Below, in pieces: positions 1 to 42,763 of a DNA stretch of 42,763 nucleotides. Within the stretch, counting starts at the first letter, position 1, and each line of letters begins with the position of its first letter. The position numbers and the translations under genes are program-made. The stretch lies in IMG/VR virus record IMGVR_UViG_3300036944_000625, positions 1 through 42,763 of that record. One strand, written 5' to 3'. This DNA is from a virus. The notes under the pieces are model-generated. The model was given only the letters and a program-made list of their open reading frames with translations, ran no database searches and had not been told where the DNA came from.

Positions 1-156
1 TGATCTTCCGTACCACACTATTCGGAGGCGGATTGATGACGAATCGTTGATAAACGAAGTCGCTCGCAAATCGAGGGTTAAAAATGATCCAGATTTGCGA
101 GCCTTCTTTACGGATCGTCGGTTCTATAATCTTCCATTGTTCTTCGGTTAGATTAT
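1..156. repeat. Terminal redundancy of the contig (left copy)
   Basis: Bases 1-156 match bases 42608-42763 at every position except one (T at 127, G at 42734). The repeat lies inside the large terminase gene, whose reading frame continues across the join. This is the signature of a circular or circularly permuted genome cut at an arbitrary point, and not of a biological end such as a cos site. The mismatch changes an ATA (Ile) to a CTA (Leu) codon on the minus strand, at about residue 132 of terminase. Confidence 0.95.
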
Positions 157-520
157 GTGCCTCTTCGATCCATAGAATATCAATGCCTTCGAGAGACTTG
201 ATTTCATCGATATTGCGCCACAACCCATAGAACACGAACTCCGATCCGGTGGAGTTGCAAACGATGGAGTTGTTCAGGATGGTGAATTGATCGGACAGGC
301 CGAACGCCTCGATCCGATTGACCAAGAGCGTATAGACCGATTCGGTGATTTTATTCTGGAATTGGCGACATGCACATACACGGACGGTGCAATGCTGTGC
401 TAGGAACAGAATAAACCCGCACGCGTCCCACGACTTGCTAGAAGCGCGCCCGCCGTACAGGATGCGGTATCGGGCTTTCTTTCGCCAAAAGTCCCGCAGT
501 ACGGGGTTAAGCGTCGCCAC
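1..520 (-). CDS. terL: Terminase large subunit, N-terminal part (continues at 42607)
   Basis: ATPase half of the DNA-packaging motor; it would bind the portal and pump DNA into proheads. Reading down from a GTG at 520 gives a typical TerL start with the P-loop variant GGRASSKS (residues 23-30), then the Walker B stretch DILWIEEA (about 114-121) and the coupling motif IIFNPR. The frame runs through base 1 and continues at 42607 into the nuclease half ending at 41763, for about 454 residues in all, a normal length. The start GTG overlaps the end of the upstream 69-residue gene by 14 bases, implying coupled translation. No ATG lies nearby in frame, so GTG is the best start. Confidence 0.93.
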   Translation of the reverse strand, partial: MATLNPVLRDFWRKKARYRILYGGRASSKSWDACGFILFLAQHCTVRVCACRQFQNKITESVYTLLVNRIEAFGLSDQFTILNNSIVCNSTGSEFVFYGLWRNIDEIKSLEGIDILWIEEAHNLTEEQWKIIEPTIRKEGSQIWIIFNPRFASDFVYQRFVINPPPNSVVRKI

Positions 521-716
521 GCGGCCAGCCCATTACGCGATATTTAAGGAAGTCGCCTATTTTCGCAGCGGCGGAGCAATGCTCTGCATTTTTCCCGTAA
601 GTAGTCACGTGTTCAAAACCAGCATCGCCAACGACTCGACCGATGATTATAATCTGGTCAAAGCCGCGCAACTTGGCAATCTTTTCAGCGTCACTTATCA
701 GGATTGTCTGTTTCAT
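507..716 (-). CDS. Conserved small phage protein next to terminase
   Basis: A 69-residue protein of unknown function. It overlaps the small terminase gene by 26 bases and the large terminase start by 14 bases, so it sits inside a tightly coupled packaging operon. The middle part (FDQIIIIGRVVGDAG, then EHVTTYG) reads like a real beta-strand-rich protein and resembles short hypothetical proteins I recall beside terminase genes in other phages. No catalytic motif or membrane segment is visible. A role in packaging is only suggested by position. Confidence 0.75.
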   Translation of the reverse strand: MKQTILISDAEKIAKLRGFDQIIIIGRVVGDAGFEHVTTYGKNAEHCSAAAKIGDFLKYRVMGWPRGDA

Positions 717-1281
717 CGTAGAAATCTTCCAACGAGCGTTTAACTACCGTCTCGGTCTTGATCGGCGCATTCATCCCGGCCAGATCGGACAATTGTTTCA
801 TGGCAACCATCTGGTCATGCAGCTTGATGGTCAACCCGTTGCGACCTGCCGTAACTTCCTTAATGGCAAGTAATCCTGCACCACCCATGTCTTCCGGGTC
901 TTTCAATGACCAAAAAGTTTGACCTTTGACAATATCGCCCGTATCAGGGTCAATTAAATCTTTGCCCGGATGGAAGTCGATAACATCCGTTACTTTGGTC
1001 TGCGCAAGTAAAGACAGACGCTCCGCCATTTCTTGGCGCTTCATTACTTTGTCTGTAACGCTGGACTTTGCCATAGCGTTGAGATAGGCCACGACATTCG
1101 GGTTAGCCATGATTTCAGAAACGCTAGTCCGTACCGATCCGTCCGATTTAGCCCGACCACCGGCCCGCCTGTAACACTCCGCATCGCTGTACTTCGCCTC
1201 AAGCTTGTACGTACACACGCGCTGTTGCAGCGGCGTAAGCGCGTTCCAGAGCGCAAGCTGTTCCTGGCTCAATTCAAACAT
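691..1281 (-). CDS. terS: Terminase small subunit
   Basis: DNA-recognition subunit of the packaging terminase. The protein begins MFELSQEQLALWNALTP, followed by a Terminase_2-type region with the pattern AxCYRRAGG and SVSEIMANPNVVAYL, which in this family forms the HTH-like DNA-binding part; a long helical and oligomerisation part follows. About 196 residues, normal for the family. The frame is open to a further ATG at 1365, but that 28-residue extension has no similarity to TerS starts, so ATG at 1281 is preferred; the ribosome site in front of it is weak. It is immediately upstream of the large subunit genes, as expected. Confidence 0.85.
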   Translation of the reverse strand: MFELSQEQLALWNALTPLQQRVCTYKLEAKYSDAECYRRAGGRAKSDGSVRTSVSEIMANPNVVAYLNAMAKSSVTDKVMKRQEMAERLSLLAQTKVTDVIDFHPGKDLIDPDTGDIVKGQTFWSLKDPEDMGGAGLLAIKEVTAGRNGLTIKLHDQMVAMKQLSDLAGMNAPIKTETVVKRSLEDFYDETDNPDK

Positions 1282-1327
1282 AGCGCAACAATTCCGACAG
1301 TTAGAGCGACGGTGAACGGGATTATGA

Positions 1328-1633
1328 TCATGGCCTATCATCCTTGCCAACTCGCCGCGCCTCATACGCGATGAGAAACAGTATACAACACCCAGCGTGC
1401 CACAGGTGAGAAAATCCGGTTTCCGGGTCGCCTTCCTCGCGTTCCCACCACGCCGTCATGTGTCGCATTAGAGCCGCATACGGACGGCTCCAATCCATTC
1501 CGGACTCCCAGCTACGCTCTTGGTACTTTTCCGATCCGTAAGCAAGCACCCGGACAATCCCGCGCACCGCATCCCACGGGAGCAAGTGCCACGGGTCTTT
1601 ACCGCTATCGAATTTCACACCAGAGTTTTCCAT
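1328..1633 (-). CDS. dGTP/dATP diphosphohydrolase-like protein (DUF5664, MazG-related)
   Basis: 101 residues matching the short all-alpha domain once called DUF5664 and now known as dATP/dGTP diphosphohydrolase N-terminal. The landmarks are GVKFDSGKDPWHLLPWDA, AYGSEKY, the acidic-aromatic helix and HLWHAGCCILFLI. Members hydrolyse purine dNTPs to the monophosphate; the MazZ proteins of 2-aminoadenine phages belong here, but so do many ordinary phages. The ATG at 1633 has almost no leader: a TTGAAT-18-TACTGA promoter at 1667-1638 would start RNA at about the start codon, so the message may be leaderless. Followed after a short gap by the terminase operon. Confidence 0.8.
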   Translation of the reverse strand: MENSGVKFDSGKDPWHLLPWDAVRGIVRVLAYGSEKYQERSWESGMDWSRPYAALMRHMTAWWEREEGDPETGFSHLWHAGCCILFLIAYEARRVGKDDRP

Positions 1634-1913
1634 GTCGTCAGTATGCCACAGATGGGGGCAGATTCAAGGTGTATCGTTGTTTCGTCGTGTTTCGGAATCG
1701 GTATCGCCAAAAAAGTGAGCAATTCCAACTCTGTATCCTTGTTTCCTTCTTTTCCTTAAGAGTCAGAGAAGATAGAAGAATCAATAGATGGTATGGGTAT
1801 ATGGATTCGATTCTATATAAGGGAGTAGGCCGAAATCGGGAAACACGCTACACCGTTGAAATTCCTCAACTCCTAACGATACGTGTAGCGCAACCGGGAT
1901 TTGTGTCATCCCG

Positions 1914-1967
1914 TATAATTTATATACCTCCCCGAAGCGGCAAATTCGGCAAATTATATAAATTATA
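1914..1967. repeat. Inverted repeat of TATAATTTATATA
   Basis: TATAATTTATATA (1914-1926) and its reverse complement (1955-1967) form a perfect 13-base inverted repeat around a 28-base GC-richer centre. Each arm contains a perfect TATAAT reading away from its own side, but no good -35 boxes stand at 16-18 bases. It may be a DNA-unwinding element, a pair of promoters or an operator. Confidence 0.6.
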
Positions 1968-2040
1968 CCGTCGCACCGCTAAATTACGCGAAAATATAAA
2001 GTTGCTTAACACTGCTGATCCGCGCAACATTATTAACCGC

Positions 2041-2068
2041 TTGACACGCTCACCTCATTCGATACACA
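2041..2068 (+). promoter_or_regulatory. Candidate promoter of the primase operon
   Basis: TTGACA at 2041-2046, 16 bases, then TACACA at 2063-2068, reading toward the gene that starts at 2177. The -35 is perfect and the -10 weak. Confidence 0.4.
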
Positions 2069-2176
2069 CTGTTCCGCATGCCGCAAAAAGTCCGAGTTGA
2101 TCCCTCGGATCGGGTTTGGCCTCTTGACCCCGGCATGTCTTTTACCAAGAGGTCTGACTTAAGAGGAATGCCCCAC

Positions 2177-2512
2177 ATGCACAAACTCGTATCGTCTCTT
2201 GAATCTATCGCCCGTCATCACGGTGTGACGCTGGATATCGACCCGGCGGCGCTTCGTGAGTTCTGCGAATCGACGTTCGTATTAGACGCGGAATGTGTTA
2301 AGTGGATTGACGACTACAACATATGCCGTCGCGCCTCGGGGGACTGCGGAATCGGACAGGTCGTCCGTATGCGGGATTTCCGCGACGCCGAGAGTACCGG
2401 AATAAGGGTAATTTCGGACACGTCGTCGGATTACTATGCGGCACGAAATGACTTGCTCAATTGCGTCTTTGAATCGCTCCGACTCCTTGTTGCTGAGGAG
2501 TCTCGCTCGTGA
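2177..2512 (+). CDS. Hypothetical protein upstream of primase
   Basis: 111 residues, unrecognised. The frame is open from 2078, but a good ribosome site (AAGAGGA, 2160-2166) lies ten bases before the ATG at 2177 and directly abuts the ATG at 2168, so 2177 is preferred. The protein is soluble and acidic, with several cysteines and no membrane segment. Its TGA stop overlaps the GTG start of the primase gene (GTGA), so the two are translated together and the protein probably acts in replication initiation or its control; that role is inferred from position only. Confidence 0.65.
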   Translation: MHKLVSSLESIARHHGVTLDIDPAALREFCESTFVLDAECVKWIDDYNICRRASGDCGIGQVVRMRDFRDAESTGIRVISDTSSDYYAARNDLLNCVFESLRLLVAEESRS

Positions 2513-5016
2513 TCACCACTGAACAATTCCTGTCCGCGTTCTGGCCCGATCCGGCAACCGGCCATTTCCGCCAATTCCACGACTCCGCACCGCGTGAAGC
2601 GAACCTCCCCGGTCACAACCTGTCCGGCTCATGGCAGTCCGTACGTGACGAAGCGTCCGCTTTTTCCGCCGCAGGATATGGCACGTTCTTCCTGCCGAAC
2701 CAGGGTGGTCCGACCGACGCGGATATTACCCGTTACAATGCCGCCTGGATCGATCTAGACCACGGCGCGCCGCTTCCGACCGCTTGGCACGTCCAGCCGT
2801 CCATCGTAACTGTGCGCGACGGAAACCACCATGTGTATTGGTTGCTCGAGCGCGACACCATAACCGATGCGGATACGTTCCGCGACGTTCAGCGCCGACT
2901 TGCGCAACACTACGGATCGGACAAGTCAGTCATCAATCCCGCCCGTGTGATGCGTCTTCCTATGACGCGCCACCTTAAGGACCCGACTCGCCCGAGCATG
3001 TACACGGTGAGTCAGTGGAATCCGGAGCGCCGTTACGCGCTTGCCGACATTACTACCACTCTGCCCGCGCTCGACACTGACTCGCTTGCCGCGCCCTCTA
3101 CCGATTGGACGGAAGGTCCGCGTGGCGGCACGCCCATCCCGGACGATGACGCGCTAATCGCAAAAGCTATCGCGGTTGGCGAACGTCGCACGGCTGCTCA
3201 GGTGTTTGGTTCCGTTGCGGATCGTGCCACTTTCCGCCAACTATGGGAAGGTGACGCGGTTGCACTTGGCGCGATCTGGCCAGAGGCATCGGAGCGCGGT
3301 TACGACTCGTCGAGCGCCGCAATGGCGCTTGCGTCTCACCTTGCGTTCTGGACGGGTGGCGACATGCCCCGCATGGAACGGCTTATGTATCGTTCCGGCC
3401 TGGACAAGAGTAAATGGGGTGCGCAAGGCGACCCGCGCAATCGTCTCCGTCGCCAGGATATCCCCCGCTCCGTAGCGGGTTGCACATCATGGTACACGGC
3501 GCCGATACAGACCGCCGATGCCACACCCGACACTATCGACGCGCTTTGCGCCGAGATTGATGCGGGTGTGCATGGTGTGTTGGACATGCACTTGGCCAAA
3601 ATCGGCGCGGGATTTCCCACCTATGTAATCAATCGTGAGTGGTTGCGACTCGCGGTCAATCGATCGTTCTGGATCGCTGCGCAAAACAGTGTTCAATTCT
3701 TAACGGATGAGTACGCCCTTCACAGATACAACGAAAAAGAAGCAGTCCGGTTGATTGAGAAAAACCTAAACGTCGGAAATTTTTTCGACATGCCCGGACT
3801 AACTGATACGCTTGCACTTATGTCCGATTTGTATCAGGCAACTACATTAAAAAAAATCGAAGAACGTGTTCACACCGTCGCACCTCGTGTGTTTCTTGAT
3901 TATCTCAAAGCGTTCCGTCAATGCGCCAGTTATGCGTTTCGGACTGATATTTTTTGTACTGAGCCGCGAATTGATACGGGGCGGACGATAGCGTCTGCGG
4001 TGGTCCCGTTCGATCTGAAGAGCGAGTCGCTCCCCGCGTCGGCTAATCCCGCCATCGTGATTGACTATAAGCAGCATTTTTCCGAATTGGATGAGGTGTT
4101 GCGTTTCTTTGTGTCGGCCAAAGTAGCCCGCAATCGTAAGAACGCATATCTTTGGATTCGCGCTACGTCTAACTGGGGTAAAGGTTTATTCAATCGCCAG
4201 CTTGAACGCTTGGGTTTGTATTTCGGTGCGTCGCTTGATGAGCTTGATTCGGCGGTAAAGGGCGGGGCGTCCGGTATCCGGACTCACGATCTAGCTCGCG
4301 CACTTGTTCTTGGTTTTGATGAGCTAACGAAAATCAATGATACATTCCGGAAATTGGATGATTCCGTACAGATATCCGAAAAATACCAAATGTCTGCGCG
4401 TGTCCCAATTTACACGAAATTTATAACCACTGCCGAGGAAATTCCCGCCCTTGAATCAGAGTACGGAGTGGACTCCCAAATTGGGAACCGCATGAGTCTG
4501 ATTACGAAAACAGGTCGGATCACCGATAGGAAGCTTCACAAGGTGAGTATGTCGGAGTATTCCGACTCGGTATGTTTGTACATCCGCGACACCGTGACCC
4601 GCATTATTGAAGAATACCGCGTCATGGGGGAGCGCGCCGCTGCCGATAAGGCGCAACAGTTCATGGCAGATTTCCATGCGCGGTACGGTCTAGCGAATGG
4701 CGGGCGTTCGTTCGATGATCGAAAGGGCGACCTAGCGAGGCGCGTTGTGTCGTTCTTCTATGAAAACCGCCTTACCAATGGCGGAATGGTGGAAACCGAT
4801 TCGGACGGGTGCATGTACGTCTCGAACCCTACAATCATGTTTGAAAAGTTCGCGCTGGCGTACCTTGGGCATTCTGAAAAGGGATGGATCCCCCGCCATC
4901 GCGGTGAGGTGTTTAAGATGATCGATGTTGACGGCGAAATGAGACAGCGCCGGTTCAATGGGAAAAACCGGCGCTGCTTGAAGGTTCGTATCGATGATTG
5001 GAAGGACGGCGACTAA
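2509..5016 (+). CDS. Primase-helicase (archaeo-eukaryotic PrimPol plus SF3-like helicase)
   Basis: 835-residue protein that should make primers and unwind DNA at the fork. The N-terminal third shows AEP primase signatures: WIDLDHG with the metal-binding aspartates D82 and D84, GNHHVYWLL near 105-113, and NPARVMRLP near 143-151, as in RepB-like primases. A middle helical region with SSAAMALASHLAFWTGGD and SGLDKSKWG (about 265-305) is the helical domain often found between primase and helicase in NrS-1-like enzymes. The C-terminal part carries a P-loop-like WIRATSNWGKGLF (about 545-557) and a Walker B-like LVLGFDEL (about 598-605). The P-loop has Gly after the Lys instead of Ser/Thr, a departure from the consensus. 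Start is a GTG overlapping the previous stop, with GAGGAG upstream. Its stop shares bases with the stop of the convergent gene (CTAA at 5013-5016). Confidence 0.85.
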   Translation: MITTEQFLSAFWPDPATGHFRQFHDSAPREANLPGHNLSGSWQSVRDEASAFSAAGYGTFFLPNQGGPTDADITRYNAAWIDLDHGAPLPTAWHVQPSIVTVRDGNHHVYWLLERDTITDADTFRDVQRRLAQHYGSDKSVINPARVMRLPMTRHLKDPTRPSMYTVSQWNPERRYALADITTTLPALDTDSLAAPSTDWTEGPRGGTPIPDDDALIAKAIAVGERRTAAQVFGSVADRATFRQLWEGDAVALGAIWPEASERGYDSSSAAMALASHLAFWTGGDMPRMERLMYRSGLDKSKWGAQGDPRNRLRRQDIPRSVAGCTSWYTAPIQTADATPDTIDALCAEIDAGVHGVLDMHLAKIGAGFPTYVINREWLRLAVNRSFWIAAQNSVQFLTDEYALHRYNEKEAVRLIEKNLNVGNFFDMPGLTDTLALMSDLYQATTLKKIEERVHTVAPRVFLDYLKAFRQCASYAFRTDIFCTEPRIDTGRTIASAVVPFDLKSESLPASANPAIVIDYKQHFSELDEVLRFFVSAKVARNRKNAYLWIRATSNWGKGLFNRQLERLGLYFGASLDELDSAVKGGASGIRTHDLARALVLGFDELTKINDTFRKLDDSVQISEKYQMSARVPIYTKFITTAEEIPALESEYGVDSQIGNRMSLITKTGRITDRKLHKVSMSEYSDSVCLYIRDTVTRIIEEYRVMGERAAADKAQQFMADFHARYGLANGGRSFDDRKGDLARRVVSFFYENRLTNGGMVETDSDGCMYVSNPTIMFEKFALAYLGHSEKGWIPRHRGEVFKMIDVDGEMRQRRFNGKNRRCLKVRIDDWKDGD

Positions 5017-5363
5017 CCTCGCAACGCCCGGGCAATCGTGTCTTTCGAACACCCTATCGCGTCTTGAATTTCACGATACGTCCATCCAAGATTGCGCAAA
5101 TGAACAATGACAACCCGCCGATGCGCTCGGTTGAGGCGGTGCGGGTTGTCGGTCGGCATGCGGAGGTCGGTGAGGATCAACGAGATCAGAGACTCACCAA
5201 CTTTCCAATCTCCGACGACCTTTACAACTTCGTATGTGCGTTCGGCATTCAGACGCTTGATAAAATCAGCCAACCCTGGAGTCAGCGGCCAATTTTTATC
5301 ATTCCGCTCGGCATGTTCCACCGCGCTTACCCACTCGGCGATTTCTTTCTCGTCCATCATCAT
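5013..5363 (-). CDS. Small HTH protein
   Basis: 116 residues with a C-terminal helix-turn-helix: HLRNLGWTYREIQDAIGCSKDTIARAL fits the pattern of homeodomain-like/sigma-like HTH domains, with a short turn before IGCSKDTI. The N-terminal 70 residues are acidic and helical and unrecognised. ATG at 5363 is chosen because GGAGGGG (5369-5375) lies five bases upstream and because it overlaps the deaminase stop as TAATG; two further ATGs follow at once. Last gene of the minus early operon. It may bind DNA as a regulator; no target is evident. Confidence 0.65.
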   Translation of the reverse strand: MMMDEKEIAEWVSAVEHAERNDKNWPLTPGLADFIKRLNAERTYEVVKVVGDWKVGESLISLILTDLRMPTDNPHRLNRAHRRVVIVHLRNLGWTYREIQDAIGCSKDTIARALRG

Positions 5364-5794
5364 TAAATCCCCTCCAATTTGATTCCGGCTTCTTCCAAAT
5401 AACTCCGGGCTCGTTCCGCACTCTCTGCCCATCGCGCCTCGAACGCCTCGTTACGGCGATACACCACGCGCCGCACGGTGCGACATGAAGCGATGACCAA
5501 TGCGCACCGCTCGCACGGATGACGCGTTACGTACAGGGTCCGGACTGGAAACGTCGCATTGGCAAGCGCATTCGGTTCGGCATGAATGGTCAATGCCAGT
5601 CGAGTGTCACGGTCTGCCAGTCGTTCCGGTGTGTCGGCGATGCCGGGCGGAAAACCGTTGTACCCGAACGCAACGAGATTAGGCGTATCGCCAACCGCAC
5701 ACGCGCCGACTTTGGTACTCGGGTCTTTCGACCAAATGCCCGCCCATGCCTCGGCGGATTGCATGAACCGTTCATCTCGTGTGGTCATCTGCAC
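5363..5794 (-). CDS. Deoxycytidylate (dCMP) deaminase
   Basis: Zinc enzyme converting dCMP to dUMP, feeding thymidylate synthesis. 143 residues. The zinc-binding and catalytic motif is IHAEPNAL (H71, E73) and the second is HPCERCA (C94, C97). GYNGFPPGIADTPERLADRDTR is the substrate-binding segment characteristic of the dCMP rather than the tRNA or cytidine deaminases. The start is a GTG overlapping the previous stop (TAGTG), with an in-frame ATG two codons later that is equally possible; GAAGAAGG lies upstream of both. No thymidylate synthase is seen in the genome, so the phage must rely on the host enzyme. Confidence 0.9.
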   Translation of the reverse strand: MQMTTRDERFMQSAEAWAGIWSKDPSTKVGACAVGDTPNLVAFGYNGFPPGIADTPERLADRDTRLALTIHAEPNALANATFPVRTLYVTRHPCERCALVIASCRTVRRVVYRRNEAFEARWAESAERARSYLEEAGIKLEGI

Positions 5795-6165
5795 TAGCCT
5801 TCTTCCGGGTCGTCAAAAAAACGACGGTGCACTTCAATAGCTTGCTCAAGGGTCGGGTGTCTATTTGAAATCCCACCGTCTCGCCCCCGTTTAAACAGTA
5901 CCAGTTTGATTCTATAAGGTGACGAGCTTTTGACTTCGACCCTTATTGCCCTATCGTGCGCAAGAAATACCAGTCGGGTAAGTCGGTCGGAGTCGAAAGT
6001 TGAAAAACGGTCTGACCAAGGGCTTGCCGCTATCCCTCGACCGAACGGTTTGATTGGTGCGCAAATATGATGAAAACCACCCATCGCATCCGCTAGCATA
6101 CACGCGCAGTCCCATTGCGCGTTTGTCATCCACTTCTGGCGGTATATGCTTTCTCGTGTGGTCAC
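5794..6165 (-). CDS. Hypothetical protein
   Basis: 123 residues, unrecognised. Start is GTG at 6165, overlapping the stop of the previous gene as GTGA; an internal ATG at 6129 is the alternative. Mixed composition with a Trp/Cys-rich start (MTNAQWDCACMLADAMGG) and a basic, acidic-tailed C-terminus ending FFDDPEEG. No membrane segment or known motif. Position inside the coupled early operon suggests it is expressed with the deaminase. Confidence 0.6.
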   Translation of the reverse strand: MTTRESIYRQKWMTNAQWDCACMLADAMGGFHHICAPIKPFGRGIAASPWSDRFSTFDSDRLTRLVFLAHDRAIRVEVKSSSPYRIKLVLFKRGRDGGISNRHPTLEQAIEVHRRFFDDPEEG

Positions 6166-6350
6166 GGCGTCACCAGCAGCAACGCGGCGCACATGGCACC
6201 AATTGCCCCAAACGCGACGATTGCACCGATCCAGTCACGGCGGGACGCCTCGCGCAACTCCGTGACGATAAGCCCCTCCGGGTCGGCGAGGTGTAGAACC
6301 AGTGCGCCAGCGGCGATACATGCGACTAGGGTTGCAAGTGCGGTAAACAT
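6162..6350 (-). CDS. Small two-helix membrane protein
   Basis: 62 residues with two hydrophobic helices, TALATLVACIAAGALVL near the start and IGAIVAFGAIGAMCAALLLV at the end, joined by a charged loop (TELREASRRD). ATG at 6350 has AGAGGTG five bases upstream and follows the preceding stop at 6352 without overlap. Function unknown; short two-helix proteins in early operons can alter the host membrane, but nothing specific can be said. Confidence 0.65.
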   Translation of the reverse strand: MFTALATLVACIAAGALVLHLADPEGLIVTELREASRRDWIGAIVAFGAIGAMCAALLLVTP

Positions 6351-6351
6351 G

Positions 6352-6630
6352 TTACACCTCTCTGGCGTTGAGCATGGCGTCGGCGTACAAATACGCATCG
6401 TGGGCGTATCCACTCGGTCCACAATCTGCGTCCGGAGAACCGGACAAAAGCCCGGTCAGCGCCGCCATTGCAAATTGATCGCGAATCGTGAAGTCGCTGG
6501 TTTGCACCGCCATCATCTCGCGAAAATCCGCGTCATCGGTCAACCCTGCATCAACGCACTTTTTCGCGAGCTTGAGTGTGGTGCGATACTTAGCTCGGAA
6601 CGCTTTTATCTGTTCGATATAACCGCTCAT
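6352..6630 (-). CDS. Conserved small phage protein
   Basis: 92 residues. The C-terminal half (IRDQFAMAALTGLLSG, then YAHDAYLYADAMLNA) matches a short protein widely seen in phage early regions, of unknown function; the recurrent core is the F-A-x-x-A-L-x-G-L-L pattern followed by a helix with Y-A-D-A-M. The N-terminal half is basic and helical. ATG has GAGGAGTGAGACT upstream. First gene after the promoter at 6664-6692, so it starts a sub-operon. Confidence 0.7.
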   Translation of the reverse strand: MSGYIEQIKAFRAKYRTTLKLAKKCVDAGLTDDADFREMMAVQTSDFTIRDQFAMAALTGLLSGSPDADCGPSGYAHDAYLYADAMLNAREV

Positions 6631-6660
6631 AGTCTCACTCCTCTATGTTTGCGTTACCCC

Positions 6661-6692
6661 TTGACCGTATCGTCAATGAACCACTGTGTCAA
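6661..6692 (-). promoter_or_regulatory. Minus promoter with TTGAC-N6-GTCAA operator
   Basis: On the minus strand TTGACA (6692-6687), 17 bases, TACGGT (6669-6664). The palindrome TTGACCGTATCGTCAA (6661-6676) covers the -10, so a repressor bound there would block the promoter of the 6630 gene. The same palindrome occurs with one base changed at 35428-35443. Confidence 0.65.
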
Positions 6693-6735
6693 TACACAAA
6701 TTGCACGACTGCGCCACGCGTGCGACCCTGTACGC

Positions 6736-6882
6736 ATGGTTAAATGTCTCGCATATGTTTCGGCTTATATCGTTCTGGCGGCGTGTTTCATCCCGGCAGA
6801 GTCGGCAATCCTGTCCGGTGTGATCATGGCGCTACCGGCCGTGCTGATTGATGAAGCGTGGTCCCGCATCACTGGCCGTTAA
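6736..6882 (+). CDS. Possible small membrane protein on the opposite strand
   Basis: A 48-codon plus-strand frame starting MVKCLAYVSAYIVLAAC and containing two hydrophobic stretches (CLAYVSAYIVLAACFI and AILSGVIMALPAVLI). It occupies the otherwise gene-free gap between the 6630 gene and the frameshifted gene ending at 6869, and its end overlaps the latter by 14 bases. Protein-like composition is the only support: no good ribosome site or plus-strand promoter is visible. It may instead be untranslated spacer. Confidence 0.35.
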   Translation: MVKCLAYVSAYIVLAACFIPAESAILSGVIMALPAVLIDEAWSRITGR

Positions 6883-7089
6883 TTTCCCGACACTCGCGCC
6901 AAGTGAGCCAACCCCGCGCAACTGCAACGCCCTGGATATATCCCAGAATATAGTCACACTGCTCGGGTGTCCCGCAACGGTTGCCCCATGCCGCAAGGTT
7001 GATGAGTCGTTCGGCTGCGACGGCCTTACGCGGGCAGAGTCGGGCGTAGTCCCAAGTGTTTCAAGATCAATCATACAGTGGATAGTCAT
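6869..7089 (-). pseudogene. Small gene interrupted by an apparent frameshift
   Basis: ATG at 7089 overlaps the upstream stop (ATGA) and opens as MTIHCMIDLE. In the starting frame the protein soon becomes low-quality and runs to 6832. In the -1 frame, from about 7060 to the TGA at 6869, the sequence is clearly protein-like: TWDYARLCPRKAVAAERL, NRCGTPEQCDYILGYI, ARGWLTWRECREINGQ. That -1 frame has no start codon of its own. A missing base near 7025-7060 would join the two into a protein of about 73 residues. No slippery heptamer is seen, so a mutation or a sequencing error is likelier than programmed frameshifting. Function unknown. Confidence 0.55.
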
Positions 7090-7274
7090 TCCTCAACACT
7101 CCCTCGTTTCGTGACGACATGCGCCGTCGCTGCGATCCGTTCCAACCGGGTCAAATCATCCCCTGATACGTTATTCGGATCGAGTGATGCAATAAAATTT
7201 GCATCGTAAAGGCTCAGCGGTGCGCCCGCACATGAGCATTTCTTAATTAGCCAATCGGCACGACTATTAGACAT
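7086..7274 (-). CDS. Hypothetical protein
   Basis: 62 residues, unrecognised, with a CxC pair (KKCSCAG) in the first 16 residues and an acidic, helical second half. The ATG at 7274 is immediately preceded by the operator-like palindrome at 7275-7290, whose CGAGGTG also serves as ribosome site; a bound protein or an RNA hairpin there could control translation or transcription. Overlaps the next start as ATGA. Confidence 0.55.
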   Translation of the reverse strand: MSNSRADWLIKKCSCAGAPLSLYDANFIASLDPNNVSGDDLTRLERIAATAHVVTKRGSVEE

Positions 7275-7290
7275 TTGACACCTCGGTCAA
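7275..7290. promoter_or_regulatory. TTGAC-N6-GTCAA operator-like palindrome
   Basis: TTGACACCTCGGTCAA, directly upstream of the ATG at 7274. Member of the family described in the findings. A minus-strand TTGACA (7325-7320) lies 30 bases upstream, but no good -10 is seen. Confidence 0.55.
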
Positions 7291-7334
7291 TTGATACGTT
7301 GCACTAAACCATTCCGCATTGTCAAGCGGCTAAA

Positions 7335-7634
7335 TTAAACCAGTTCGGCCAGGGCGGCGCGCTTCAATTCAATTGGCGCGGACTGTGCGACCGGATGCGC
7401 CAACACAAGCCCCTGTGCAACAATCGGTAGGATCGAATCGTTTACGGCGCGTTGCATCACAGCGGATAGTAACCCATTCATATCGCCAAAAATATAGCTG
7501 ACTAGGCCGTCGCTCAAACCGGCCTCGTGTGCTACTTTCTCGCGCGACATGTAGGAGAGTCCGACCGCCTGCGCAACTCGCAACGCAGCGGAAAGAATCT
7601 GTTCTGTGCGCTCGTCTCTGGTGTACCGTTCCAT
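7335..7634 (-). CDS. TetR-like HTH protein without effector domain
   Basis: 99 residues. The first 55 are a TetR N-terminal DNA-binding domain: RTEQILSAALRVAQAVGLSYMSREKVAHEAGLSDGLVSYIFGD, with the typical helix 1, the tripartite HTH and the pattern (S/L)-x-x-x-(Y)-x-(F). TetR proteins are normally about 200 residues with a C-terminal ligand and dimer domain; here only about 45 residues follow, so ligand binding is unlikely and dimerisation must be different. ATG has GAGG eight bases upstream. A near-match to the TTGAC-N6-GTCAA palindrome lies at 7653-7668, in front of the gene, as expected for autoregulation. I infer it is the phage regulator of those sites; this is not shown by the sequence. 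Confidence 0.75.
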   Translation of the reverse strand: MERYTRDERTEQILSAALRVAQAVGLSYMSREKVAHEAGLSDGLVSYIFGDMNGLLSAVMQRAVNDSILPIVAQGLVLAHPVAQSAPIELKRAALAELV

Positions 7635-7652
7635 TACTTCAACCTCACATGC

Positions 7653-7668
7653 TTGACAATTGCGTCAG
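7653..7668. promoter_or_regulatory. Near-match operator palindrome before the TetR-like gene
   Basis: TTGACAATTGCGTCAG matches TTGAC-N6-GTCAA at 9 of the 10 fixed positions. It lies in the 40-base gap between the methyltransferase stop and the TetR-like ATG at 7634. Confidence 0.45.
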
Positions 7669-7674
7669 TATCGC

Positions 7675-8205
7675 TCAATTCGGAGCGTAACGCAATAGCG
7701 GTTCTTGACCGCGCTGCTCCCGAGCCCAAACGAACCACGCGTAGTTGTGCATGCCCGACGAAGCGGAGTCGGCGATCCATTTGACTCGCTTGTTACATGT
7801 AATCTTCATTGAAAAAGTAGACTCGCGAGTGAATAGATTGGCACGACTTCCCGCCGCGTCCCGATCGAAGGGAAGTAGAAACGCACATGCAAATGAGTAT
7901 TCAATTGCACGCCGTACAATAAGCGGTGCAAGTTTACCATATGGCGGATTGGTAATGATCACGTCTCTCTCTGTATAGTCTTCAAGGTAATCAACGCCCA
8001 TTGCAATATCCGAGAACGTCACATTGATTGCACCATTCGCGTACAATGCGCCAACCATTGCAAGGTCGCCGCAACACGGCTCGTGAATCGCGCGGTCTGG
8101 TGAGGGTCGCCAATGTTGAAACAACCATTCGATATATTCAGCCGGGGTGGGGTAGAAATCACGCTCTTTGCGCTCATATCCCGATTGTCTGTATTGGCTA
8201 CTCAT
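7675..8205 (-). CDS. DNA adenine-N6 methyltransferase
   Basis: 176 residues. FYPTP (17-21) and EPCCGD (42-47) form the S-adenosylmethionine-binding start, and ITNPPYGKL with the catalytic NPPY (86-89) identifies an amino-methyltransferase acting on adenine (DNA N6). The enzyme is shorter than Dam or restriction methylases and lacks an obvious target-recognition domain, as in many phage versions. ATG overlaps the previous stop (ATGA) and has GTGGAG upstream. Likely role: methylating phage DNA to escape host restriction. No partner restriction enzyme is seen. The target sequence cannot be read off. Confidence 0.88.
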   Translation of the reverse strand: MSSQYRQSGYERKERDFYPTPAEYIEWLFQHWRPSPDRAIHEPCCGDLAMVGALYANGAINVTFSDIAMGVDYLEDYTERDVIITNPPYGKLAPLIVRRAIEYSFACAFLLPFDRDAAGSRANLFTRESTFSMKITCNKRVKWIADSASSGMHNYAWFVWAREQRGQEPLLRYAPN

Positions 8206-8426
8206 CTTGGCAACTCCACGTCATAGGCTCGACTCACCCGGATCGCCATATCAAGCGGCGGAACGCGGAGTCGTCGGCCATTCCTCACATCTGCAACCCA
8301 TCGCCGAATTGCTGAGTCTTCAAATCCGTACTGGTCGGCAAGTTCCATACCGCGCACGCTACCGATATTCATTCGGATAATCGCGACGGCCTGCACGAAT
8401 GAATCACTCTCCGTCCGTCCAATCAT
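8202..8426 (-). CDS. Small possible HTH protein
   Basis: 74 residues. The segment SVRGMELADQYGFEDSAIRRWVADVRNGRRL looks like a helix-turn-helix (helix, short turn at YGFED, then a basic recognition helix ending in RNGRRL), as in Cro/XRE-like small regulators. ATG at 8426 has GGAGG nine bases upstream; it overlaps the preceding gene by 23 bases. No family can be named with confidence. Confidence 0.55.
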   Translation of the reverse strand: MIGRTESDSFVQAVAIIRMNIGSVRGMELADQYGFEDSAIRRWVADVRNGRRLRVPPLDMAIRVSRAYDVELPR

Positions 8427-8604
8427 CGCAAATTCCCTCCGGGTCGGTGTGTCGATAAACCTCTAGCGTGTGCATCGCTTTGGGGTGGATGTACCTCCCA
8501 CAACCGAATTGTTCGGTCCGTGACCATTCGCCATATAGGCACGTACTGCAACACTGCCCTACAATACGGTAATTCGGTGCGTCTTCGTCGCGGTAATCAG
8601 TCAT
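8404..8604 (-). CDS. Small cysteine-rich protein
   Basis: 66 residues starting MTDYRDEDAPNYR. Four or five cysteines (CCSTCLYGEW, FGCGRY, GICDDW) could bind zinc. ATG at 8604 lies eight bases inside the end of the DUF551-like reading frame, with GGAG eleven bases upstream; in-frame ATGs further up do not give a better protein. Function unknown. Confidence 0.6.
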   Translation of the reverse strand: MTDYRDEDAPNYRIVGQCCSTCLYGEWSRTEQFGCGRYIHPKAMHTLEVYRHTDPEGICDDWTDGE

Positions 8605-8835
8605 GGTGCGGCGGCTCCGGTTGAGGCATCCAACGGGTGGGAGTATAATAAGACGGGAGAGGTGTCCAATCGTCATAGACTCCTGTTGGATCACGTTCCC
8701 AGGTTTGGAATATCTGGTTAACTATTCGACATCTTGGTTCCCAAAACCCAGCGGTGGATTGGTCTTCAAACATTACCCATGCTTGAAATTCTGTTCCATC
8801 CTTCGGTGCCGCGCCAATATGTCTCGCTCATCCAT
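8597..8835 (-). pseudogene. DUF551-like gene interrupted by an apparent frameshift
   Basis: ATG at 8835 has GGGAG nine bases upstream and follows the VRR-NUC stop by two bases. It reads MDERDI and then a 20-codon frame that stops at 8773. In the -1 frame from about 8825 to 8597 the DUF551 pattern is plain: GAAPKDGTEFQAWV near the start, then a divergent middle, and PTRWMPQPEPP at the end. The -1 frame has a TGA just before it and no start codon, so the two halves need one missing base between about 8811 and 8830. The join would give about 79 residues. No slippery heptamer is visible. The downstream gene start still overlaps the -1 frame stop, which supports that frame as the original. Confidence 0.6.
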
Positions 8836-8837
8836 TT

Positions 8838-9332
8838 TCACACACTCCCTTTTCCTGCGGCAAATCGCGCATCGCCGCCCAAACTCGTTACAAGCTGTAG
8901 AAATTTCAACTGTGCCACTTCGCGCGGTGTACCCTTGTAGGTCCATCCGGCTTGCTTGACCTCACGCGCCATGAATTGGCCAATGGTCGTGCCGACATGC
9001 TCCGGGCGCACCACTACCGGACGAACACCGATCAAATCCGACGACTTGATAAGGTGATTCATTTTTGCCGATTCGTTGCATAGCCCGTAACGGATCATCC
9101 GGCCCGCTTCGTCCTTGCACGCGCCGACATTGTTGCGCCACAATCGACAACCCGCCTCGCTTGCCTCAAGCCGCACCGCCGCTTGCACCGCCGCCTCAGA
9201 CGTTCCAGTCGGATCGGGCATGGTGTCGGGCTGTACGGTCAACACGTCGCGTAAGTCGGCAATGGCTGCGGGCGACACGCCCCAACGCTCGGCCCATTCG
9301 GTAAGGACGGTCATGGGTATGACCCTACCCAT
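8838..9332 (-). CDS. VRR-NUC family nuclease
   Basis: 164 residues with the PD-(D/E)XK pattern of the VRR-NUC domain: RLWRNNVGACKD (substrate-facing loop), SSDLIGV with the metal-binding Asp, and REVKQAGW with the E-x-K pair, followed by the Q-x-x-F helix (AQLKFLQLV) and GGDARFAAG. This family contains structure-specific nucleases that cut flaps or Holliday-like junctions; in phages it accompanies replication and recombination genes, as here. ATG at 9332 has GGAG five bases upstream; an ATG at 9314 that overlaps the previous stop as ATGA is the alternative and would give 158 residues. Confidence 0.85.
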   Translation of the reverse strand: MGRVIPMTVLTEWAERWGVSPAAIADLRDVLTVQPDTMPDPTGTSEAAVQAAVRLEASEAGCRLWRNNVGACKDEAGRMIRYGLCNESAKMNHLIKSSDLIGVRPVVVRPEHVGTTIGQFMAREVKQAGWTYKGTPREVAQLKFLQLVTSLGGDARFAAGKGSV

Positions 9333-9550
9333 TCGCGCTCCATTACTGTCAGAATGCGATTGAGAACGTCAATCTTTGTTACGCCTTTCTCACGGTAAGC
9401 CGTGCCACAAACACCGTTGACCGTAAAATCGCCTTCGGGAAATATGACAATATAAGCGTCTCTGTCTTTGGTAAATTTTCGACACATCGGGTGATCTTTG
9501 ACCTTCTGTTCCATTTCTCGCACTGCGTTGGTTCGGCTCGTTACGTTCAT
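9311..9550 (-). CDS. Hypothetical protein
   Basis: 79 residues, unrecognised. Basic N-terminal helix with cysteine (PMCRKFTKDRDAYIV), a beta-like centre (FPEGDFTVNGVCGTAY) and a helical end. GGGAG lies nine bases before the ATG. Between the helicase and the nuclease and overlapping the latter, so probably a co-expressed accessory of DNA metabolism. Confidence 0.6.
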   Translation of the reverse strand: MNVTSRTNAVREMEQKVKDHPMCRKFTKDRDAYIVIFPEGDFTVNGVCGTAYREKGVTKIDVLNRILTVMEREWVGSYP

Positions 9551-9566
9551 CTCATCTCACTCCCTG

Positions 9567-11243
9567 TTACCCGCTAACCATACCCACCTTTAACCGTTCC
9601 GTCAAGTGCGCCATATCCTCCGCACTTTGCGTTTGGGCGGTGAGCCAGTCGATTCCAAACCGGAGATAAAATACGCGATACGTCGTTGCATCGTCGTGCC
9701 CTTGTGCGCCCGCCCATTGCAACATGGTGTCGCGTAACGTTGCGAGTGCTAGCTTGCGCGAGTCGTGTTCCACCGCCTTACGCTTAACATGCGCCATTAC
9801 GCCGATACTCGGGCAGCCTTTGGCGATCAACTCGGCGCGATATTCTGCGACAACCTCGGCGGTGGGTCGCTCCACCTCTGCCACTTCGCCCCGCATCGCG
9901 GCGAGCGTTTCGGCGTCTAACTCGGTCAAGTCACCATCCACGAATTCCGGTCCGTTGCGTTCGGATGGTGGCGGAACAGCCGCGCCGCAGTACGGACACA
10001 CGCGCAAATATCGGTCATATGATCCGGTGCAAACATGGCACACCCGCAACGGCATAACGTCGTCTGGCGTGTTGCTCGCTTTACGGTCCCGATCATCAAG
10101 CGTCCAAGCGCGCGGCGCGTCGGGTAAGCCGTGGTGCAGTTGGCCGTTTGCGTAAGCGATGTTGCACACATGATCGATAATGATAGCGTGTGACTTACCA
10201 TCCATGGGGCGGAGCGCGCGACCAAATTGTTGCGCGAATAGGCCGTATGACTCGGTCGGTCGCCCCATGCTGACAACTTCAATCGCAGGGAGGTCGAATC
10301 CTTCGCCAAACAGGTCCACATTGACCAATTGGAGCAATTGCCGATTGCGGAATTTCCGAAGCAATGCGAATCGTTCTCGGTCGGGTGTCTGTGCCGACAC
10401 GGCGGCGGCGGGGATTCCCGCTTGGTTGAATTGCTCCGCGACTCGTTGGGCCGTGTCCACGCTCGGGACGAACGTAACGCCTAGCTTGCCGCGTGCGATG
10501 CGCAAGTAATGTTCGACAATATCGCCCATCACGAGGCTGGATTGTGCCACCGCGTCGGCAACATCATGCTGGACGAATTCGCCGGTCGATCCGACTTTGA
10601 TGCGGGACAAGTCAAGGTTGGACGGCGGCGCAAATACGCGATACTCGGTCAAATATCCCATGCGGATCAATTCGCGCATAGATGGACCTTCAACGAGTCG
10701 GTCTATGACGCCCGATGCGTGTCGCCCTAGGCCCTTACCGTCCGTTCGCCAAGGTGTAGCGGTAACGCCCAAGCCGCGCGCGTTGGGGAACATATCAACC
10801 GCTGTGCCCCACTTATTTTCGCGGATGAGGTGGTGACATTCATCAGTTACCCACAGTTTGACGGTCGGTAGCCATTTCGCAAGCTGCGTATCGCGCCGGA
10901 TGAGCGTATCAACACCCGCCACCGCGACTAGGGCGGTCGGATTGTAAAAAGACCGCCCGAGTTCATCCATTTGGATTTGGATGATATTGCGGATGACGTT
11001 ACGCGGCCCAATGATCCGGTGCGCAATACCCGTCCGCGCCATAGCAAGCGACATTTGCGAGACAAGTTCTTGACGGTGGGCAATGGCACACGATGGCCCG
11101 GTTTCCTGCCGGATTGCTTCGGAGAACAAAACAGTCTTGCCTGCCCCGGTCGGAGCGACGGCACACACGTTGCGCGCGCCGTCCGACCATGCGGAATTGA
11201 TATCTGCGAGCAATTTTGATTGATACGGGCGAAGTTGGGTCAT
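9567..11243 (-). CDS. Superfamily II DNA helicase (DEAD/H, ResIII-like)
   Basis: 558 residues. Helicase motifs in order: Q/P-loop VAPTGAGKT (30-37), TDECHH (motif II, DECH, 134-137), GVTATP (motif III, 159-164), a middle SF2 C-terminal domain, DLFGEGFDLP, and the arginine-finger motif QQFGRALRP. A zinc ribbon (CHVC with CPYCG) near 400-420 is followed by a helical tail. Such helicases appear in many phages beside family B polymerases and act on forked or displaced DNA. First gene of the minus early operon, reading from the divergent promoter at 11256-11298; the ATG is at 11243. Confidence 0.9.
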   Translation of the reverse strand: MTQLRPYQSKLLADINSAWSDGARNVCAVAPTGAGKTVLFSEAIRQETGPSCAIAHRQELVSQMSLAMARTGIAHRIIGPRNVIRNIIQIQMDELGRSFYNPTALVAVAGVDTLIRRDTQLAKWLPTVKLWVTDECHHLIRENKWGTAVDMFPNARGLGVTATPWRTDGKGLGRHASGVIDRLVEGPSMRELIRMGYLTEYRVFAPPSNLDLSRIKVGSTGEFVQHDVADAVAQSSLVMGDIVEHYLRIARGKLGVTFVPSVDTAQRVAEQFNQAGIPAAAVSAQTPDRERFALLRKFRNRQLLQLVNVDLFGEGFDLPAIEVVSMGRPTESYGLFAQQFGRALRPMDGKSHAIIIDHVCNIAYANGQLHHGLPDAPRAWTLDDRDRKASNTPDDVMPLRVCHVCTGSYDRYLRVCPYCGAAVPPPSERNGPEFVDGDLTELDAETLAAMRGEVAEVERPTAEVVAEYRAELIAKGCPSIGVMAHVKRKAVEHDSRKLALATLRDTMLQWAGAQGHDDATTYRVFYLRFGIDWLTAQTQSAEDMAHLTERLKVGMVSG

Positions 11244-11255
11244 TGCGGCTCCCTC

Positions 11256-11298
11256 TTGACAACCCCGCCAATCTGGCCCATTCTGACCGCGTTGTCAA
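11256..11298. promoter_or_regulatory. Symmetric divergent promoter
   Basis: Plus strand: TTGACA (11256-11261), 17 bases, CATTCT (11279-11284). Minus strand: TTGACA (11298-11293), 17 bases, CAGATT (11275-11270). The outer arms TTGACAAC (11256-11263) and GTTGTCAA (11291-11298) are perfect inverted repeats, so the -35 boxes lie at the two edges and the promoters overlap face to face. Drives the helicase operon leftward and the replication operon rightward. Confidence 0.7.
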
Positions 11299-11319
11299 CT
11301 TGAACAGAGGTATAAAACG

Positions 11320-11523
11320 ATGATCCCGACGCAATGGCACAAAGTGAGTGACGGGCCGCTCCCCCCACTTGGAACCGAGGTGTTGGCATGTTTTGAGGGA
11401 CAGTTCGGTAAATGGGTGATTTTCATTGCCCGTATGACTCGTGAGTACGGACCGTATGCCGACGGGTATGCAAAACCGACACATTGGGCCGACAAGCCCG
11501 AACCTCCGATGAAAGGAGAATGA
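11320..11523 (+). CDS. DUF551-like small protein
   Basis: 67 residues with the DUF551 pattern: start QWHKVSDGPLPPLGTEVLACF and C-terminal PTHWADKPEPP. The family is common in phages and prophages, with unknown function. AGAGGT lies eight bases before the ATG. First gene of the plus replication operon. A second, frameshifted DUF551 copy lies at 8597-8835. Confidence 0.8.
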   Translation: MIPTQWHKVSDGPLPPLGTEVLACFEGQFGKWVIFIARMTREYGPYADGYAKPTHWADKPEPPMKGE

Positions 11524-11526
11524 ACG

Positions 11527-12252
11527 ATGATCCGCATTGAATGCCCTGCGAGCGATTCGCTTGCGCTCGTGACGCTTGGGGAGGCGTTGGCGGCAATTGG
11601 TCGCGCTCGCGAGGTCGGAACGGATGACAAGCATCAGCAGTGGCACGCATTTCTGAATGCGAACCCTGGTGCGGGAGTCCCCACTCTCGTCCCCGGCGAA
11701 CCGACTCCTCTCGAATCGTGTATCGCCGCAGCCACCGCGACCGAAGAAACCGCCCCAGAGCCGCCCGACCATGACTCGGAAGGTCTGCCGTGGGACTCGC
11801 GTATCCACAGCGCTGGTAAGACGCTCAATTCGGACGGTACGTGGCGCGTTGCCCGTCGCCCGAAGGACAAAGACGAGTCGGAATGGGCCGCCACGATCCA
11901 GGCGGTTCGCGGTGAGTTGAAGGCGGTAGAGAATCATATTGCCCGCTGTGAACAGCATGCTGATATTATTCGTAATCGGGAATCGGATACAGTTGTCCCG
12001 CCCCCGCTACCGGTCGTGTCGAGTGAGTCAATTGTACCGCCCCCGCCGCCGAGTGCTGTCGTTACCATCACCGATCTTCCGTCTCTGCTTATGGCGGCTG
12101 TTGCGTACAATAAGTCTCACCCCGACGCAACGATTGATCTCAACGGTATTGCCGTCAAGCACGGTGCAATGCTCGGCACGTTGACGAGCAACCCCGACGC
12201 ACTCAAAACCGTGTGTGCCGAGGTGGAAGGGATCATCAATGGCACTGTGTAA
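11527..12252 (+). CDS. Hypothetical protein with GLPWDxRIH motif
   Basis: 241 residues, not assigned. The middle has GLPWDSRIH (residues 86-94) then KTLNSDGTWRVARRP, a motif I know from phage proteins of replication regions and which recurs in this genome's DNA polymerase C-terminus. Proline-rich linkers flank a helical centre (about 120-155); the C-terminal 60 residues (DLPSLLMAAVAYNKSHP onward) look like a small folded domain. AAAGGAG lies five bases before the ATG. The overlap with the next gene and the shared motif suggest a replication accessory protein. Confidence 0.7.
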   Translation: MIRIECPASDSLALVTLGEALAAIGRAREVGTDDKHQQWHAFLNANPGAGVPTLVPGEPTPLESCIAAATATEETAPEPPDHDSEGLPWDSRIHSAGKTLNSDGTWRVARRPKDKDESEWAATIQAVRGELKAVENHIARCEQHADIIRNRESDTVVPPPLPVVSSESIVPPPPPSAVVTITDLPSLLMAAVAYNKSHPDATIDLNGIAVKHGAMLGTLTSNPDALKTVCAEVEGIINGTV

Positions 12253-13324
12253 GCCGTCCCGAGCGAACCTCTGGACTAAGTGTGTCGCGTCTCCGATCAT
12301 GGAGCGCGACGCACCACCCTTGCCGGTCGAGGATGACACGGCGCGGTGCGATGGCATCAAGTTTCACGCCCTCGCCGCCGATATGCTACTTGGCAAACTG
12401 TGGAACGAATCCGACTACGACTCAGAAATGATCGAAGCGGCGGAGGCGTATGTTGATGACGTTGGGAACATCACGCCCGGTCCCGATGCGGGTGTCGAAA
12501 CCCGCGTTAATACCGGGTTTGTCGAGTCTGAGACACACGGCTTTGTTGACGCATGGTGTTACGATGCCGATGCAGCGACCCTCACCGTGTGGGACGCGAA
12601 ATATGGCCATCGCCCGGTTGAGGTGTACCAAAACCCGCAACTCTTGATCTACGCGCGGGCAATCTGGAACACGCTAGGACAGGCACGAGTCGAGACTATT
12701 CGACTCCGAATCGTTCAACCGCGCTCGTTCCACCCGGACGGGATTATCCGGGGATGGTCGTTCCCCGCCGACGATCTCGGCGGACATCTCCACCCGATCC
12801 TTAGCGCAGCAGAGGATGCGCGGAGTCGTCCTGATTGCACGCCAGGACCGCATTGCATTACCTGCGCCGGTCGCCATGTGTGCAAATCAGCACAGACGGT
12901 AAGTTATATCGCGCTTGACCGGATGGAATCTGCTCCGGCGATCCACACTCTTACCGGTCCCGATCTGGCGCTTGAAGTGCGGAAGATGCGCGAATTGTCC
13001 GCAACGATCAAAGCACGACTCGATGGTTTGGAAGCGCAGGCAACAGCAGAGGTGCGCCGGGGTGTAACACTTCCGGGTTTGGCGCTACGGGAGTCGGTTA
13101 GTGCGCTCAAGTGGAGTGGCGTTGAACCCGATGCATTGTTTGCGATGGGCGATGCGCTCGGGGTAGAATTGCGCAAACCGGCACAGCCGATCACCCCGAC
13201 ACAGGCGAAAAAAGCAGGGCTTGACGAAACCGTCATTTCCGCATACGCTCGCCGAGAAAGTACAGGTTTCAAGTTGGTTGATGATGACGGCTCAATGGTG
13301 CGCCGCATTTTTGGAGGAAAGTAA
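12239..13324 (+). CDS. DUF2800 protein, Cas4/RecB-like nuclease
   Basis: 361 residues. VDAWCYDADAATLTVWDAKYGHRP carries the D-(x)n-(E/D)-x-K metal site (WDAKYG), and NPQLLIYA is the Q-x-x-x-Y helix of RecB-family PD-(D/E)XK nucleases. A cysteine group (CTPGPHCITCAGRHVC) fits the iron-sulfur or zinc site of the Cas4-like branch. A helical coiled region follows (about 235-275). ATG at 12239 overlaps the previous gene by 14 bases with GAAGGGAT upstream. DUF2800 genes usually sit beside a DUF2815 SSB and a phage DNA polymerase, exactly as here. Confidence 0.85.
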   Translation: MALCKPSRANLWTKCVASPIMERDAPPLPVEDDTARCDGIKFHALAADMLLGKLWNESDYDSEMIEAAEAYVDDVGNITPGPDAGVETRVNTGFVESETHGFVDAWCYDADAATLTVWDAKYGHRPVEVYQNPQLLIYARAIWNTLGQARVETIRLRIVQPRSFHPDGIIRGWSFPADDLGGHLHPILSAAEDARSRPDCTPGPHCITCAGRHVCKSAQTVSYIALDRMESAPAIHTLTGPDLALEVRKMRELSATIKARLDGLEAQATAEVRRGVTLPGLALRESVSALKWSGVEPDALFAMGDALGVELRKPAQPITPTQAKKAGLDETVISAYARRESTGFKLVDDDGSMVRRIFGGK

Positions 13325-13327
13325 GAT

Positions 13328-14104
13328 ATGACGGTAGAAATTCTCACGCCCGAAGGTCGGATCGTTGAAGGCCACCCGATGGTTTGGCGCGATCAGATGG
13401 ACGACAACAACAAACCGGCACTCAAAGAAGACGGCACGAAGAAACAGACTGTCTATGTCGGTTTCGCCATCCGCAAGACGCCCGGTGTTACGGATTGGAA
13501 AGCTGAGCCGTGGGGTGCGCAAATTGACGCGACCGCGCGCGAAGGCTATCCGAATGGTGAAACGATGCGCCCGGATTTTGCTTGGAAAATCACGGACGGC
13601 GATTCGACCATCCCGAACAAACGCGGTAAGAAGCCGTGCGACTCGGAAGGTTTCCCCGGTCACTGGGTTTTGCGTCTGTCCACCGCGTTGCAGCCTGCTC
13701 GCTGCTTTCACGTCGGCAAGTACGACCCGATGCAGCAGATTCAGAACGAAAAGGAAATCAAGTGCGGCGACTATGGCCGGTTCCTTATTCTCGCCAAGGA
13801 CAATGCGCCGAGCAAGTCCCCCGGTGTGTACCTCAATCCGAGCATGTTTGAACTGATCCGCGCCGGTCAGGCGATCATGTCGGATAGCGGCCCGTCCGCT
13901 GCGGCTGTGTTCGGTGGCGGAGCGCCTGCTCCGGCTGCTGCGAGTGCTCCGCCCGCTCCCCCTGCACCTCCCTCGCCGCCCGCGCCGAGTGCTGCGGCTC
14001 CTGCGCCCGAGGCATTCCTTGTCAACGGTCAGTCGTTCACCCGTGACATGCTGCGCAACGTGGGTTGGACGGATGACATGATTAACGCTTTGCCGAAGGT
14101 GTAA
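13328..14104 (+). CDS. Single-stranded DNA-binding protein (DUF2815)
   Basis: 258 residues. The first 185 are a DUF2815 domain, related to the OB-fold of T7 gp2.5: VYVGFAIRKTPGVTDW, PDFAWKITDGDS, GHWVLRLSTALQPARCF, PSMFELIRAGQ. Next is a Pro/Ala-rich linker (about 190-225), then a short C-terminal helical segment ending TRDMLRNVGWTDDMINALPKV, which is common to phage proteins and may bind partners. GGAGG stands a few bases before the ATG at 13328. It should coat ssDNA at forks and partner the polymerase and helicase. A hairpin at 14113-14145 follows. Confidence 0.85.
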   Translation: MTVEILTPEGRIVEGHPMVWRDQMDDNNKPALKEDGTKKQTVYVGFAIRKTPGVTDWKAEPWGAQIDATAREGYPNGETMRPDFAWKITDGDSTIPNKRGKKPCDSEGFPGHWVLRLSTALQPARCFHVGKYDPMQQIQNEKEIKCGDYGRFLILAKDNAPSKSPGVYLNPSMFELIRAGQAIMSDSGPSAAAVFGGGAPAPAAASAPPAPPAPPSPPAPSAAAPAPEAFLVNGQSFTRDMLRNVGWTDDMINALPKV

Positions 14105-14112
14105 ACCGCTCC

Positions 14113-14145
14113 AATACGCCCCACCTTTCACGGGTGGGGCGTATT
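14113..14145 (+). terminator. Hairpin after the SSB gene
   Basis: AATACGCCCCACC (14113-14125) pairs perfectly with GGTGGGGCGTATT (14133-14145), giving a 13-base stem with a 7-base loop. It lies between the SSB stop and the next start. There is no T-run behind it, so termination may be partial; it could also protect the upstream RNA so that SSB is made in excess. Confidence 0.6.
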
Positions 14146-14167
14146 CACCACAACAGGGAGGTGTGAC

Positions 14168-14551
14168 GTGCCTATCATCAATCTCGACATTTCCGGGACG
14201 GCAAAACTTGACCGAGCGTCCGGGTGTTTTAGCACGGTACAGATTGACGGGGATGTTAATTTGTCCGATTATGATCTTTCCGAGTTGGTTCGCAATGTCG
14301 GGTTGGCTCGGATTCTCGCAGTATGCCCCGCGCCGTTCAACGACCATCCGCGCGATGTAGAAACATTCGCTGAGACGATTTCCGAATATTGCGACGACGT
14401 GGAAATCATGAGCATTGTTTCGGGGTTGGTTGCGTCAAATGTCATCGAAACCGGCGATGTGGCAAAAGCTATCGCCAATGCGCCCGGCATGACTTCCGAG
14501 CTTATTGGCGAGATTATGGCCCACCTCTACGAAGCGAGTCGCGAGCTATGA
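14168..14551 (+). CDS. Hypothetical protein
   Basis: 127 residues, unrecognised. GTG start with GGGAGG upstream; an ATG alternative is not available near. The protein is acidic: an N-terminal beta-rich part (INLDISGTAKL, TVQIDGDVNLS), a single CPAPF, and a helical C-terminus. Overlaps the DNA polymerase start (ATGA), so translation is coupled and it may be a polymerase accessory. Confidence 0.6.
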   Translation: MPIINLDISGTAKLDRASGCFSTVQIDGDVNLSDYDLSELVRNVGLARILAVCPAPFNDHPRDVETFAETISEYCDDVEIMSIVSGLVASNVIETGDVAKAIANAPGMTSELIGEIMAHLYEASREL

Positions 14552-16677
14552 TTTACGTCAAAGCGTGTCAGTGTGGTGAAGTGTTTCCCGGCGATCTCGC
14601 AGCGTGTCCGAAATGTCACGCTGCGAGCGACACCGCCGCGCCCGCGCCGATTAGCCCGCTTGACTATGCGTATGACGTTGAGACATACCCGAACTACTTC
14701 TGTTTGCGAGCCGTCCATATCGCAACGGATACTTGGTTCCGGTTTGAAATATCCGACCGTGTGAATGAGATTGTCGCGTTGCGCAACTGGCTCGACAAGA
14801 TGAAACGACTCGGTGCGCGGATGGTCGGATATAACAATGTCGGGTTTGACTATCCGGTTGTTCATTTCATCTTGTCAAACATGCAGATAACCGCGCTCGA
14901 AACGTACAGTGCGGCGATGAATATTATCAATAGTGACTCGCGCTTCGGCAACATCATTTGGGAACGCGATAGATATGTTGAACAGTTGGATTTGTACCGC
15001 GTCCACCATTTTGACAACATGGCAAAGGCGACCGGCCTTAAGGCCCTAGAATTCGCAATGCGAATGGATAATATCGAAGACTTGCCGTTTCCGGTTGGAA
15101 AGTATTTGACCGATTCTGAGAAAGACACGACGGCGGAATACTGCGATCATGACGTAAAAGCAACGGCGCTTTTCTATGCGCGATCTTTGCCGATGACCCA
15201 TTTACGCGAAAAACTCGGCGAAACGATCCCGCGTAACTTTATGAATATGTCGCTTACCAAGATCGGTGAAACGATCCTTGTCTATGAAATGGAAAAGGCC
15301 GGAATCGTCTGCTACGACAATGGCGTAAAGCGCCAGACAATTCGCGGTTTAATCAATCTCGCCGATTGCATATTACATTACGTGTCACTCGATCACCCCG
15401 AATTCGCACGCGTCAAAGATTGGTTGGCGTCTCAGACGATCAGCGAAACTAAAGGGGTGTTCAAGGGCTTGGTCGCAACAGTCGATGGGCTTGAATATTC
15501 GTTCGGAACGGGCGGACTTCACGCAAGTGTTGAAAACAAAATTATTCGTGCCGACGAGACAACTGCAATTGTAGATGTAGACGTTTCAAGTTTCTATCCG
15601 AACCTTGCCATTATGAACAAACTATATCCCGCGCACCTAGGCGTTGAATACTGTACCGCATACGAGGGTATCTATCACACGCGAAAAACCTTTAAGAAAG
15701 GATCACCAGAGAACGCGGCGTATAAAGAAGCATTGAATGCCTCTTATGGTAATTCAAATAATCAATACAGCGTTCTGTATGACCCGCAATACACCATGTC
15801 TACAACGATCAACGGCCAGCTATCGCTTTGCATGTTGATTGAACAATTGATCAAAACGCCCGACCTATACATGATCCAGGCGAATACGGACGGCGTGACG
15901 TTCTCGGTTCCCCGCGCTCATCTGGATCATGTGGCCGAGGTGTGCAAGTGGTGGGAGTCCGTTACGCGCCTTGAGTTGGAACAGGTCGAATATTCCATGA
16001 TGGCGATTCGTGATGTTAACTCGTATCTAGCCGTTAAGCCGGACGGGAAGGTTAAGCGGATCGGCGCATATGGTTACGTTCGTGCCGACGAAGACCCCGG
16101 AACACGTGAAAAGCCGTATCATAAAGATACGAGCGCTCTTGTCGTGGCGAAAGCTGCCGAAGCTGCACTAGTCTACGGGCGCGATCCGGGCGAATTTATC
16201 CGCAACCACCCTGATGATTTTGACTTCATGTTGCGCGCCAAAGCGCCGCGCGGCTCGTCGCTCGTCATGAGGTGGGCCGATTTCAACTATGATCAGCCGT
16301 TGCCCAATACGGTTCGTTATGCGGTAACGGTTCACGGTGGGCAGTTGGTAAAGACCATGCCGCCAACCGGCGCAATTGGCACCTGGAAGCGCAAGGCAAA
16401 GGTGAGTGACACGGAGTACTGTGCAGTGCTGGACGAGCTTGCCGCGTGCGCCGCAGACCCTTCACGACAGTATGACACGTCAGGCGTTCCGTGGGATGCG
16501 CGCATTCACACCGGCAACAAGTCCACGCACGAGCCGCGCGAAACGAGTATCCAAGCGGGGCGGCTCGTTACGGAATGTAATAACATCATCCGGTTTGATC
16601 GTTCGGATATCGATTACGATTGGTACATTGCCGAAGCATTGAAGCTAATTGAACCATTGACCGAGTGGTCAAAGTGA
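14548..16677 (+). CDS. Family B DNA polymerase with N-terminal zinc ribbon
   Basis: 709 residues. It starts with a CxC...CxxC zinc ribbon (C7, C9, C20, C23), unusual for the family. The 3'-5' exonuclease follows: DVETYPN (Exo I, D43, E45), NNVGFDYP (Exo II, about 94-101) and EYCDHDVKAT (Exo III). Polymerase motifs: A DVSSFYPN (about 344-351), B KEALNASYGN (about 393-402), C QANTDGV (about 445-451). Motif C reads NTDG and not YGDTDS, as in some phage polymerases. Near the end a PWDARIH motif (about 640-650) matches that of the protein at 11527. ATG overlaps the previous stop. This excludes the A-family DpoZ of 2-aminoadenine phages. Confidence 0.9.
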   Translation: MIYVKACQCGEVFPGDLAACPKCHAASDTAAPAPISPLDYAYDVETYPNYFCLRAVHIATDTWFRFEISDRVNEIVALRNWLDKMKRLGARMVGYNNVGFDYPVVHFILSNMQITALETYSAAMNIINSDSRFGNIIWERDRYVEQLDLYRVHHFDNMAKATGLKALEFAMRMDNIEDLPFPVGKYLTDSEKDTTAEYCDHDVKATALFYARSLPMTHLREKLGETIPRNFMNMSLTKIGETILVYEMEKAGIVCYDNGVKRQTIRGLINLADCILHYVSLDHPEFARVKDWLASQTISETKGVFKGLVATVDGLEYSFGTGGLHASVENKIIRADETTAIVDVDVSSFYPNLAIMNKLYPAHLGVEYCTAYEGIYHTRKTFKKGSPENAAYKEALNASYGNSNNQYSVLYDPQYTMSTTINGQLSLCMLIEQLIKTPDLYMIQANTDGVTFSVPRAHLDHVAEVCKWWESVTRLELEQVEYSMMAIRDVNSYLAVKPDGKVKRIGAYGYVRADEDPGTREKPYHKDTSALVVAKAAEAALVYGRDPGEFIRNHPDDFDFMLRAKAPRGSSLVMRWADFNYDQPLPNTVRYAVTVHGGQLVKTMPPTGAIGTWKRKAKVSDTEYCAVLDELAACAADPSRQYDTSGVPWDARIHTGNKSTHEPRETSIQAGRLVTECNNIIRFDRSDIDYDWYIAEALKLIEPLTEWSK

Positions 16678-16716
16678 TATAGCATCCTGGATATCAACAG
16701 GGTGGGAGAGGATAGA

Positions 16717-16824
16717 ATGGCCGACGCAATTATCATGTTCTTCGCGTGGTTGGACGGGGCTGTAATCGGCTCGGTACTTGGAATATTAGCAGCGCACTTC
16801 ATTTGTAAGTGGCAGGGCTATTGA
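16717..16824 (+). CDS. Small single-helix membrane protein
   Basis: 35 residues starting MADAIIMFFAWLDGA and ending HFICKWQGY, one membrane helix (IIMFFAWLDGAVIGSVLGIL). GAGAGG lies five bases before the ATG and the stop is followed after one base by the next start, so it looks like a real, coupled gene. Function unknown. Confidence 0.6.
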   Translation: MADAIIMFFAWLDGAVIGSVLGILAAHFICKWQGY

Positions 16825-16825
16825 C

Positions 16826-17149
16826 ATGACCCACACTCCCCGCCCCACGCTGCACCAGCTTGACGCACTGCGCCGCATTGCCGAAGGTCGGTCAATCGAT
16901 CAGGCTGCGTATGATATGGGAGTGTCTCGGTCGGCGGTGGAGAAACTGCTTGCCGAGGCTAAGTACCGTTTATCGGCCTGCACGCTGGCACATGCGATCA
17001 GTATTGCAATCCGGGCAGGATTGATCGGGCTTACGTTGTGGATGCAGGTTAGCCCCGAACACTACGACATGCGCCGCCCGAAGTCATCGCGTTATGAAAT
17101 GCGCTACCAAAGGAGCCGCAATAATCGAAACGACGGCAAACCCGCCTAG
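16826..17149 (+). CDS. LuxR-type (GerE) HTH protein
   Basis: 107 residues. Residues about 9-60 form a GerE helix-turn-helix: TLHQLDALRRIAEGRSIDQAA, then YDMGVSRSAVEKLLAEAKYRL, with the turn at MGVS and the recognition helix SAVEKLLAEA. The C-terminal part has one hydrophobic stretch (ISIAIRAGLIGLTLW) and a basic Arg-rich end. The start follows the stop of the small membrane gene by one base. It overlaps the convergent gene at 17084-17410 by 66 bases. A late-gene regulator is a reasonable guess for a lone HTH at the operon end. Confidence 0.7.
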   Translation: MTHTPRPTLHQLDALRRIAEGRSIDQAAYDMGVSRSAVEKLLAEAKYRLSACTLAHAISIAIRAGLIGLTLWMQVSPEHYDMRRPKSSRYEMRYQRSRNNRNDGKPA

Positions 17150-17410
17150 GGCTTTCCACACGTACATTCGCGCGTCATCGAGTCGGACTTCAAGCCTTTG
17201 CAGATTGGATGACAATTCGTCAACCCTGCGCGTATTGTCAGCGAGCGCCTGCATAGTTGTCGCGAGGTTCACTGTCACTCCGGATAGTCGTTCCAGCATT
17301 GCGCCATGATACCGAAGGGTTTCGTCATGACTGTTTTGCCGAATCTCAACAGCCTTTAGAGTTTCGGCAATATCTGCCATCACGCTTTCCACCATAGTCT
17401 GCTGCCCCAC
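17084..17410 (-). CDS. Coiled-coil membrane protein
   Basis: Up to 108 residues: a long coiled coil (ADIAETLKAVEIRQNSHDE through LSSNLQRLEVRLDD) then one C-terminal membrane helix (LGGFAVVSIIAAPLVAHFI). The start could be GTG at 17410 or ATGs at 17395 or 17380; GGTGGAAAG precedes the last. Coiled coil plus C-tail anchor resembles holin-associated or superinfection-related proteins in lysis cassettes, but no family is certain. Its end overlaps the end of the plus-strand HTH gene. Confidence 0.6.
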   Translation of the reverse strand: MGQQTMVESVMADIAETLKAVEIRQNSHDETLRYHGAMLERLSGVTVNLATTMQALADNTRRVDELSSNLQRLEVRLDDARMYVWKALGGFAVVSIIAAPLVAHFITR

Positions 17411-17419
17411 ACATCAGAT

Positions 17420-17449
17420 AGAATACACCGACAGTATAGGATAGATCAA
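17420..17449 (-). promoter_or_regulatory. Candidate promoter of the 17410 gene
   Basis: Minus strand TTGATC (17449-17444), 18 bases, TATTCT (17425-17420). It sits in the 50-base gap between the two membrane genes. Confidence 0.4.
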
Positions 17450-17459
17450 CCTTTCCGCG

Positions 17460-17831
17460 TCACTGAGTAATTGCACATACAGATGCGACAAATCCGAACC
17501 ATGACGCACCTAGAAACGGTTCTCCGTACTGTGCCCATCGTTCCGGGATGTATCGACCTGCGAGCCAATAACCCAACCCGAACGGACCGAAGCGGAGAAG
17601 CGGGCGGCCGTTACCGCCGTTGTCGGCTTTTACCAACAAGAATAGGCCGGAAATTGTTCCGCACGCGACGCACAATAATGCGATCTCACCGAGGTCAAGC
17701 GCGTGCCATGCGGGTGTCGTAGCGAATGCACATAGGGGCACGAACGTCCATGTTGCGACAGGGCCACCACCGTGACACCCTTTAGTCGCCCGCCACATTC
17801 CACCTAGGATGGCCGATAGGAGAATTAACAT
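17460..17831 (-). CDS. Multi-pass membrane protein, lysis region
   Basis: 123 residues with four hydrophobic stretches: MLILLSAILGGMW, TWTFVPLCAFATT, IALLCVACGTISGLFLLV and GASWFGFVASVCAI, separated by Gly-rich loops. It overlaps the spanin gene by 50 bases. GGTGGA is close to the ATG at 17831. Possibly a second holin or antiholin; no family recognised. Confidence 0.6.
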   Translation of the reverse strand: MLILLSAILGGMWRATKGCHGGGPVATWTFVPLCAFATTPAWHALDLGEIALLCVACGTISGLFLLVKADNGGNGRPLLRFGPFGLGYWLAGRYIPERWAQYGEPFLGASWFGFVASVCAITQ

Positions 17832-18084
17832 ATTCCACCGCCTTTTTCAGTTTCGCGCGGCAATCTTCACCTGCGATCCGCAACGGTAAAATCCCGTACG
17901 TGACAACATCACGTAACGTTTTTGCCGAATCGGGTAGCGTTGGTTCATCCATGCACGTTTGCCATTCTGCCGGAATTTCACGCGCTACGTACTCGGTCCG
18001 TACCGTGGTATTACTGCACGCGCTTAAAAGAATCGAGCAAGCCCCTAGGGGCAGTAGCGTCAAGTTCCGGATCATTTTGCGCAT
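17782..18084 (-). CDS. Rz1: Outer-membrane spanin lipoprotein (Rz1-like)
   Basis: 100 residues. N-terminal signal MRKMIRNLTLLPLGACSIL and lipobox LLSAC, with the Cys at about 23, predict a lipoprotein anchored in the outer membrane. The start lies inside the 3' end of the Rz gene in another frame, the classical Rz/Rz1 nesting. Together with Rz it would join the two membranes and disrupt the outer one at lysis. Longer than many Rz1 proteins, with a C-terminal extension that has no proline-rich tract. Confidence 0.8.
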   Translation of the reverse strand: MRKMIRNLTLLPLGACSILLSACSNTTVRTEYVAREIPAEWQTCMDEPTLPDSAKTLRDVVTYGILPLRIAGEDCRAKLKKAVEYVNSPIGHPRWNVAGD

Positions 18085-18340
18085 TACCTTTAAGCCTTTC
18101 GATCTCTGCGGCATACTCAGCATTTTTATTCGCCAATTCTGCCGCGAGCGCGGCTCGCCTATCGCGGTCCTCGCGCATCCTGGTAATCGTGGTAAGGTTG
18201 GTCCGGTTTGCCTCTGTGACCCGCTCTAGCGACGTAAGAGCCGCGTCGCGCTCGTCCACGACGTAAGAGTAACGCCACCATGCCAGCGCAACGAGTGCGC
18301 CGACTCCGACCAATAACCACAATGTCGGGATTTTAAACAT
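18011..18340 (-). CDS. Rz: Inner-membrane spanin (Rz-like)
   Basis: 109 residues starting MFKIPTLWLLVGVGALVALAWW, an N-terminal membrane helix with inside-out orientation, then a long periplasmic coiled coil (DERDAALTSLERVTEANRT through LANKNAEYAAEIERLKG). This is the i-spanin layout. ATG at 18340 overlaps the lysozyme stop by 8 bases; the open frame extends upstream but has no membrane-protein start there. Partner of the lipoprotein gene that overlaps its 3' end. Confidence 0.85.
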   Translation of the reverse strand: MFKIPTLWLLVGVGALVALAWWRYSYVVDERDAALTSLERVTEANRTNLTTITRMREDRDRRAALAAELANKNAEYAAEIERLKGNAQNDPELDATAPRGLLDSFKRVQ

Positions 18341-18815
18341 CTGGCAACCCCGATAGACAGTAGTCTCGCTCAATGATGCGCCGTTTAGTTAGCCCCGGCA
18401 ATTCCACCGTAATACCTGCGATACGCGCCTTGTTCCATCGCGGCAACTGCCTGCATGCGTCGGCGTAGCGATCCGCATCTAACAGCCGCGCCGCAGTCGA
18501 TGCGGAACGGTTACAAACAATTTTCGGACCTAGGTTAAACACCGCATCGCCGAATGCGACTAGCACACTATCGGGCAATCCGGGTTGGCATCGCTCCACG
18601 TCGTCCAATGCGCTCGACATGTCCTTGTCGAGCAACGCACGACATTCACCCAACGTGTAAGTTTTATTCGGGTCTACGTCTGGTCCAGTATGACCGAAGC
18701 AGACGGTAGGAATTCCAGGCGGGTCATAGTAGACAGTTTGTCGCAAACCCTCGGCGGGCGCTGCTATTGCAATGGCCGAAGCAACTAACGCAACTTTACG
18801 ATTCGGCTTTATCAT
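18333..18815 (-). CDS. SAR endolysin, lysozyme (GH24)
   Basis: 160 residues, murein-cutting lysozyme. Catalytic triad E22, D31, T37 with the T4 spacing (E-x8-D-x5-T) in AEGLRQTVYYDPPGIPT; CFGHTG follows and the domain ends NKARIAGITVELPGLTKRR. The N-terminus KPNRKVALVASAIAIAAPAE is a weakly hydrophobic, Ala-rich helix without a cleavage site: a signal-arrest-release segment, so the enzyme is tethered to the membrane until the holin collapses the potential. Several Cys could form regulatory disulfides. ATG at 18815 overlaps the holin gene by 20 bases. Confidence 0.9.
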   Translation of the reverse strand: MIKPNRKVALVASAIAIAAPAEGLRQTVYYDPPGIPTVCFGHTGPDVDPNKTYTLGECRALLDKDMSSALDDVERCQPGLPDSVLVAFGDAVFNLGPKIVCNRSASTAARLLDADRYADACRQLPRWNKARIAGITVELPGLTKRRIIERDYCLSGLPDV

Positions 18816-19035
18816 GCGCTGAGTCCTGCTTAATCACCCGAGACAACAGAGCCAAACCCCACAGTCCTGTTCCGACGATGCGAAGCGCAACGGGCGGGAT
18901 GATTGCTGCCACGTCGTCCGGAAGCATGTTCCAAACCGGCAAGAATAGGTCCGCGCATTCTGCGGCAAGTCCGAGCACCCCGAGAATCACAGACCAGAAC
19001 TTCCACGCATGCCGCCAGTTTGGGATAAGACTCAT
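18796..19035 (-). CDS. Holin-like membrane protein
   Basis: 79 residues. Start MSLIPNWRHAWKFWSVILG, the pattern of the small DUF7940-type holins (basic-Trp start, two helices): WSVILGVLGLAAECADLFLPV and DVAAIIPPVALRIVGTGLWGLALL, then a charged tail (KQDSAHDKAES). ATG at 19035 overlaps the stop of the tail-fibre gene (ATGA). Lies in front of the SAR endolysin, as a pinholin or holin would. Timing of lysis would be set by it. Confidence 0.75.
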   Translation of the reverse strand: MSLIPNWRHAWKFWSVILGVLGLAAECADLFLPVWNMLPDDVAAIIPPVALRIVGTGLWGLALLSRVIKQDSAHDKAES

Positions 19036-20165
19036 GCGGAGATTTCCGTTATAGTTAGAGTGATCGGCCAAACTCCGCCGAAGTATCGCGTACTATTCCA
19101 CCCGTTCCACCTCCATGCGACAGCGCCCGCACCTGTTCCGATCACACCTAAACGCAGGCGAATCGTAGTGGGGGAGGTAGACGCGGACGCAATTCGTCTG
19201 ACTACAACACCTCTAGCAATACCGCGAGCGTCAAGAGCCCCGTTTACTTGTCCTGTCGCCTCGGAGTGACCGACCGCGAACGCGTCGGACGCAGAATCGC
19301 GGAACAATGCTGCAAGCCCCCCCGCATTGTCAGCGTTAGTATTTTCTGTAATATTCCAACTTGCCTCAATCAACAGATAAGACGATGCCAGTTTAGGCGT
19401 AATGGTGCAGGTTAACACCTCAACACCTTCGGTGCTCTGAGGTATGGTATCGTCAAGTGGAAATACCGCCGTAGAGGAACCGCTTGTCACAAGTTCTGCG
19501 TATGCAACTTGCAAAATAGCGTTAACCGAAGACAATGTAGCGGGACTTACCGCCTTGTCTTCCACGACACCGGCAATTACCTCCGCTTCGGACGCGAATT
19601 CAACACTCCCCCCGCCCCATTCGGCCACTGCGAACCAGTCATTTCCCGCGTCGTACACCGCGTCATATCGCGCTCCGGTAACGATTTCACCACCAGCAAA
19701 AGCCGCGCCGGTCTTATCGACGGCCGCTTTTGCACCGAGTCCTTCAAGGTCAATCGTGACCGCACCGGTGTTATCCGCCGTCGCAACGAACGTGACGCGC
19801 GTACCATCGAGTCGCGTGTAATCGGCAGGGAACACCGATTCGGACTGCGAGGCGGTAAGGGTAATCGCGTTACCCGTTCCGCCTGCAACGAAGGTCTGTC
19901 CGGTCAGCGTCTGAACCGTTTCGCCCATTTTAAGTGCATCGTGATATTGCGACACAAGCGCGGAATCTGTAGTATCGTTTGGCGTGTAGTTTGCAACGGT
20001 CAAGAGTCGGTCAAAATACCCTTCCCAATCCTTAAGCCATTCTTGTTCAAGATATGAACCATCTTCCGAACTTGGTGCGGTTCGGTTCTTAAATGCTCCG
20101 GTCGGGTACTCGGCGGTAGGGTTCTCAAACCGCCCCGGATATTCATTACTACGGTCAAGAGCCAT
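19032..20165 (-). CDS. Tail fibre or tip protein
   Basis: 377 residues at the distal end of the tail operon, where host-binding proteins sit. The N-terminal 80 residues (RSNEYPGRF, helical YLEQEWLKDWEGYFDRLL) probably attach to the baseplate. The centre is beta-rich with repeated Thr/Val/Gly strands (LTLTASQSE, TRLDGTRVTFVA, GAVTIDLEGL), followed by a receptor-like C-terminal domain with TCTITPKLASSYLLIEASWN and IRLRLGVIG, similar to C-terminal domains of other tail fibres. No chaperone gene is seen. Confidence 0.7.
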   Translation of the reverse strand: MALDRSNEYPGRFENPTAEYPTGAFKNRTAPSSEDGSYLEQEWLKDWEGYFDRLLTVANYTPNDTTDSALVSQYHDALKMGETVQTLTGQTFVAGGTGNAITLTASQSESVFPADYTRLDGTRVTFVATADNTGAVTIDLEGLGAKAAVDKTGAAFAGGEIVTGARYDAVYDAGNDWFAVAEWGGGSVEFASEAEVIAGVVEDKAVSPATLSSVNAILQVAYAELVTSGSSTAVFPLDDTIPQSTEGVEVLTCTITPKLASSYLLIEASWNITENTNADNAGGLAALFRDSASDAFAVGHSEATGQVNGALDARGIARGVVVRRIASASTSPTTIRLRLGVIGTGAGAVAWRWNGWNSTRYFGGVWPITLTITEISA

Positions 20166-20815
20166 TACAAATCACCTCCGATGAAACCTACACATTGTGC
20201 CGTACTATCGCCGCACTGTCTAGTACTGTCACCGACCTCAACATAGTTGAACCCGGCGAGAAAACCGTTAAACCGAACCCCTTGCGGGCGAGGGATGATG
20301 TCTTCTGTAGTTAGCAACGTCACTTGAATAGGCGTTAACGCTTCATAGTTCTCAAGCGAAAATGACATATCTTCATTATCGGTCAACCTGAACCAAGGTG
20401 CGTCCGGAGTAATGAATGACACTGCGTCAATGATGCCGTCAATCGTCGCATCAGAATTATTCTTGACGATCTTTGCGCGGATCAGTGTGCGAAAGTATTC
20501 ATCTGACAACGATTGATCCGAAGCGATATTCTTCGGGCTACATTGTACAAGTGAATCGCCGCATTCATTTTCGCCGTCCGTGTTGCACTCATACACGGTT
20601 AGTTCAACGTTGCCGATTGTATCACGATCAATTCCGACAATCCGCCCGATCACATCAAGTTGTGCCCCCGAATTACCGTCAATGTCGTAAGACACCCGCA
20701 CAGCGTCTGCGGCTGCGCCGATTTGTGCGGCAATGGTACGCGTGATCTTATACCACGCAACCGCCTTGGGTCGGGTTCGGTACTGTGCATAAATGCGGTC
20801 AGGTGCTTCGATCAT
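20165..20815 (-). CDS. Baseplate protein (DUF2612)
   Basis: 216 residues of the DUF2612 family: AWYKITRTIAAQIGAAAD at the start, then QLDVIGRIVGIDRD, a central EYFRTLIRAKIVKNNSD and ATIDGIIDAVSF. The family lies next to gpJ-like baseplate proteins and is the likely gpI counterpart, linking wedge and fibres. Five cysteines (ECNTDGENECGDSLVQC, CGDSTAQC) form an unusual repeated CGDS-x-x-QC motif. TAATG-type overlaps join it to its neighbours. Confidence 0.8.
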   Translation of the reverse strand: MIEAPDRIYAQYRTRPKAVAWYKITRTIAAQIGAAADAVRVSYDIDGNSGAQLDVIGRIVGIDRDTIGNVELTVYECNTDGENECGDSLVQCSPKNIASDQSLSDEYFRTLIRAKIVKNNSDATIDGIIDAVSFITPDAPWFRLTDNEDMSFSLENYEALTPIQVTLLTTEDIIPRPQGVRFNGFLAGFNYVEVGDSTRQCGDSTAQCVGFIGGDL

Positions 20816-20816
20816 A

Positions 20817-22019
20817 TCAGACCACCGTCACGGTGATGTTAGCTTCGGTCCACCGCGACAACTCATTGAATGCGATGGCGATTGTACCGCTGCCTGAGCC
20901 GTTGATGGTCAAGCCTGACACGTACGGACCGCCGTAGGGGCCGACGACGTTATTGATCGGAGTGTAAAGGCGACTCACTGCAACGGACTCTCCGATGGCA
21001 AACCCTAGTGGGTTGAAACCAACATCCGATGCGAGCAAGTCCCCCTGCGTGTAATTCAATATCGCATCGATAACAATGTCTTCGATATTTGCAGGGAGCG
21101 ACCCGTTATCGGTCAACTCAACCGCCACGGTCATGTCTACATACTCAGGACGACTAAATTTGATCGTTTTGGTTTGCCAAACGTACGTTGGCGAAGTGAC
21201 CAAAACGCTAACTTCGGTCGCAGCGACATGGAGAGCAACGCCCGGATTCTTTTTCAGATAGATTGCTAGCGCAACGTCTTCGTCCGACCCGCCGTCTACA
21301 ATCGGCGCAATGCTGTGTGCCGGAAGACCGTTTGAATCCGTCACGTTCGTGTCGTTCTCATAGATCGCAACGCGTCGCACACCGTCCGTATTAGCAATCT
21401 CTCCGTACATAGAATCGATTTGATTCACGCCTGGCTTACCGACCGAGTTTGCACGGCGAATGCGCAATTCGGCGTTGGTTTCCTGTTCGGTCCCAGGTGT
21501 TGCGACTCCAGGGTTCGAGACGGCCTGCCAACCCCCAACCGTATCCACAATGCGAGTGATCGTTTCCGGACTGGCGTTGATTGCCCCTATTGTCGTGCAC
21601 GTCGCATTGACCGAAGCCGTACCGACCCCGTTGAGCGTCACAGTCGTATCGGTTGTCCATTCGGTGCCGTCCACGACGCTCGCAACAGTTTTACCGGCTG
21701 CGATGACTGTACCCGCCGTACCCGTGAGCGTAAGTGTCACAGTGGACGGAGTACCTGGAGACCGTTCAACCCCGGTAAGCGCGCAGATGATATTCAGGTC
21801 AGTATCGCGCGCCTTATTTGGGTCTTTCGAGTCGTATGCTGCTTTAAGCGTTTCGTCCAAATTGCCGAAGATTTCAGCATCGTGGGCAATCTTCAACCCG
21901 TCCGGAGTGGACGGATCAAGGTTCCATTCCGAATCAATCGCGAGATATAGATCGCGTTCTTCCTCAAAGTACTCGTTCTGTGTTTTAAGGTCGTAACCCG
22001 CACTGGTCAATTCGGCCAT
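20817..22019 (-). CDS. Baseplate J-like wedge protein
   Basis: 400 residues, a gpJ/gp47-like subunit of the contractile-tail baseplate wedge. Typical features: TGVERSPGTPSTVTLTLTG, followed by AGKTVAS-type beta segments, NPGVATPGTEQETNAELRIRR (the ‘TD-x-E-x-R-x-R’ family signature) and a beta-sandwich C-terminus ending TVTVV. Its presence proves a contractile baseplate. Starts with ATG, overlapping the gp25-like gene. Confidence 0.88.
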   Translation of the reverse strand: MAELTSAGYDLKTQNEYFEEERDLYLAIDSEWNLDPSTPDGLKIAHDAEIFGNLDETLKAAYDSKDPNKARDTDLNIICALTGVERSPGTPSTVTLTLTGTAGTVIAAGKTVASVVDGTEWTTDTTVTLNGVGTASVNATCTTIGAINASPETITRIVDTVGGWQAVSNPGVATPGTEQETNAELRIRRANSVGKPGVNQIDSMYGEIANTDGVRRVAIYENDTNVTDSNGLPAHSIAPIVDGGSDEDVALAIYLKKNPGVALHVAATEVSVLVTSPTYVWQTKTIKFSRPEYVDMTVAVELTDNGSLPANIEDIVIDAILNYTQGDLLASDVGFNPLGFAIGESVAVSRLYTPINNVVGPYGGPYVSGLTINGSGSGTIAIAFNELSRWTEANITVTVV

Positions 22020-22378
22020 TAGACCACACCCCCTTCAATGCGGATTTGCTCAATCCCGAAATCGGTCAACACTTGCATGCTCACAGGGTACGCCCGTGAG
22101 TTCTGGTCAAAGTCTGCGTCGTATTGCACAATCTGCGCAACGCCTTCGGTCTGAACTACGCGATTCTTAATATACGCATCGCGTTGTGCAAACGTCCCGC
22201 CTTTACCAAGGATAGACTCGAACCACGGCGTTCCGTCCGTGATATCGCGAAAGTATTCGCCTTTGAACAACCGCAACCGGGTCTTGATCGTCTGCGCAAT
22301 CTCAAGCTGCCCGGTCGTAAATTGCGCGCCACGGGTAACGATATCACCGGTTTCCGTGTCAATGAGTCGGACGGTCAA
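22019..22378 (-). CDS. Baseplate wedge protein (gp25/gpW-like)
   Basis: 119 residues. KTRLRLFKGEYFRDITDGTPWFESILGKGGTFAQRDAYIKNRVVQTEGV is the gp25-like wedge core (Mu gp46 type), with Lys/Arg-rich helices. It bridges the baseplate hub and the sheath at the start of sheath assembly. Overlaps the next gene by one base; the preceding gene is 3 bases away. Confidence 0.85.
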   Translation of the reverse strand: MTVRLIDTETGDIVTRGAQFTTGQLEIAQTIKTRLRLFKGEYFRDITDGTPWFESILGKGGTFAQRDAYIKNRVVQTEGVAQIVQYDADFDQNSRAYPVSMQVLTDFGIEQIRIEGGVV

Positions 22379-22381
22379 AAT

Positions 22382-23113
22382 CTACGCTCCCGGAGTCGGC
22401 GGATTAGTCTCTTGCTCCGCGTCGTTGTCGCTATCGTTGCCCTGCGCATGCGTGTGACCAACGAGCGAAACATTCTGTGCAACAAAATCACCACCTGCCG
22501 CAATTGCGGTATAAGACCCACTCAGGTTAATGTTGCCGTTTTGAAGCAATGAGCCGTTACGGGTCGCGTTGCCATTATGCACCATCTCGGCGTTAATGGT
22601 CAATGTGTCCACGGTTATTTCGCCTGTTCCGTCATTCTTAAGCCAAAAGTATTGCGAGCCGTCCGAGTTTCGCAAGCGCACGCCATTGTTTTGAAACGCG
22701 GGGAGCGCGCCAGGATTGGAGCGCATACCGGGGAGAAAATACGCGTCTGAGAAATCGTGAAAACGTAGGATCGGGTTTTGCGCGATTCCGCCTGTCTGAC
22801 ACCACGCATCAATGCACCGTTGCGAGAAAAGAATAACACCTTCGTCGCCGGGATCAATCTGCACCTCAACGGCAAACGACTTGCCGCCGTATTGGTAGAC
22901 AGGACATTCGATCAGCGGCGGAGGTGTAAAGGTCAGGCCGTTCACGTCCACACGAACAATTCCGATTTGAAGCTGCGCAACCTGTCTAGACGGGTCAAAA
23001 GCAAGAACATGCCCCGGAATAGACGTCGCAACGTCTTTCATCATCTCTTCAAAGGTACGCCTGACAAGCTGCGTAAGGCTACTCCGACCGTCACCGGATA
23101 CAAGTTGAACCAT
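22382..23113 (-). CDS. Baseplate spike protein
   Basis: 243 residues. N-terminal part (VLAFDPSRQVAQLQIGIV through CPVYQYGGKSFAVEVQI) is a gp138/gpV-like OB fold; a middle beta region (NDGTGEITVDTLTINAEMV) precedes repeated hydrophobic strands and GHTHAQGNDSDND, a His-x-His tip motif that binds metal in spike apex proteins. This is the cell-puncturing spike. Start at 23113 overlaps the previous stop; later ATGs (about residue 24) are alternatives. Confidence 0.82.
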   Translation of the reverse strand: MVQLVSGDGRSSLTQLVRRTFEEMMKDVATSIPGHVLAFDPSRQVAQLQIGIVRVDVNGLTFTPPPLIECPVYQYGGKSFAVEVQIDPGDEGVILFSQRCIDAWCQTGGIAQNPILRFHDFSDAYFLPGMRSNPGALPAFQNNGVRLRNSDGSQYFWLKNDGTGEITVDTLTINAEMVHNGNATRNGSLLQNGNINLSGSYTAIAAGGDFVAQNVSLVGHTHAQGNDSDNDAEQETNPPTPGA

Positions 23114-23964
23114 TACCGGAACCCTTCAATCGTGGTTGTCCACGTGTCACCGTGAGAGTCACCGGAGTGTTTCACCTGGAAAATACGGTATTCACCCGTA
23201 CCCGCCGAGCGCGGCACACCTTTGAAATACAGTCCGTTAAAGTTGAACGACTTGAACCCCGCTTCAATTTGGATACGTCCGCCGATTTGTACATCTGGAC
23301 GCAAACGCATTCTAATCTTGCAACCGATCTCGGTGATTTCTGGAATGCCTTCCATCCCGGTTTGCGCCGATACAATGATTGGTGTGACATTTCGAGTCCC
23401 GTTGTCGGGCATCACAACGATTCGGTCGTTTTCAATCGTATAGGAAAACCCGAACTGCTTAGCCAAACTGTTCATATATTGGCGCGGATCGCCATGGAGC
23501 GACAACCCGCGAATGTATGTTCCAAGACTTGCAAGCGCTTCCGCACCGACCACAGGGTATCCCATGGCGAGCGCACACGCGCGAACCGCGTCTTCGACCG
23601 TCGAGCCTTTGCCTAGCGTCTCTTCGATGCTAACCGACGTAGATTGCGACCCACCTCGTGCCAGTATGCGATGCAACGTATTCGCATTATCACGCTCACG
23701 AAAAGTGTTGATCATCGTACCCTTGAAAACCGTATTTATCGTATCGGCATAACCCGCGCGCAGTTCAATACTCCCGTTAATCGTGTACAGCTTTTTTGCG
23801 GTTTCTTCTTTCAAATTGTAAAGTGCAATATCACCATACGAAACGAAACCGCCGAAATCATGCACAACCTCAAACACTGTACGAAATTGCAACCCGGCAG
23901 ACTGTCCGATAAACTTGTCACCGTTAACGAATACTTCGTATCGTCGGTCATAATACTTACTCAT
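23113..23964 (-). CDS. Baseplate hub protein (gp27/gpD-like)
   Basis: 283 residues from ATG at 23964, which overlaps the plug gene stop by 8 bases. Pattern of the hub: an N-terminal VFVNGDKFIGQSAGLQ beta-barrel, GYADTINTVFKGTMI, a long helical-linker domain, and the C-terminal RIQIEAGFKSFNFNGLYFKG and IFQVKHSGDSHGDTWTTTIEG strands seen in gp44/gpD-like hubs. It would sit below the tube and carry the spike. Confidence 0.82.
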   Translation of the reverse strand: MSKYYDRRYEVFVNGDKFIGQSAGLQFRTVFEVVHDFGGFVSYGDIALYNLKEETAKKLYTINGSIELRAGYADTINTVFKGTMINTFRERDNANTLHRILARGGSQSTSVSIEETLGKGSTVEDAVRACALAMGYPVVGAEALASLGTYIRGLSLHGDPRQYMNSLAKQFGFSYTIENDRIVVMPDNGTRNVTPIIVSAQTGMEGIPEITEIGCKIRMRLRPDVQIGGRIQIEAGFKSFNFNGLYFKGVPRSAGTGEYRIFQVKHSGDSHGDTWTTTIEGFR

Positions 23965-24256
23965 CCGGAGAAATCCAAACGAGAGCATTGGCTGCGCCGA
24001 GATTGTCGAGCGTCGTATCTTCCCCCGCCATTACGAGCGAGCCGATTCCCAAATCGTAATATTCGAGCAAGTCGCAATTCGGTTCGAGCAAGATACCGTA
24101 TGTAACGTCCGTTCCGTCTACGGCGATATCGCAATTCCACGATCCGGATTGCAAGTAATCCAAAGTGAGCGTAACGAGATAATCACCAAGTTGCACCTCG
24201 ACAACCTGGTGAGCATTCTCCGCACCGCCGGATAGCGGGATTTCCATACGACTCAT
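23957..24256 (-). CDS. Baseplate plug protein (Pam3-like)
   Basis: 99 residues of the small beta-rich family typified by the Pam3 baseplate plug: MEIPLSGGAENAHQVVEVQLGDYLVTLTLDY, GTDVTYGILLEPNCDLLEYYDLGIGSLVM, then DNLGAANALVWIS. In Pam3-like phages this caps the hub. It overlaps both neighbours by a few bases. Confidence 0.75.
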   Translation of the reverse strand: MSRMEIPLSGGAENAHQVVEVQLGDYLVTLTLDYLQSGSWNCDIAVDGTDVTYGILLEPNCDLLEYYDLGIGSLVMAGEDTTLDNLGAANALVWISPDE

Positions 24257-24900
24257 GGTATCACCTGCCGCACTGCCGAATTGATTGTGTTACCGATCCC
24301 ACGCAACGTCTGCTGACCCTTATTGACCACACGAGCGATTTGATTAGATGCCGGGTCGGTCTGGCGCAACTGGAACTGCGACGGTTGACTCTGCCCCGTG
24401 ATGGTATCGAGTGTCGCGAGCTCTTGCAACTCGGCCTCGAATATCAACCCGCCTTCGTTGGCCGGGTTCTTCGTTCTACGGAGATTAGAAATCACCATGT
24501 TTGTCAACACGATATCGCCACAATCCACATCGAACGGAATTCGCGCAACCATGATGTTGATCAGATAGATCAGCGCCGCACTTGCCCGCGTGTCGCTCGG
24601 TCCTGAAAGCATCCCGGCCGTGACGCCAGCAAGTGCGGCCAGTGCAGCATTATTTGACGCGATGTTAGTGAGTATGCCTGTAAAGTCGGTAAGATCGACT
24701 CGCACGGGGTTCTTTGAGACGGCACCGATAAGCGACCATTTGCGCGGGCGAATGATGCCGTGATCAATGGCATTTGCACCCGTCTCAATCGGAAACTCTG
24801 CCCAATCGACTCGCGCTTCAAACGTGTCTTCAAGACGCGCATCGAAAACGAGCGTGCCAAGAAACGGTGGTTCACGAGTGAATAGCGTTGCGAACGACAC
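24253..24900 (-). CDS. Tail initiator / Dit-like baseplate protein
   Basis: 215 residues with the Dit-like N-terminal pattern (LFTREPPFLGTLVFDARLEDTF, then ANAIDHGIIRPRKWSLIGAVS) followed by an Ala-rich helical segment. Role: adapter between tube and hub. Overlaps the plug gene by four bases. Confidence 0.7.
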   Translation of the reverse strand: MSFATLFTREPPFLGTLVFDARLEDTFEARVDWAEFPIETGANAIDHGIIRPRKWSLIGAVSKNPVRVDLTDFTGILTNIASNNAALAALAGVTAGMLSGPSDTRASAALIYLINIMVARIPFDVDCGDIVLTNMVISNLRRTKNPANEGGLIFEAELQELATLDTITGQSQPSQFQLRQTDPASNQIARVVNKGQQTLRGIGNTINSAVRQVIP

Positions 24901-24902
24901 GA

Positions 24903-26237
24903 TTACCCCGCCGTACTTGAAGTGATATCGTCAATCGATTGTTGCGTAGTACGGTCCAGTACGTCAATCACTTTACGTTCGATCACGTGCCCGTCCATCA
25001 TGAGATAGACTTCTAGTGAGCGCGGGAATTTCTGTTCACCGTAATATGGGCTATCGGCAGAGCCCGGAGCCATGCCGGACGGTATGGGATTTGCCAGCAT
25101 GTCCGAAGGTGTCATTCCCCACATCATTTGCGGAGGTTCGGCAATATCACTCCACGGAACCGCACCACCGACAGAACGCCCGGATTGCTGCCCCTGTTGC
25201 ATAGCAAGATCGCCAAGGCCCCAAATCCCGTCCGGAACGTCTTGAGGCTTAACACCGTACTGTGCTTCAAATGCCGGGCCTACCGCTTCGCTAATTGCCT
25301 TCGCGCCTAAGTAACTCGCCCCGACAGCCGTGATCGCAGCGAGCGACGACGCGATAGTTGCCAACCCTGCACCGATCACTGGAATGTGCGCAGCAAGACT
25401 GGCAATCGTCCCGAGCTTTGCCGCTGTGATTGCAGTCACGGCTACAGCAAGAATGTCGAAATTGTCGGCCATTCCTTTAAGTACGGAATCCAGTTTGACA
25501 TTTAGGAATTGCCGATTCGCTGCAATCCAATCGTTCATCCCGGCAATGACTTTATTGATCGGCGGTAAAACCTCAGTACTGACCCGATCCGCAAACCCGC
25601 CCATGTTCGTCATGAGGTCTTGCCACTGGTCGTTGAATTCCTTCGCCGACTCCGTCATCTCTTCGGTAACGGGGCGCATCTGTGTCTCAGCGCCTATAAC
25701 GGCCCGTACAGCACCTTCGCCCCGCGACAATAGGCGGATACTCGCCTCATCCAAACCAAGCGCCTGCGCCGCGTTAATGCGCTGCTGGCGCGACATTCCG
25801 GAGAACTGACGCGCTAGGGCAAGATACGCCTCGGTAGCATTTGTGGCGGCTTGAATCGGTGCATAGTCGATACCGGCGCGGCCCGCCGCTTCGATCCAGC
25901 CGGTTTCGCCAGCGAGCAATCCCGCCCGCATTCGTTCCAAGCCTTGAAGCTGACCCATGAACGACTCAAGCGAACCGCCCTCGTGTTCAAGAGCGCGACC
26001 GAGCGCCGCAACGTCATTTGCGGACACCCCCATAACTTCGGAAAACTTACCGAGTCGGTCGTTGGTTGCAGCGAAACCGGCAGTGAGTGCACGTGCTCCG
26101 AACGCCCCGGCGAGAACCGCACCGAGTTGGAGCGCTTTGGACTTCACGCCGTCAAGGGAGGATTCGACCTTTTTAGCCGAATCCTTATCGAAGTCGAATC
26201 CCACACCGACAAGGAAATTGGAGATAGTGTTAGCCAT
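24903..26237 (-). CDS. Tape measure protein (short)
   Basis: 444 residues. Ala/Ser-rich, helical, with hydrophobic stretches (TAGFAATNDRLG, MTNMGGFADRV, AVAVTAITAAKLGTIASLAAHIPVIGAG) as in tail length determinants. At about 1.5 angstrom per residue it predicts a tail of roughly 65 nm, at the low end for contractile tails. It follows the frameshifting chaperone by three bases, the standard order. Confidence 0.85.
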   Translation of the reverse strand: MANTISNFLVGVGFDFDKDSAKKVESSLDGVKSKALQLGAVLAGAFGARALTAGFAATNDRLGKFSEVMGVSANDVAALGRALEHEGGSLESFMGQLQGLERMRAGLLAGETGWIEAAGRAGIDYAPIQAATNATEAYLALARQFSGMSRQQRINAAQALGLDEASIRLLSRGEGAVRAVIGAETQMRPVTEEMTESAKEFNDQWQDLMTNMGGFADRVSTEVLPPINKVIAGMNDWIAANRQFLNVKLDSVLKGMADNFDILAVAVTAITAAKLGTIASLAAHIPVIGAGLATIASSLAAITAVGASYLGAKAISEAVGPAFEAQYGVKPQDVPDGIWGLGDLAMQQGQQSGRSVGGAVPWSDIAEPPQMMWGMTPSDMLANPIPSGMAPGSADSPYYGEQKFPRSLEVYLMMDGHVIERKVIDVLDRTTQQSIDDITSSTAG

Positions 26238-26240
26238 TCC

Positions 26241-26815
26241 TTATCGGTCCTCAGTTTGTGCCGCGCGTAAGATTTCCTCTAGAAGCTGGTGAAACCGTTC
26301 CACATCGGCAAGTGTGTATGTACCGTCGTTCAGATCTGCCCATGTGCAAAGCGGCGGGCAAAGTGTGACGCCCTTGTACACAAGACCGACGCAGGGACGC
26401 CATAGATACCAATCTACTTTGCTTGGGCGGCCTTGCGAGCTTCGGCGCTTTCTCTGATCTTTTCCGAAAGCCAGATAAAAAAATCAGCGAGATTCACCCG
26501 TACCGCTTCGGCGAGAAGCGTGTAATACGCATTCATCCCACCCTGGAAATTGTCCACCGTCACGCGCGAATCGGTTCCGGAAATGAAGCACTTTTCCAGA
26601 ACAATCGCAGCGATCTTGTCGAGGTCCGACTCAGGTGTGCTGATAAGGATACCCTTGACCACATCAACGTCAATGTCGGTAACGCCTGCCGTAGTAGCAT
26701 TGACGGCAATGCGCGTGCCGATGAGTGACATGAGCGACTTTTGCTTGACGGCGGGAGCCTGTGCAACGTTATAGCCGACGCCATCAACCGTCACAGTTTC
26801 AATGAGGTTCCTCAT
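26241..26815 (-). CDS. Tail assembly chaperone, -1 frameshift fusion product
   Basis: Predicted 191-residue product: 113 residues in the frame starting at 26815, then a -1 shift at the heptamer T-TTT-TTT (26483-26477) into the frame ending TAA at 26241. The second frame reads VDWYLWRPCVGLVYKG, then TWADLNDGTYTLADVERFHQ, clearly protein-like and without a start of its own. This is the gpG/gpGT arrangement of long-tailed phages. The fusion would bind the tape measure and recruit tail tube subunits. Confidence 0.8.
26414..26815 (-). CDS. Tail assembly chaperone, unshifted form
   Basis: 133 residues from ATG at 26815 (overlapping the previous stop as ATGA) to TAG at 26414. It is the shorter, more abundant gpG-like chaperone. 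The C-terminal part LADFFIWLSEKIRESAEARK contains the slippery site. The usual ratio of short to fused product cannot be seen from DNA. Confidence 0.85.
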   Translation of the reverse strand: MRNLIETVTVDGVGYNVAQAPAVKQKSLMSLIGTRIAVNATTAGVTDIDVDVVKGILISTPESDLDKIAAIVLEKCFISGTDSRVTVDNFQGGMNAYYTLLAEAVRVNLADFFIWLSEKIRESAEARKAAQAK

Positions 26816-27216
26816 TTACTCTCGGTCCAATTGTTAAATTCGATAATGAACTGGTTATCGGTGATGGTCTGTCCCCCGCGCCCGGTCGAACCATCGTTGA
26901 CGATCACGCCTTCAATGCCAATGGTGTTTTCAAGCGTGCCGATTGCGACATAGCTCAACTCGATATTGGCGTTCGAGTTAAACAACCCTTGCATGAAACT
27001 CGCGTCCTGACTGCCCGGGTTGAGGTTCAACGTAACGCGCCGACCGGGATTGATGCGATCAAGTCGAACCGCGTTCCCGCCCTGGCCGCGCCGAAGTACC
27101 GATTTCGGGTCAATCGGCTCATGGGTGAAAGCCGGATCGCTATCGCCCCAATCGTCAATAATGCGCCCGTTCACCGTGACGACAATGTTGGCCGTCGAAA
27201 GATTGCTAACCGACAT
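26812..27216 (-). CDS. Tail tube protein (DUF3277-like)
   Basis: 134 residues: IVVTVNGRIIDDWGDSDPAF, then RGQGGNAVRLDRINPGRRVTLNLNPGSQ and IELSYVAIGTLENTIG, the beta-barrel tube subunit of Pam3-like and similar contractile tails. AGGAGC stands eight bases before ATG at 27216. Overlaps the chaperone start by four bases. Confidence 0.8.
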   Translation of the reverse strand: MSVSNLSTANIVVTVNGRIIDDWGDSDPAFTHEPIDPKSVLRRGQGGNAVRLDRINPGRRVTLNLNPGSQDASFMQGLFNSNANIELSYVAIGTLENTIGIEGVIVNDGSTGRGGQTITDNQFIIEFNNWTESK

Positions 27217-27229
27217 GCTTCAACGCTCC

Positions 27230-28372
27230 TTAGTAAACGTACACATCAACCGGGACAGTGTGGATAGCACCGGCCCGGAAGACACGGATGCGGAGCGGAG
27301 CCGATTCGCGGTTCGCGCGCTGCACTTCGGTCAAATCAAGGATATCCTCGGGCGCGGTCAGGATTTCATATCCCGCCGTGTATTTTTCTACGCCATCGTC
27401 CGGATCGGTGTAGTTGCGCGGCCCAAGATAGCCGTTCTCAATGAACTGTTCGCATACGGCGCGGGCGCGACCAATAAGCAGCGACTGACCAATCGGAGTC
27501 TGCGGAACCTTCGTGTTCGCAGTCGCAATGGCGTTGTAGAGACGGACGGTGAGATAATTCACAAACACATCGAGGTTTACCACATCGTCCAAGTATTCGC
27601 CGAACGTTGAATGCGTAAACGAGTTGATGACCCGACCCGAGTCCACCGAGCCTTGCAAATCCACGACAGAATAGAAGATCGCTTTCTTCGTGGCGAGCTT
27701 CATCGCGCCGTTGGCCGTACCGGTCAAATCTTCCGCCGCGACACCGGACAACTTCTTATACTCGCCCGTAATCGTGGTGGTCGTGCCGTTGTAGTTCACG
27801 GCGGCAAACCACTTAGCGAGCGCGTTACCCGCATAAGGGTCGGTCGCATGAGCAAACGTCGCAGTATGGCGATAGCCCGAGGTGGTCAATACCGACGCGA
27901 TGTCGGTATCAAGCGCCGGATTGCGGATCGCTGTCACCGCCGCGCCGGTCTGGTTATTCATGAACATTGCGGTATTGGCATCGTGCCACGCCGCGATAAG
28001 CTGCACGTCCGCCGCGACGGCATACACCGGAGCGGTAAAGAAAGACCAATACCACCAGATGGAATCCCGCACCTTGTTAAGCGTGTCGGTCCACGTCGCA
28101 TCCGCGTCAGCCACGCCCCACACCTTGACTTTGCGAGTCGAAGGGATGCCGCCTAGCCATCGGTTCATGGCGATATAGGTTTCGGTGGTGGATGCAAAAT
28201 CCCCACCAAGTTCGGAAAGCGACGTGTATTCGCGATACGTATCCACATCGAACCCAACAGGAAGTTCCGATTCCGGCGCGAACATAACCGCTTCGCCGAA
28301 GTTGGCCGTCGAAAGGCCCGCCGAGGTGATGTTGACATTCACCTGGATAATCTGGTCAGCACTATAGCTCAT
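27230..28372 (-). CDS. Tail sheath protein (DUF3383)
   Basis: 380 residues. MSYSADQIIQVNVNITSAGLS and the central GGIPSTRKVKVWG, then DTDIASVLTT and YAGNALAKWFAAVNY, and a C-terminal segment with YEILTAPEDILDLTEVQRANR, fit DUF3383 contractile sheaths. ATG at 28372 is preferred over a TTG at 28387 because GGAGG lies eight bases upstream. Preceded by the hairpin-embedded promoter at 28396-28431. Confidence 0.88.
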   Translation of the reverse strand: MSYSADQIIQVNVNITSAGLSTANFGEAVMFAPESELPVGFDVDTYREYTSLSELGGDFASTTETYIAMNRWLGGIPSTRKVKVWGVADADATWTDTLNKVRDSIWWYWSFFTAPVYAVAADVQLIAAWHDANTAMFMNNQTGAAVTAIRNPALDTDIASVLTTSGYRHTATFAHATDPYAGNALAKWFAAVNYNGTTTTITGEYKKLSGVAAEDLTGTANGAMKLATKKAIFYSVVDLQGSVDSGRVINSFTHSTFGEYLDDVVNLDVFVNYLTVRLYNAIATANTKVPQTPIGQSLLIGRARAVCEQFIENGYLGPRNYTDPDDGVEKYTAGYEILTAPEDILDLTEVQRANRESAPLRIRVFRAGAIHTVPVDVYVY

Positions 28373-28395
28373 TGGACGAGCCTCCAAAATTCACC

Positions 28396-28431
28396 GCGTG
28401 CATTATAGCACGCTCAGTTCGGTTACTTCAA
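28396..28431 (-). promoter_or_regulatory. Sheath promoter with -10 inside a palindrome
   Basis: Minus strand TTGAAG (28431-28426), 18 bases, TATAAT (28407-28402). The perfect -10 is framed by GCGTGC and GCACGC (28396-28401 and 28408-28413). It lies just before the sheath gene and overlaps the 3' end of the previous gene. Confidence 0.55.
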
Positions 28432-28942
28432 CCTGTTCGATTAGGTCGGCGTCTTCATTCTCAACCGCGATTACCACGGAGCCGACAGTATTGACCGTCA
28501 CAGATTGGTCGACCTCATACATCAGGAAAATGCTGATCTGTGACCGCTGTTCCCAATTGTCCGCTTGGATCGATGTTAGATTGTTGATCGCCGCCGAATT
28601 GCGCCAACCCACCCCGGCCTTATACAGGATCGCGAACACATCGGAACGCTTGTCCGCCTGTTTCATCTTTTCGGCGTAGTCGTGCGCACCGGTACGATAG
28701 AAGTTGATCGAAACTTCCGTGACGACTTGCGCCTTGATCGACTCGGAGAGCGTTAGACCGCCCGCCGCAACAGTGCGGACGATGTTTGCTTGCCCGCGTT
28801 CCGCAATGGACTGCTTAGGGCGAATCGCGGCGTATGGTCCGGACGGCGCGGGCGCGTTCTGATCGGCAAGAATGACAGTCGGAACGCCCGTTACAAGTAG
28901 AACGATTTCACGCACGAGAGCAAAGAGTTCAAGTTCCGTCAT
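28403..28942 (-). CDS. Neck/tail terminator protein (gp12-like)
   Basis: 179 residues. VREIVLLVTGVPTVILADQNAPAP, IRPKQSIAERGQ and VSINFYRTGAHDYAEKMKQA, with WRNSAAINNLTSI, match the tail-terminator family that includes LIC_12616-like and gp12-like proteins. It caps the tail tube and joins the head connector. Overlaps the next gene by 14 bases. Confidence 0.75.
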   Translation of the reverse strand: MTELELFALVREIVLLVTGVPTVILADQNAPAPSGPYAAIRPKQSIAERGQANIVRTVAAGGLTLSESIKAQVVTEVSINFYRTGAHDYAEKMKQADKRSDVFAILYKAGVGWRNSAAINNLTSIQADNWEQRSQISIFLMYEVDQSVTVNTVGSVVIAVENEDADLIEQVEVTELSVL

Positions 28943-29291
28943 CGATCCGACTCACTATAATCTTTGCGTAGTTGCGCCACGCGCGCGCGTCAAGCTGGAT
29001 CACTTTATACTGACCCTCGACTCCGGTAAACGTCCATTTGTCCGTCTTGGCGAGTGTGCTGATTTGCCCATCATTGACGTAGACTTTACGCAAGTCAACG
29101 TAACGTTCCGCACCGGTCAATGACTGGATTTCGAGCGCGTTGAGCGGCTGCAACGTCACGACGTGTGACATGGTTTGAAGCGTGCCGGGAACATAGATAC
29201 CATCCACGTACCCGCCCGCCGACTCGTAACTGCGCGTCGCCGGTACGGACTGGAAAACCGAATCGATGTGGCCCTGCATATCAAGCGACAT
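28929..29291 (-). CDS. Head-tail connector protein
   Basis: 120 residues. Beta-rich centre with VVTLQPLNALEIQSLTG and TFTGVEGQYKVIQLDARAW, reminiscent of the small stopper or connector proteins in this position. No firm family. Its ATG at 29291 overlaps the preceding 39-residue gene (TAATG). Order between neck and tail genes supports a joining role. Confidence 0.65.
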   Translation of the reverse strand: MSLDMQGHIDSVFQSVPATRSYESAGGYVDGIYVPGTLQTMSHVVTLQPLNALEIQSLTGAERYVDLRKVYVNDGQISTLAKTDKWTFTGVEGQYKVIQLDARAWRNYAKIIVSRIDDGT

Positions 29292-29410
29292 TAGCCGATG
29301 CTCCCCACCTCAAACGCCCATCGCGCGGGGAGATTTAGCATCACGCACAGATACACCCACGCTTTGCAGAACCGTGGACGAATCAGTACATTGATTTCCG
29401 ACGTTGCCAT
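29291..29410 (-). CDS. Tiny coupled neck gene
   Basis: 39 residues beginning MATSEINVLIRPRFCKAW and ending PARWAFEVGSIG. TAATG overlaps at both ends (29410 and 29291) and GAGGG upstream make it a real gene. It has one amphipathic-hydrophobic stretch (VYLCVMLNLPARWAF). Found at the head-tail junction, where it may be a small structural part; function unknown. Confidence 0.7.
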   Translation of the reverse strand: MATSEINVLIRPRFCKAWVYLCVMLNLPARWAFEVGSIG

Positions 29411-29886
29411 TAGCCGATACCCTCATTAGGTTTGCCGCCCTGTATCTTATAGGTTACAGATTGCCGGAGCGCGCCGGTATCGATCAGCGGATTAGACGAT
29501 CCCTTGCGGCGGATAGTCTCGGGCGCGTTCGGCGGGTCGCGCAAGTCGGTCATGTATTGCTGTACCGTTGCGGCGGCTTTCACGCCGACCTGTTCCAAAA
29601 TCTGTGCAGGCAGCAACTCGTCCTCCATCCCGTCCGCGATGATATCGAGATACACCTTGTTACCCTGCGCCACACCTGCGTCTAGCCAGGGGCGCGCCGG
29701 AATGGTATCCGTGCCGAAATGAAGCGTCGCACCAAGCTGCGCGTTATGCAAATCAGTATCGGGATGCGAACCGGCATCGTCGTGAATTCCGACCGTTACG
29801 AACTTGTTCGTCATCAGCTTTCCGAGCGCGCTCCGGATTTCCGCTTTCGACTTTTGGATATCCGAAACGGAAACTTTCAAGGGCAT
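29410..29886 (-). CDS. Tail completion / neck protein
   Basis: 158 residues. FVTVGIHDDAGSHPDTDL, HFGTDTIPARPWLDAGVAQ, then PLIDTGALRQSVTYKI are the landmarks of the HK97-gp10-like neck family (RPxLD/xTGxLxxSI pattern). First gene of the tail operon, immediately downstream of the divergent promoter cassette at 29915-29982. Confidence 0.8.
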   Translation of the reverse strand: MPLKVSVSDIQKSKAEIRSALGKLMTNKFVTVGIHDDAGSHPDTDLHNAQLGATLHFGTDTIPARPWLDAGVAQGNKVYLDIIADGMEDELLPAQILEQVGVKAAATVQQYMTDLRDPPNAPETIRRKGSSNPLIDTGALRQSVTYKIQGGKPNEGIG

Positions 29887-29914
29887 AACCGGCTCACTCT
29901 GTCAAGGGTGTTAC

Positions 29915-29982
29915 ATTATTGCACGATGTGGCGCGGCGGGCAAGCGATAGGGGTTGACGGCCCAGTCTGGTCGAATTACTAT
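29915..29982. promoter_or_regulatory. Divergent promoter cassette, copy 1
   Basis: Minus: TTGCCC (29943-29938), 17 bases, AATAAT (29920-29915), for the neck and tail genes. Plus: TTGACG (29954-29959), 17 bases, TACTAT (29977-29982), for the PP-loop gene. Bases 29915-29958 recur almost exactly at 32314-32360 (with a 3-base insertion) and in part at 40739-40782. The TTGAC-N6-GTCAA palindrome is broken in this copy. Confidence 0.7.
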
Positions 29983-30014
29983 GAGTCCGGATAGATTCGT
30001 CGGGGTGAATATAA

Positions 30015-30755
30015 ATGATAGCGGTGTGGTTCTCTCGCGGCGCGGCCAGTGCAGTCGCAGCAAAGTTAACCGTTGATATATTCGGCGCAAGCGAAGAAGT
30101 ACGAATCGTAACTAACCCTGTCATCGAGGAACCCGAAGATAATCTCAGGTTTCAAGATGATGTTGAAAAGTGGTTAGGTGTTCAGATTGAAACCGCCCTA
30201 AACCCGAAGTACCCGAACGCATCCGCTGTTGAAGTGTGGAACGATCGAAAATATATGGCGGGAATCGCGGGTGCGCCTTGCACGTCGGAACTGAAGAAAG
30301 TTGCGCGACAACATTGGGAAAACATCAATGCGCCAGATTGGCACGTTCTTGGGTTTACAGCCGAAGAGACTAAACGCCATAAACGTTTTACCATGGGAGA
30401 AAGAAGTAATGTACTCCCCATGCTGATATGGTGGGGATATACGAAACAAGATTGTCATAATATATTGAGAAATGCCGGAATCAAAGGCCCTAGTATCTAC
30501 CAGAAGGGTTTTCCAAATGCAAACTGCATAGGTTGCGTCAAAGCGCAATCTCCTACGTACTGGAATCTTGTCCGTAGAGAGTATCCGCAAATTTTTGATG
30601 CCCGCGCCGAACAATCCCGCCGAATCGGGTGTAAGCTCGTAAAGCACAAGGGCAAGCGCCTATATCTCGATGAACTTGATCCCAACGCGCGCGGCAGGTC
30701 ACTTAAAGGGCTAGATTTTGAATGCGGGTCGTTCTGTGAGGAGCGCCCTCGTTAA
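30015..30755 (+). CDS. PAPS-reductase/PP-loop family enzyme
   Basis: 246 residues with the N-type ATP-pyrophosphatase fold: PP-loop FSRGAASAVAAKL (residues 6-18) in place of SGGxDS, an acidic segment EEPEDNLRFQDDVEKWLG, then GAPCTSELKK (C89) and GFTAEETKRHKRF. C147, C171, C174, C237 and C241 could hold an iron-sulfur cluster or form a sulfur-carrying site, as in DndC/TtcA-like members. It belongs to a family seen in many phages, often called PAPS reductase; the real reaction is not known. It is a plus-strand insertion among minus structural genes, with its own promoter, and ends next to the DUF4054 gene stop. Confidence 0.8.
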   Translation: MIAVWFSRGAASAVAAKLTVDIFGASEEVRIVTNPVIEEPEDNLRFQDDVEKWLGVQIETALNPKYPNASAVEVWNDRKYMAGIAGAPCTSELKKVARQHWENINAPDWHVLGFTAEETKRHKRFTMGERSNVLPMLIWWGYTKQDCHNILRNAGIKGPSIYQKGFPNANCIGCVKAQSPTYWNLVRREYPQIFDARAEQSRRIGCKLVKHKGKRLYLDELDPNARGRSLKGLDFECGSFCEERPR

Positions 30756-31160
30756 TCACACCGCCCGCGCGCCCATCCCGACCCGCTTGCGCAACCGCAT
30801 AAATTGCTGACCAAAGCTGCTAGAAGCGAGCCAAGCGTCGCCCGCGTCAGTCTGTGCGGTCGGGGCAGCGTAGCTAATCGACTCGTCACCCACCGACTTG
30901 CTCGCCGTGATTAGCTGCGACGCTCCGACCGTGCTGGACTCGCCGTTCGGATACGTCACCGCGAGCCAATGCGCGGCATAGAGGAATTGCCCGCGCCGCT
31001 TGAAATTACTTGGTTCGTCGGCATAACCACCCCAACCGCAACCACCTGTTTCGGCGTCGCCTTCGTACAACGCCGCCTCAACCGTGGAGTCGCTCCAAAG
31101 CGAATCGTCCGCAAAAGCAGGATAAGCGAGACGGAATGCTGCGATGTTAATTTCTACCAT
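30756..31160 (-). CDS. Head completion protein (DUF4054)
   Basis: 134 residues: FRLAYPAFADDSLWSDSTVEAALYEGDAE at the start and helical GQFLYAAHWLAVTY, then SVGDESISYAAP and SSFGQQFMRLRKRV, the DUF4054 adaptor pattern. It would form the head-tail connector ring under the portal. Its stop adjoins the end of the PP-loop gene. Confidence 0.8.
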   Translation of the reverse strand: MVEINIAAFRLAYPAFADDSLWSDSTVEAALYEGDAETGGCGWGGYADEPSNFKRRGQFLYAAHWLAVTYPNGESSTVGASQLITASKSVGDESISYAAPTAQTDAGDAWLASSSFGQQFMRLRKRVGMGARAV

Positions 31161-31161
31161 G

Positions 31162-31947
31162 TCAAATCACCGGGAGGTCAATGGGGCCTTCATACCATTC
31201 GACAAGCGATGAAACACGCTGTGTCCCTGTCGTGCTGCGATTGGTCAGGCGGAACACATGGGCAGTGTTCGGTTTGAGGATTTGCGGAGCCTCGATGGCC
31301 TGGAACGCCACACCCGCCGACGTGACATTAGTTGAGCCGAATACGTATCGGGGCGCGCGAGTCAGTTCACCGATGAGCGAGATCGTCGCGCCAGAGTAGA
31401 ACACGCTTTGCGGTGTATACGGGTTGATATCGTTCACGTTATACGATTCAAGTGGCGTGCCACCCGTATAAGCCGAATCGCGGTAGATGAACGCATTAAT
31501 TCCGACACCATCGAAACACAGCGTGCGCGACTTGAGAACGACAGGATTCGCACCAGTGAGCATCACGGTGTCAAGCGACCCACTCGCCGCGAGCGTAACG
31601 TCTACGCTGATTTCGTGCGTACGACCGTCTTTGATTTTCGCTTCGTACCACGTTTGTGTGGTAAGGGCGCGCCGTCCATCGAACGCGCCGGATGGAAAAC
31701 CCGCCGCCTGGAACACCGGAGATTCTGTCACACTCACCACGGCGGCAAGATAGCACGACACGGTGAGAGTTGCCGAACCGTCACGGGTGATGTGGGTTTC
31801 GGTCGGATCAACGTAGGCCACCGCCTCGCCGTCCGATACCTCCACACGCGGTCCCGCGACAGACGTAATCATGATGGATCGGCCCGGAGCGATTCCCGTC
31901 GCCGCGTAAAGCTCTACGGACTGTCCCGCGCCGATCTGGATTTGCAT
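31162..31947 (-). CDS. Virion structural protein, beta-rich
   Basis: 261 residues, not assigned. All-beta composition with repeated short strands (QSVELYAATGIAPGRSIMIT, GEAVAYVDPTET), and a C-terminal immunoglobulin-like stretch (PHVFRLTNRSTTGTQ type). May be a capsid decoration or neck fibre protein. The start overlaps the stop of the next gene upstream. Confidence 0.55.
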   Translation of the reverse strand: MQIQIGAGQSVELYAATGIAPGRSIMITSVAGPRVEVSDGEAVAYVDPTETHITRDGSATLTVSCYLAAVVSVTESPVFQAAGFPSGAFDGRRALTTQTWYEAKIKDGRTHEISVDVTLAASGSLDTVMLTGANPVVLKSRTLCFDGVGINAFIYRDSAYTGGTPLESYNVNDINPYTPQSVFYSGATISLIGELTRAPRYVFGSTNVTSAGVAFQAIEAPQILKPNTAHVFRLTNRSTTGTQRVSSLVEWYEGPIDLPVI

Positions 31948-32273
31948 TATTCAGCCGCCTTGACTCTGGCAATCTCTTCCTGAATGCGCTTTTCGCCCCA
32001 CCGCTTGTCCACCTCGATACCAAGAGATTCGGCTTCGGCCCGGAGTTCAGCAAGCGGATCAACCGCAGCGAGCGACTCAGGGATGACAATTACATCACCC
32101 GATTCGATCAAGGCACGGATCATCTGGCCCTTGCAAAGCTCGTCCGGAACGGCAACGGCAGGACCAGCGGCCTTGAGCCGGAATTTCTCGCCGACTTCGA
32201 CCTTGCCTTTGACAATAGTGGACGGCTTCGAAACGGTGATAACCATCCGTCGCGAGTTGTTTTTCAGAAGCAT
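31947..32273 (-). CDS. Hypothetical structural-region protein
   Basis: 108 residues from ATG at 32273 (GGAG about ten bases upstream); the frame is open further but the extension crosses the promoter cassette and is not protein-like. An N-terminal beta segment (RRMVITVSKPSTIVKGKVEVGEKF) is followed by a helical acidic part (LAELRAEAESLGIEVDKRW). No family recognised; possibly a small head-tail protein with a HeH-like tail. Confidence 0.6.
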   Translation of the reverse strand: MLLKNNSRRMVITVSKPSTIVKGKVEVGEKFRLKAAGPAVAVPDELCKGQMIRALIESGDVIVIPESLAAVDPLAELRAEAESLGIEVDKRWGEKRIQEEIARVKAAE

Positions 32274-32313
32274 TGGAGAATGACTCCGCATTTGGGTTGG
32301 ATTGAGACGGGAT

Positions 32314-32384
32314 ATTATTGCACGATGTGGCGCGGCGGGCAAGGTGCGATAGGGGTTGACAGGTCGGTCAAGGGCGGTTAGGGT
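32314..32384. promoter_or_regulatory. Divergent promoter cassette, copy 2
   Basis: Minus: TTGCCC (32342-32337), 17 bases, AATAAT (32319-32314), for the 32273 operon. Plus: TTGACA (32356-32361), 17 bases, TAGGGT (32379-32384), for the 32426 gene. The plus -35 is the left half of the palindrome TTGACAGGTCGGTCAA (32356-32371). Confidence 0.75.
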
Positions 32385-32425
32385 TGGGACGTGATGAAAC
32401 AACACGGCAGAGGGAGTGTGGGAAG

Positions 32426-32713
32426 ATGACCAAGATTGTATGCAACGGTTGCTTTGGCGGGTTTGGGCTCAGCCCCGAAGCAATCACCAGATATTCCGTA
32501 CTATCTGGGAAGACGGAAGTATATGAATATGATATCGACCGGACCGACCCGCATCTCGTTCAGGTGGTAGAAGAAATGGGCGCTGCCGCAAACGGTAATT
32601 TTTCGCGCCTGTATGTCGTGGAACTGTCTCCTGGAACGCGATATCGAATCGACGAGTATGACGGGCAGGAGTCCGTAATGACAATTGATGATTACGACTG
32701 GTCCATCGCCTGA
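32426..32713 (+). CDS. Conserved phage protein (CFGGFGLS family)
   Basis: 95 residues beginning MTKIVCNGCFGGFGLSPEA, a start I recognise from a hypothetical family widespread in phages; the rest includes YEYDIDRTDPHLVQVVEEMG and LYVVELSPGTRYRIDEYDG. Function unknown. ATG at 32426 has GGGAGTGTGGG upstream. A one-gene plus-strand island between two minus structural genes, closed by the hairpin at 32721-32748. Confidence 0.8.
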   Translation: MTKIVCNGCFGGFGLSPEAITRYSVLSGKTEVYEYDIDRTDPHLVQVVEEMGAAANGNFSRLYVVELSPGTRYRIDEYDGQESVMTIDDYDWSIA

Positions 32714-32720
32714 ATCAACT

Positions 32721-32748
32721 CGGCCCACCTCTTGCCGGAGGTGGGCCG
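32721..32748. terminator. Convergent hairpin terminator
   Basis: CGGCCCACCTC (32721-32731) pairs with GAGGTGGGCCG (32738-32748) around a 6-base loop. It separates the plus-strand gene from the end of the major capsid gene. No T-run on either side, so strength is uncertain. Confidence 0.65.
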
Positions 32749-32777
32749 TACCGTTGCACTCTACTCAACCCGTCGTA

Positions 32778-33761
32778 TTACGGAGTATAGTCGTCGCGAT
32801 ACGCCGCCGAACCAGGATAGCGGAACTCGACACCGCCGAACTTGTACTCGGCCGGAACCATAACCCGCAAGCCGTCCGGCTGCGGTGCGACTTGCCGGTA
32901 GTTCATCGGCATGCGCATGGTCAGGTTGTCGTCGTTGAGTTCGTAGGCCATCATGCGACCCACGCCCGCCGCACCGGCAGTGTTGAGTTCGAAGTTGGCC
33001 CGAATGGTCAACGGCTGGCCGGTAAGCTGGGTGTAGAGGTTGTTCAGCTTGAAGAAATCCAGCACGGTAGTATCGGTGCCCGAGTCCATCCGCTGCGAGG
33101 AAATCTGCGCGAACTTTTCGGACGGGAGCAAGAACACGTTCGGGACGTGAACTTCGGCGGAATTCTGCCACACCTCAATCATGAGGCTATTCATGTCTTC
33201 CACGATTTCCGCACCTGTCGCGGTGGCCCAGTCCACGGTCGATTCATCAAGTGCCACGTTGGCGTTGTTGAACAGACCGGTGATCCCACGCGCCGAGTCG
33301 CCGAAGAACGCGACCTTCTGTGCGTGTTCCTGGAAGGCGCGGAAGTTCATCTTCGCCTTAGTCACGTCCAGCGGAATACGAAGCTGCTGCGACTTGCGCA
33401 ACTCGTCCAGGCTGTAAGAGAAGGACGTACCGCCGTAGAAAACCGGAATGATGCTCTTGGCAGCATTGATATCCGATTCCGGCAAGTCCTTGGCATTCGC
33501 ACCGATGAATTTCGCGACACCCACCGCGTCATACGAAATGTACTCGACCGAGTCGACCCACTCGGGATCGCTCTGGTCAACCGGCACAAAGTCCATGAAG
33601 ACGATGTTGCGATACTTGACCTCGTAGACTTTCGCCTCAAGAACGGCAAGCTGCGAAGTGTAGAACGCAAGGCCGTCGTCTACCGTGGCAACAGGAGCGT
33701 CCATGTCGTAGGTATACGACTGGCCCGTAGCCGAATCATTAACAGTGACTGGATGGACCAT
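32778..33761 (-). CDS. Major capsid protein (DUF2184)
   Basis: 327 residues, HK97 fold of the DUF2184 type: YEVKYRNIVFMDFVPVDQSD, SYDAVGVAKFIGANAKDLPES, SKSIIP-like GGTSFSYSLDELRKSQQL, then TGLFNNANVAL, FLLPSEKFAQISSQRM and the beta-rich RMPMNYRQVAPQ end. GGGGG precedes the ATG at 33761. It is the expected highly expressed virion protein; the promoter is at 35387-35409 ahead of the three-gene unit. Confidence 0.9.
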   Translation of the reverse strand: MVHPVTVNDSATGQSYTYDMDAPVATVDDGLAFYTSQLAVLEAKVYEVKYRNIVFMDFVPVDQSDPEWVDSVEYISYDAVGVAKFIGANAKDLPESDINAAKSIIPVFYGGTSFSYSLDELRKSQQLRIPLDVTKAKMNFRAFQEHAQKVAFFGDSARGITGLFNNANVALDESTVDWATATGAEIVEDMNSLMIEVWQNSAEVHVPNVFLLPSEKFAQISSQRMDSGTDTTVLDFFKLNNLYTQLTGQPLTIRANFELNTAGAAGVGRMMAYELNDDNLTMRMPMNYRQVAPQPDGLRVMVPAEYKFGGVEFRYPGSAAYRDDYTP

Positions 33762-33764
33762 CGT

Positions 33765-34250
33765 TTAACCCCCAATGCCCAGAGAAACCTTGACCAAATC
33801 GCCAGCGTCGCCGCCGGTCAAGAACTTAGCACCCGCAACGAGTACGCCGAGAGTCGCGCCAGTGCCGACCACACCGGAAAAGTCACCCGCGCCGGTTGCA
33901 CCGACACGAAGATAAACCGGGGCGTCCTTGGCAACAGTGTCAAGCACAGTGACCCAAATGACACCGTGAGTAACAACGGTGAAATCCCGATCAACCGGAG
34001 CGCCGAACGTATCGCCATCGGCATACGCGCGGTTAAGTTCGCGCATCGCGACGCCGATGAACTGCGCGGCAGTGCTGGCCGGAACCGGAAGGATCGCACC
34101 CTCTTCGCCCGAGGTGACGACACCCTTACCGTAAGGGATCGTAACGGTGTCAGCGTTCAGCTTGGACACCGAGTTAAAAATCTGCTCATCGGCAAGCATG
34201 CCCGCATAAGCAACAGCATGTTCAATGCTATACGTGGTCTGTACGGCCAT
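33765..34250 (-). CDS. Capsid decoration / structural cement protein
   Basis: 161 residues: YSIEHAVAYAGMLADEQ, GVVTSGEEGAILPVPASTAAQFIGV and GVIWVTVLDTVAKDAPVYLRVG, a beta-sandwich layout of gp24/DUF2190-like cement proteins. Located between protease and capsid genes, as usual. Starts at TAATG overlap with the previous gene. Confidence 0.75.
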   Translation of the reverse strand: MAVQTTYSIEHAVAYAGMLADEQIFNSVSKLNADTVTIPYGKGVVTSGEEGAILPVPASTAAQFIGVAMRELNRAYADGDTFGAPVDRDFTVVTHGVIWVTVLDTVAKDAPVYLRVGATGAGDFSGVVGTGATLGVLVAGAKFLTGGDAGDLVKVSLGIGG

Positions 34251-35359
34251 TACTTGCCCTCCGCAGTCTTACGCCACGCCGAACCCATATCGGCGTTGTA
34301 CTTGGCCCGCGCATCACCGATCTTGACCGGAGTCTTAGCGGCATCGGCGGCGAGTCGCTTGAGAGAGTCGGTAGACTCTTCTTCTTTCTTCTCTTCCTCG
34401 TCAGGCAGCATATCCCAAGCGGCCTGAACATAGACCGCAGACTTATCGGCCCAATCAATACCCGGGCAAGCCTTGACGAGCGCAGCGCGCTGGATCGCGG
34501 ACACGTCAACCGAGTCGCACGTGAAGTCCGCGCCGACCTTCTTACGGGCGGACGCAAGCGTATCAAGAACGCCCTTCACCCGTTCCATGATGGCCGAGTC
34601 GGACGACTTCTTAAGCGCCTCATCCTTGGACTGCGCTTCCATCTCCGCCTTAGCCTTCTCTTCCTCGCTCATCTCTTCCGCGTCCTTAACGCGCTTCAAG
34701 AGACGGTCGAACGCATCGCCAATGAGCGCGGCGGTAGCCTCATCCGCAAGCTCGACGGTGCGCCCCGTATCGAGAGTGATTTTTACCGGCATAGGTGCAA
34801 CCTCCGCTTTGCCGTCGAACAAACGAGCGAGAGCACCAGCCCTTGCCCTATCCACCAACGCAACATGATTGACTTTGATGTTGCGTTGAATGAATCGCAC
34901 ACCCTGCGCTTTTAGATCGGCAGGGACATTTTCATCGTCGTAAACCGCGCTGTAACCTGCGCTCAATTGAACCTTACCCGAATCCACCGCTTCGATACCG
35001 GCCTTGTCCTTAATGACCAAATCCGCAACGACGTAATCGCCGTCTCGACTCGCCGAACCCCGGACCGTCCCCACCGACACGCTACGATATGTGTCAGGCG
35101 TAACAAAACCGGACGGGTGTTCAATCGTTACATCCGCACCATTGTACGAGTCGAGGGACGCTTGATCGAATACGGACTCTTCCGGGCGGTACACCTTGAT
35201 AATATCGTTCGGCGACGTGTCAGTAACGCCGAGTTCCGACGCAAGGTAATCCTGAATGCCGACACGAGCGACGCGACCCGGAACGCGCAAAAAACCTTCG
35301 TCGGTAATTTCGCGCTTGCTAATTTCATAAGAAATACGGTCGCAGACTGTGACGAGCAT
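34250..35359 (-). CDS. Prohead protease fused to scaffold (DUF2213)
   Basis: 369 residues. The N-terminal 180 residues are a DUF2213 protease: GFLRVPGRVARVG, IEHPSGFVTPD (His), LSAGYSA (Ser) and NHVALVDRARAG. The next 120 residues are acidic, Lys/Glu-rich coiled coil (KDAEEMSEEEKAKAEMEAQ), the scaffold, followed by EEEKKEEEST. The protease cleaves the scaffold and may trim capsid proteins. Start has GAGG eight bases upstream. Confidence 0.88.
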   Translation of the reverse strand: MLVTVCDRISYEISKREITDEGFLRVPGRVARVGIQDYLASELGVTDTSPNDIIKVYRPEESVFDQASLDSYNGADVTIEHPSGFVTPDTYRSVSVGTVRGSASRDGDYVVADLVIKDKAGIEAVDSGKVQLSAGYSAVYDDENVPADLKAQGVRFIQRNIKVNHVALVDRARAGALARLFDGKAEVAPMPVKITLDTGRTVELADEATAALIGDAFDRLLKRVKDAEEMSEEEKAKAEMEAQSKDEALKKSSDSAIMERVKGVLDTLASARKKVGADFTCDSVDVSAIQRAALVKACPGIDWADKSAVYVQAAWDMLPDEEEKKEEESTDSLKRLAADAAKTPVKIGDARAKYNADMGSAWRKTAEGK

Positions 35360-35386
35360 TAGTCAACCTCAAAATGTGACGACGCA

Positions 35387-35443
35387 AGTATATTACGCAT
35401 TGACACACGTTGCAAGCGTGATAAGGTTTGACCGTAACGTCAA
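35387..35443. promoter_or_regulatory. Nested divergent promoters with operator
   Basis: Minus: TTGCAA (35415-35410), 17 bases, TATACT (35392-35387), for the capsid operon. Plus: TTGACA (35400-35405), 16 bases, TAAGGT (35422-35427), for the 35462 island. The palindrome TTGACCGTAACGTCAA (35428-35443) sits at the plus transcription start, one base different from the one at 6661. Confidence 0.65.
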
Positions 35444-35461
35444 AAAACGGAGGATTGAAAG

Positions 35462-35863
35462 ATGTTCAAAGTTGGTGATCGGGTGCGCGGTAAGGGTGTG
35501 GTAGACGGTGTTGACATTACCGGAATGCTCGGGAGGATTGAGGATGTCTCAAAGCGGTCTAACAAATGCTTTGCGGTGGGGTTCGACACTGAAGATGAAG
35601 ACTTTCACGATTGTGATGGGAGGTGTGCTAAAAATAGGGGCTACCATGTGACCCCGAACAATCTCGAACTCGTCACGGATGAACCGATCCGAGTCGAAAC
35701 CGATACAGCCTCCGATCCTGAACCGATCCCCGCAAGCGTGGCCCCATCCGACGAAACGCTCCGTCTGATCCGGCACACCTTGCTTGCCATCACCGCGTCA
35801 ACCGATCCGGTTGCGGCCCGCCTCGCCGACCAGACTCTTAGCGTCATGGAGTCCGGCGAATGA
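35462..35863 (+). CDS. Hypothetical protein with SH3-like start
   Basis: 133 residues. The start MFKVGDRVRGKGVVDG, then GMLGRIEDVSK, looks like a small SH3-like beta barrel, followed by a Pro/Glu linker and a helical C-terminus (LRLIRHTLLAITA). GGAGG precedes the ATG at 35462. First gene of the third plus-strand island. Its stop overlaps the next ATG. Confidence 0.6.
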   Translation: MFKVGDRVRGKGVVDGVDITGMLGRIEDVSKRSNKCFAVGFDTEDEDFHDCDGRCAKNRGYHVTPNNLELVTDEPIRVETDTASDPEPIPASVAPSDETLRLIRHTLLAITASTDPVAARLADQTLSVMESGE

Positions 35864-36525
35864 TCCTCAAACCGAACCAAGCGATTGACGCGAGCAAGCT
35901 GACATTCCACCAGTTTGTTAAGTGTTGCGAAGATACCACCGCGGACGGCGCGGAAGACATGGGTTGCGTTGCGCCACACAATGCGGATGGACCGGTATGG
36001 TTGTGGCGGAACGTCATTGGCGCACTTCTCATGACCAGAACGAACCTATATAACGACACAGAAATTGTCGAATGGCCGATGATGCGCGACGAAGCGATTC
36101 GGTTCGTTCGGCGACAGTTACGGGATGGTAAGACATGGGGCGAGTTTTCCGCACCGTCTGGGTGGTGGTGGTACACCTGCAATAGTATCGTTGACTTGGT
36201 TCAGTCAGAAAGTCTTGACTCGGTGAGACTCGATGACGGGGAGGTGCAACCGCGCCGCGTCTACATCTCCGGCCCGATGACCGGATTGCCCGACTACAAC
36301 CACGCTGCGTTCTGTGCCGCTGCTGAGGCGTTGCGCGACGAAGGACACGTTGTGGTCAACCCAGCAATGTTGCCGAACGGGTTGACCCAATTTGCATATA
36401 TGGATATCGCGCTTGCAATGCTCCGAGCGTGCGATACGATCAAGCTCTTGTCGGGTTATCAAGATTCGCCCGGCGCGTTGGCCGAATTGGCCCTGGCGAA
36501 AAAACTGAAAATGGAGGTAATGTAA
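35860..36525 (+). CDS. DUF4406 domain fused to unknown N-terminal domain
   Basis: 221 residues. Residues about 131-221 are a DUF4406 domain, Rossmann-like and related to nucleoside deoxyribosyltransferases: RRVYISGPMTGLPDYN, HVVVNPAMLPNG and DSPGALAELALAKKL. The first 130 residues (HQFVKCCEDTTADGAEDMG, WLWRNVIGALLM, then a Trp-rich SGWWWYTCN) are unrecognised and form an unusual fusion. It may metabolise nucleotides or nucleotide-sugars. ATG overlaps the preceding stop (ATGA). Confidence 0.75.
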   Translation: MILKPNQAIDASKLTFHQFVKCCEDTTADGAEDMGCVAPHNADGPVWLWRNVIGALLMTRTNLYNDTEIVEWPMMRDEAIRFVRRQLRDGKTWGEFSAPSGWWWYTCNSIVDLVQSESLDSVRLDDGEVQPRRVYISGPMTGLPDYNHAAFCAAAEALRDEGHVVVNPAMLPNGLTQFAYMDIALAMLRACDTIKLLSGYQDSPGALAELALAKKLKMEVM

Positions 36526-36527
36526 AA

Positions 36528-36707
36528 ATGGAAATGCATTGGCCACAGATTACGATGATCGTGTTGCTCAGTCTCGGTGCGGGGATGCACATTATGAAGC
36601 ACGGTGAACCACGCACCGAGAAATACAACATGTTCTATCAGTTCGTGGGTATCGGAATTACCGTCACGCTGCTCTACTTCGGTGGCTTCTTTGGGAAGGT
36701 AATGTAA
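36528..36707 (+). CDS. Small two-helix membrane protein
   Basis: 59 residues starting MEMHWPQITMIVLLSLGAG, helices PQITMIVLLSLGAGMHI and FVGIGITVTLLYFGGFFG. GGAGG ends the previous gene just upstream. Function unknown. Confidence 0.6.
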   Translation: MEMHWPQITMIVLLSLGAGMHIMKHGEPRTEKYNMFYQFVGIGITVTLLYFGGFFGKVM

Positions 36708-36709
36708 AA

Positions 36710-36895
36710 ATGACTCACTCGTATCAAGTTTACTTGCGGTTCAATCCGTCGTTCGCGGTTCACAATGTTGCGGAAATCATTTGGGAAGGCGATATCGTTG
36801 AATTCCGCGACGAGAACGACAACCCGATCGAAATTGTCCGTCTCGGTTTCGGTGATCGCATTACGCGGGTTGACAACGATGTCAATGCGGGGTAG
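36710..36895 (+). CDS. Hypothetical protein
   Basis: 61 residues, unrecognised: SYQVYLRFNPSFAVHNVAE, acidic strands and IEIVRLGFGDRITRV. GGAAGGTAATGTAAAA precedes the ATG at 36710, identical in part to the leader before 36528. Confidence 0.55.
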   Translation: MTHSYQVYLRFNPSFAVHNVAEIIWEGDIVEFRDENDNPIEIVRLGFGDRITRVDNDVNAG

Positions 36896-36919
36896 GTTGT
36901 AGGGGTTGGCGTAATAATA

Positions 36920-37176
36920 CCGTGTCGAGCGTTTCAAGGACGGACACATGTTGTGTACGGTTAGTCACTCAGAAACGAACAACTCGGCACGGTCGCCAAA
37001 TCGTAGAGTATCCGGTGAAAGCGGGGCATGACACCGGGAGCCGCCTAATCGCGGTACGGCTTAGCCGCTAAGTTTAACCCGCCCAGCGTGAGTAGAGTAG
37101 TGGTCAACGGTACGTGTCACTGCATTTCATGCGAAGCCCGACACGCCAAGTCGCGGGATGTTAGCAGCCGTTGACC
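36920..37176 (+). ncRNA. Possible structured non-coding RNA upstream of tRNAs
   Basis: About 257 bases without a gene but with a chain of perfect or near-perfect inverted repeats. Hairpin A: CCGTGTCGAG (36920-36929) with CTCGGCACGG (36983-36992, one G-U), continuing as CGTTTC (36930-36935) with GAAACG (36972-36977), and an inner ACACA/TGTGT (36944-36956). Hairpin B: CCGGTG (37012-37017) with CACCGG (37032-37037). Hairpin C: AGCCG (37039-37043) with CGGCT (37057-37061), or the alternatives GCGG/CCGC and CTTAG/CTAAG. Hairpin D: GGTCAACGG (37102-37110) with CCGTTGACC (37168-37176), enclosing CGTGTC/GACACG (37113-37118, 37140-37145) and a GCAT/ATGC tip. Directly followed by tRNA genes, so it may be on the same transcript. 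Not a recognised class. Confidence 0.55.
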
Positions 37177-37183
37177 ATCCTTT

Positions 37184-37259
37184 GCCGGTTTAGCTCAGAC
37201 GGTAGAGCTACGGTCCTGTAAACCGTGGGTCGGCGGTTCGATCCCGTCAACCGGCACCA
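37184..37259 (+). tRNA. tRNA-Thr(TGT)
   Basis: 76 bases. Acceptor GCCGGTT pairs with AACCGGC, D-stem GCTC/GAGC, anticodon stem ACGGT/ACCGT around loop CCTGTAA with anticodon TGT, T-stem GGCGG/CCGTC around TTCGATC, discriminator A and encoded CCA. Reads the ACA threonine codon. Confidence 0.92.
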
Positions 37260-37263
37260 ATGT

Positions 37264-37338
37264 AGACCTGTAGCTTAATGATAAAGCTGGCTGCTCATAA
37301 CAGCACAGATGTAGGTTCAAATCCTGCCGGGTCTACCA
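37264..37338 (+). tRNA. tRNA with CAT anticodon (Met or Ile)
   Basis: 75 bases. Acceptor AGACCTG with CGGGTCT (one G-U), D-stem GCTT/AAGC, anticodon arm GGCTG/CAGCA with loop CTCATAA (outer pair is a G-A mismatch), T-stem GTAGG/CCTGC around TTCAAAT, then ACCA. Anticodon CAT at 37296-37298 could be elongator Met, or Ile if lysidine is made at C34. The CCA ends one base before the stop of the convergent head morphogenesis gene. Confidence 0.85.
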
Positions 37339-38217
37339 CTATTTCTCACCCTCGACCTCGCGCCGAGTCAGTGGCACAGCTACGCACCGACAATTTATTT
37401 CGCCTGACCCCGGCATTATGGGATTTCCTGTAACGCCTTTAGGCGGATCGTCATACCGATACACCCCCTTACCGTGTCCTACGTCTGCCTTGGCGATCTG
37501 TTCGTGCCTATCTCGGACCCGTTCGTCCTTTGACGTGACCCACCGGAAATACTCAAACCCTGCCGCTTGCTGGCGCTTCTGTGCCAAATCGGAATTGATT
37601 TTTGCCGTCTGGTCCCGCGCGATCAATTTCGCCCGGTTCTCCGCCACGCCAAACTGTTGCACCAGGGCCTTTTGGATCGCAGCGGGACGACGGCCCGCCC
37701 GGACATTCGCCATGATGATTGATTGAATCTGCGTAAGATACTGTTCCGGGATGGATCGGATTAGGCGCACGTTATCCGCCGCGCTCAATGACAGGTAATC
37801 CGATATGACCGGCGAATCGCCTAGGATATCAATCCCGAATCGCTTCATGTCTTTGCGAAACCGATCCGCGTTAACTTGATCTGCCGACTTCACGAACTGT
37901 TGCGCGATCCCTTCGGCCCAGGCGCGAAACTCGGGCGACTCCCAACGCGTCACAACTGCCCGGAGTGTTGCAAGTAACGTGTCCGTCCAGGCGTCTCGCG
38001 TGGGGATAGCCGAGTCGGCTTGATACTGCGGCGCAATGTCGCGCAATAGCGGCATGACGTACTGATTGATATCGGCTTGCACGCTGCGAACCAATCGGCG
38101 GAGCGTGGCGCGATAGTCAACCTCGACCGAGCGCGAAGGTTCAATGCCTTTCGGCTTGCGCGTACCGGCTTGCTCGATCTGCTTTTGCGTCCATTCTTGA
38201 AGATAATTCTCAGCCAT
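37339..38217 (-). CDS. Head morphogenesis protein (Mu F / SPP1 gp7-like)
   Basis: 292 residues: a helical N-terminus and the C-terminal pattern ARDQTAKINSDLAQKRQQAAG, EYFRWVTSKDERVRDRHEQ, then GEINCRCVAVPL, the Phage_Mu_F signature. Needed with the portal for prohead assembly. ATG at 38217 starts MAENYLQEW; a longer start at 38235 is less likely. Its stop directly abuts the tRNA 3' end. Confidence 0.85.
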   Translation of the reverse strand: MAENYLQEWTQKQIEQAGTRKPKGIEPSRSVEVDYRATLRRLVRSVQADINQYVMPLLRDIAPQYQADSAIPTRDAWTDTLLATLRAVVTRWESPEFRAWAEGIAQQFVKSADQVNADRFRKDMKRFGIDILGDSPVISDYLSLSAADNVRLIRSIPEQYLTQIQSIIMANVRAGRRPAAIQKALVQQFGVAENRAKLIARDQTAKINSDLAQKRQQAAGFEYFRWVTSKDERVRDRHEQIAKADVGHGKGVYRYDDPPKGVTGNPIMPGSGEINCRCVAVPLTRREVEGEK

Positions 38218-38244
38218 GCGCCGAGTATATCGCAACGGAAGGGG

Positions 38245-38272
38245 TTGACATAGTGGTCAATTGGGGTAGAGT
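38245..38272 (+). promoter_or_regulatory. Plus promoter with operator
   Basis: TTGACA (38245-38250), 16 bases, TAGAGT (38267-38272), driving the island at 38311. TTGACATAGTGGTCAA (38245-38260) covers the -35. A TATACT (38229-38224, minus) may serve the head morphogenesis gene. Confidence 0.65.
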
Positions 38273-38310
38273 GGGGGAGTGATTAGACATGATTAGGGAG
38301 TGGTCAAGAA

Positions 38311-38523
38311 ATGTTGCGATGGAAAAAACTTCGAGTCGGCCCGTTCGATGTTCCGATGTGCGTATTGCGAAAAGACGGGGAAGAAATTGCATTCGCCCAA
38401 CAAATCAGAAAGGGCGATAACTGGTTTTGGTACGGGATGGGTTACAACACGGCGCACCGTCCCGATACCCTCGAAAACGTAAAAGCCGAAGCAATCCGAA
38501 TCGCGAAGGAGCGTTCCGAATGA
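38311..38523 (+). CDS. Hypothetical protein
   Basis: 70 residues: MLRWKKLRVGPFDVPMCVL, then GDNWFWYGMGYNTAHRP and a helical C-terminus. Unrecognised. GGGAG lies ten bases before the ATG. First of five coupled genes. Confidence 0.6.
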   Translation: MLRWKKLRVGPFDVPMCVLRKDGEEIAFAQQIRKGDNWFWYGMGYNTAHRPDTLENVKAEAIRIAKERSE

Positions 38524-38639
38524 CCCACACTCTCGAACAACTGCAACGCGACGTTGAACTCGCCCAGGAACAAGCCGCACGCGATGCAATCGCTGAGATC
38601 GGCGAGGATGATCTGAATTTTGTGAGGGGTTGGCGATGA
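38520..38639 (+). CDS. Tiny acidic coiled protein
   Basis: 39 residues, MTHTLEQLQRDVELAQEQAA onward, helical and acidic. Overlaps both neighbours as ATGA, so probably real. Unknown function. Confidence 0.6.
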   Translation: MTHTLEQLQRDVELAQEQAARDAIAEIGEDDLNFVRGWR

Positions 38640-38881
38640 CTGACCTCAAACCGTGCCCGTTTTGCGGTGCACCCGCTAAGATGATGAGCATCCCCGGTTC
38701 GTACGGCTACTATCCCGGCAAGCGATTAGTCGGATGTACCGCGTGCGATGCGAGGTCCATAGAATTTGCCGACGAAGAATATGTACCGGGAGATGGTATG
38801 ATATACACGATAGAGGAAGCGGAAAGAGCGGCAATTGAGTGGTGGAATCGTCGCATTAACCAAACCGAGGGTGAGTCATGA
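38636..38881 (+). CDS. Lar-like zinc protein (restriction alleviation family)
   Basis: 81 residues. LKPCPFCGAPAKM, then LVGCTACDARS and the C-terminal AAIEWWNRRI are the Lar_restr_allev pattern (two CxxC pairs and the WNRR end). Lar of the Rac prophage relieves type I restriction; most phage homologues are untested. ATGA overlap with the preceding gene. Confidence 0.8.
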   Translation: MTDLKPCPFCGAPAKMMSIPGSYGYYPGKRLVGCTACDARSIEFADEEYVPGDGMIYTIEEAERAAIEWWNRRINQTEGES

Positions 38882-39120
38882 AACAGGAAGGTCCAGGGTA
38901 TACAAATTGGATCGCTGACGATGCGGGCGATATCTGCAGCAATTATCGCGGCGATATAGCACGGTGTAGCGTCGAAGTATGGCACCATGATTTCCCATTG
39001 TCGGCGAGTCAAGTCGTAATGCTCATGAACTACGCATTTAAACAAGGGCGCATTGAACAGCGTGAACTGTTGCGCGACGCACTCGGGATTAAGCGCGACG
39101 CGGGGAGCAATGAGCTATGA
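38878..39120 (+). CDS. Hypothetical protein
   Basis: 80 residues: a polar start with two cysteines (DICSNY, ARCSVEVW) and a helical end (MLMNYAFKQGRIEQREL). Unrecognised. Overlaps the Lar-like gene by four bases. Confidence 0.55.
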   Translation: MKQEGPGYTNWIADDAGDICSNYRGDIARCSVEVWHHDFPLSASQVVMLMNYAFKQGRIEQRELLRDALGIKRDAGSNEL

Positions 39121-39296
39121 TCGCCCCACTCTCCCGCATCCAAGCGACCGGCGACGGATGGTATCAATTGCTCGTCTTGTCGCTACATGTCCCGGGAACA
39201 TGGTTCGCCCATGGCGAATACCGCAACCGATGTGATGCGGAACGCGCGCGACGGAACCTTACGCTTCCACCTAGGGCAATCCTGTGGTGGGCGTAG
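39117..39296 (+). CDS. Small Trp-rich protein
   Basis: 59 residues, starting MIAPLSRIQATGDGWYQLL and ending LPPRAILWWA. ATG overlaps the previous stop as ATGA. Its last 26 bases overlap the end of the portal gene on the other strand. Unknown function. Confidence 0.5.
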   Translation: MIAPLSRIQATGDGWYQLLVLSLHVPGTWFAHGEYRNRCDAERARRNLTLPPRAILWWA

Positions 39297-40581
39297 GTGT
39301 AGTCAGGTCAACAGGCGGAATTGCATCATCCGGTTCCGCCTGTTCCTCCGCTTCGAGTTCATCAATCTGTTCGACAGTGATTTGATACATTTCCGCAGAC
39401 TGCAAATTCCGCATCACCTGCGAGCGTTCCACAACTCCCGACTCTAGGTACACCGCATCACGTTGCGCCCGGAGCAATTCGGCCTGTGCTTCCTCAACCG
39501 CGTTAGGTTGCTCAAGCGGATTCCACTCGTAATCAAAATCATCCGGCCACTGCCCCGTCGCACTGCGCACCATCACCGCGTCAATGCACCGCAACGGACG
39601 TTCCATCTTTGCCTGTGCGCCCGCTAGGTCATCGTAATAGTTCCGCATGTCCCCTTCACCCGTGGCGTTAAGGCCCTTCGCAGACGTGCCGAACAGCTTT
39701 GTAACGGGCATGCGCGCCGCACCGCTGATCCAGGTGATGAACTGCTCGATGATCGGTGCGACACCGGACAAGTTTAACGTCTGGCGCGTAAGTGTTTCGT
39801 CGCCATCAAGCAGCGCCATATGCAGCGAGGATTTCATGAGACTAAACAAGTCGTAACGCTTAATAATCGCGTCGTCTTGATCGCTACTCAGCGCATCGGC
39901 CAATCCCGTGCGCGTAATCGTGTCAATGTTCGCCTCTTGCATCAGGTTAGCGATACCGTCCTTCGCCGCGACCATATCGCTAATATCATCGATACACTTG
40001 CGCAAGACCGAGTCGCCCCATCCCTGCGTCTGTGCAAGAATGCGGCGCGGGAGTCGTTCGCCCATGAAATAGGCAAAATGCGACCAATGAATTTGCTGCT
40101 GTCCGCCGTTGACCATATGGAACTGCGCGCGAAGGTAATTTTCGCTCAACACATCCCATGTGTTCAACGTGAGCGCCGGGATTTCCCAACGATCAAACAC
40201 CATAAGCCGCTTGAGCGAGCCTTTACGAATTCGGTTCAAGTCAAGCGGCTTGGACAAATCCTGATCGGTCAACATGAGGATAGCTGAACCACCGAACAAC
40301 CGCGCCCAACTGATCGCCTCGGACACATTATCCTGTAAACACAGAGACGACTCGGTTGCTTCGATTTCTTCCGACCAGGACGATTTGATCCGCCGCCACT
40401 CGCGCGTCATGTCCTGCGCAGGAACGTCCACGATGGCGCGTGCGATCCAATTGGACTGATAACAAGCGTCAAGCTCTGCCCAATTGTTGAGCATAGCATA
40501 TGCCCAACGGTTATACGTGCGCTTGTCTTTGCGCGTGCCGAGTCCCGTAACAGCGTTTTCCAGTCCGTCGAAGTTAACGCG
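39271..40581 (-). CDS. Portal protein (DUF1073)
   Basis: 436 residues from ATG at 40581 (GAGG nine bases upstream; the frame extends further but that part is coupled to the small gene). The DUF1073 pattern is clear: YQSNWIARAIVDVPAQDMTREWRRI, ARLFGGSAILML, GERLPRRILAQTQGWG, LLDGDETLTRQTLN and ARMPVTKLFGTSAKGLNATGEGDMRNYYD. Forms the DNA entry ring and binds terminase. No anti-CBASS Acb1 domain is fused. Confidence 0.9.
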   Translation of the reverse strand, partial: RVNFDGLENAVTGLGTRKDKRTYNRWAYAMLNNWAELDACYQSNWIARAIVDVPAQDMTREWRRIKSSWSEEIEATESSLCLQDNVSEAISWARLFGGSAILMLTDQDLSKPLDLNRIRKGSLKRLMVFDRWEIPALTLNTWDVLSENYLRAQFHMVNGGQQQIHWSHFAYFMGERLPRRILAQTQGWGDSVLRKCIDDISDMVAAKDGIANLMQEANIDTITRTGLADALSSDQDDAIIKRYDLFSLMKSSLHMALLDGDETLTRQTLNLSGVAPIIEQFITWISGAARMPVTKLFGTSAKGLNATGEGDMRNYYDDLAGAQAKMERPLRCIDAVMVRSATGQWPDDFDYEWNPLEQPNAVEEAQAELLRAQRDAVYLESGVVERSQVMRNLQSAEMYQITVEQIDELEAEEQAEPDDAIPPVDLTTPTPTTGLP

Positions 40582-40714
40582 CATGATTTTTCGCCTCGGC
40601 AAGTGCAATAGCTTGAGCCTGTTCTCGACTTGTAACAGCATGGCCCGAACTGGACTTAAGTGTACCAGCTTCAAACTCGGCCATTACTTTACGGATTTTC
40701 TCTTCTTCGGACAT
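40574..40714 (-). CDS. Small DUF6496-like protein
   Basis: 46 residues matching the short helical DUF6496 pattern: KIRKVMAEFEAGTLKSSSG, then AVTSREQAQAIALAEAK. GGAG lies eight bases before the ATG. Overlaps the portal start by 8 bases. Function unknown; first gene behind the promoter cassette at 40739-40806. Confidence 0.75.
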   Translation of the reverse strand: MSEEEKIRKVMAEFEAGTLKSSSGHAVTSREQAQAIALAEAKNHAR

Positions 40715-40738
40715 GCGCACGACTCCATGAGACGGAAC

Positions 40739-40806
40739 ATTATTACACGGTTGGGCGAGTGGGGCAAGCGATAGGGGTTGACAGAGCGGTCAATGCGGGA
40801 TAGGGT
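40739..40806. promoter_or_regulatory. Divergent promoter cassette, copy 3
   Basis: Minus: TTGCCC (40767-40762), 17 bases, AATAAT (40744-40739), for the portal genes. Plus: TTGACA (40778-40783), 17 bases, TAGGGT (40801-40806), for the 40841 island. TTGACAGAGCGGTCAA (40778-40793) covers the plus -35. Confidence 0.75.
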
Positions 40807-40840
40807 GGAGGGGAGTTGAACATATTGGATAGGGAGTGAC

Positions 40841-41155
40841 ATGATGCGCATGTCAAATGAGGAAGTAATGCGAGAACTAAGAAGCGACAGCCCCCTCAAT
40901 CGCGCGCGTGCCGCGTTCTCGTCCGCATGCGGACGCATCGAACAGGAAGGACAACAGCGCAACCCTATCGGTCCTATCGCGATTCGGGCGATGGAATTTG
41001 AAGCGGTTTGCAAAATCATTGAAGCCGCTGGCTACGAGGTGCCGCCCAAAAGGTCAGCGGAAGGAGAAGAAACAATTACCCGCGCCGACGTCATGGACCA
41101 GACGGCCGAGGCGCGGCGGCAGATGATGATGGAGGCCAACAATGGCCGTATTTGA
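40841..41155 (+). CDS. Hypothetical protein
   Basis: 104 residues: MRMSNEEVMRELRSDSP, then an acidic helical run and AMEFEAVCKIIEAAGYEVPPK. GGGAG stands just before the ATG; a second ATG follows one codon later. Unrecognised. A conserved helical phage protein by look only. Confidence 0.55.
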   Translation: MMRMSNEEVMRELRSDSPLNRARAAFSSACGRIEQEGQQRNPIGPIAIRAMEFEAVCKIIEAAGYEVPPKRSAEGEETITRADVMDQTAEARRQMMMEANNGRI

Positions 41156-41330
41156 AGTGCACATGTACATGTACATGTGGGTACGCCGTGACACTATCGT
41201 TTACGTCGATGCAAAGGACAAGCGCGAAGCAAAAACAAAATCCCTCGTGTCGCAAGATGATTGCTGGGAGTTCTCCGGAGACGCGAAGCCTATTGTTGTC
41301 CAAAAAATCATCGATGTTCCCAATGGCTGA
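41142..41330 (+). CDS. Hypothetical protein with palindromic start
   Basis: 62 residues starting MAVFEVHMYMYMWVRRDTI; bases 41160-41179 are a perfect palindrome made of three ACATGT units, giving the HMYMYM repeat. Beta-rich, likely small folded domain. GGAGG upstream. Overlaps both neighbours. Confidence 0.55.
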   Translation: MAVFEVHMYMYMWVRRDTIVYVDAKDKREAKTKSLVSQDDCWEFSGDAKPIVVQKIIDVPNG

Positions 41331-41766
41331 CCTTGCAACCCTGATCGACCTCCGCGACCGGCTGGCAAACGCAGAGGATAAGCAATTCGAGAGGATTGGC
41401 GTCGAATTGCTTACCACCATCGGCGGATGGGAACAAAAAGACGGAGAAGGGGCCAGCGAGCTTCGGGACGAACGCGGAATGCTACAGACGCGACTGCTTT
41501 ACCCGCTTCCGCCCCATGGCTTCCCGTCACCGCGATATAATCTGAACCCGACGTTGTCTATCGGCGCCGCCGTGGCGCTGTGTGAGCGAGTGCTGCCAGG
41601 GTGGGTGTGGGGCATATCTCAAAACTGCTGCGCGCTGCTGTATCGGCGCGCGGAGAACGCGGACGGGTACAATCTGAAGGTTTCTCCGCCGAAAGGTGCG
41701 ACCCCACCCCTCGCCCTGTGCTGCGCCATTATCGACGCCCTCATCGCGAAGGAGCAGGCCGACTAA
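41323..41766 (+). CDS. Phage ABA-sandwich domain protein
   Basis: 147 residues from ATG at 41323. LATLIDLRDRLANAE, then PRYNLNPTLSIGAAVALCERVLPGWVWGISQNCCALLY and ATPPLALCCAIIDALIAK follow the ABA-sandwich pattern known from many phage genomes, with unknown function. Overlaps the previous gene by eight bases; its stop shares CTAA with the terminase stop. Confidence 0.75.
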   Translation: MADLATLIDLRDRLANAEDKQFERIGVELLTTIGGWEQKDGEGASELRDERGMLQTRLLYPLPPHGFPSPRYNLNPTLSIGAAVALCERVLPGWVWGISQNCCALLYRRAENADGYNLKVSPPKGATPPLALCCAIIDALIAKEQAD

Positions 41767-42763
41767 ATCCACTCCGACACATTGCGACCAGCGATCAACC
41801 CGCGACTCGCCGCAATGATAAATGCATCGGCCAAGTTGGGCGACTTAACGTCCCGCTTGGCCAAATCTTTTTTACCCTCGACCATATCGCGCCCCGCCGT
41901 GTCATAGTCGCGCATCGGGGTGGATAGCTCATCGATCAACTTGGTCAACAGTGCCGAGTCGCACGTACTGTCCAGGCTAATCATTTGGTCAGCGTCGTAT
42001 CCGCGCCCTTCCGTAACGGCAAGGTAAGTATTCCTGAACCGATCTGCGACACTAGTCCAGGCTTGCGCTTTCAGGTTCTTGAATTTCTCTTTGTTCGTCA
42101 CCTGTGTATTGCCGTATTTCTTGTCCGGGTCCGATACAGCCGCACCAGCGTTAAATTTATAGTGACTTGTCCATTTCTGTGCATTCAGGTGCGATCCTAC
42201 GAACGCGCCGACGCCGATAGAGTCGTACCCGATAGAGCGCACACCGTGCGCCCGCGCCGTCCCAAGCACCCGACCGACCGATTCGAGCAGTTTATCTTCG
42301 CCACCTTTCCACTCGTCCAGTGCGACACACACAGAACCGCCTAGGACCACACTAGCATTCGCATCTTGCCCCGAGTCCGCTACATCATAGCCAAGTGTGG
42401 AGACGCCGCTCCAGACCCCCTTAGCGGGCGTTACGCGAAGGTGCGCGTCTACAGCCGCTTCGATCCACCGCCGCTTGATGATAACCGAATCGTCGCTATC
42501 GCGCGGTACACCCAGGTACACATGTTGGAATTCGTCAAAGTCTTCCGCCTGTGCCGCCTCAATAACGTCCAACATGGTGCGCGATAGAAACGGGTTTTCA
42601 TCATAATTGATCTTCCGTACCACACTATTCGGAGGCGGATTGATGACGAATCGTTGATAAACGAAGTCGCTCGCAAATCGAGGGTTAAAAATGATCCAGA
42701 TTTGCGAGCCTTCTTTACGGATCGTCGGTTCTAGAATCTTCCATTGTTCTTCGGTTAGATTAT
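41763..42763 (-). CDS. terL: Terminase large subunit, C-terminal part (continues at 520)
   Basis: Continuation of the gene that starts at 520. From the join it reads NYDENPFLSRTMLDVIEAA, VYLGVPRDSDDSVI, then the nuclease domain: GYDVADSGQDANASVV, YDSIGVGAFVGSHL and KAQAWTSVADRF, with aspartates placed as in the RNase H-like headful nuclease. Ends at 41763 with TAG, overlapping the convergent plus-strand stop. About 285 residues of the total 454 lie here. Confidence 0.93.
   Translation of the reverse strand, partial: NLTEEQWKILEPTIRKEGSQIWIIFNPRFASDFVYQRFVINPPPNSVVRKINYDENPFLSRTMLDVIEAAQAEDFDEFQHVYLGVPRDSDDSVIIKRRWIEAAVDAHLRVTPAKGVWSGVSTLGYDVADSGQDANASVVLGGSVCVALDEWKGGEDKLLESVGRVLGTARAHGVRSIGYDSIGVGAFVGSHLNAQKWTSHYKFNAGAAVSDPDKKYGNTQVTNKEKFKNLKAQAWTSVADRFRNTYLAVTEGRGYDADQMISLDSTCDSALLTKLIDELSTPMRDYDTAGRDMVEGKKDLAKRDVKSPNLADAFIIAASRGLIAGRNVSEWI
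42608..42763. repeat. Terminal redundancy of the contig (right copy)
   Basis: Same 156 bases as 1-156, with G at 42734 for T at 127. See the left copy. Confidence 0.95.

Follow-up and report, generated by a model that had tools for sequence, protein, structure and literature searches.

The window analysed here, the 42,763 nucleotides of the IMG/VR virus record IMGVR_UViG_3300036944_000625, carries a 156-bp direct terminal repeat (155/156 identical), indicating that the record is a complete, circularly closing genome of ~42.6 kb. Judged from its sequence, the phage is a dwarf myovirus of the phiPLPE/CP-T1/Jedunavirus group. Its DUF2184-type major capsid protein (MCP) displays 55–58% identity to those of Klebsiella and Vibrio phages, the portal shows at most 66% identity among the matches listed, and the replication-type genes encode a helicase, an exonuclease, an annealing protein, a DNA polymerase and a primase. 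Comparison of the window with phages at the DNA level returned no match, as did protein searches of viral contigs with the MCP alone and with the TetR-type protein described below alone; IMG/VR relatives were gathered through an MCP alignment, comprising 80 loci around homologous capsid genes. The structural genes lie on the minus strand between about position 18 kb and the terminase and are broken by five plus-strand islands (Table 1). In an Rfam scan of the window two tRNAs were the only entries above the gathering score.

Table 1. Coordinates of the islands, promoters, predicted operators and associated genes in the window; exact and mismatched copies refer to the palindrome TTGAC-N6-GTCAA.
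Feature	Position	Strand	Description
Predicted operator	6661..6676		Exact; upstream of 6352-6630 (-)
Predicted operator	7275..7290		Exact; abuts start of 7086-7274 (-)
Mini TetR-type HTH protein (tetR)	7335..7634	-	99 aa; PHROG 8723; proposed regulator
Predicted operator	7653..7668		1 mismatch; 18 bp upstream of tetR start codon
Early divergent gap			Between helicase (9567-11243, -) and replication-gene operon (11320-, +)
Two predicted operators	11256..11298		Starts 11256 and 11283; 1 mismatch each; in early divergent gap
Predicted operator and promoter	16657..16685	+	Exact palindrome 16657-16672 as -35 of TTGACC-17-TAGCAT
Small genes			Downstream of the 16657..16685 promoter; include HTH protein 16826-17149
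Cassette 1	29915..29982		Minus TTGCCC-17-AATAAT (29943-29915); plus TTGACG-17-TACTAT (29954-29982)
Cassette 1 palindrome	at 29954		Degenerate, TTGACggcccaGTCtg; 2 mismatches
Island, adaptor-neck junction	30015..30755	+	PAPS-reductase-like protein, PHROG 424 moron class; weak SspD match
Cassette 2	32314..32384		Minus AATAAT-17-TTGCCC (32314-32342); plus TTGACA-17-TAGGGT; exact palindrome 32356-32371
Island, junction of MCP and next gene	32426..32713	+	One gene, PHROG 16527, unknown function
Divergent promoters	35387..35443		Plus TTGACA-16-TAAGGT at 35400-35427
Palindrome	35428-35443		Exact; directly after the -10 of the 35400-35427 promoter, at the expected start-site region
Island, head morphogenesis-protease junction	35462..36895	+	Four genes, one DUF4406/nucleoside 2-deoxyribosyltransferase-like
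Promoter	36870..36898	+	TTGACA-17-TAGGTT; -35 within exact palindrome 36870-36885
tRNA-Thr and tRNA-Met	37184-37338		Downstream of the palindrome promoter 36870..36898
Promoter	38245..38272	+	TTGACA-16-TAGAGT; exact palindrome 38245-38260
Island, portal-head morphogenesis junction	38311..39296	+	Five small genes
Lar-like restriction alleviation protein	38636-38881	+	In island 38311..39296
Cassette 3	40739..40806		Minus TTGCCC-17-AATAAT (40739-40767); plus TTGACA-17-TAGGGT; exact palindrome 40778-40793
Island, terminase-portal junction	40841..41766	+	Three small genes, no family found

Across the family the islands stand at a restricted set of junctions, which among the head genes are terminase-portal, portal-head morphogenesis, head morphogenesis-protease and after the capsid gene, and among the neck and tail genes lie before the neck gene and around the tail tube, chaperone and tape measure genes. 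Among the 34 genomes or loci compared, no island separated the protease, decoration and capsid genes. A first-pass annotation had proposed that a promoter faces a plus-strand accessory island at each junction, which we found to be so, and had held that islands fixed in all relatives would refute its reading. Islands are instead gained and lost at fixed junctions, also between phages 138 and CP-T1, and some relatives (L022, L026, L068, L078, L094 and L099) are island-free. The islands thus consist of accessory genes, variably present among relatives, between conserved virion genes, and we regard them as moron-like genes, presumably expressed early. Similar to lambdoid morons, such genes lie between virion genes, have a predicted promoter of their own and, at many convergent ends, a GC-rich hairpin; unlike lambdoid morons, the islands are antisense, multi-gene and under one shared predicted operator. 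GC-rich hairpins occur in 33 of 80 convergent but 1 of 122 divergent gaps, and just one of the window islands shows a clear one. In the window, an 11-bp GC-rich hairpin stands between the island gene at the MCP junction and the 3' end of the MCP gene.

The same annotation had described near-identical divergent promoters, in which a minus-strand AATAAT-17-TTGCCC element stands back to back with a plus-strand promoter, at three positions (cassettes 1 to 3), and both layout and coordinates proved correct. The minus elements bear an extended TGn, and with up to two mismatches no further example was evident elsewhere on the minus strand of the window. Cassettes 1 and 2 are identical over 30/30 bp (29915-29944 and 32314-32343), the longest exact repeat of the window once the terminal repeat is set aside, while cassette 3 has diverged, being 80% alike to cassette 1 over 55 bp. 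There are three exact occurrences of GCGATAGGGGTTGAC in the window, and the 30-nt cassette consensus gave three matches versus 0.00 expected in shuffles. In the cassette region a generic sigma-70 scan found 12 promoters versus 11.2 expected, and a terminator scan alone was likewise not above chance; the signal therefore resides in the repeated sequence and not in promoter likeness. A search of viral contigs with the cassette pattern found none, and the 30-bp identity is local to the window genome. In many relatives, moreover, the element described next stands no more than 12 bp from the start of the structural gene, leaving no room for a downstream structural promoter, and thus the TTGCCC-17-AATAAT promoters of the window are not established as a family trait. 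In the window the island promoters have poor -10 boxes (TAGGGT, 3/6) and could accordingly be weak or dependent on help.

What the first-pass annotation missed is that the plus-strand -35 at the islands is one arm of a palindrome, TTGAC-N6-GTCAA. The window contains eight exact copies versus 0.033 expected, making it the most enriched among palindromes with 5-bp half-sites and gaps of 0–12, no other exceeding three copies. Six of the eight are noncoding, although noncoding DNA makes up 10% of the genome (p = 2.5e-5), and at four promoters of the island region (32356, 36870, 38245 and 40778) the -35 is one arm of an exact copy. A single genome carries many copies over several of its promoters, including those at islands, in the early region and upstream of tetR itself, the last of which predicts that tetR is autoregulated.

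The palindrome is a property of the family, with the consensus TTGACG-N4-CGTCAA. In JD001, KsaM-C1, AAM22 and 138 this palindrome, or TGACG-N4-CGTCA, ranks near the top for enrichment, and it is mainly noncoding in these phages and in CP-T1 and MSW-3. In 24 related genomes and loci the palindrome was present in 87 of the 116 divergent gaps between an antisense island and a structural gene. TTGAC sites in these gaps numbered 91 with at most one mismatch, of which 38 were exact, while the next best half-site permutation gave six one-mismatch and no exact matches; exact matches were likewise confined to a gap of N6 (38), with zero at every other spacing. Site density fell from 2.8 per kb in divergent gaps to 0.71 in same-strand gaps, 0.14 in convergent gaps and 0.09 in coding DNA. 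Sixty IMG/VR loci were at least 11 kb long. Two or more noncoding sites were found in 24 of the 27 that bear islands versus none of the 33 that are island-free, for which the Fisher value of 8e-14 is indicative, since the sequences are related.

When the 116 divergent-gap sites were aligned, a -10 element appeared on the island side (T.65, A.78 and T.83 at +23, +24 and +28), placing it at spacer 17 from a -35 formed by the near arm of the palindrome, while no -10 was visible toward the structural genes. It should be emphasized that selecting sites fixes the columns of the palindrome but not the -10, and hence this one-sided promoter is an independent result. The palindrome stands a median of 50 bp from the island start codon. 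Conversely, of the 148 noncoding TTGAC-(17-19)-TAnnnT matches in island phages that encode the TetR-type protein, 116 possess the second arm GTCA, which a plain -35 would not require.

The candidate regulator is the product of tetR, a 99-residue protein with a TetR_N helix-turn-helix (HTH; Pfam PF00440, 1.3e-6, 28.5 bits versus a cut-off of 24), whose best PDB profile match is EilR (5vl9, 8e-11). It shares with TetR, QacR, RutR and EilR this HTH and a palindrome, here a predicted operator, upstream of its own gene. Unlike full TetR-family proteins of about 190–220 residues, the phage protein lacks the C-terminal ligand-binding/dimerisation domain, PDB matches cover only residues about 3–84, and its predicted sites lie at dispersed phage promoters rather than at one adjacent operon. 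Because the C-terminal domain is absent we class it as a TetR-type HTH protein, hereafter mini-TetR, and not as a full TetR-family member. An AF2 model (pLDDT 76) was weakest at the recognition helix, Foldseek searches with it returned nothing significant, and the alignment of relatives was too variable for back-translation. A putative tetR was noted previously in phiPLPE, CP-T1 and 138 by Comeau et al. 2012 (PMC3391216), who suggested that bacterial regulators are co-opted by phages; the gene is the same, while no operator, target or link to islands was found in that paper. Our literature search, conducted largely outside subscription journals, found the gene but not the operator or regulon.

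Gene and palindrome travel together. Every operator-bearing complete phage inspected encodes a TetR_N HTH protein of 92–104 residues, the length range of the aligned relatives, and among IMG/VR contigs at least 30 kb long sites were found in 18 of 19 TetR-positive versus 1 of 18 TetR-negative contigs (p = 2e-8), the exception being a 32-kb fragment. Relatives that lack TetR are mostly island-free. A site lies 34–64 bp upstream in 24 of 30 tetR genes, a set in which some entries are near-duplicates (138 and the two CP-T1 copies, for example). The association is in part one of shared descent, further early genes co-occur with tetR in many operator-bearing phages, and TetR-like proteins are found without enriched noncoding sites in SppYZU01, AeroV_348, 97.13 and Psp6. 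The three other HTH proteins of the window were rejected as the regulator, being present in 0, 1 and 0 of 29 relatives, in searches of which two of the three had no positive control. In phiPLPE a divergent TetR and the islands are kept while the replication genes are unrelated, which separates the operator from the replication module. Here a variant site of the TTGACG-N4-CGGCAA type occurs at four sites including islands, the -10 again at spacer 17, and one further copy lies about 15–30 bp upstream of tetR, a pattern that suggests that regulator protein and site co-vary.

We consider it likely that mini-TetR shuts off the early promoters of the phage, including those of the islands, through TTGAC-N6-GTCAA. 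In this model, built on sequence comparison, the palindrome would be the binding site of mini-TetR, and at the islands one arm would double as the -35 of a host sigma-70 promoter, placing the centre of the palindrome near -27.5. Once the phage DNA has been injected, host RNA polymerase would fire the island, early replication and tetR promoters together; mini-TetR would then accumulate and occupy the palindromes, blocking the -35 or the start region and turning off the islands, the early operons and its own gene. Such shut-off would spare late transcription of the structural operon from collision with opposing island transcription, and the operator-promoter would persist at fixed junctions while cargo turns over. 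We infer binding by mini-TetR, repression rather than activation, the early timing and the purpose of avoiding conflict. Counting against shut-off are the degenerate operator of cassette 1, the poor -10 boxes of the window islands, the TetR-like proteins found without enriched noncoding sites, the missing C-terminal domain and the weakly modelled recognition helix. As with P1 C1 and the stoperators of mycobacteriophage L5 Gp71, one phage DNA-binding protein would serve many scattered operator copies, several of which overlap promoters and one of which lies at its own gene; in contrast with those systems, the sites here are symmetric 16-bp palindromes paired with a TetR-type HTH, they stand at antisense islands in the structural operon, and no lysogeny genes were seen.

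It could be argued that the same protein and operator act not in lytic timing but as a repressor of lysogeny or superinfection immunity, which silences every early promoter, as P1 C1 or mycobacteriophage L5 Gp71 does, to hold a dormant or pseudolysogenic state. Operators dispersed over early promoters and islands, with sites upstream of tetR, would suit such a role. Jedunaviruses, however, are usually described as virulent, and no integrase, partition or cI-type gene was present among the window genes scanned. The CP-T1 record gives its source as 'induced lysogen', and Comeau et al. suggested either a new form of pseudolysogeny or a deletion for a phage genome without any known lysogeny gene set, although 138 is listed as lytic (PMC3391216). 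The recorded origin of CP-T1 from an induced lysogen, together with the lack of standard lysogeny genes, makes a lysogeny-like role the main rival, albeit an unlikely one.

Activation of the promoters through the palindrome, by mini-TetR or another factor, appears rather improbable. In its favour, the -10 boxes of the window are weak, and some TetR-family proteins are activators according to one account (PMC6873888); the sites upstream of tetR are compatible with an activator too. Activator sites, however, normally lie at -41.5 or farther upstream at a fixed position, while the palindrome overlaps the -35 and spacer or, at 35428, follows the -10, a variability typical of repressors and not of activators. 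The sister vibriophages 1.199.A and 49E33-1 provide an instructive comparison. Their islands are similar, yet they contain neither TetR nor TTGAC-N6-GTCAA sites; instead the CRP consensus TGTGA-N6-TCACA stands at the corresponding island promoters, with 10 exact copies in 1.199.A and 7 in 49E33-1 versus 0.06 expected, 9 and 6 of them noncoding. Visual inspection of antisense gaps placed the start of the -10 21 nt beyond these CRP-like sites, which centres them at -41.5, the predicted geometry of a class II activator. Such geometry at the islands of the sister phages speaks for activation; the sites of the TetR phages, with their centre at -27.5 and covering the -35 and spacer, have the predicted geometry of a repressor.

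The first-pass annotation had likened the cassettes to a moron delivery unit, in which promoter plus cargo is duplicated or inserted. The moron-like nature of the islands and their turnover stand, and the 30 bp common to cassettes 1 and 2, with a diverged third, fit such a unit, but its duplication or insertion was not borne out: site flanks are no more similar within genomes than between them (6.48 versus 6.47). In 138 and CP-T1, which are 95% identical, the cargo of several islands has been gained, lost or swapped while the operator-promoter end is kept, and the extra gene of 138 after the MCP lacks an operator at up to one mismatch. Together these data indicate that cargo moves under promoters that stay in place, and a mobile cassette is improbable; the element shared family-wide is the predicted operator. 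The RutR consensus is TTGACCAnnTGGTCAA, with the same outer half-sites as the phage palindrome. It is nevertheless very improbable that a host regulator such as TetR-family RutR, which targets a ~16-bp palindrome (PMC10891134), binds the sites and that the phage protein is unrelated to them, given that they follow the phage tetR across phages of diverse hosts and stand upstream of it, that G and C rather than CA/TG flank the N4, and that protein and site appear to co-vary in phiPLPE.

Taking repression by mini-TetR as the preferred reading, there is perhaps an even chance that these phages share a plug-in system, in which fixed junctions of the late operon carry antisense early operator-promoters with free cargo under one minimal TetR-type repressor, and which a sister lineage rewired to CRP-like class II sites, so that the architecture endures while both regulator and cargo can be replaced. 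One phage repressor probably controls island genes that are otherwise unrelated and rapidly changing. Dozens of unlinked, mostly unknown small genes would thereby be joined in a single predicted regulon, for which both a regulator and a testable 16-bp site can be named. The phages concerned include Klebsiella Jedunaviruses, which are common, as well as the cholera phages CP-T1 and 138. The presence of the operator may serve as a marker for early accessory genes, candidates for anti-defence or takeover functions such as the Lar-like protein, and the model bears on how opposing early genes could fit inside a late operon without transcription collisions.

In the vibriophages 1.199.A (L016) and 49E33-1 (L019) the antisense island promoters carry a CRP-like palindrome, TGTGA-N6-TCACA, of which there are 10 and 7 exact copies, respectively, against 0.06 expected. 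In the antisense gaps inspected the -10 element comes 21 nt after this site, which is centred at -41.5 (class II geometry), and these sequences suggest that the islands would be under host CRP control. Antisense islands with neither TetR-type nor CRP-like sites are present at the loci L025 and L028, where a third control system may operate. The relatives L007, L008, L011 and L014 encode a related mini-TetR, the small TetR-type protein proposed to bind the island operator (TTGAC-N6-GTCAA), yet their structural operon is contiguous; no enriched noncoding operator was found in these phages despite the protein, which may use other sites there.

Features discussed, with coordinates
Feature	Coordinates	Strand	Remark
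CRP-like palindrome (examples)	L016:5261, 20952, 25022		Antisense island promoters
PAPS-reductase-like gene	window 30015-30755; L010:8466-9449; L008:8634-9710
Antisense gene after capsid gene, phage 138 (L010)	L010:26665-27369		Missing from CP-T1
Promoter-like elements, TTGCCC-17-AATAAT with TGn	window 29915-29943, 32314-32342, 40739-40767	minus	Three near-identical, structural strand

The TTGCCC-17-AATAAT elements, unmatched elsewhere on the minus strand of the window at up to two mismatches, could represent a class of late promoters in this phage. A segment of ~290 nt with no called gene (36896-37183) separates tRNA-Thr/tRNA-Met from an operator-promoter at 36870; it matched no Rfam family and is possibly a leader that is structured or processed. 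The window has a direct terminal repeat (1-156 and 42608-42763, identity 155/156) and the genome is therefore complete, although the terminase large gene is apparently split across its ends.

The antisense gene of 138 has no operator at one mismatch or fewer. It may encode a free-standing homing endonuclease, since KsaM-C1, an operator-bearing relative, contains an annotated HNH endonuclease at the same junction. The PAPS-reductase-like gene is located in an island in the window but in the early operon of 138 and AeroV_348 (L008), and thus genes have possibly been exchanged between islands and the early region.

Follow-up and report, generated by a model that had tools for sequence, protein, structure and literature searches.

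The question at this locus is what lies in the gene-free stretch upstream of two phage tRNA genes. The window analyzed was the whole of virus record IMGVR_UViG_3300036944_000625 (42,763 bases). The gene-free stretch, at the downstream end of a cassette, is flanked by an ORF of 61 residues, which ends at 36895, and by a tRNA-Thr gene, which begins at 37184. The initial annotation had proposed a new structured RNA at positions 36920-37176, built of four helices (A to D), and had named a tRNA-processing leader as one alternative. The 288-nt gap (36896-37183) contained no ORF that scored by the codon usage of this genome in a crude caller.

The record probably represents a complete genome, since a direct terminal repeat of 156 bp was present (1-156 versus 42608-42763, 155/156 identical). 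Genes for portal, capsid, protease, F-like head protein and tail were found in the window, which indicated a small myovirus. By portal protein, the nearest annotated relatives were Vibrio phages CP-T1, 24 and 138, at about 65% identity; CP-T1 is itself a dwarf myovirus of the phiPLPE group (PMC3391216). In the CP-T1 annotation, the structural genes are broken up by cassettes of small genes on the opposite strand, and the window is laid out in the same way. A neighboring cassette encodes a Lar-like restriction alleviation protein (38630-38881; Pfam PF14354), and the equivalent CP-T1 cassette likewise has an annotated Lar-like gene. A weak PAPS reductase-like gene (30015-30755; Pfam PF01507, E 1.7e-4) is encoded on the strand that does not carry the tail genes.

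Both tRNA genes were detected by ARAGORN and Rfam on the plus strand. The first (37184-37259) is a tRNA-Thr with a UGU anticodon and an encoded CCA. The second (37264-37338), with a CAU anticodon, was called Met, and its 3' end abuts the F gene. Its acceptor pairs C4:G69 and C5:G68 are as in tRNA-Ile2, and it may be a tRNA of this kind, decoding AUA after lysidine modification. The pair would read ACA and, if tRNA-CAU is of the Ile2 type, AUA. ACA and AUA are minor codons here, accounting for 13% of Thr and 6% of Ile codons, respectively.

The proposed excess of pairing was not seen over the named stretch as a whole. Its 257 nt folded at z = -0.09, and 81 of 200 shuffles folded as well. Of the shuffles, 2.9% had two stems of 11 bp or longer, and the window contained 19 perfect stems of at least 10 bp with loops under about 65 nt. 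Taken helix by helix, the excess held for A (see below), was modest for D, and disappeared for B and C. Helix B (37012-37037, plus strand; CCGGTG/CACCGG) was present but no better than chance (z -0.74). The same was true of helix C (z -1.24 for 37040-37078), whose region (37039-37072, plus strand) offers the alternative stems AGCCG/CGGCT and CTTAG/CTAAG.

Helix D (37100-37178, plus strand) existed as described. It consists of a 12-bp stem with G-U pairing (37100-37111/37167-37178; 10 bp Watson-Crick) enclosing an inner stem, CGTGTC/GACACG (37113-37118/37140-37145), and ends 5 nt before tRNA-Thr. Four of 200 shuffles matched its stability (z -2.3). In the 280-nt leader, on the other hand, helix D competed with a long-range fold, and the middle part likewise had competing folds. 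We regard helices B, C and D as uncertain.

These results are consistent with a reading in which the stretch is mostly spacer or decayed sequence, such as remains of tRNA or cassette DNA, with pairing largely due to chance and only the promoter (described below) and the tRNAs of importance. The lack of homologues pointed the same way, as did a weak internal similarity between 37003-37068 and 37092-37168. This similarity had initially hinted at a duplication involving the middle and D parts, but in a fair test it gave P 0.07, and the duplication was discarded. Decayed tRNAs were also unsupported, and this counts against the reading: no degenerate tRNA was detected in the gap even at lax settings.

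A promoter was recognized from the sequence at 36870-36898 on the plus strand, with a -35 element TTGACA (36870-36875), a 17-nt spacer and a -10 element TAGGTT (36893-36898). The initial annotation had reported the gene-free stretch and its helices, and had overlooked this promoter. Transcription is predicted to start at about 36905, approximately 7 bases past the -10 element. A generic sigma-70 scan did not list the promoter because its -10 element departs from TATAAT.

The -35 element is overlapped by a 16-bp dyad, TTGAC-N6-GTCAA (36870-36885, not assigned to a strand). Eight exact copies occurred in the window (6661, 7275, 16657, 32356, 35428, 36870, 38245 and 40778), with about 0 expected. 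Vibrio phage CP-T1 contained 6 copies (0.01 expected), some at cassette borders. The eight copies are apparently the operator of a phage regulon. At four of them (32356, 36870, 38245 and 40778), a -10-like element, TAGGGT, TAGGTT or TAGAGT, followed at a spacing of 16-17 nt. Three repeats in other intergenic parts of the window led to the plus-strand promoter motif, GGGTTGACA-NNNN-GGTCAA-NGCGGG-TAGGGT. Repeats of 46-82 bp at 29913-29958, 32303-32384 and 40728-40806 bear a minus-strand motif, TTGCCC-N17-AATAAT. This motif probably represents promoters for late expression of the structural genes, lying back to back with those on the plus strand.

All three sister promoters (32356, 38245 and 40778) were followed by a protein cassette of small genes, with nearby genes beginning at 32426 (alternatively 32384), 38311 and 40841. 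Downstream of the 36870 promoter there were just the gene-free gap and the two tRNAs, on the same strand and with no gene between. We consider the predicted promoter and operator well supported by sequence.

A candidate for the operator-binding protein is a short TetR-like protein encoded at 7335-7634 on the minus strand (Pfam TetR_N, E 1.3e-6), 36% identical to CP-T1 gp14. Its gene adjoins the dyad at 7275 and a one-mismatch site at 7653. TetR-like regulators have been noted in phiPLPE, CP-T1 and 138 (PMC3391216). The TetR-like protein probably binds the 16-bp dyad.

When the gap was folded together with its flanks, helix A, present as described, proved longer by a basal stem of 6 bp. The extended hairpin A (36906-36999, plus strand) is 94 nt long, with 6+11+6 bp. 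The basal stem (TTGGCG/CGCCAA, 36906-36911/36994-36999) is followed by a 7-nt bulge (36912-36918) and a middle stem of 11 bp including one G-U (36919-36929/36983-36993). The upper stem of 6 bp (36930-36935/36972-36977) is set off by a 5-nt bulge (36978-36982). With the basal stem included (36904-37001), the z was -4.41, and none of 200 shuffles was equally stable.

To locate the signal, a 98-nt window was moved in 3-base steps. The z was -1.8 for a start at 36899, -4.2 at 36902, -4.7 at 36905, -3.7 at 36908 and -2.3 at 36911. The folding signal of hairpin A thus starts at one sharp position, with its peak at 36902-36905, and the base of the hairpin coincides within a few bases with the predicted transcription start. 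The first 98 nt of the sister transcripts were unstructured (z -0.36, 1.74 and 1.14). About 0.4% of the 98-nt windows of the genome reached z -4.4, and hairpin A is therefore notable, not unique. Folding statistics and position together support it as a predicted structure. Such a hairpin at the predicted start argues against the stretch being mere spacer or decayed DNA, which we judged somewhat unlikely.

The junction was compared with loci of relatives that carry an F-like head gene, and none of those examined had a tRNA there. In L008, a locus that shares the DUF4406 gene, no tRNAs separate the small cassette genes from the adjoining head-protein gene, and tRNAs were likewise absent from the junction in L024, L025 and L027. 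The tRNA-free junctions suggest that promoter, leader and tRNAs form an inserted segment, although the compared loci are only 42-57% identical in the F-like head protein.

Searches for homologues of the leader gave no relative. The Rfam search suggested in the initial annotation, run at gathering and lax thresholds, matched only the tRNAs and no family in the gap. The highest-scoring candidate below threshold there, a Bacillus-plasmid RNA at 37100-37187, reached 17.5 bits against a cut-off of 31; its score came from a short stretch, GUCAACGGUA, and we regard it as chance. Similarity searches of phage and plasmid collections with the leader DNA gave merely chance matches of 20-26 bases. Exact scans of viral contigs with leader motifs gave either no match or two 16-mers that lacked flanking similarity and were judged coincidental. 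A scan anchored on the tRNAs gave one contig, whose upstream region appeared unrelated by eye. Nothing beyond chance emerged from the complete records of 14 relatives and tRNA-bearing contigs, and neither a portal-based genome scan nor 369 genomes sampled in the class to which the Sessilibacter prophage carrier belongs yielded any leader. An integron attC site was also considered and rejected by eye, as the core sites were wrong in order and sequence.

The claim of a new family of structured RNAs lacks support, because no homologue was found and only hairpin A clearly beats chance; a new structured RNA as such is possible. What stands of that claim is a predicted non-coding transcript, partly structured through hairpin A, under its own promoter and operator.

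We favor, at a probability of roughly 45%, a separate tRNA transcription unit in which the stretch is a 5' leader. This was one alternative named at the outset, and it fits best; a promoter upstream and tRNAs on the same strand with no gene between are what a tRNA operon with a leader should show, and they are present here. The unit would comprise, in this order, the promoter (36870-36898), a leader of some 280 nt, tRNA-Thr and tRNA-CAU, and it would occupy one of the cassettes that, in this phage group, lie on the opposite strand and split the structural genes. Transcription would begin at about 36905, at or a few bases from hairpin A, and the small TetR-like phage protein would control it via predicted binding to the 16-bp dyad. 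Hairpin A would close the 5' end of the precursor and most likely shield it from decay that depends on that end.

The ompA mRNA has a protective stem-loop at its 5' end. Hairpin A is also strong and predicted to be at or near the transcript 5' end, but it precedes tRNAs, and its protection is putative. RNase P would then cut before 37184, freeing the tRNAs and the leader RNA. In the phage T4 tRNA cluster, the stable RNAs C and D are similarly non-coding, co-transcribed with tRNAs and freed by tRNA-processing enzymes, as proposed for the leader; they are shorter than the leader, and the tRNA cluster that surrounds them is larger.

The tRNA unit is favored by the unexpected number of exact dyads, three of them before cassettes, by the enrichment of the dyad in CP-T1 together with a TetR-like protein in both phages, and by the tRNA-free junctions of L008, L024, L025 and L027. 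Hairpin A, at a predicted start where the sister transcripts are unstructured, also favors it, as does the folding of leader and tRNAs together (z -2.52). On the other hand, the entire leader alone gained only slightly over shuffles (z -1.49) and had no detected homologue. The absence of the promoter from the generic sigma-70 list, the lack of a visible terminator after the tRNAs and the share of windows folding as well as hairpin A also weigh against it. Furthermore, 180 further bases are superfluous for a protective hairpin.

Alternatively, the leader could have a job of its own once freed from the tRNAs by RNase P, as a small RNA acting in trans or as a decoy for a nuclease or defence system of the host. 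A dedicated promoter in a compact genome, a gene-free stretch of 280 nt kept below it and the strong first hairpin all agree with this. There is also precedent in phage RNAs of unknown function near tRNAs, namely GOLLD and ROOL (PMC12286853). However, no relatives appeared in the phages, plasmids and Rfam models searched, and the bulk of the leader folds like shuffled sequence. No target was found; a lone 14-base match, in the capsid gene, was at chance level. We consider such a job unlikely. One specific form of it is a new operator-controlled phage RNA of about 280 nt that is freed from the tRNA precursor, acts in trans and begins with the 94-nt three-part hairpin. It might, for example, counter a host defence that attacks tRNAs, and it is improbable.

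A coding role was suggested by a possible 27-codon ORF (36948-37031, plus strand), which starts within hairpin A, extends beyond it and has AAGGA seven bases before its ATG. Hairpin A might then control translation of the peptide, or translation might control the tRNA genes. We estimated such a signal to be about 8% likely by chance in this length. No homologue was found, and the ORF contains just two Thr codons. The ORF may be due to chance, and a coding leader is very improbable.

GOLLD and ROOL are often near tRNA genes, have elaborate conserved folds and form multimers, and many GOLLD RNAs exceed 800 nt (PMC12286853); theta ribozymes lie at tRNA 3' ends and are linked to tRNA maturation (PMC10879173). 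Location beside phage tRNA genes is all that would place the leader in one of these families, and membership is hardly credible at the sensitivity of the searches: no Rfam covariance model for GOLLD or ROOL matched at gathering score, the gap is far shorter than GOLLD and without an extensive fold above chance, where a large, pseudoknotted multidomain fold would be expected of GOLLD or ROOL, and the element is 5' of tRNA-Thr, whereas theta ribozymes cut no more than 5 nt from the 3' end of a tRNA, and here the 3' end of tRNA-CAU abuts the F gene. The HDV-like nested double pseudoknot with a catalytic C in J4/2 was sought with our own descriptor, uncalibrated on known theta ribozymes, which gave 0 matches on either strand.

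Phage tRNAs are common, and the timing and manner of their transcription are seldom known. As a separate transcription unit, this tRNA pair would be a cassette with an independent promoter, controlled by an operator that other accessory cassettes share and that is apparently conserved in relatives such as CP-T1. The arrangement offers a testable model of timed tRNA expression. If the leader is a stable RNA, it would be one more among the few phage RNAs beside tRNA genes.
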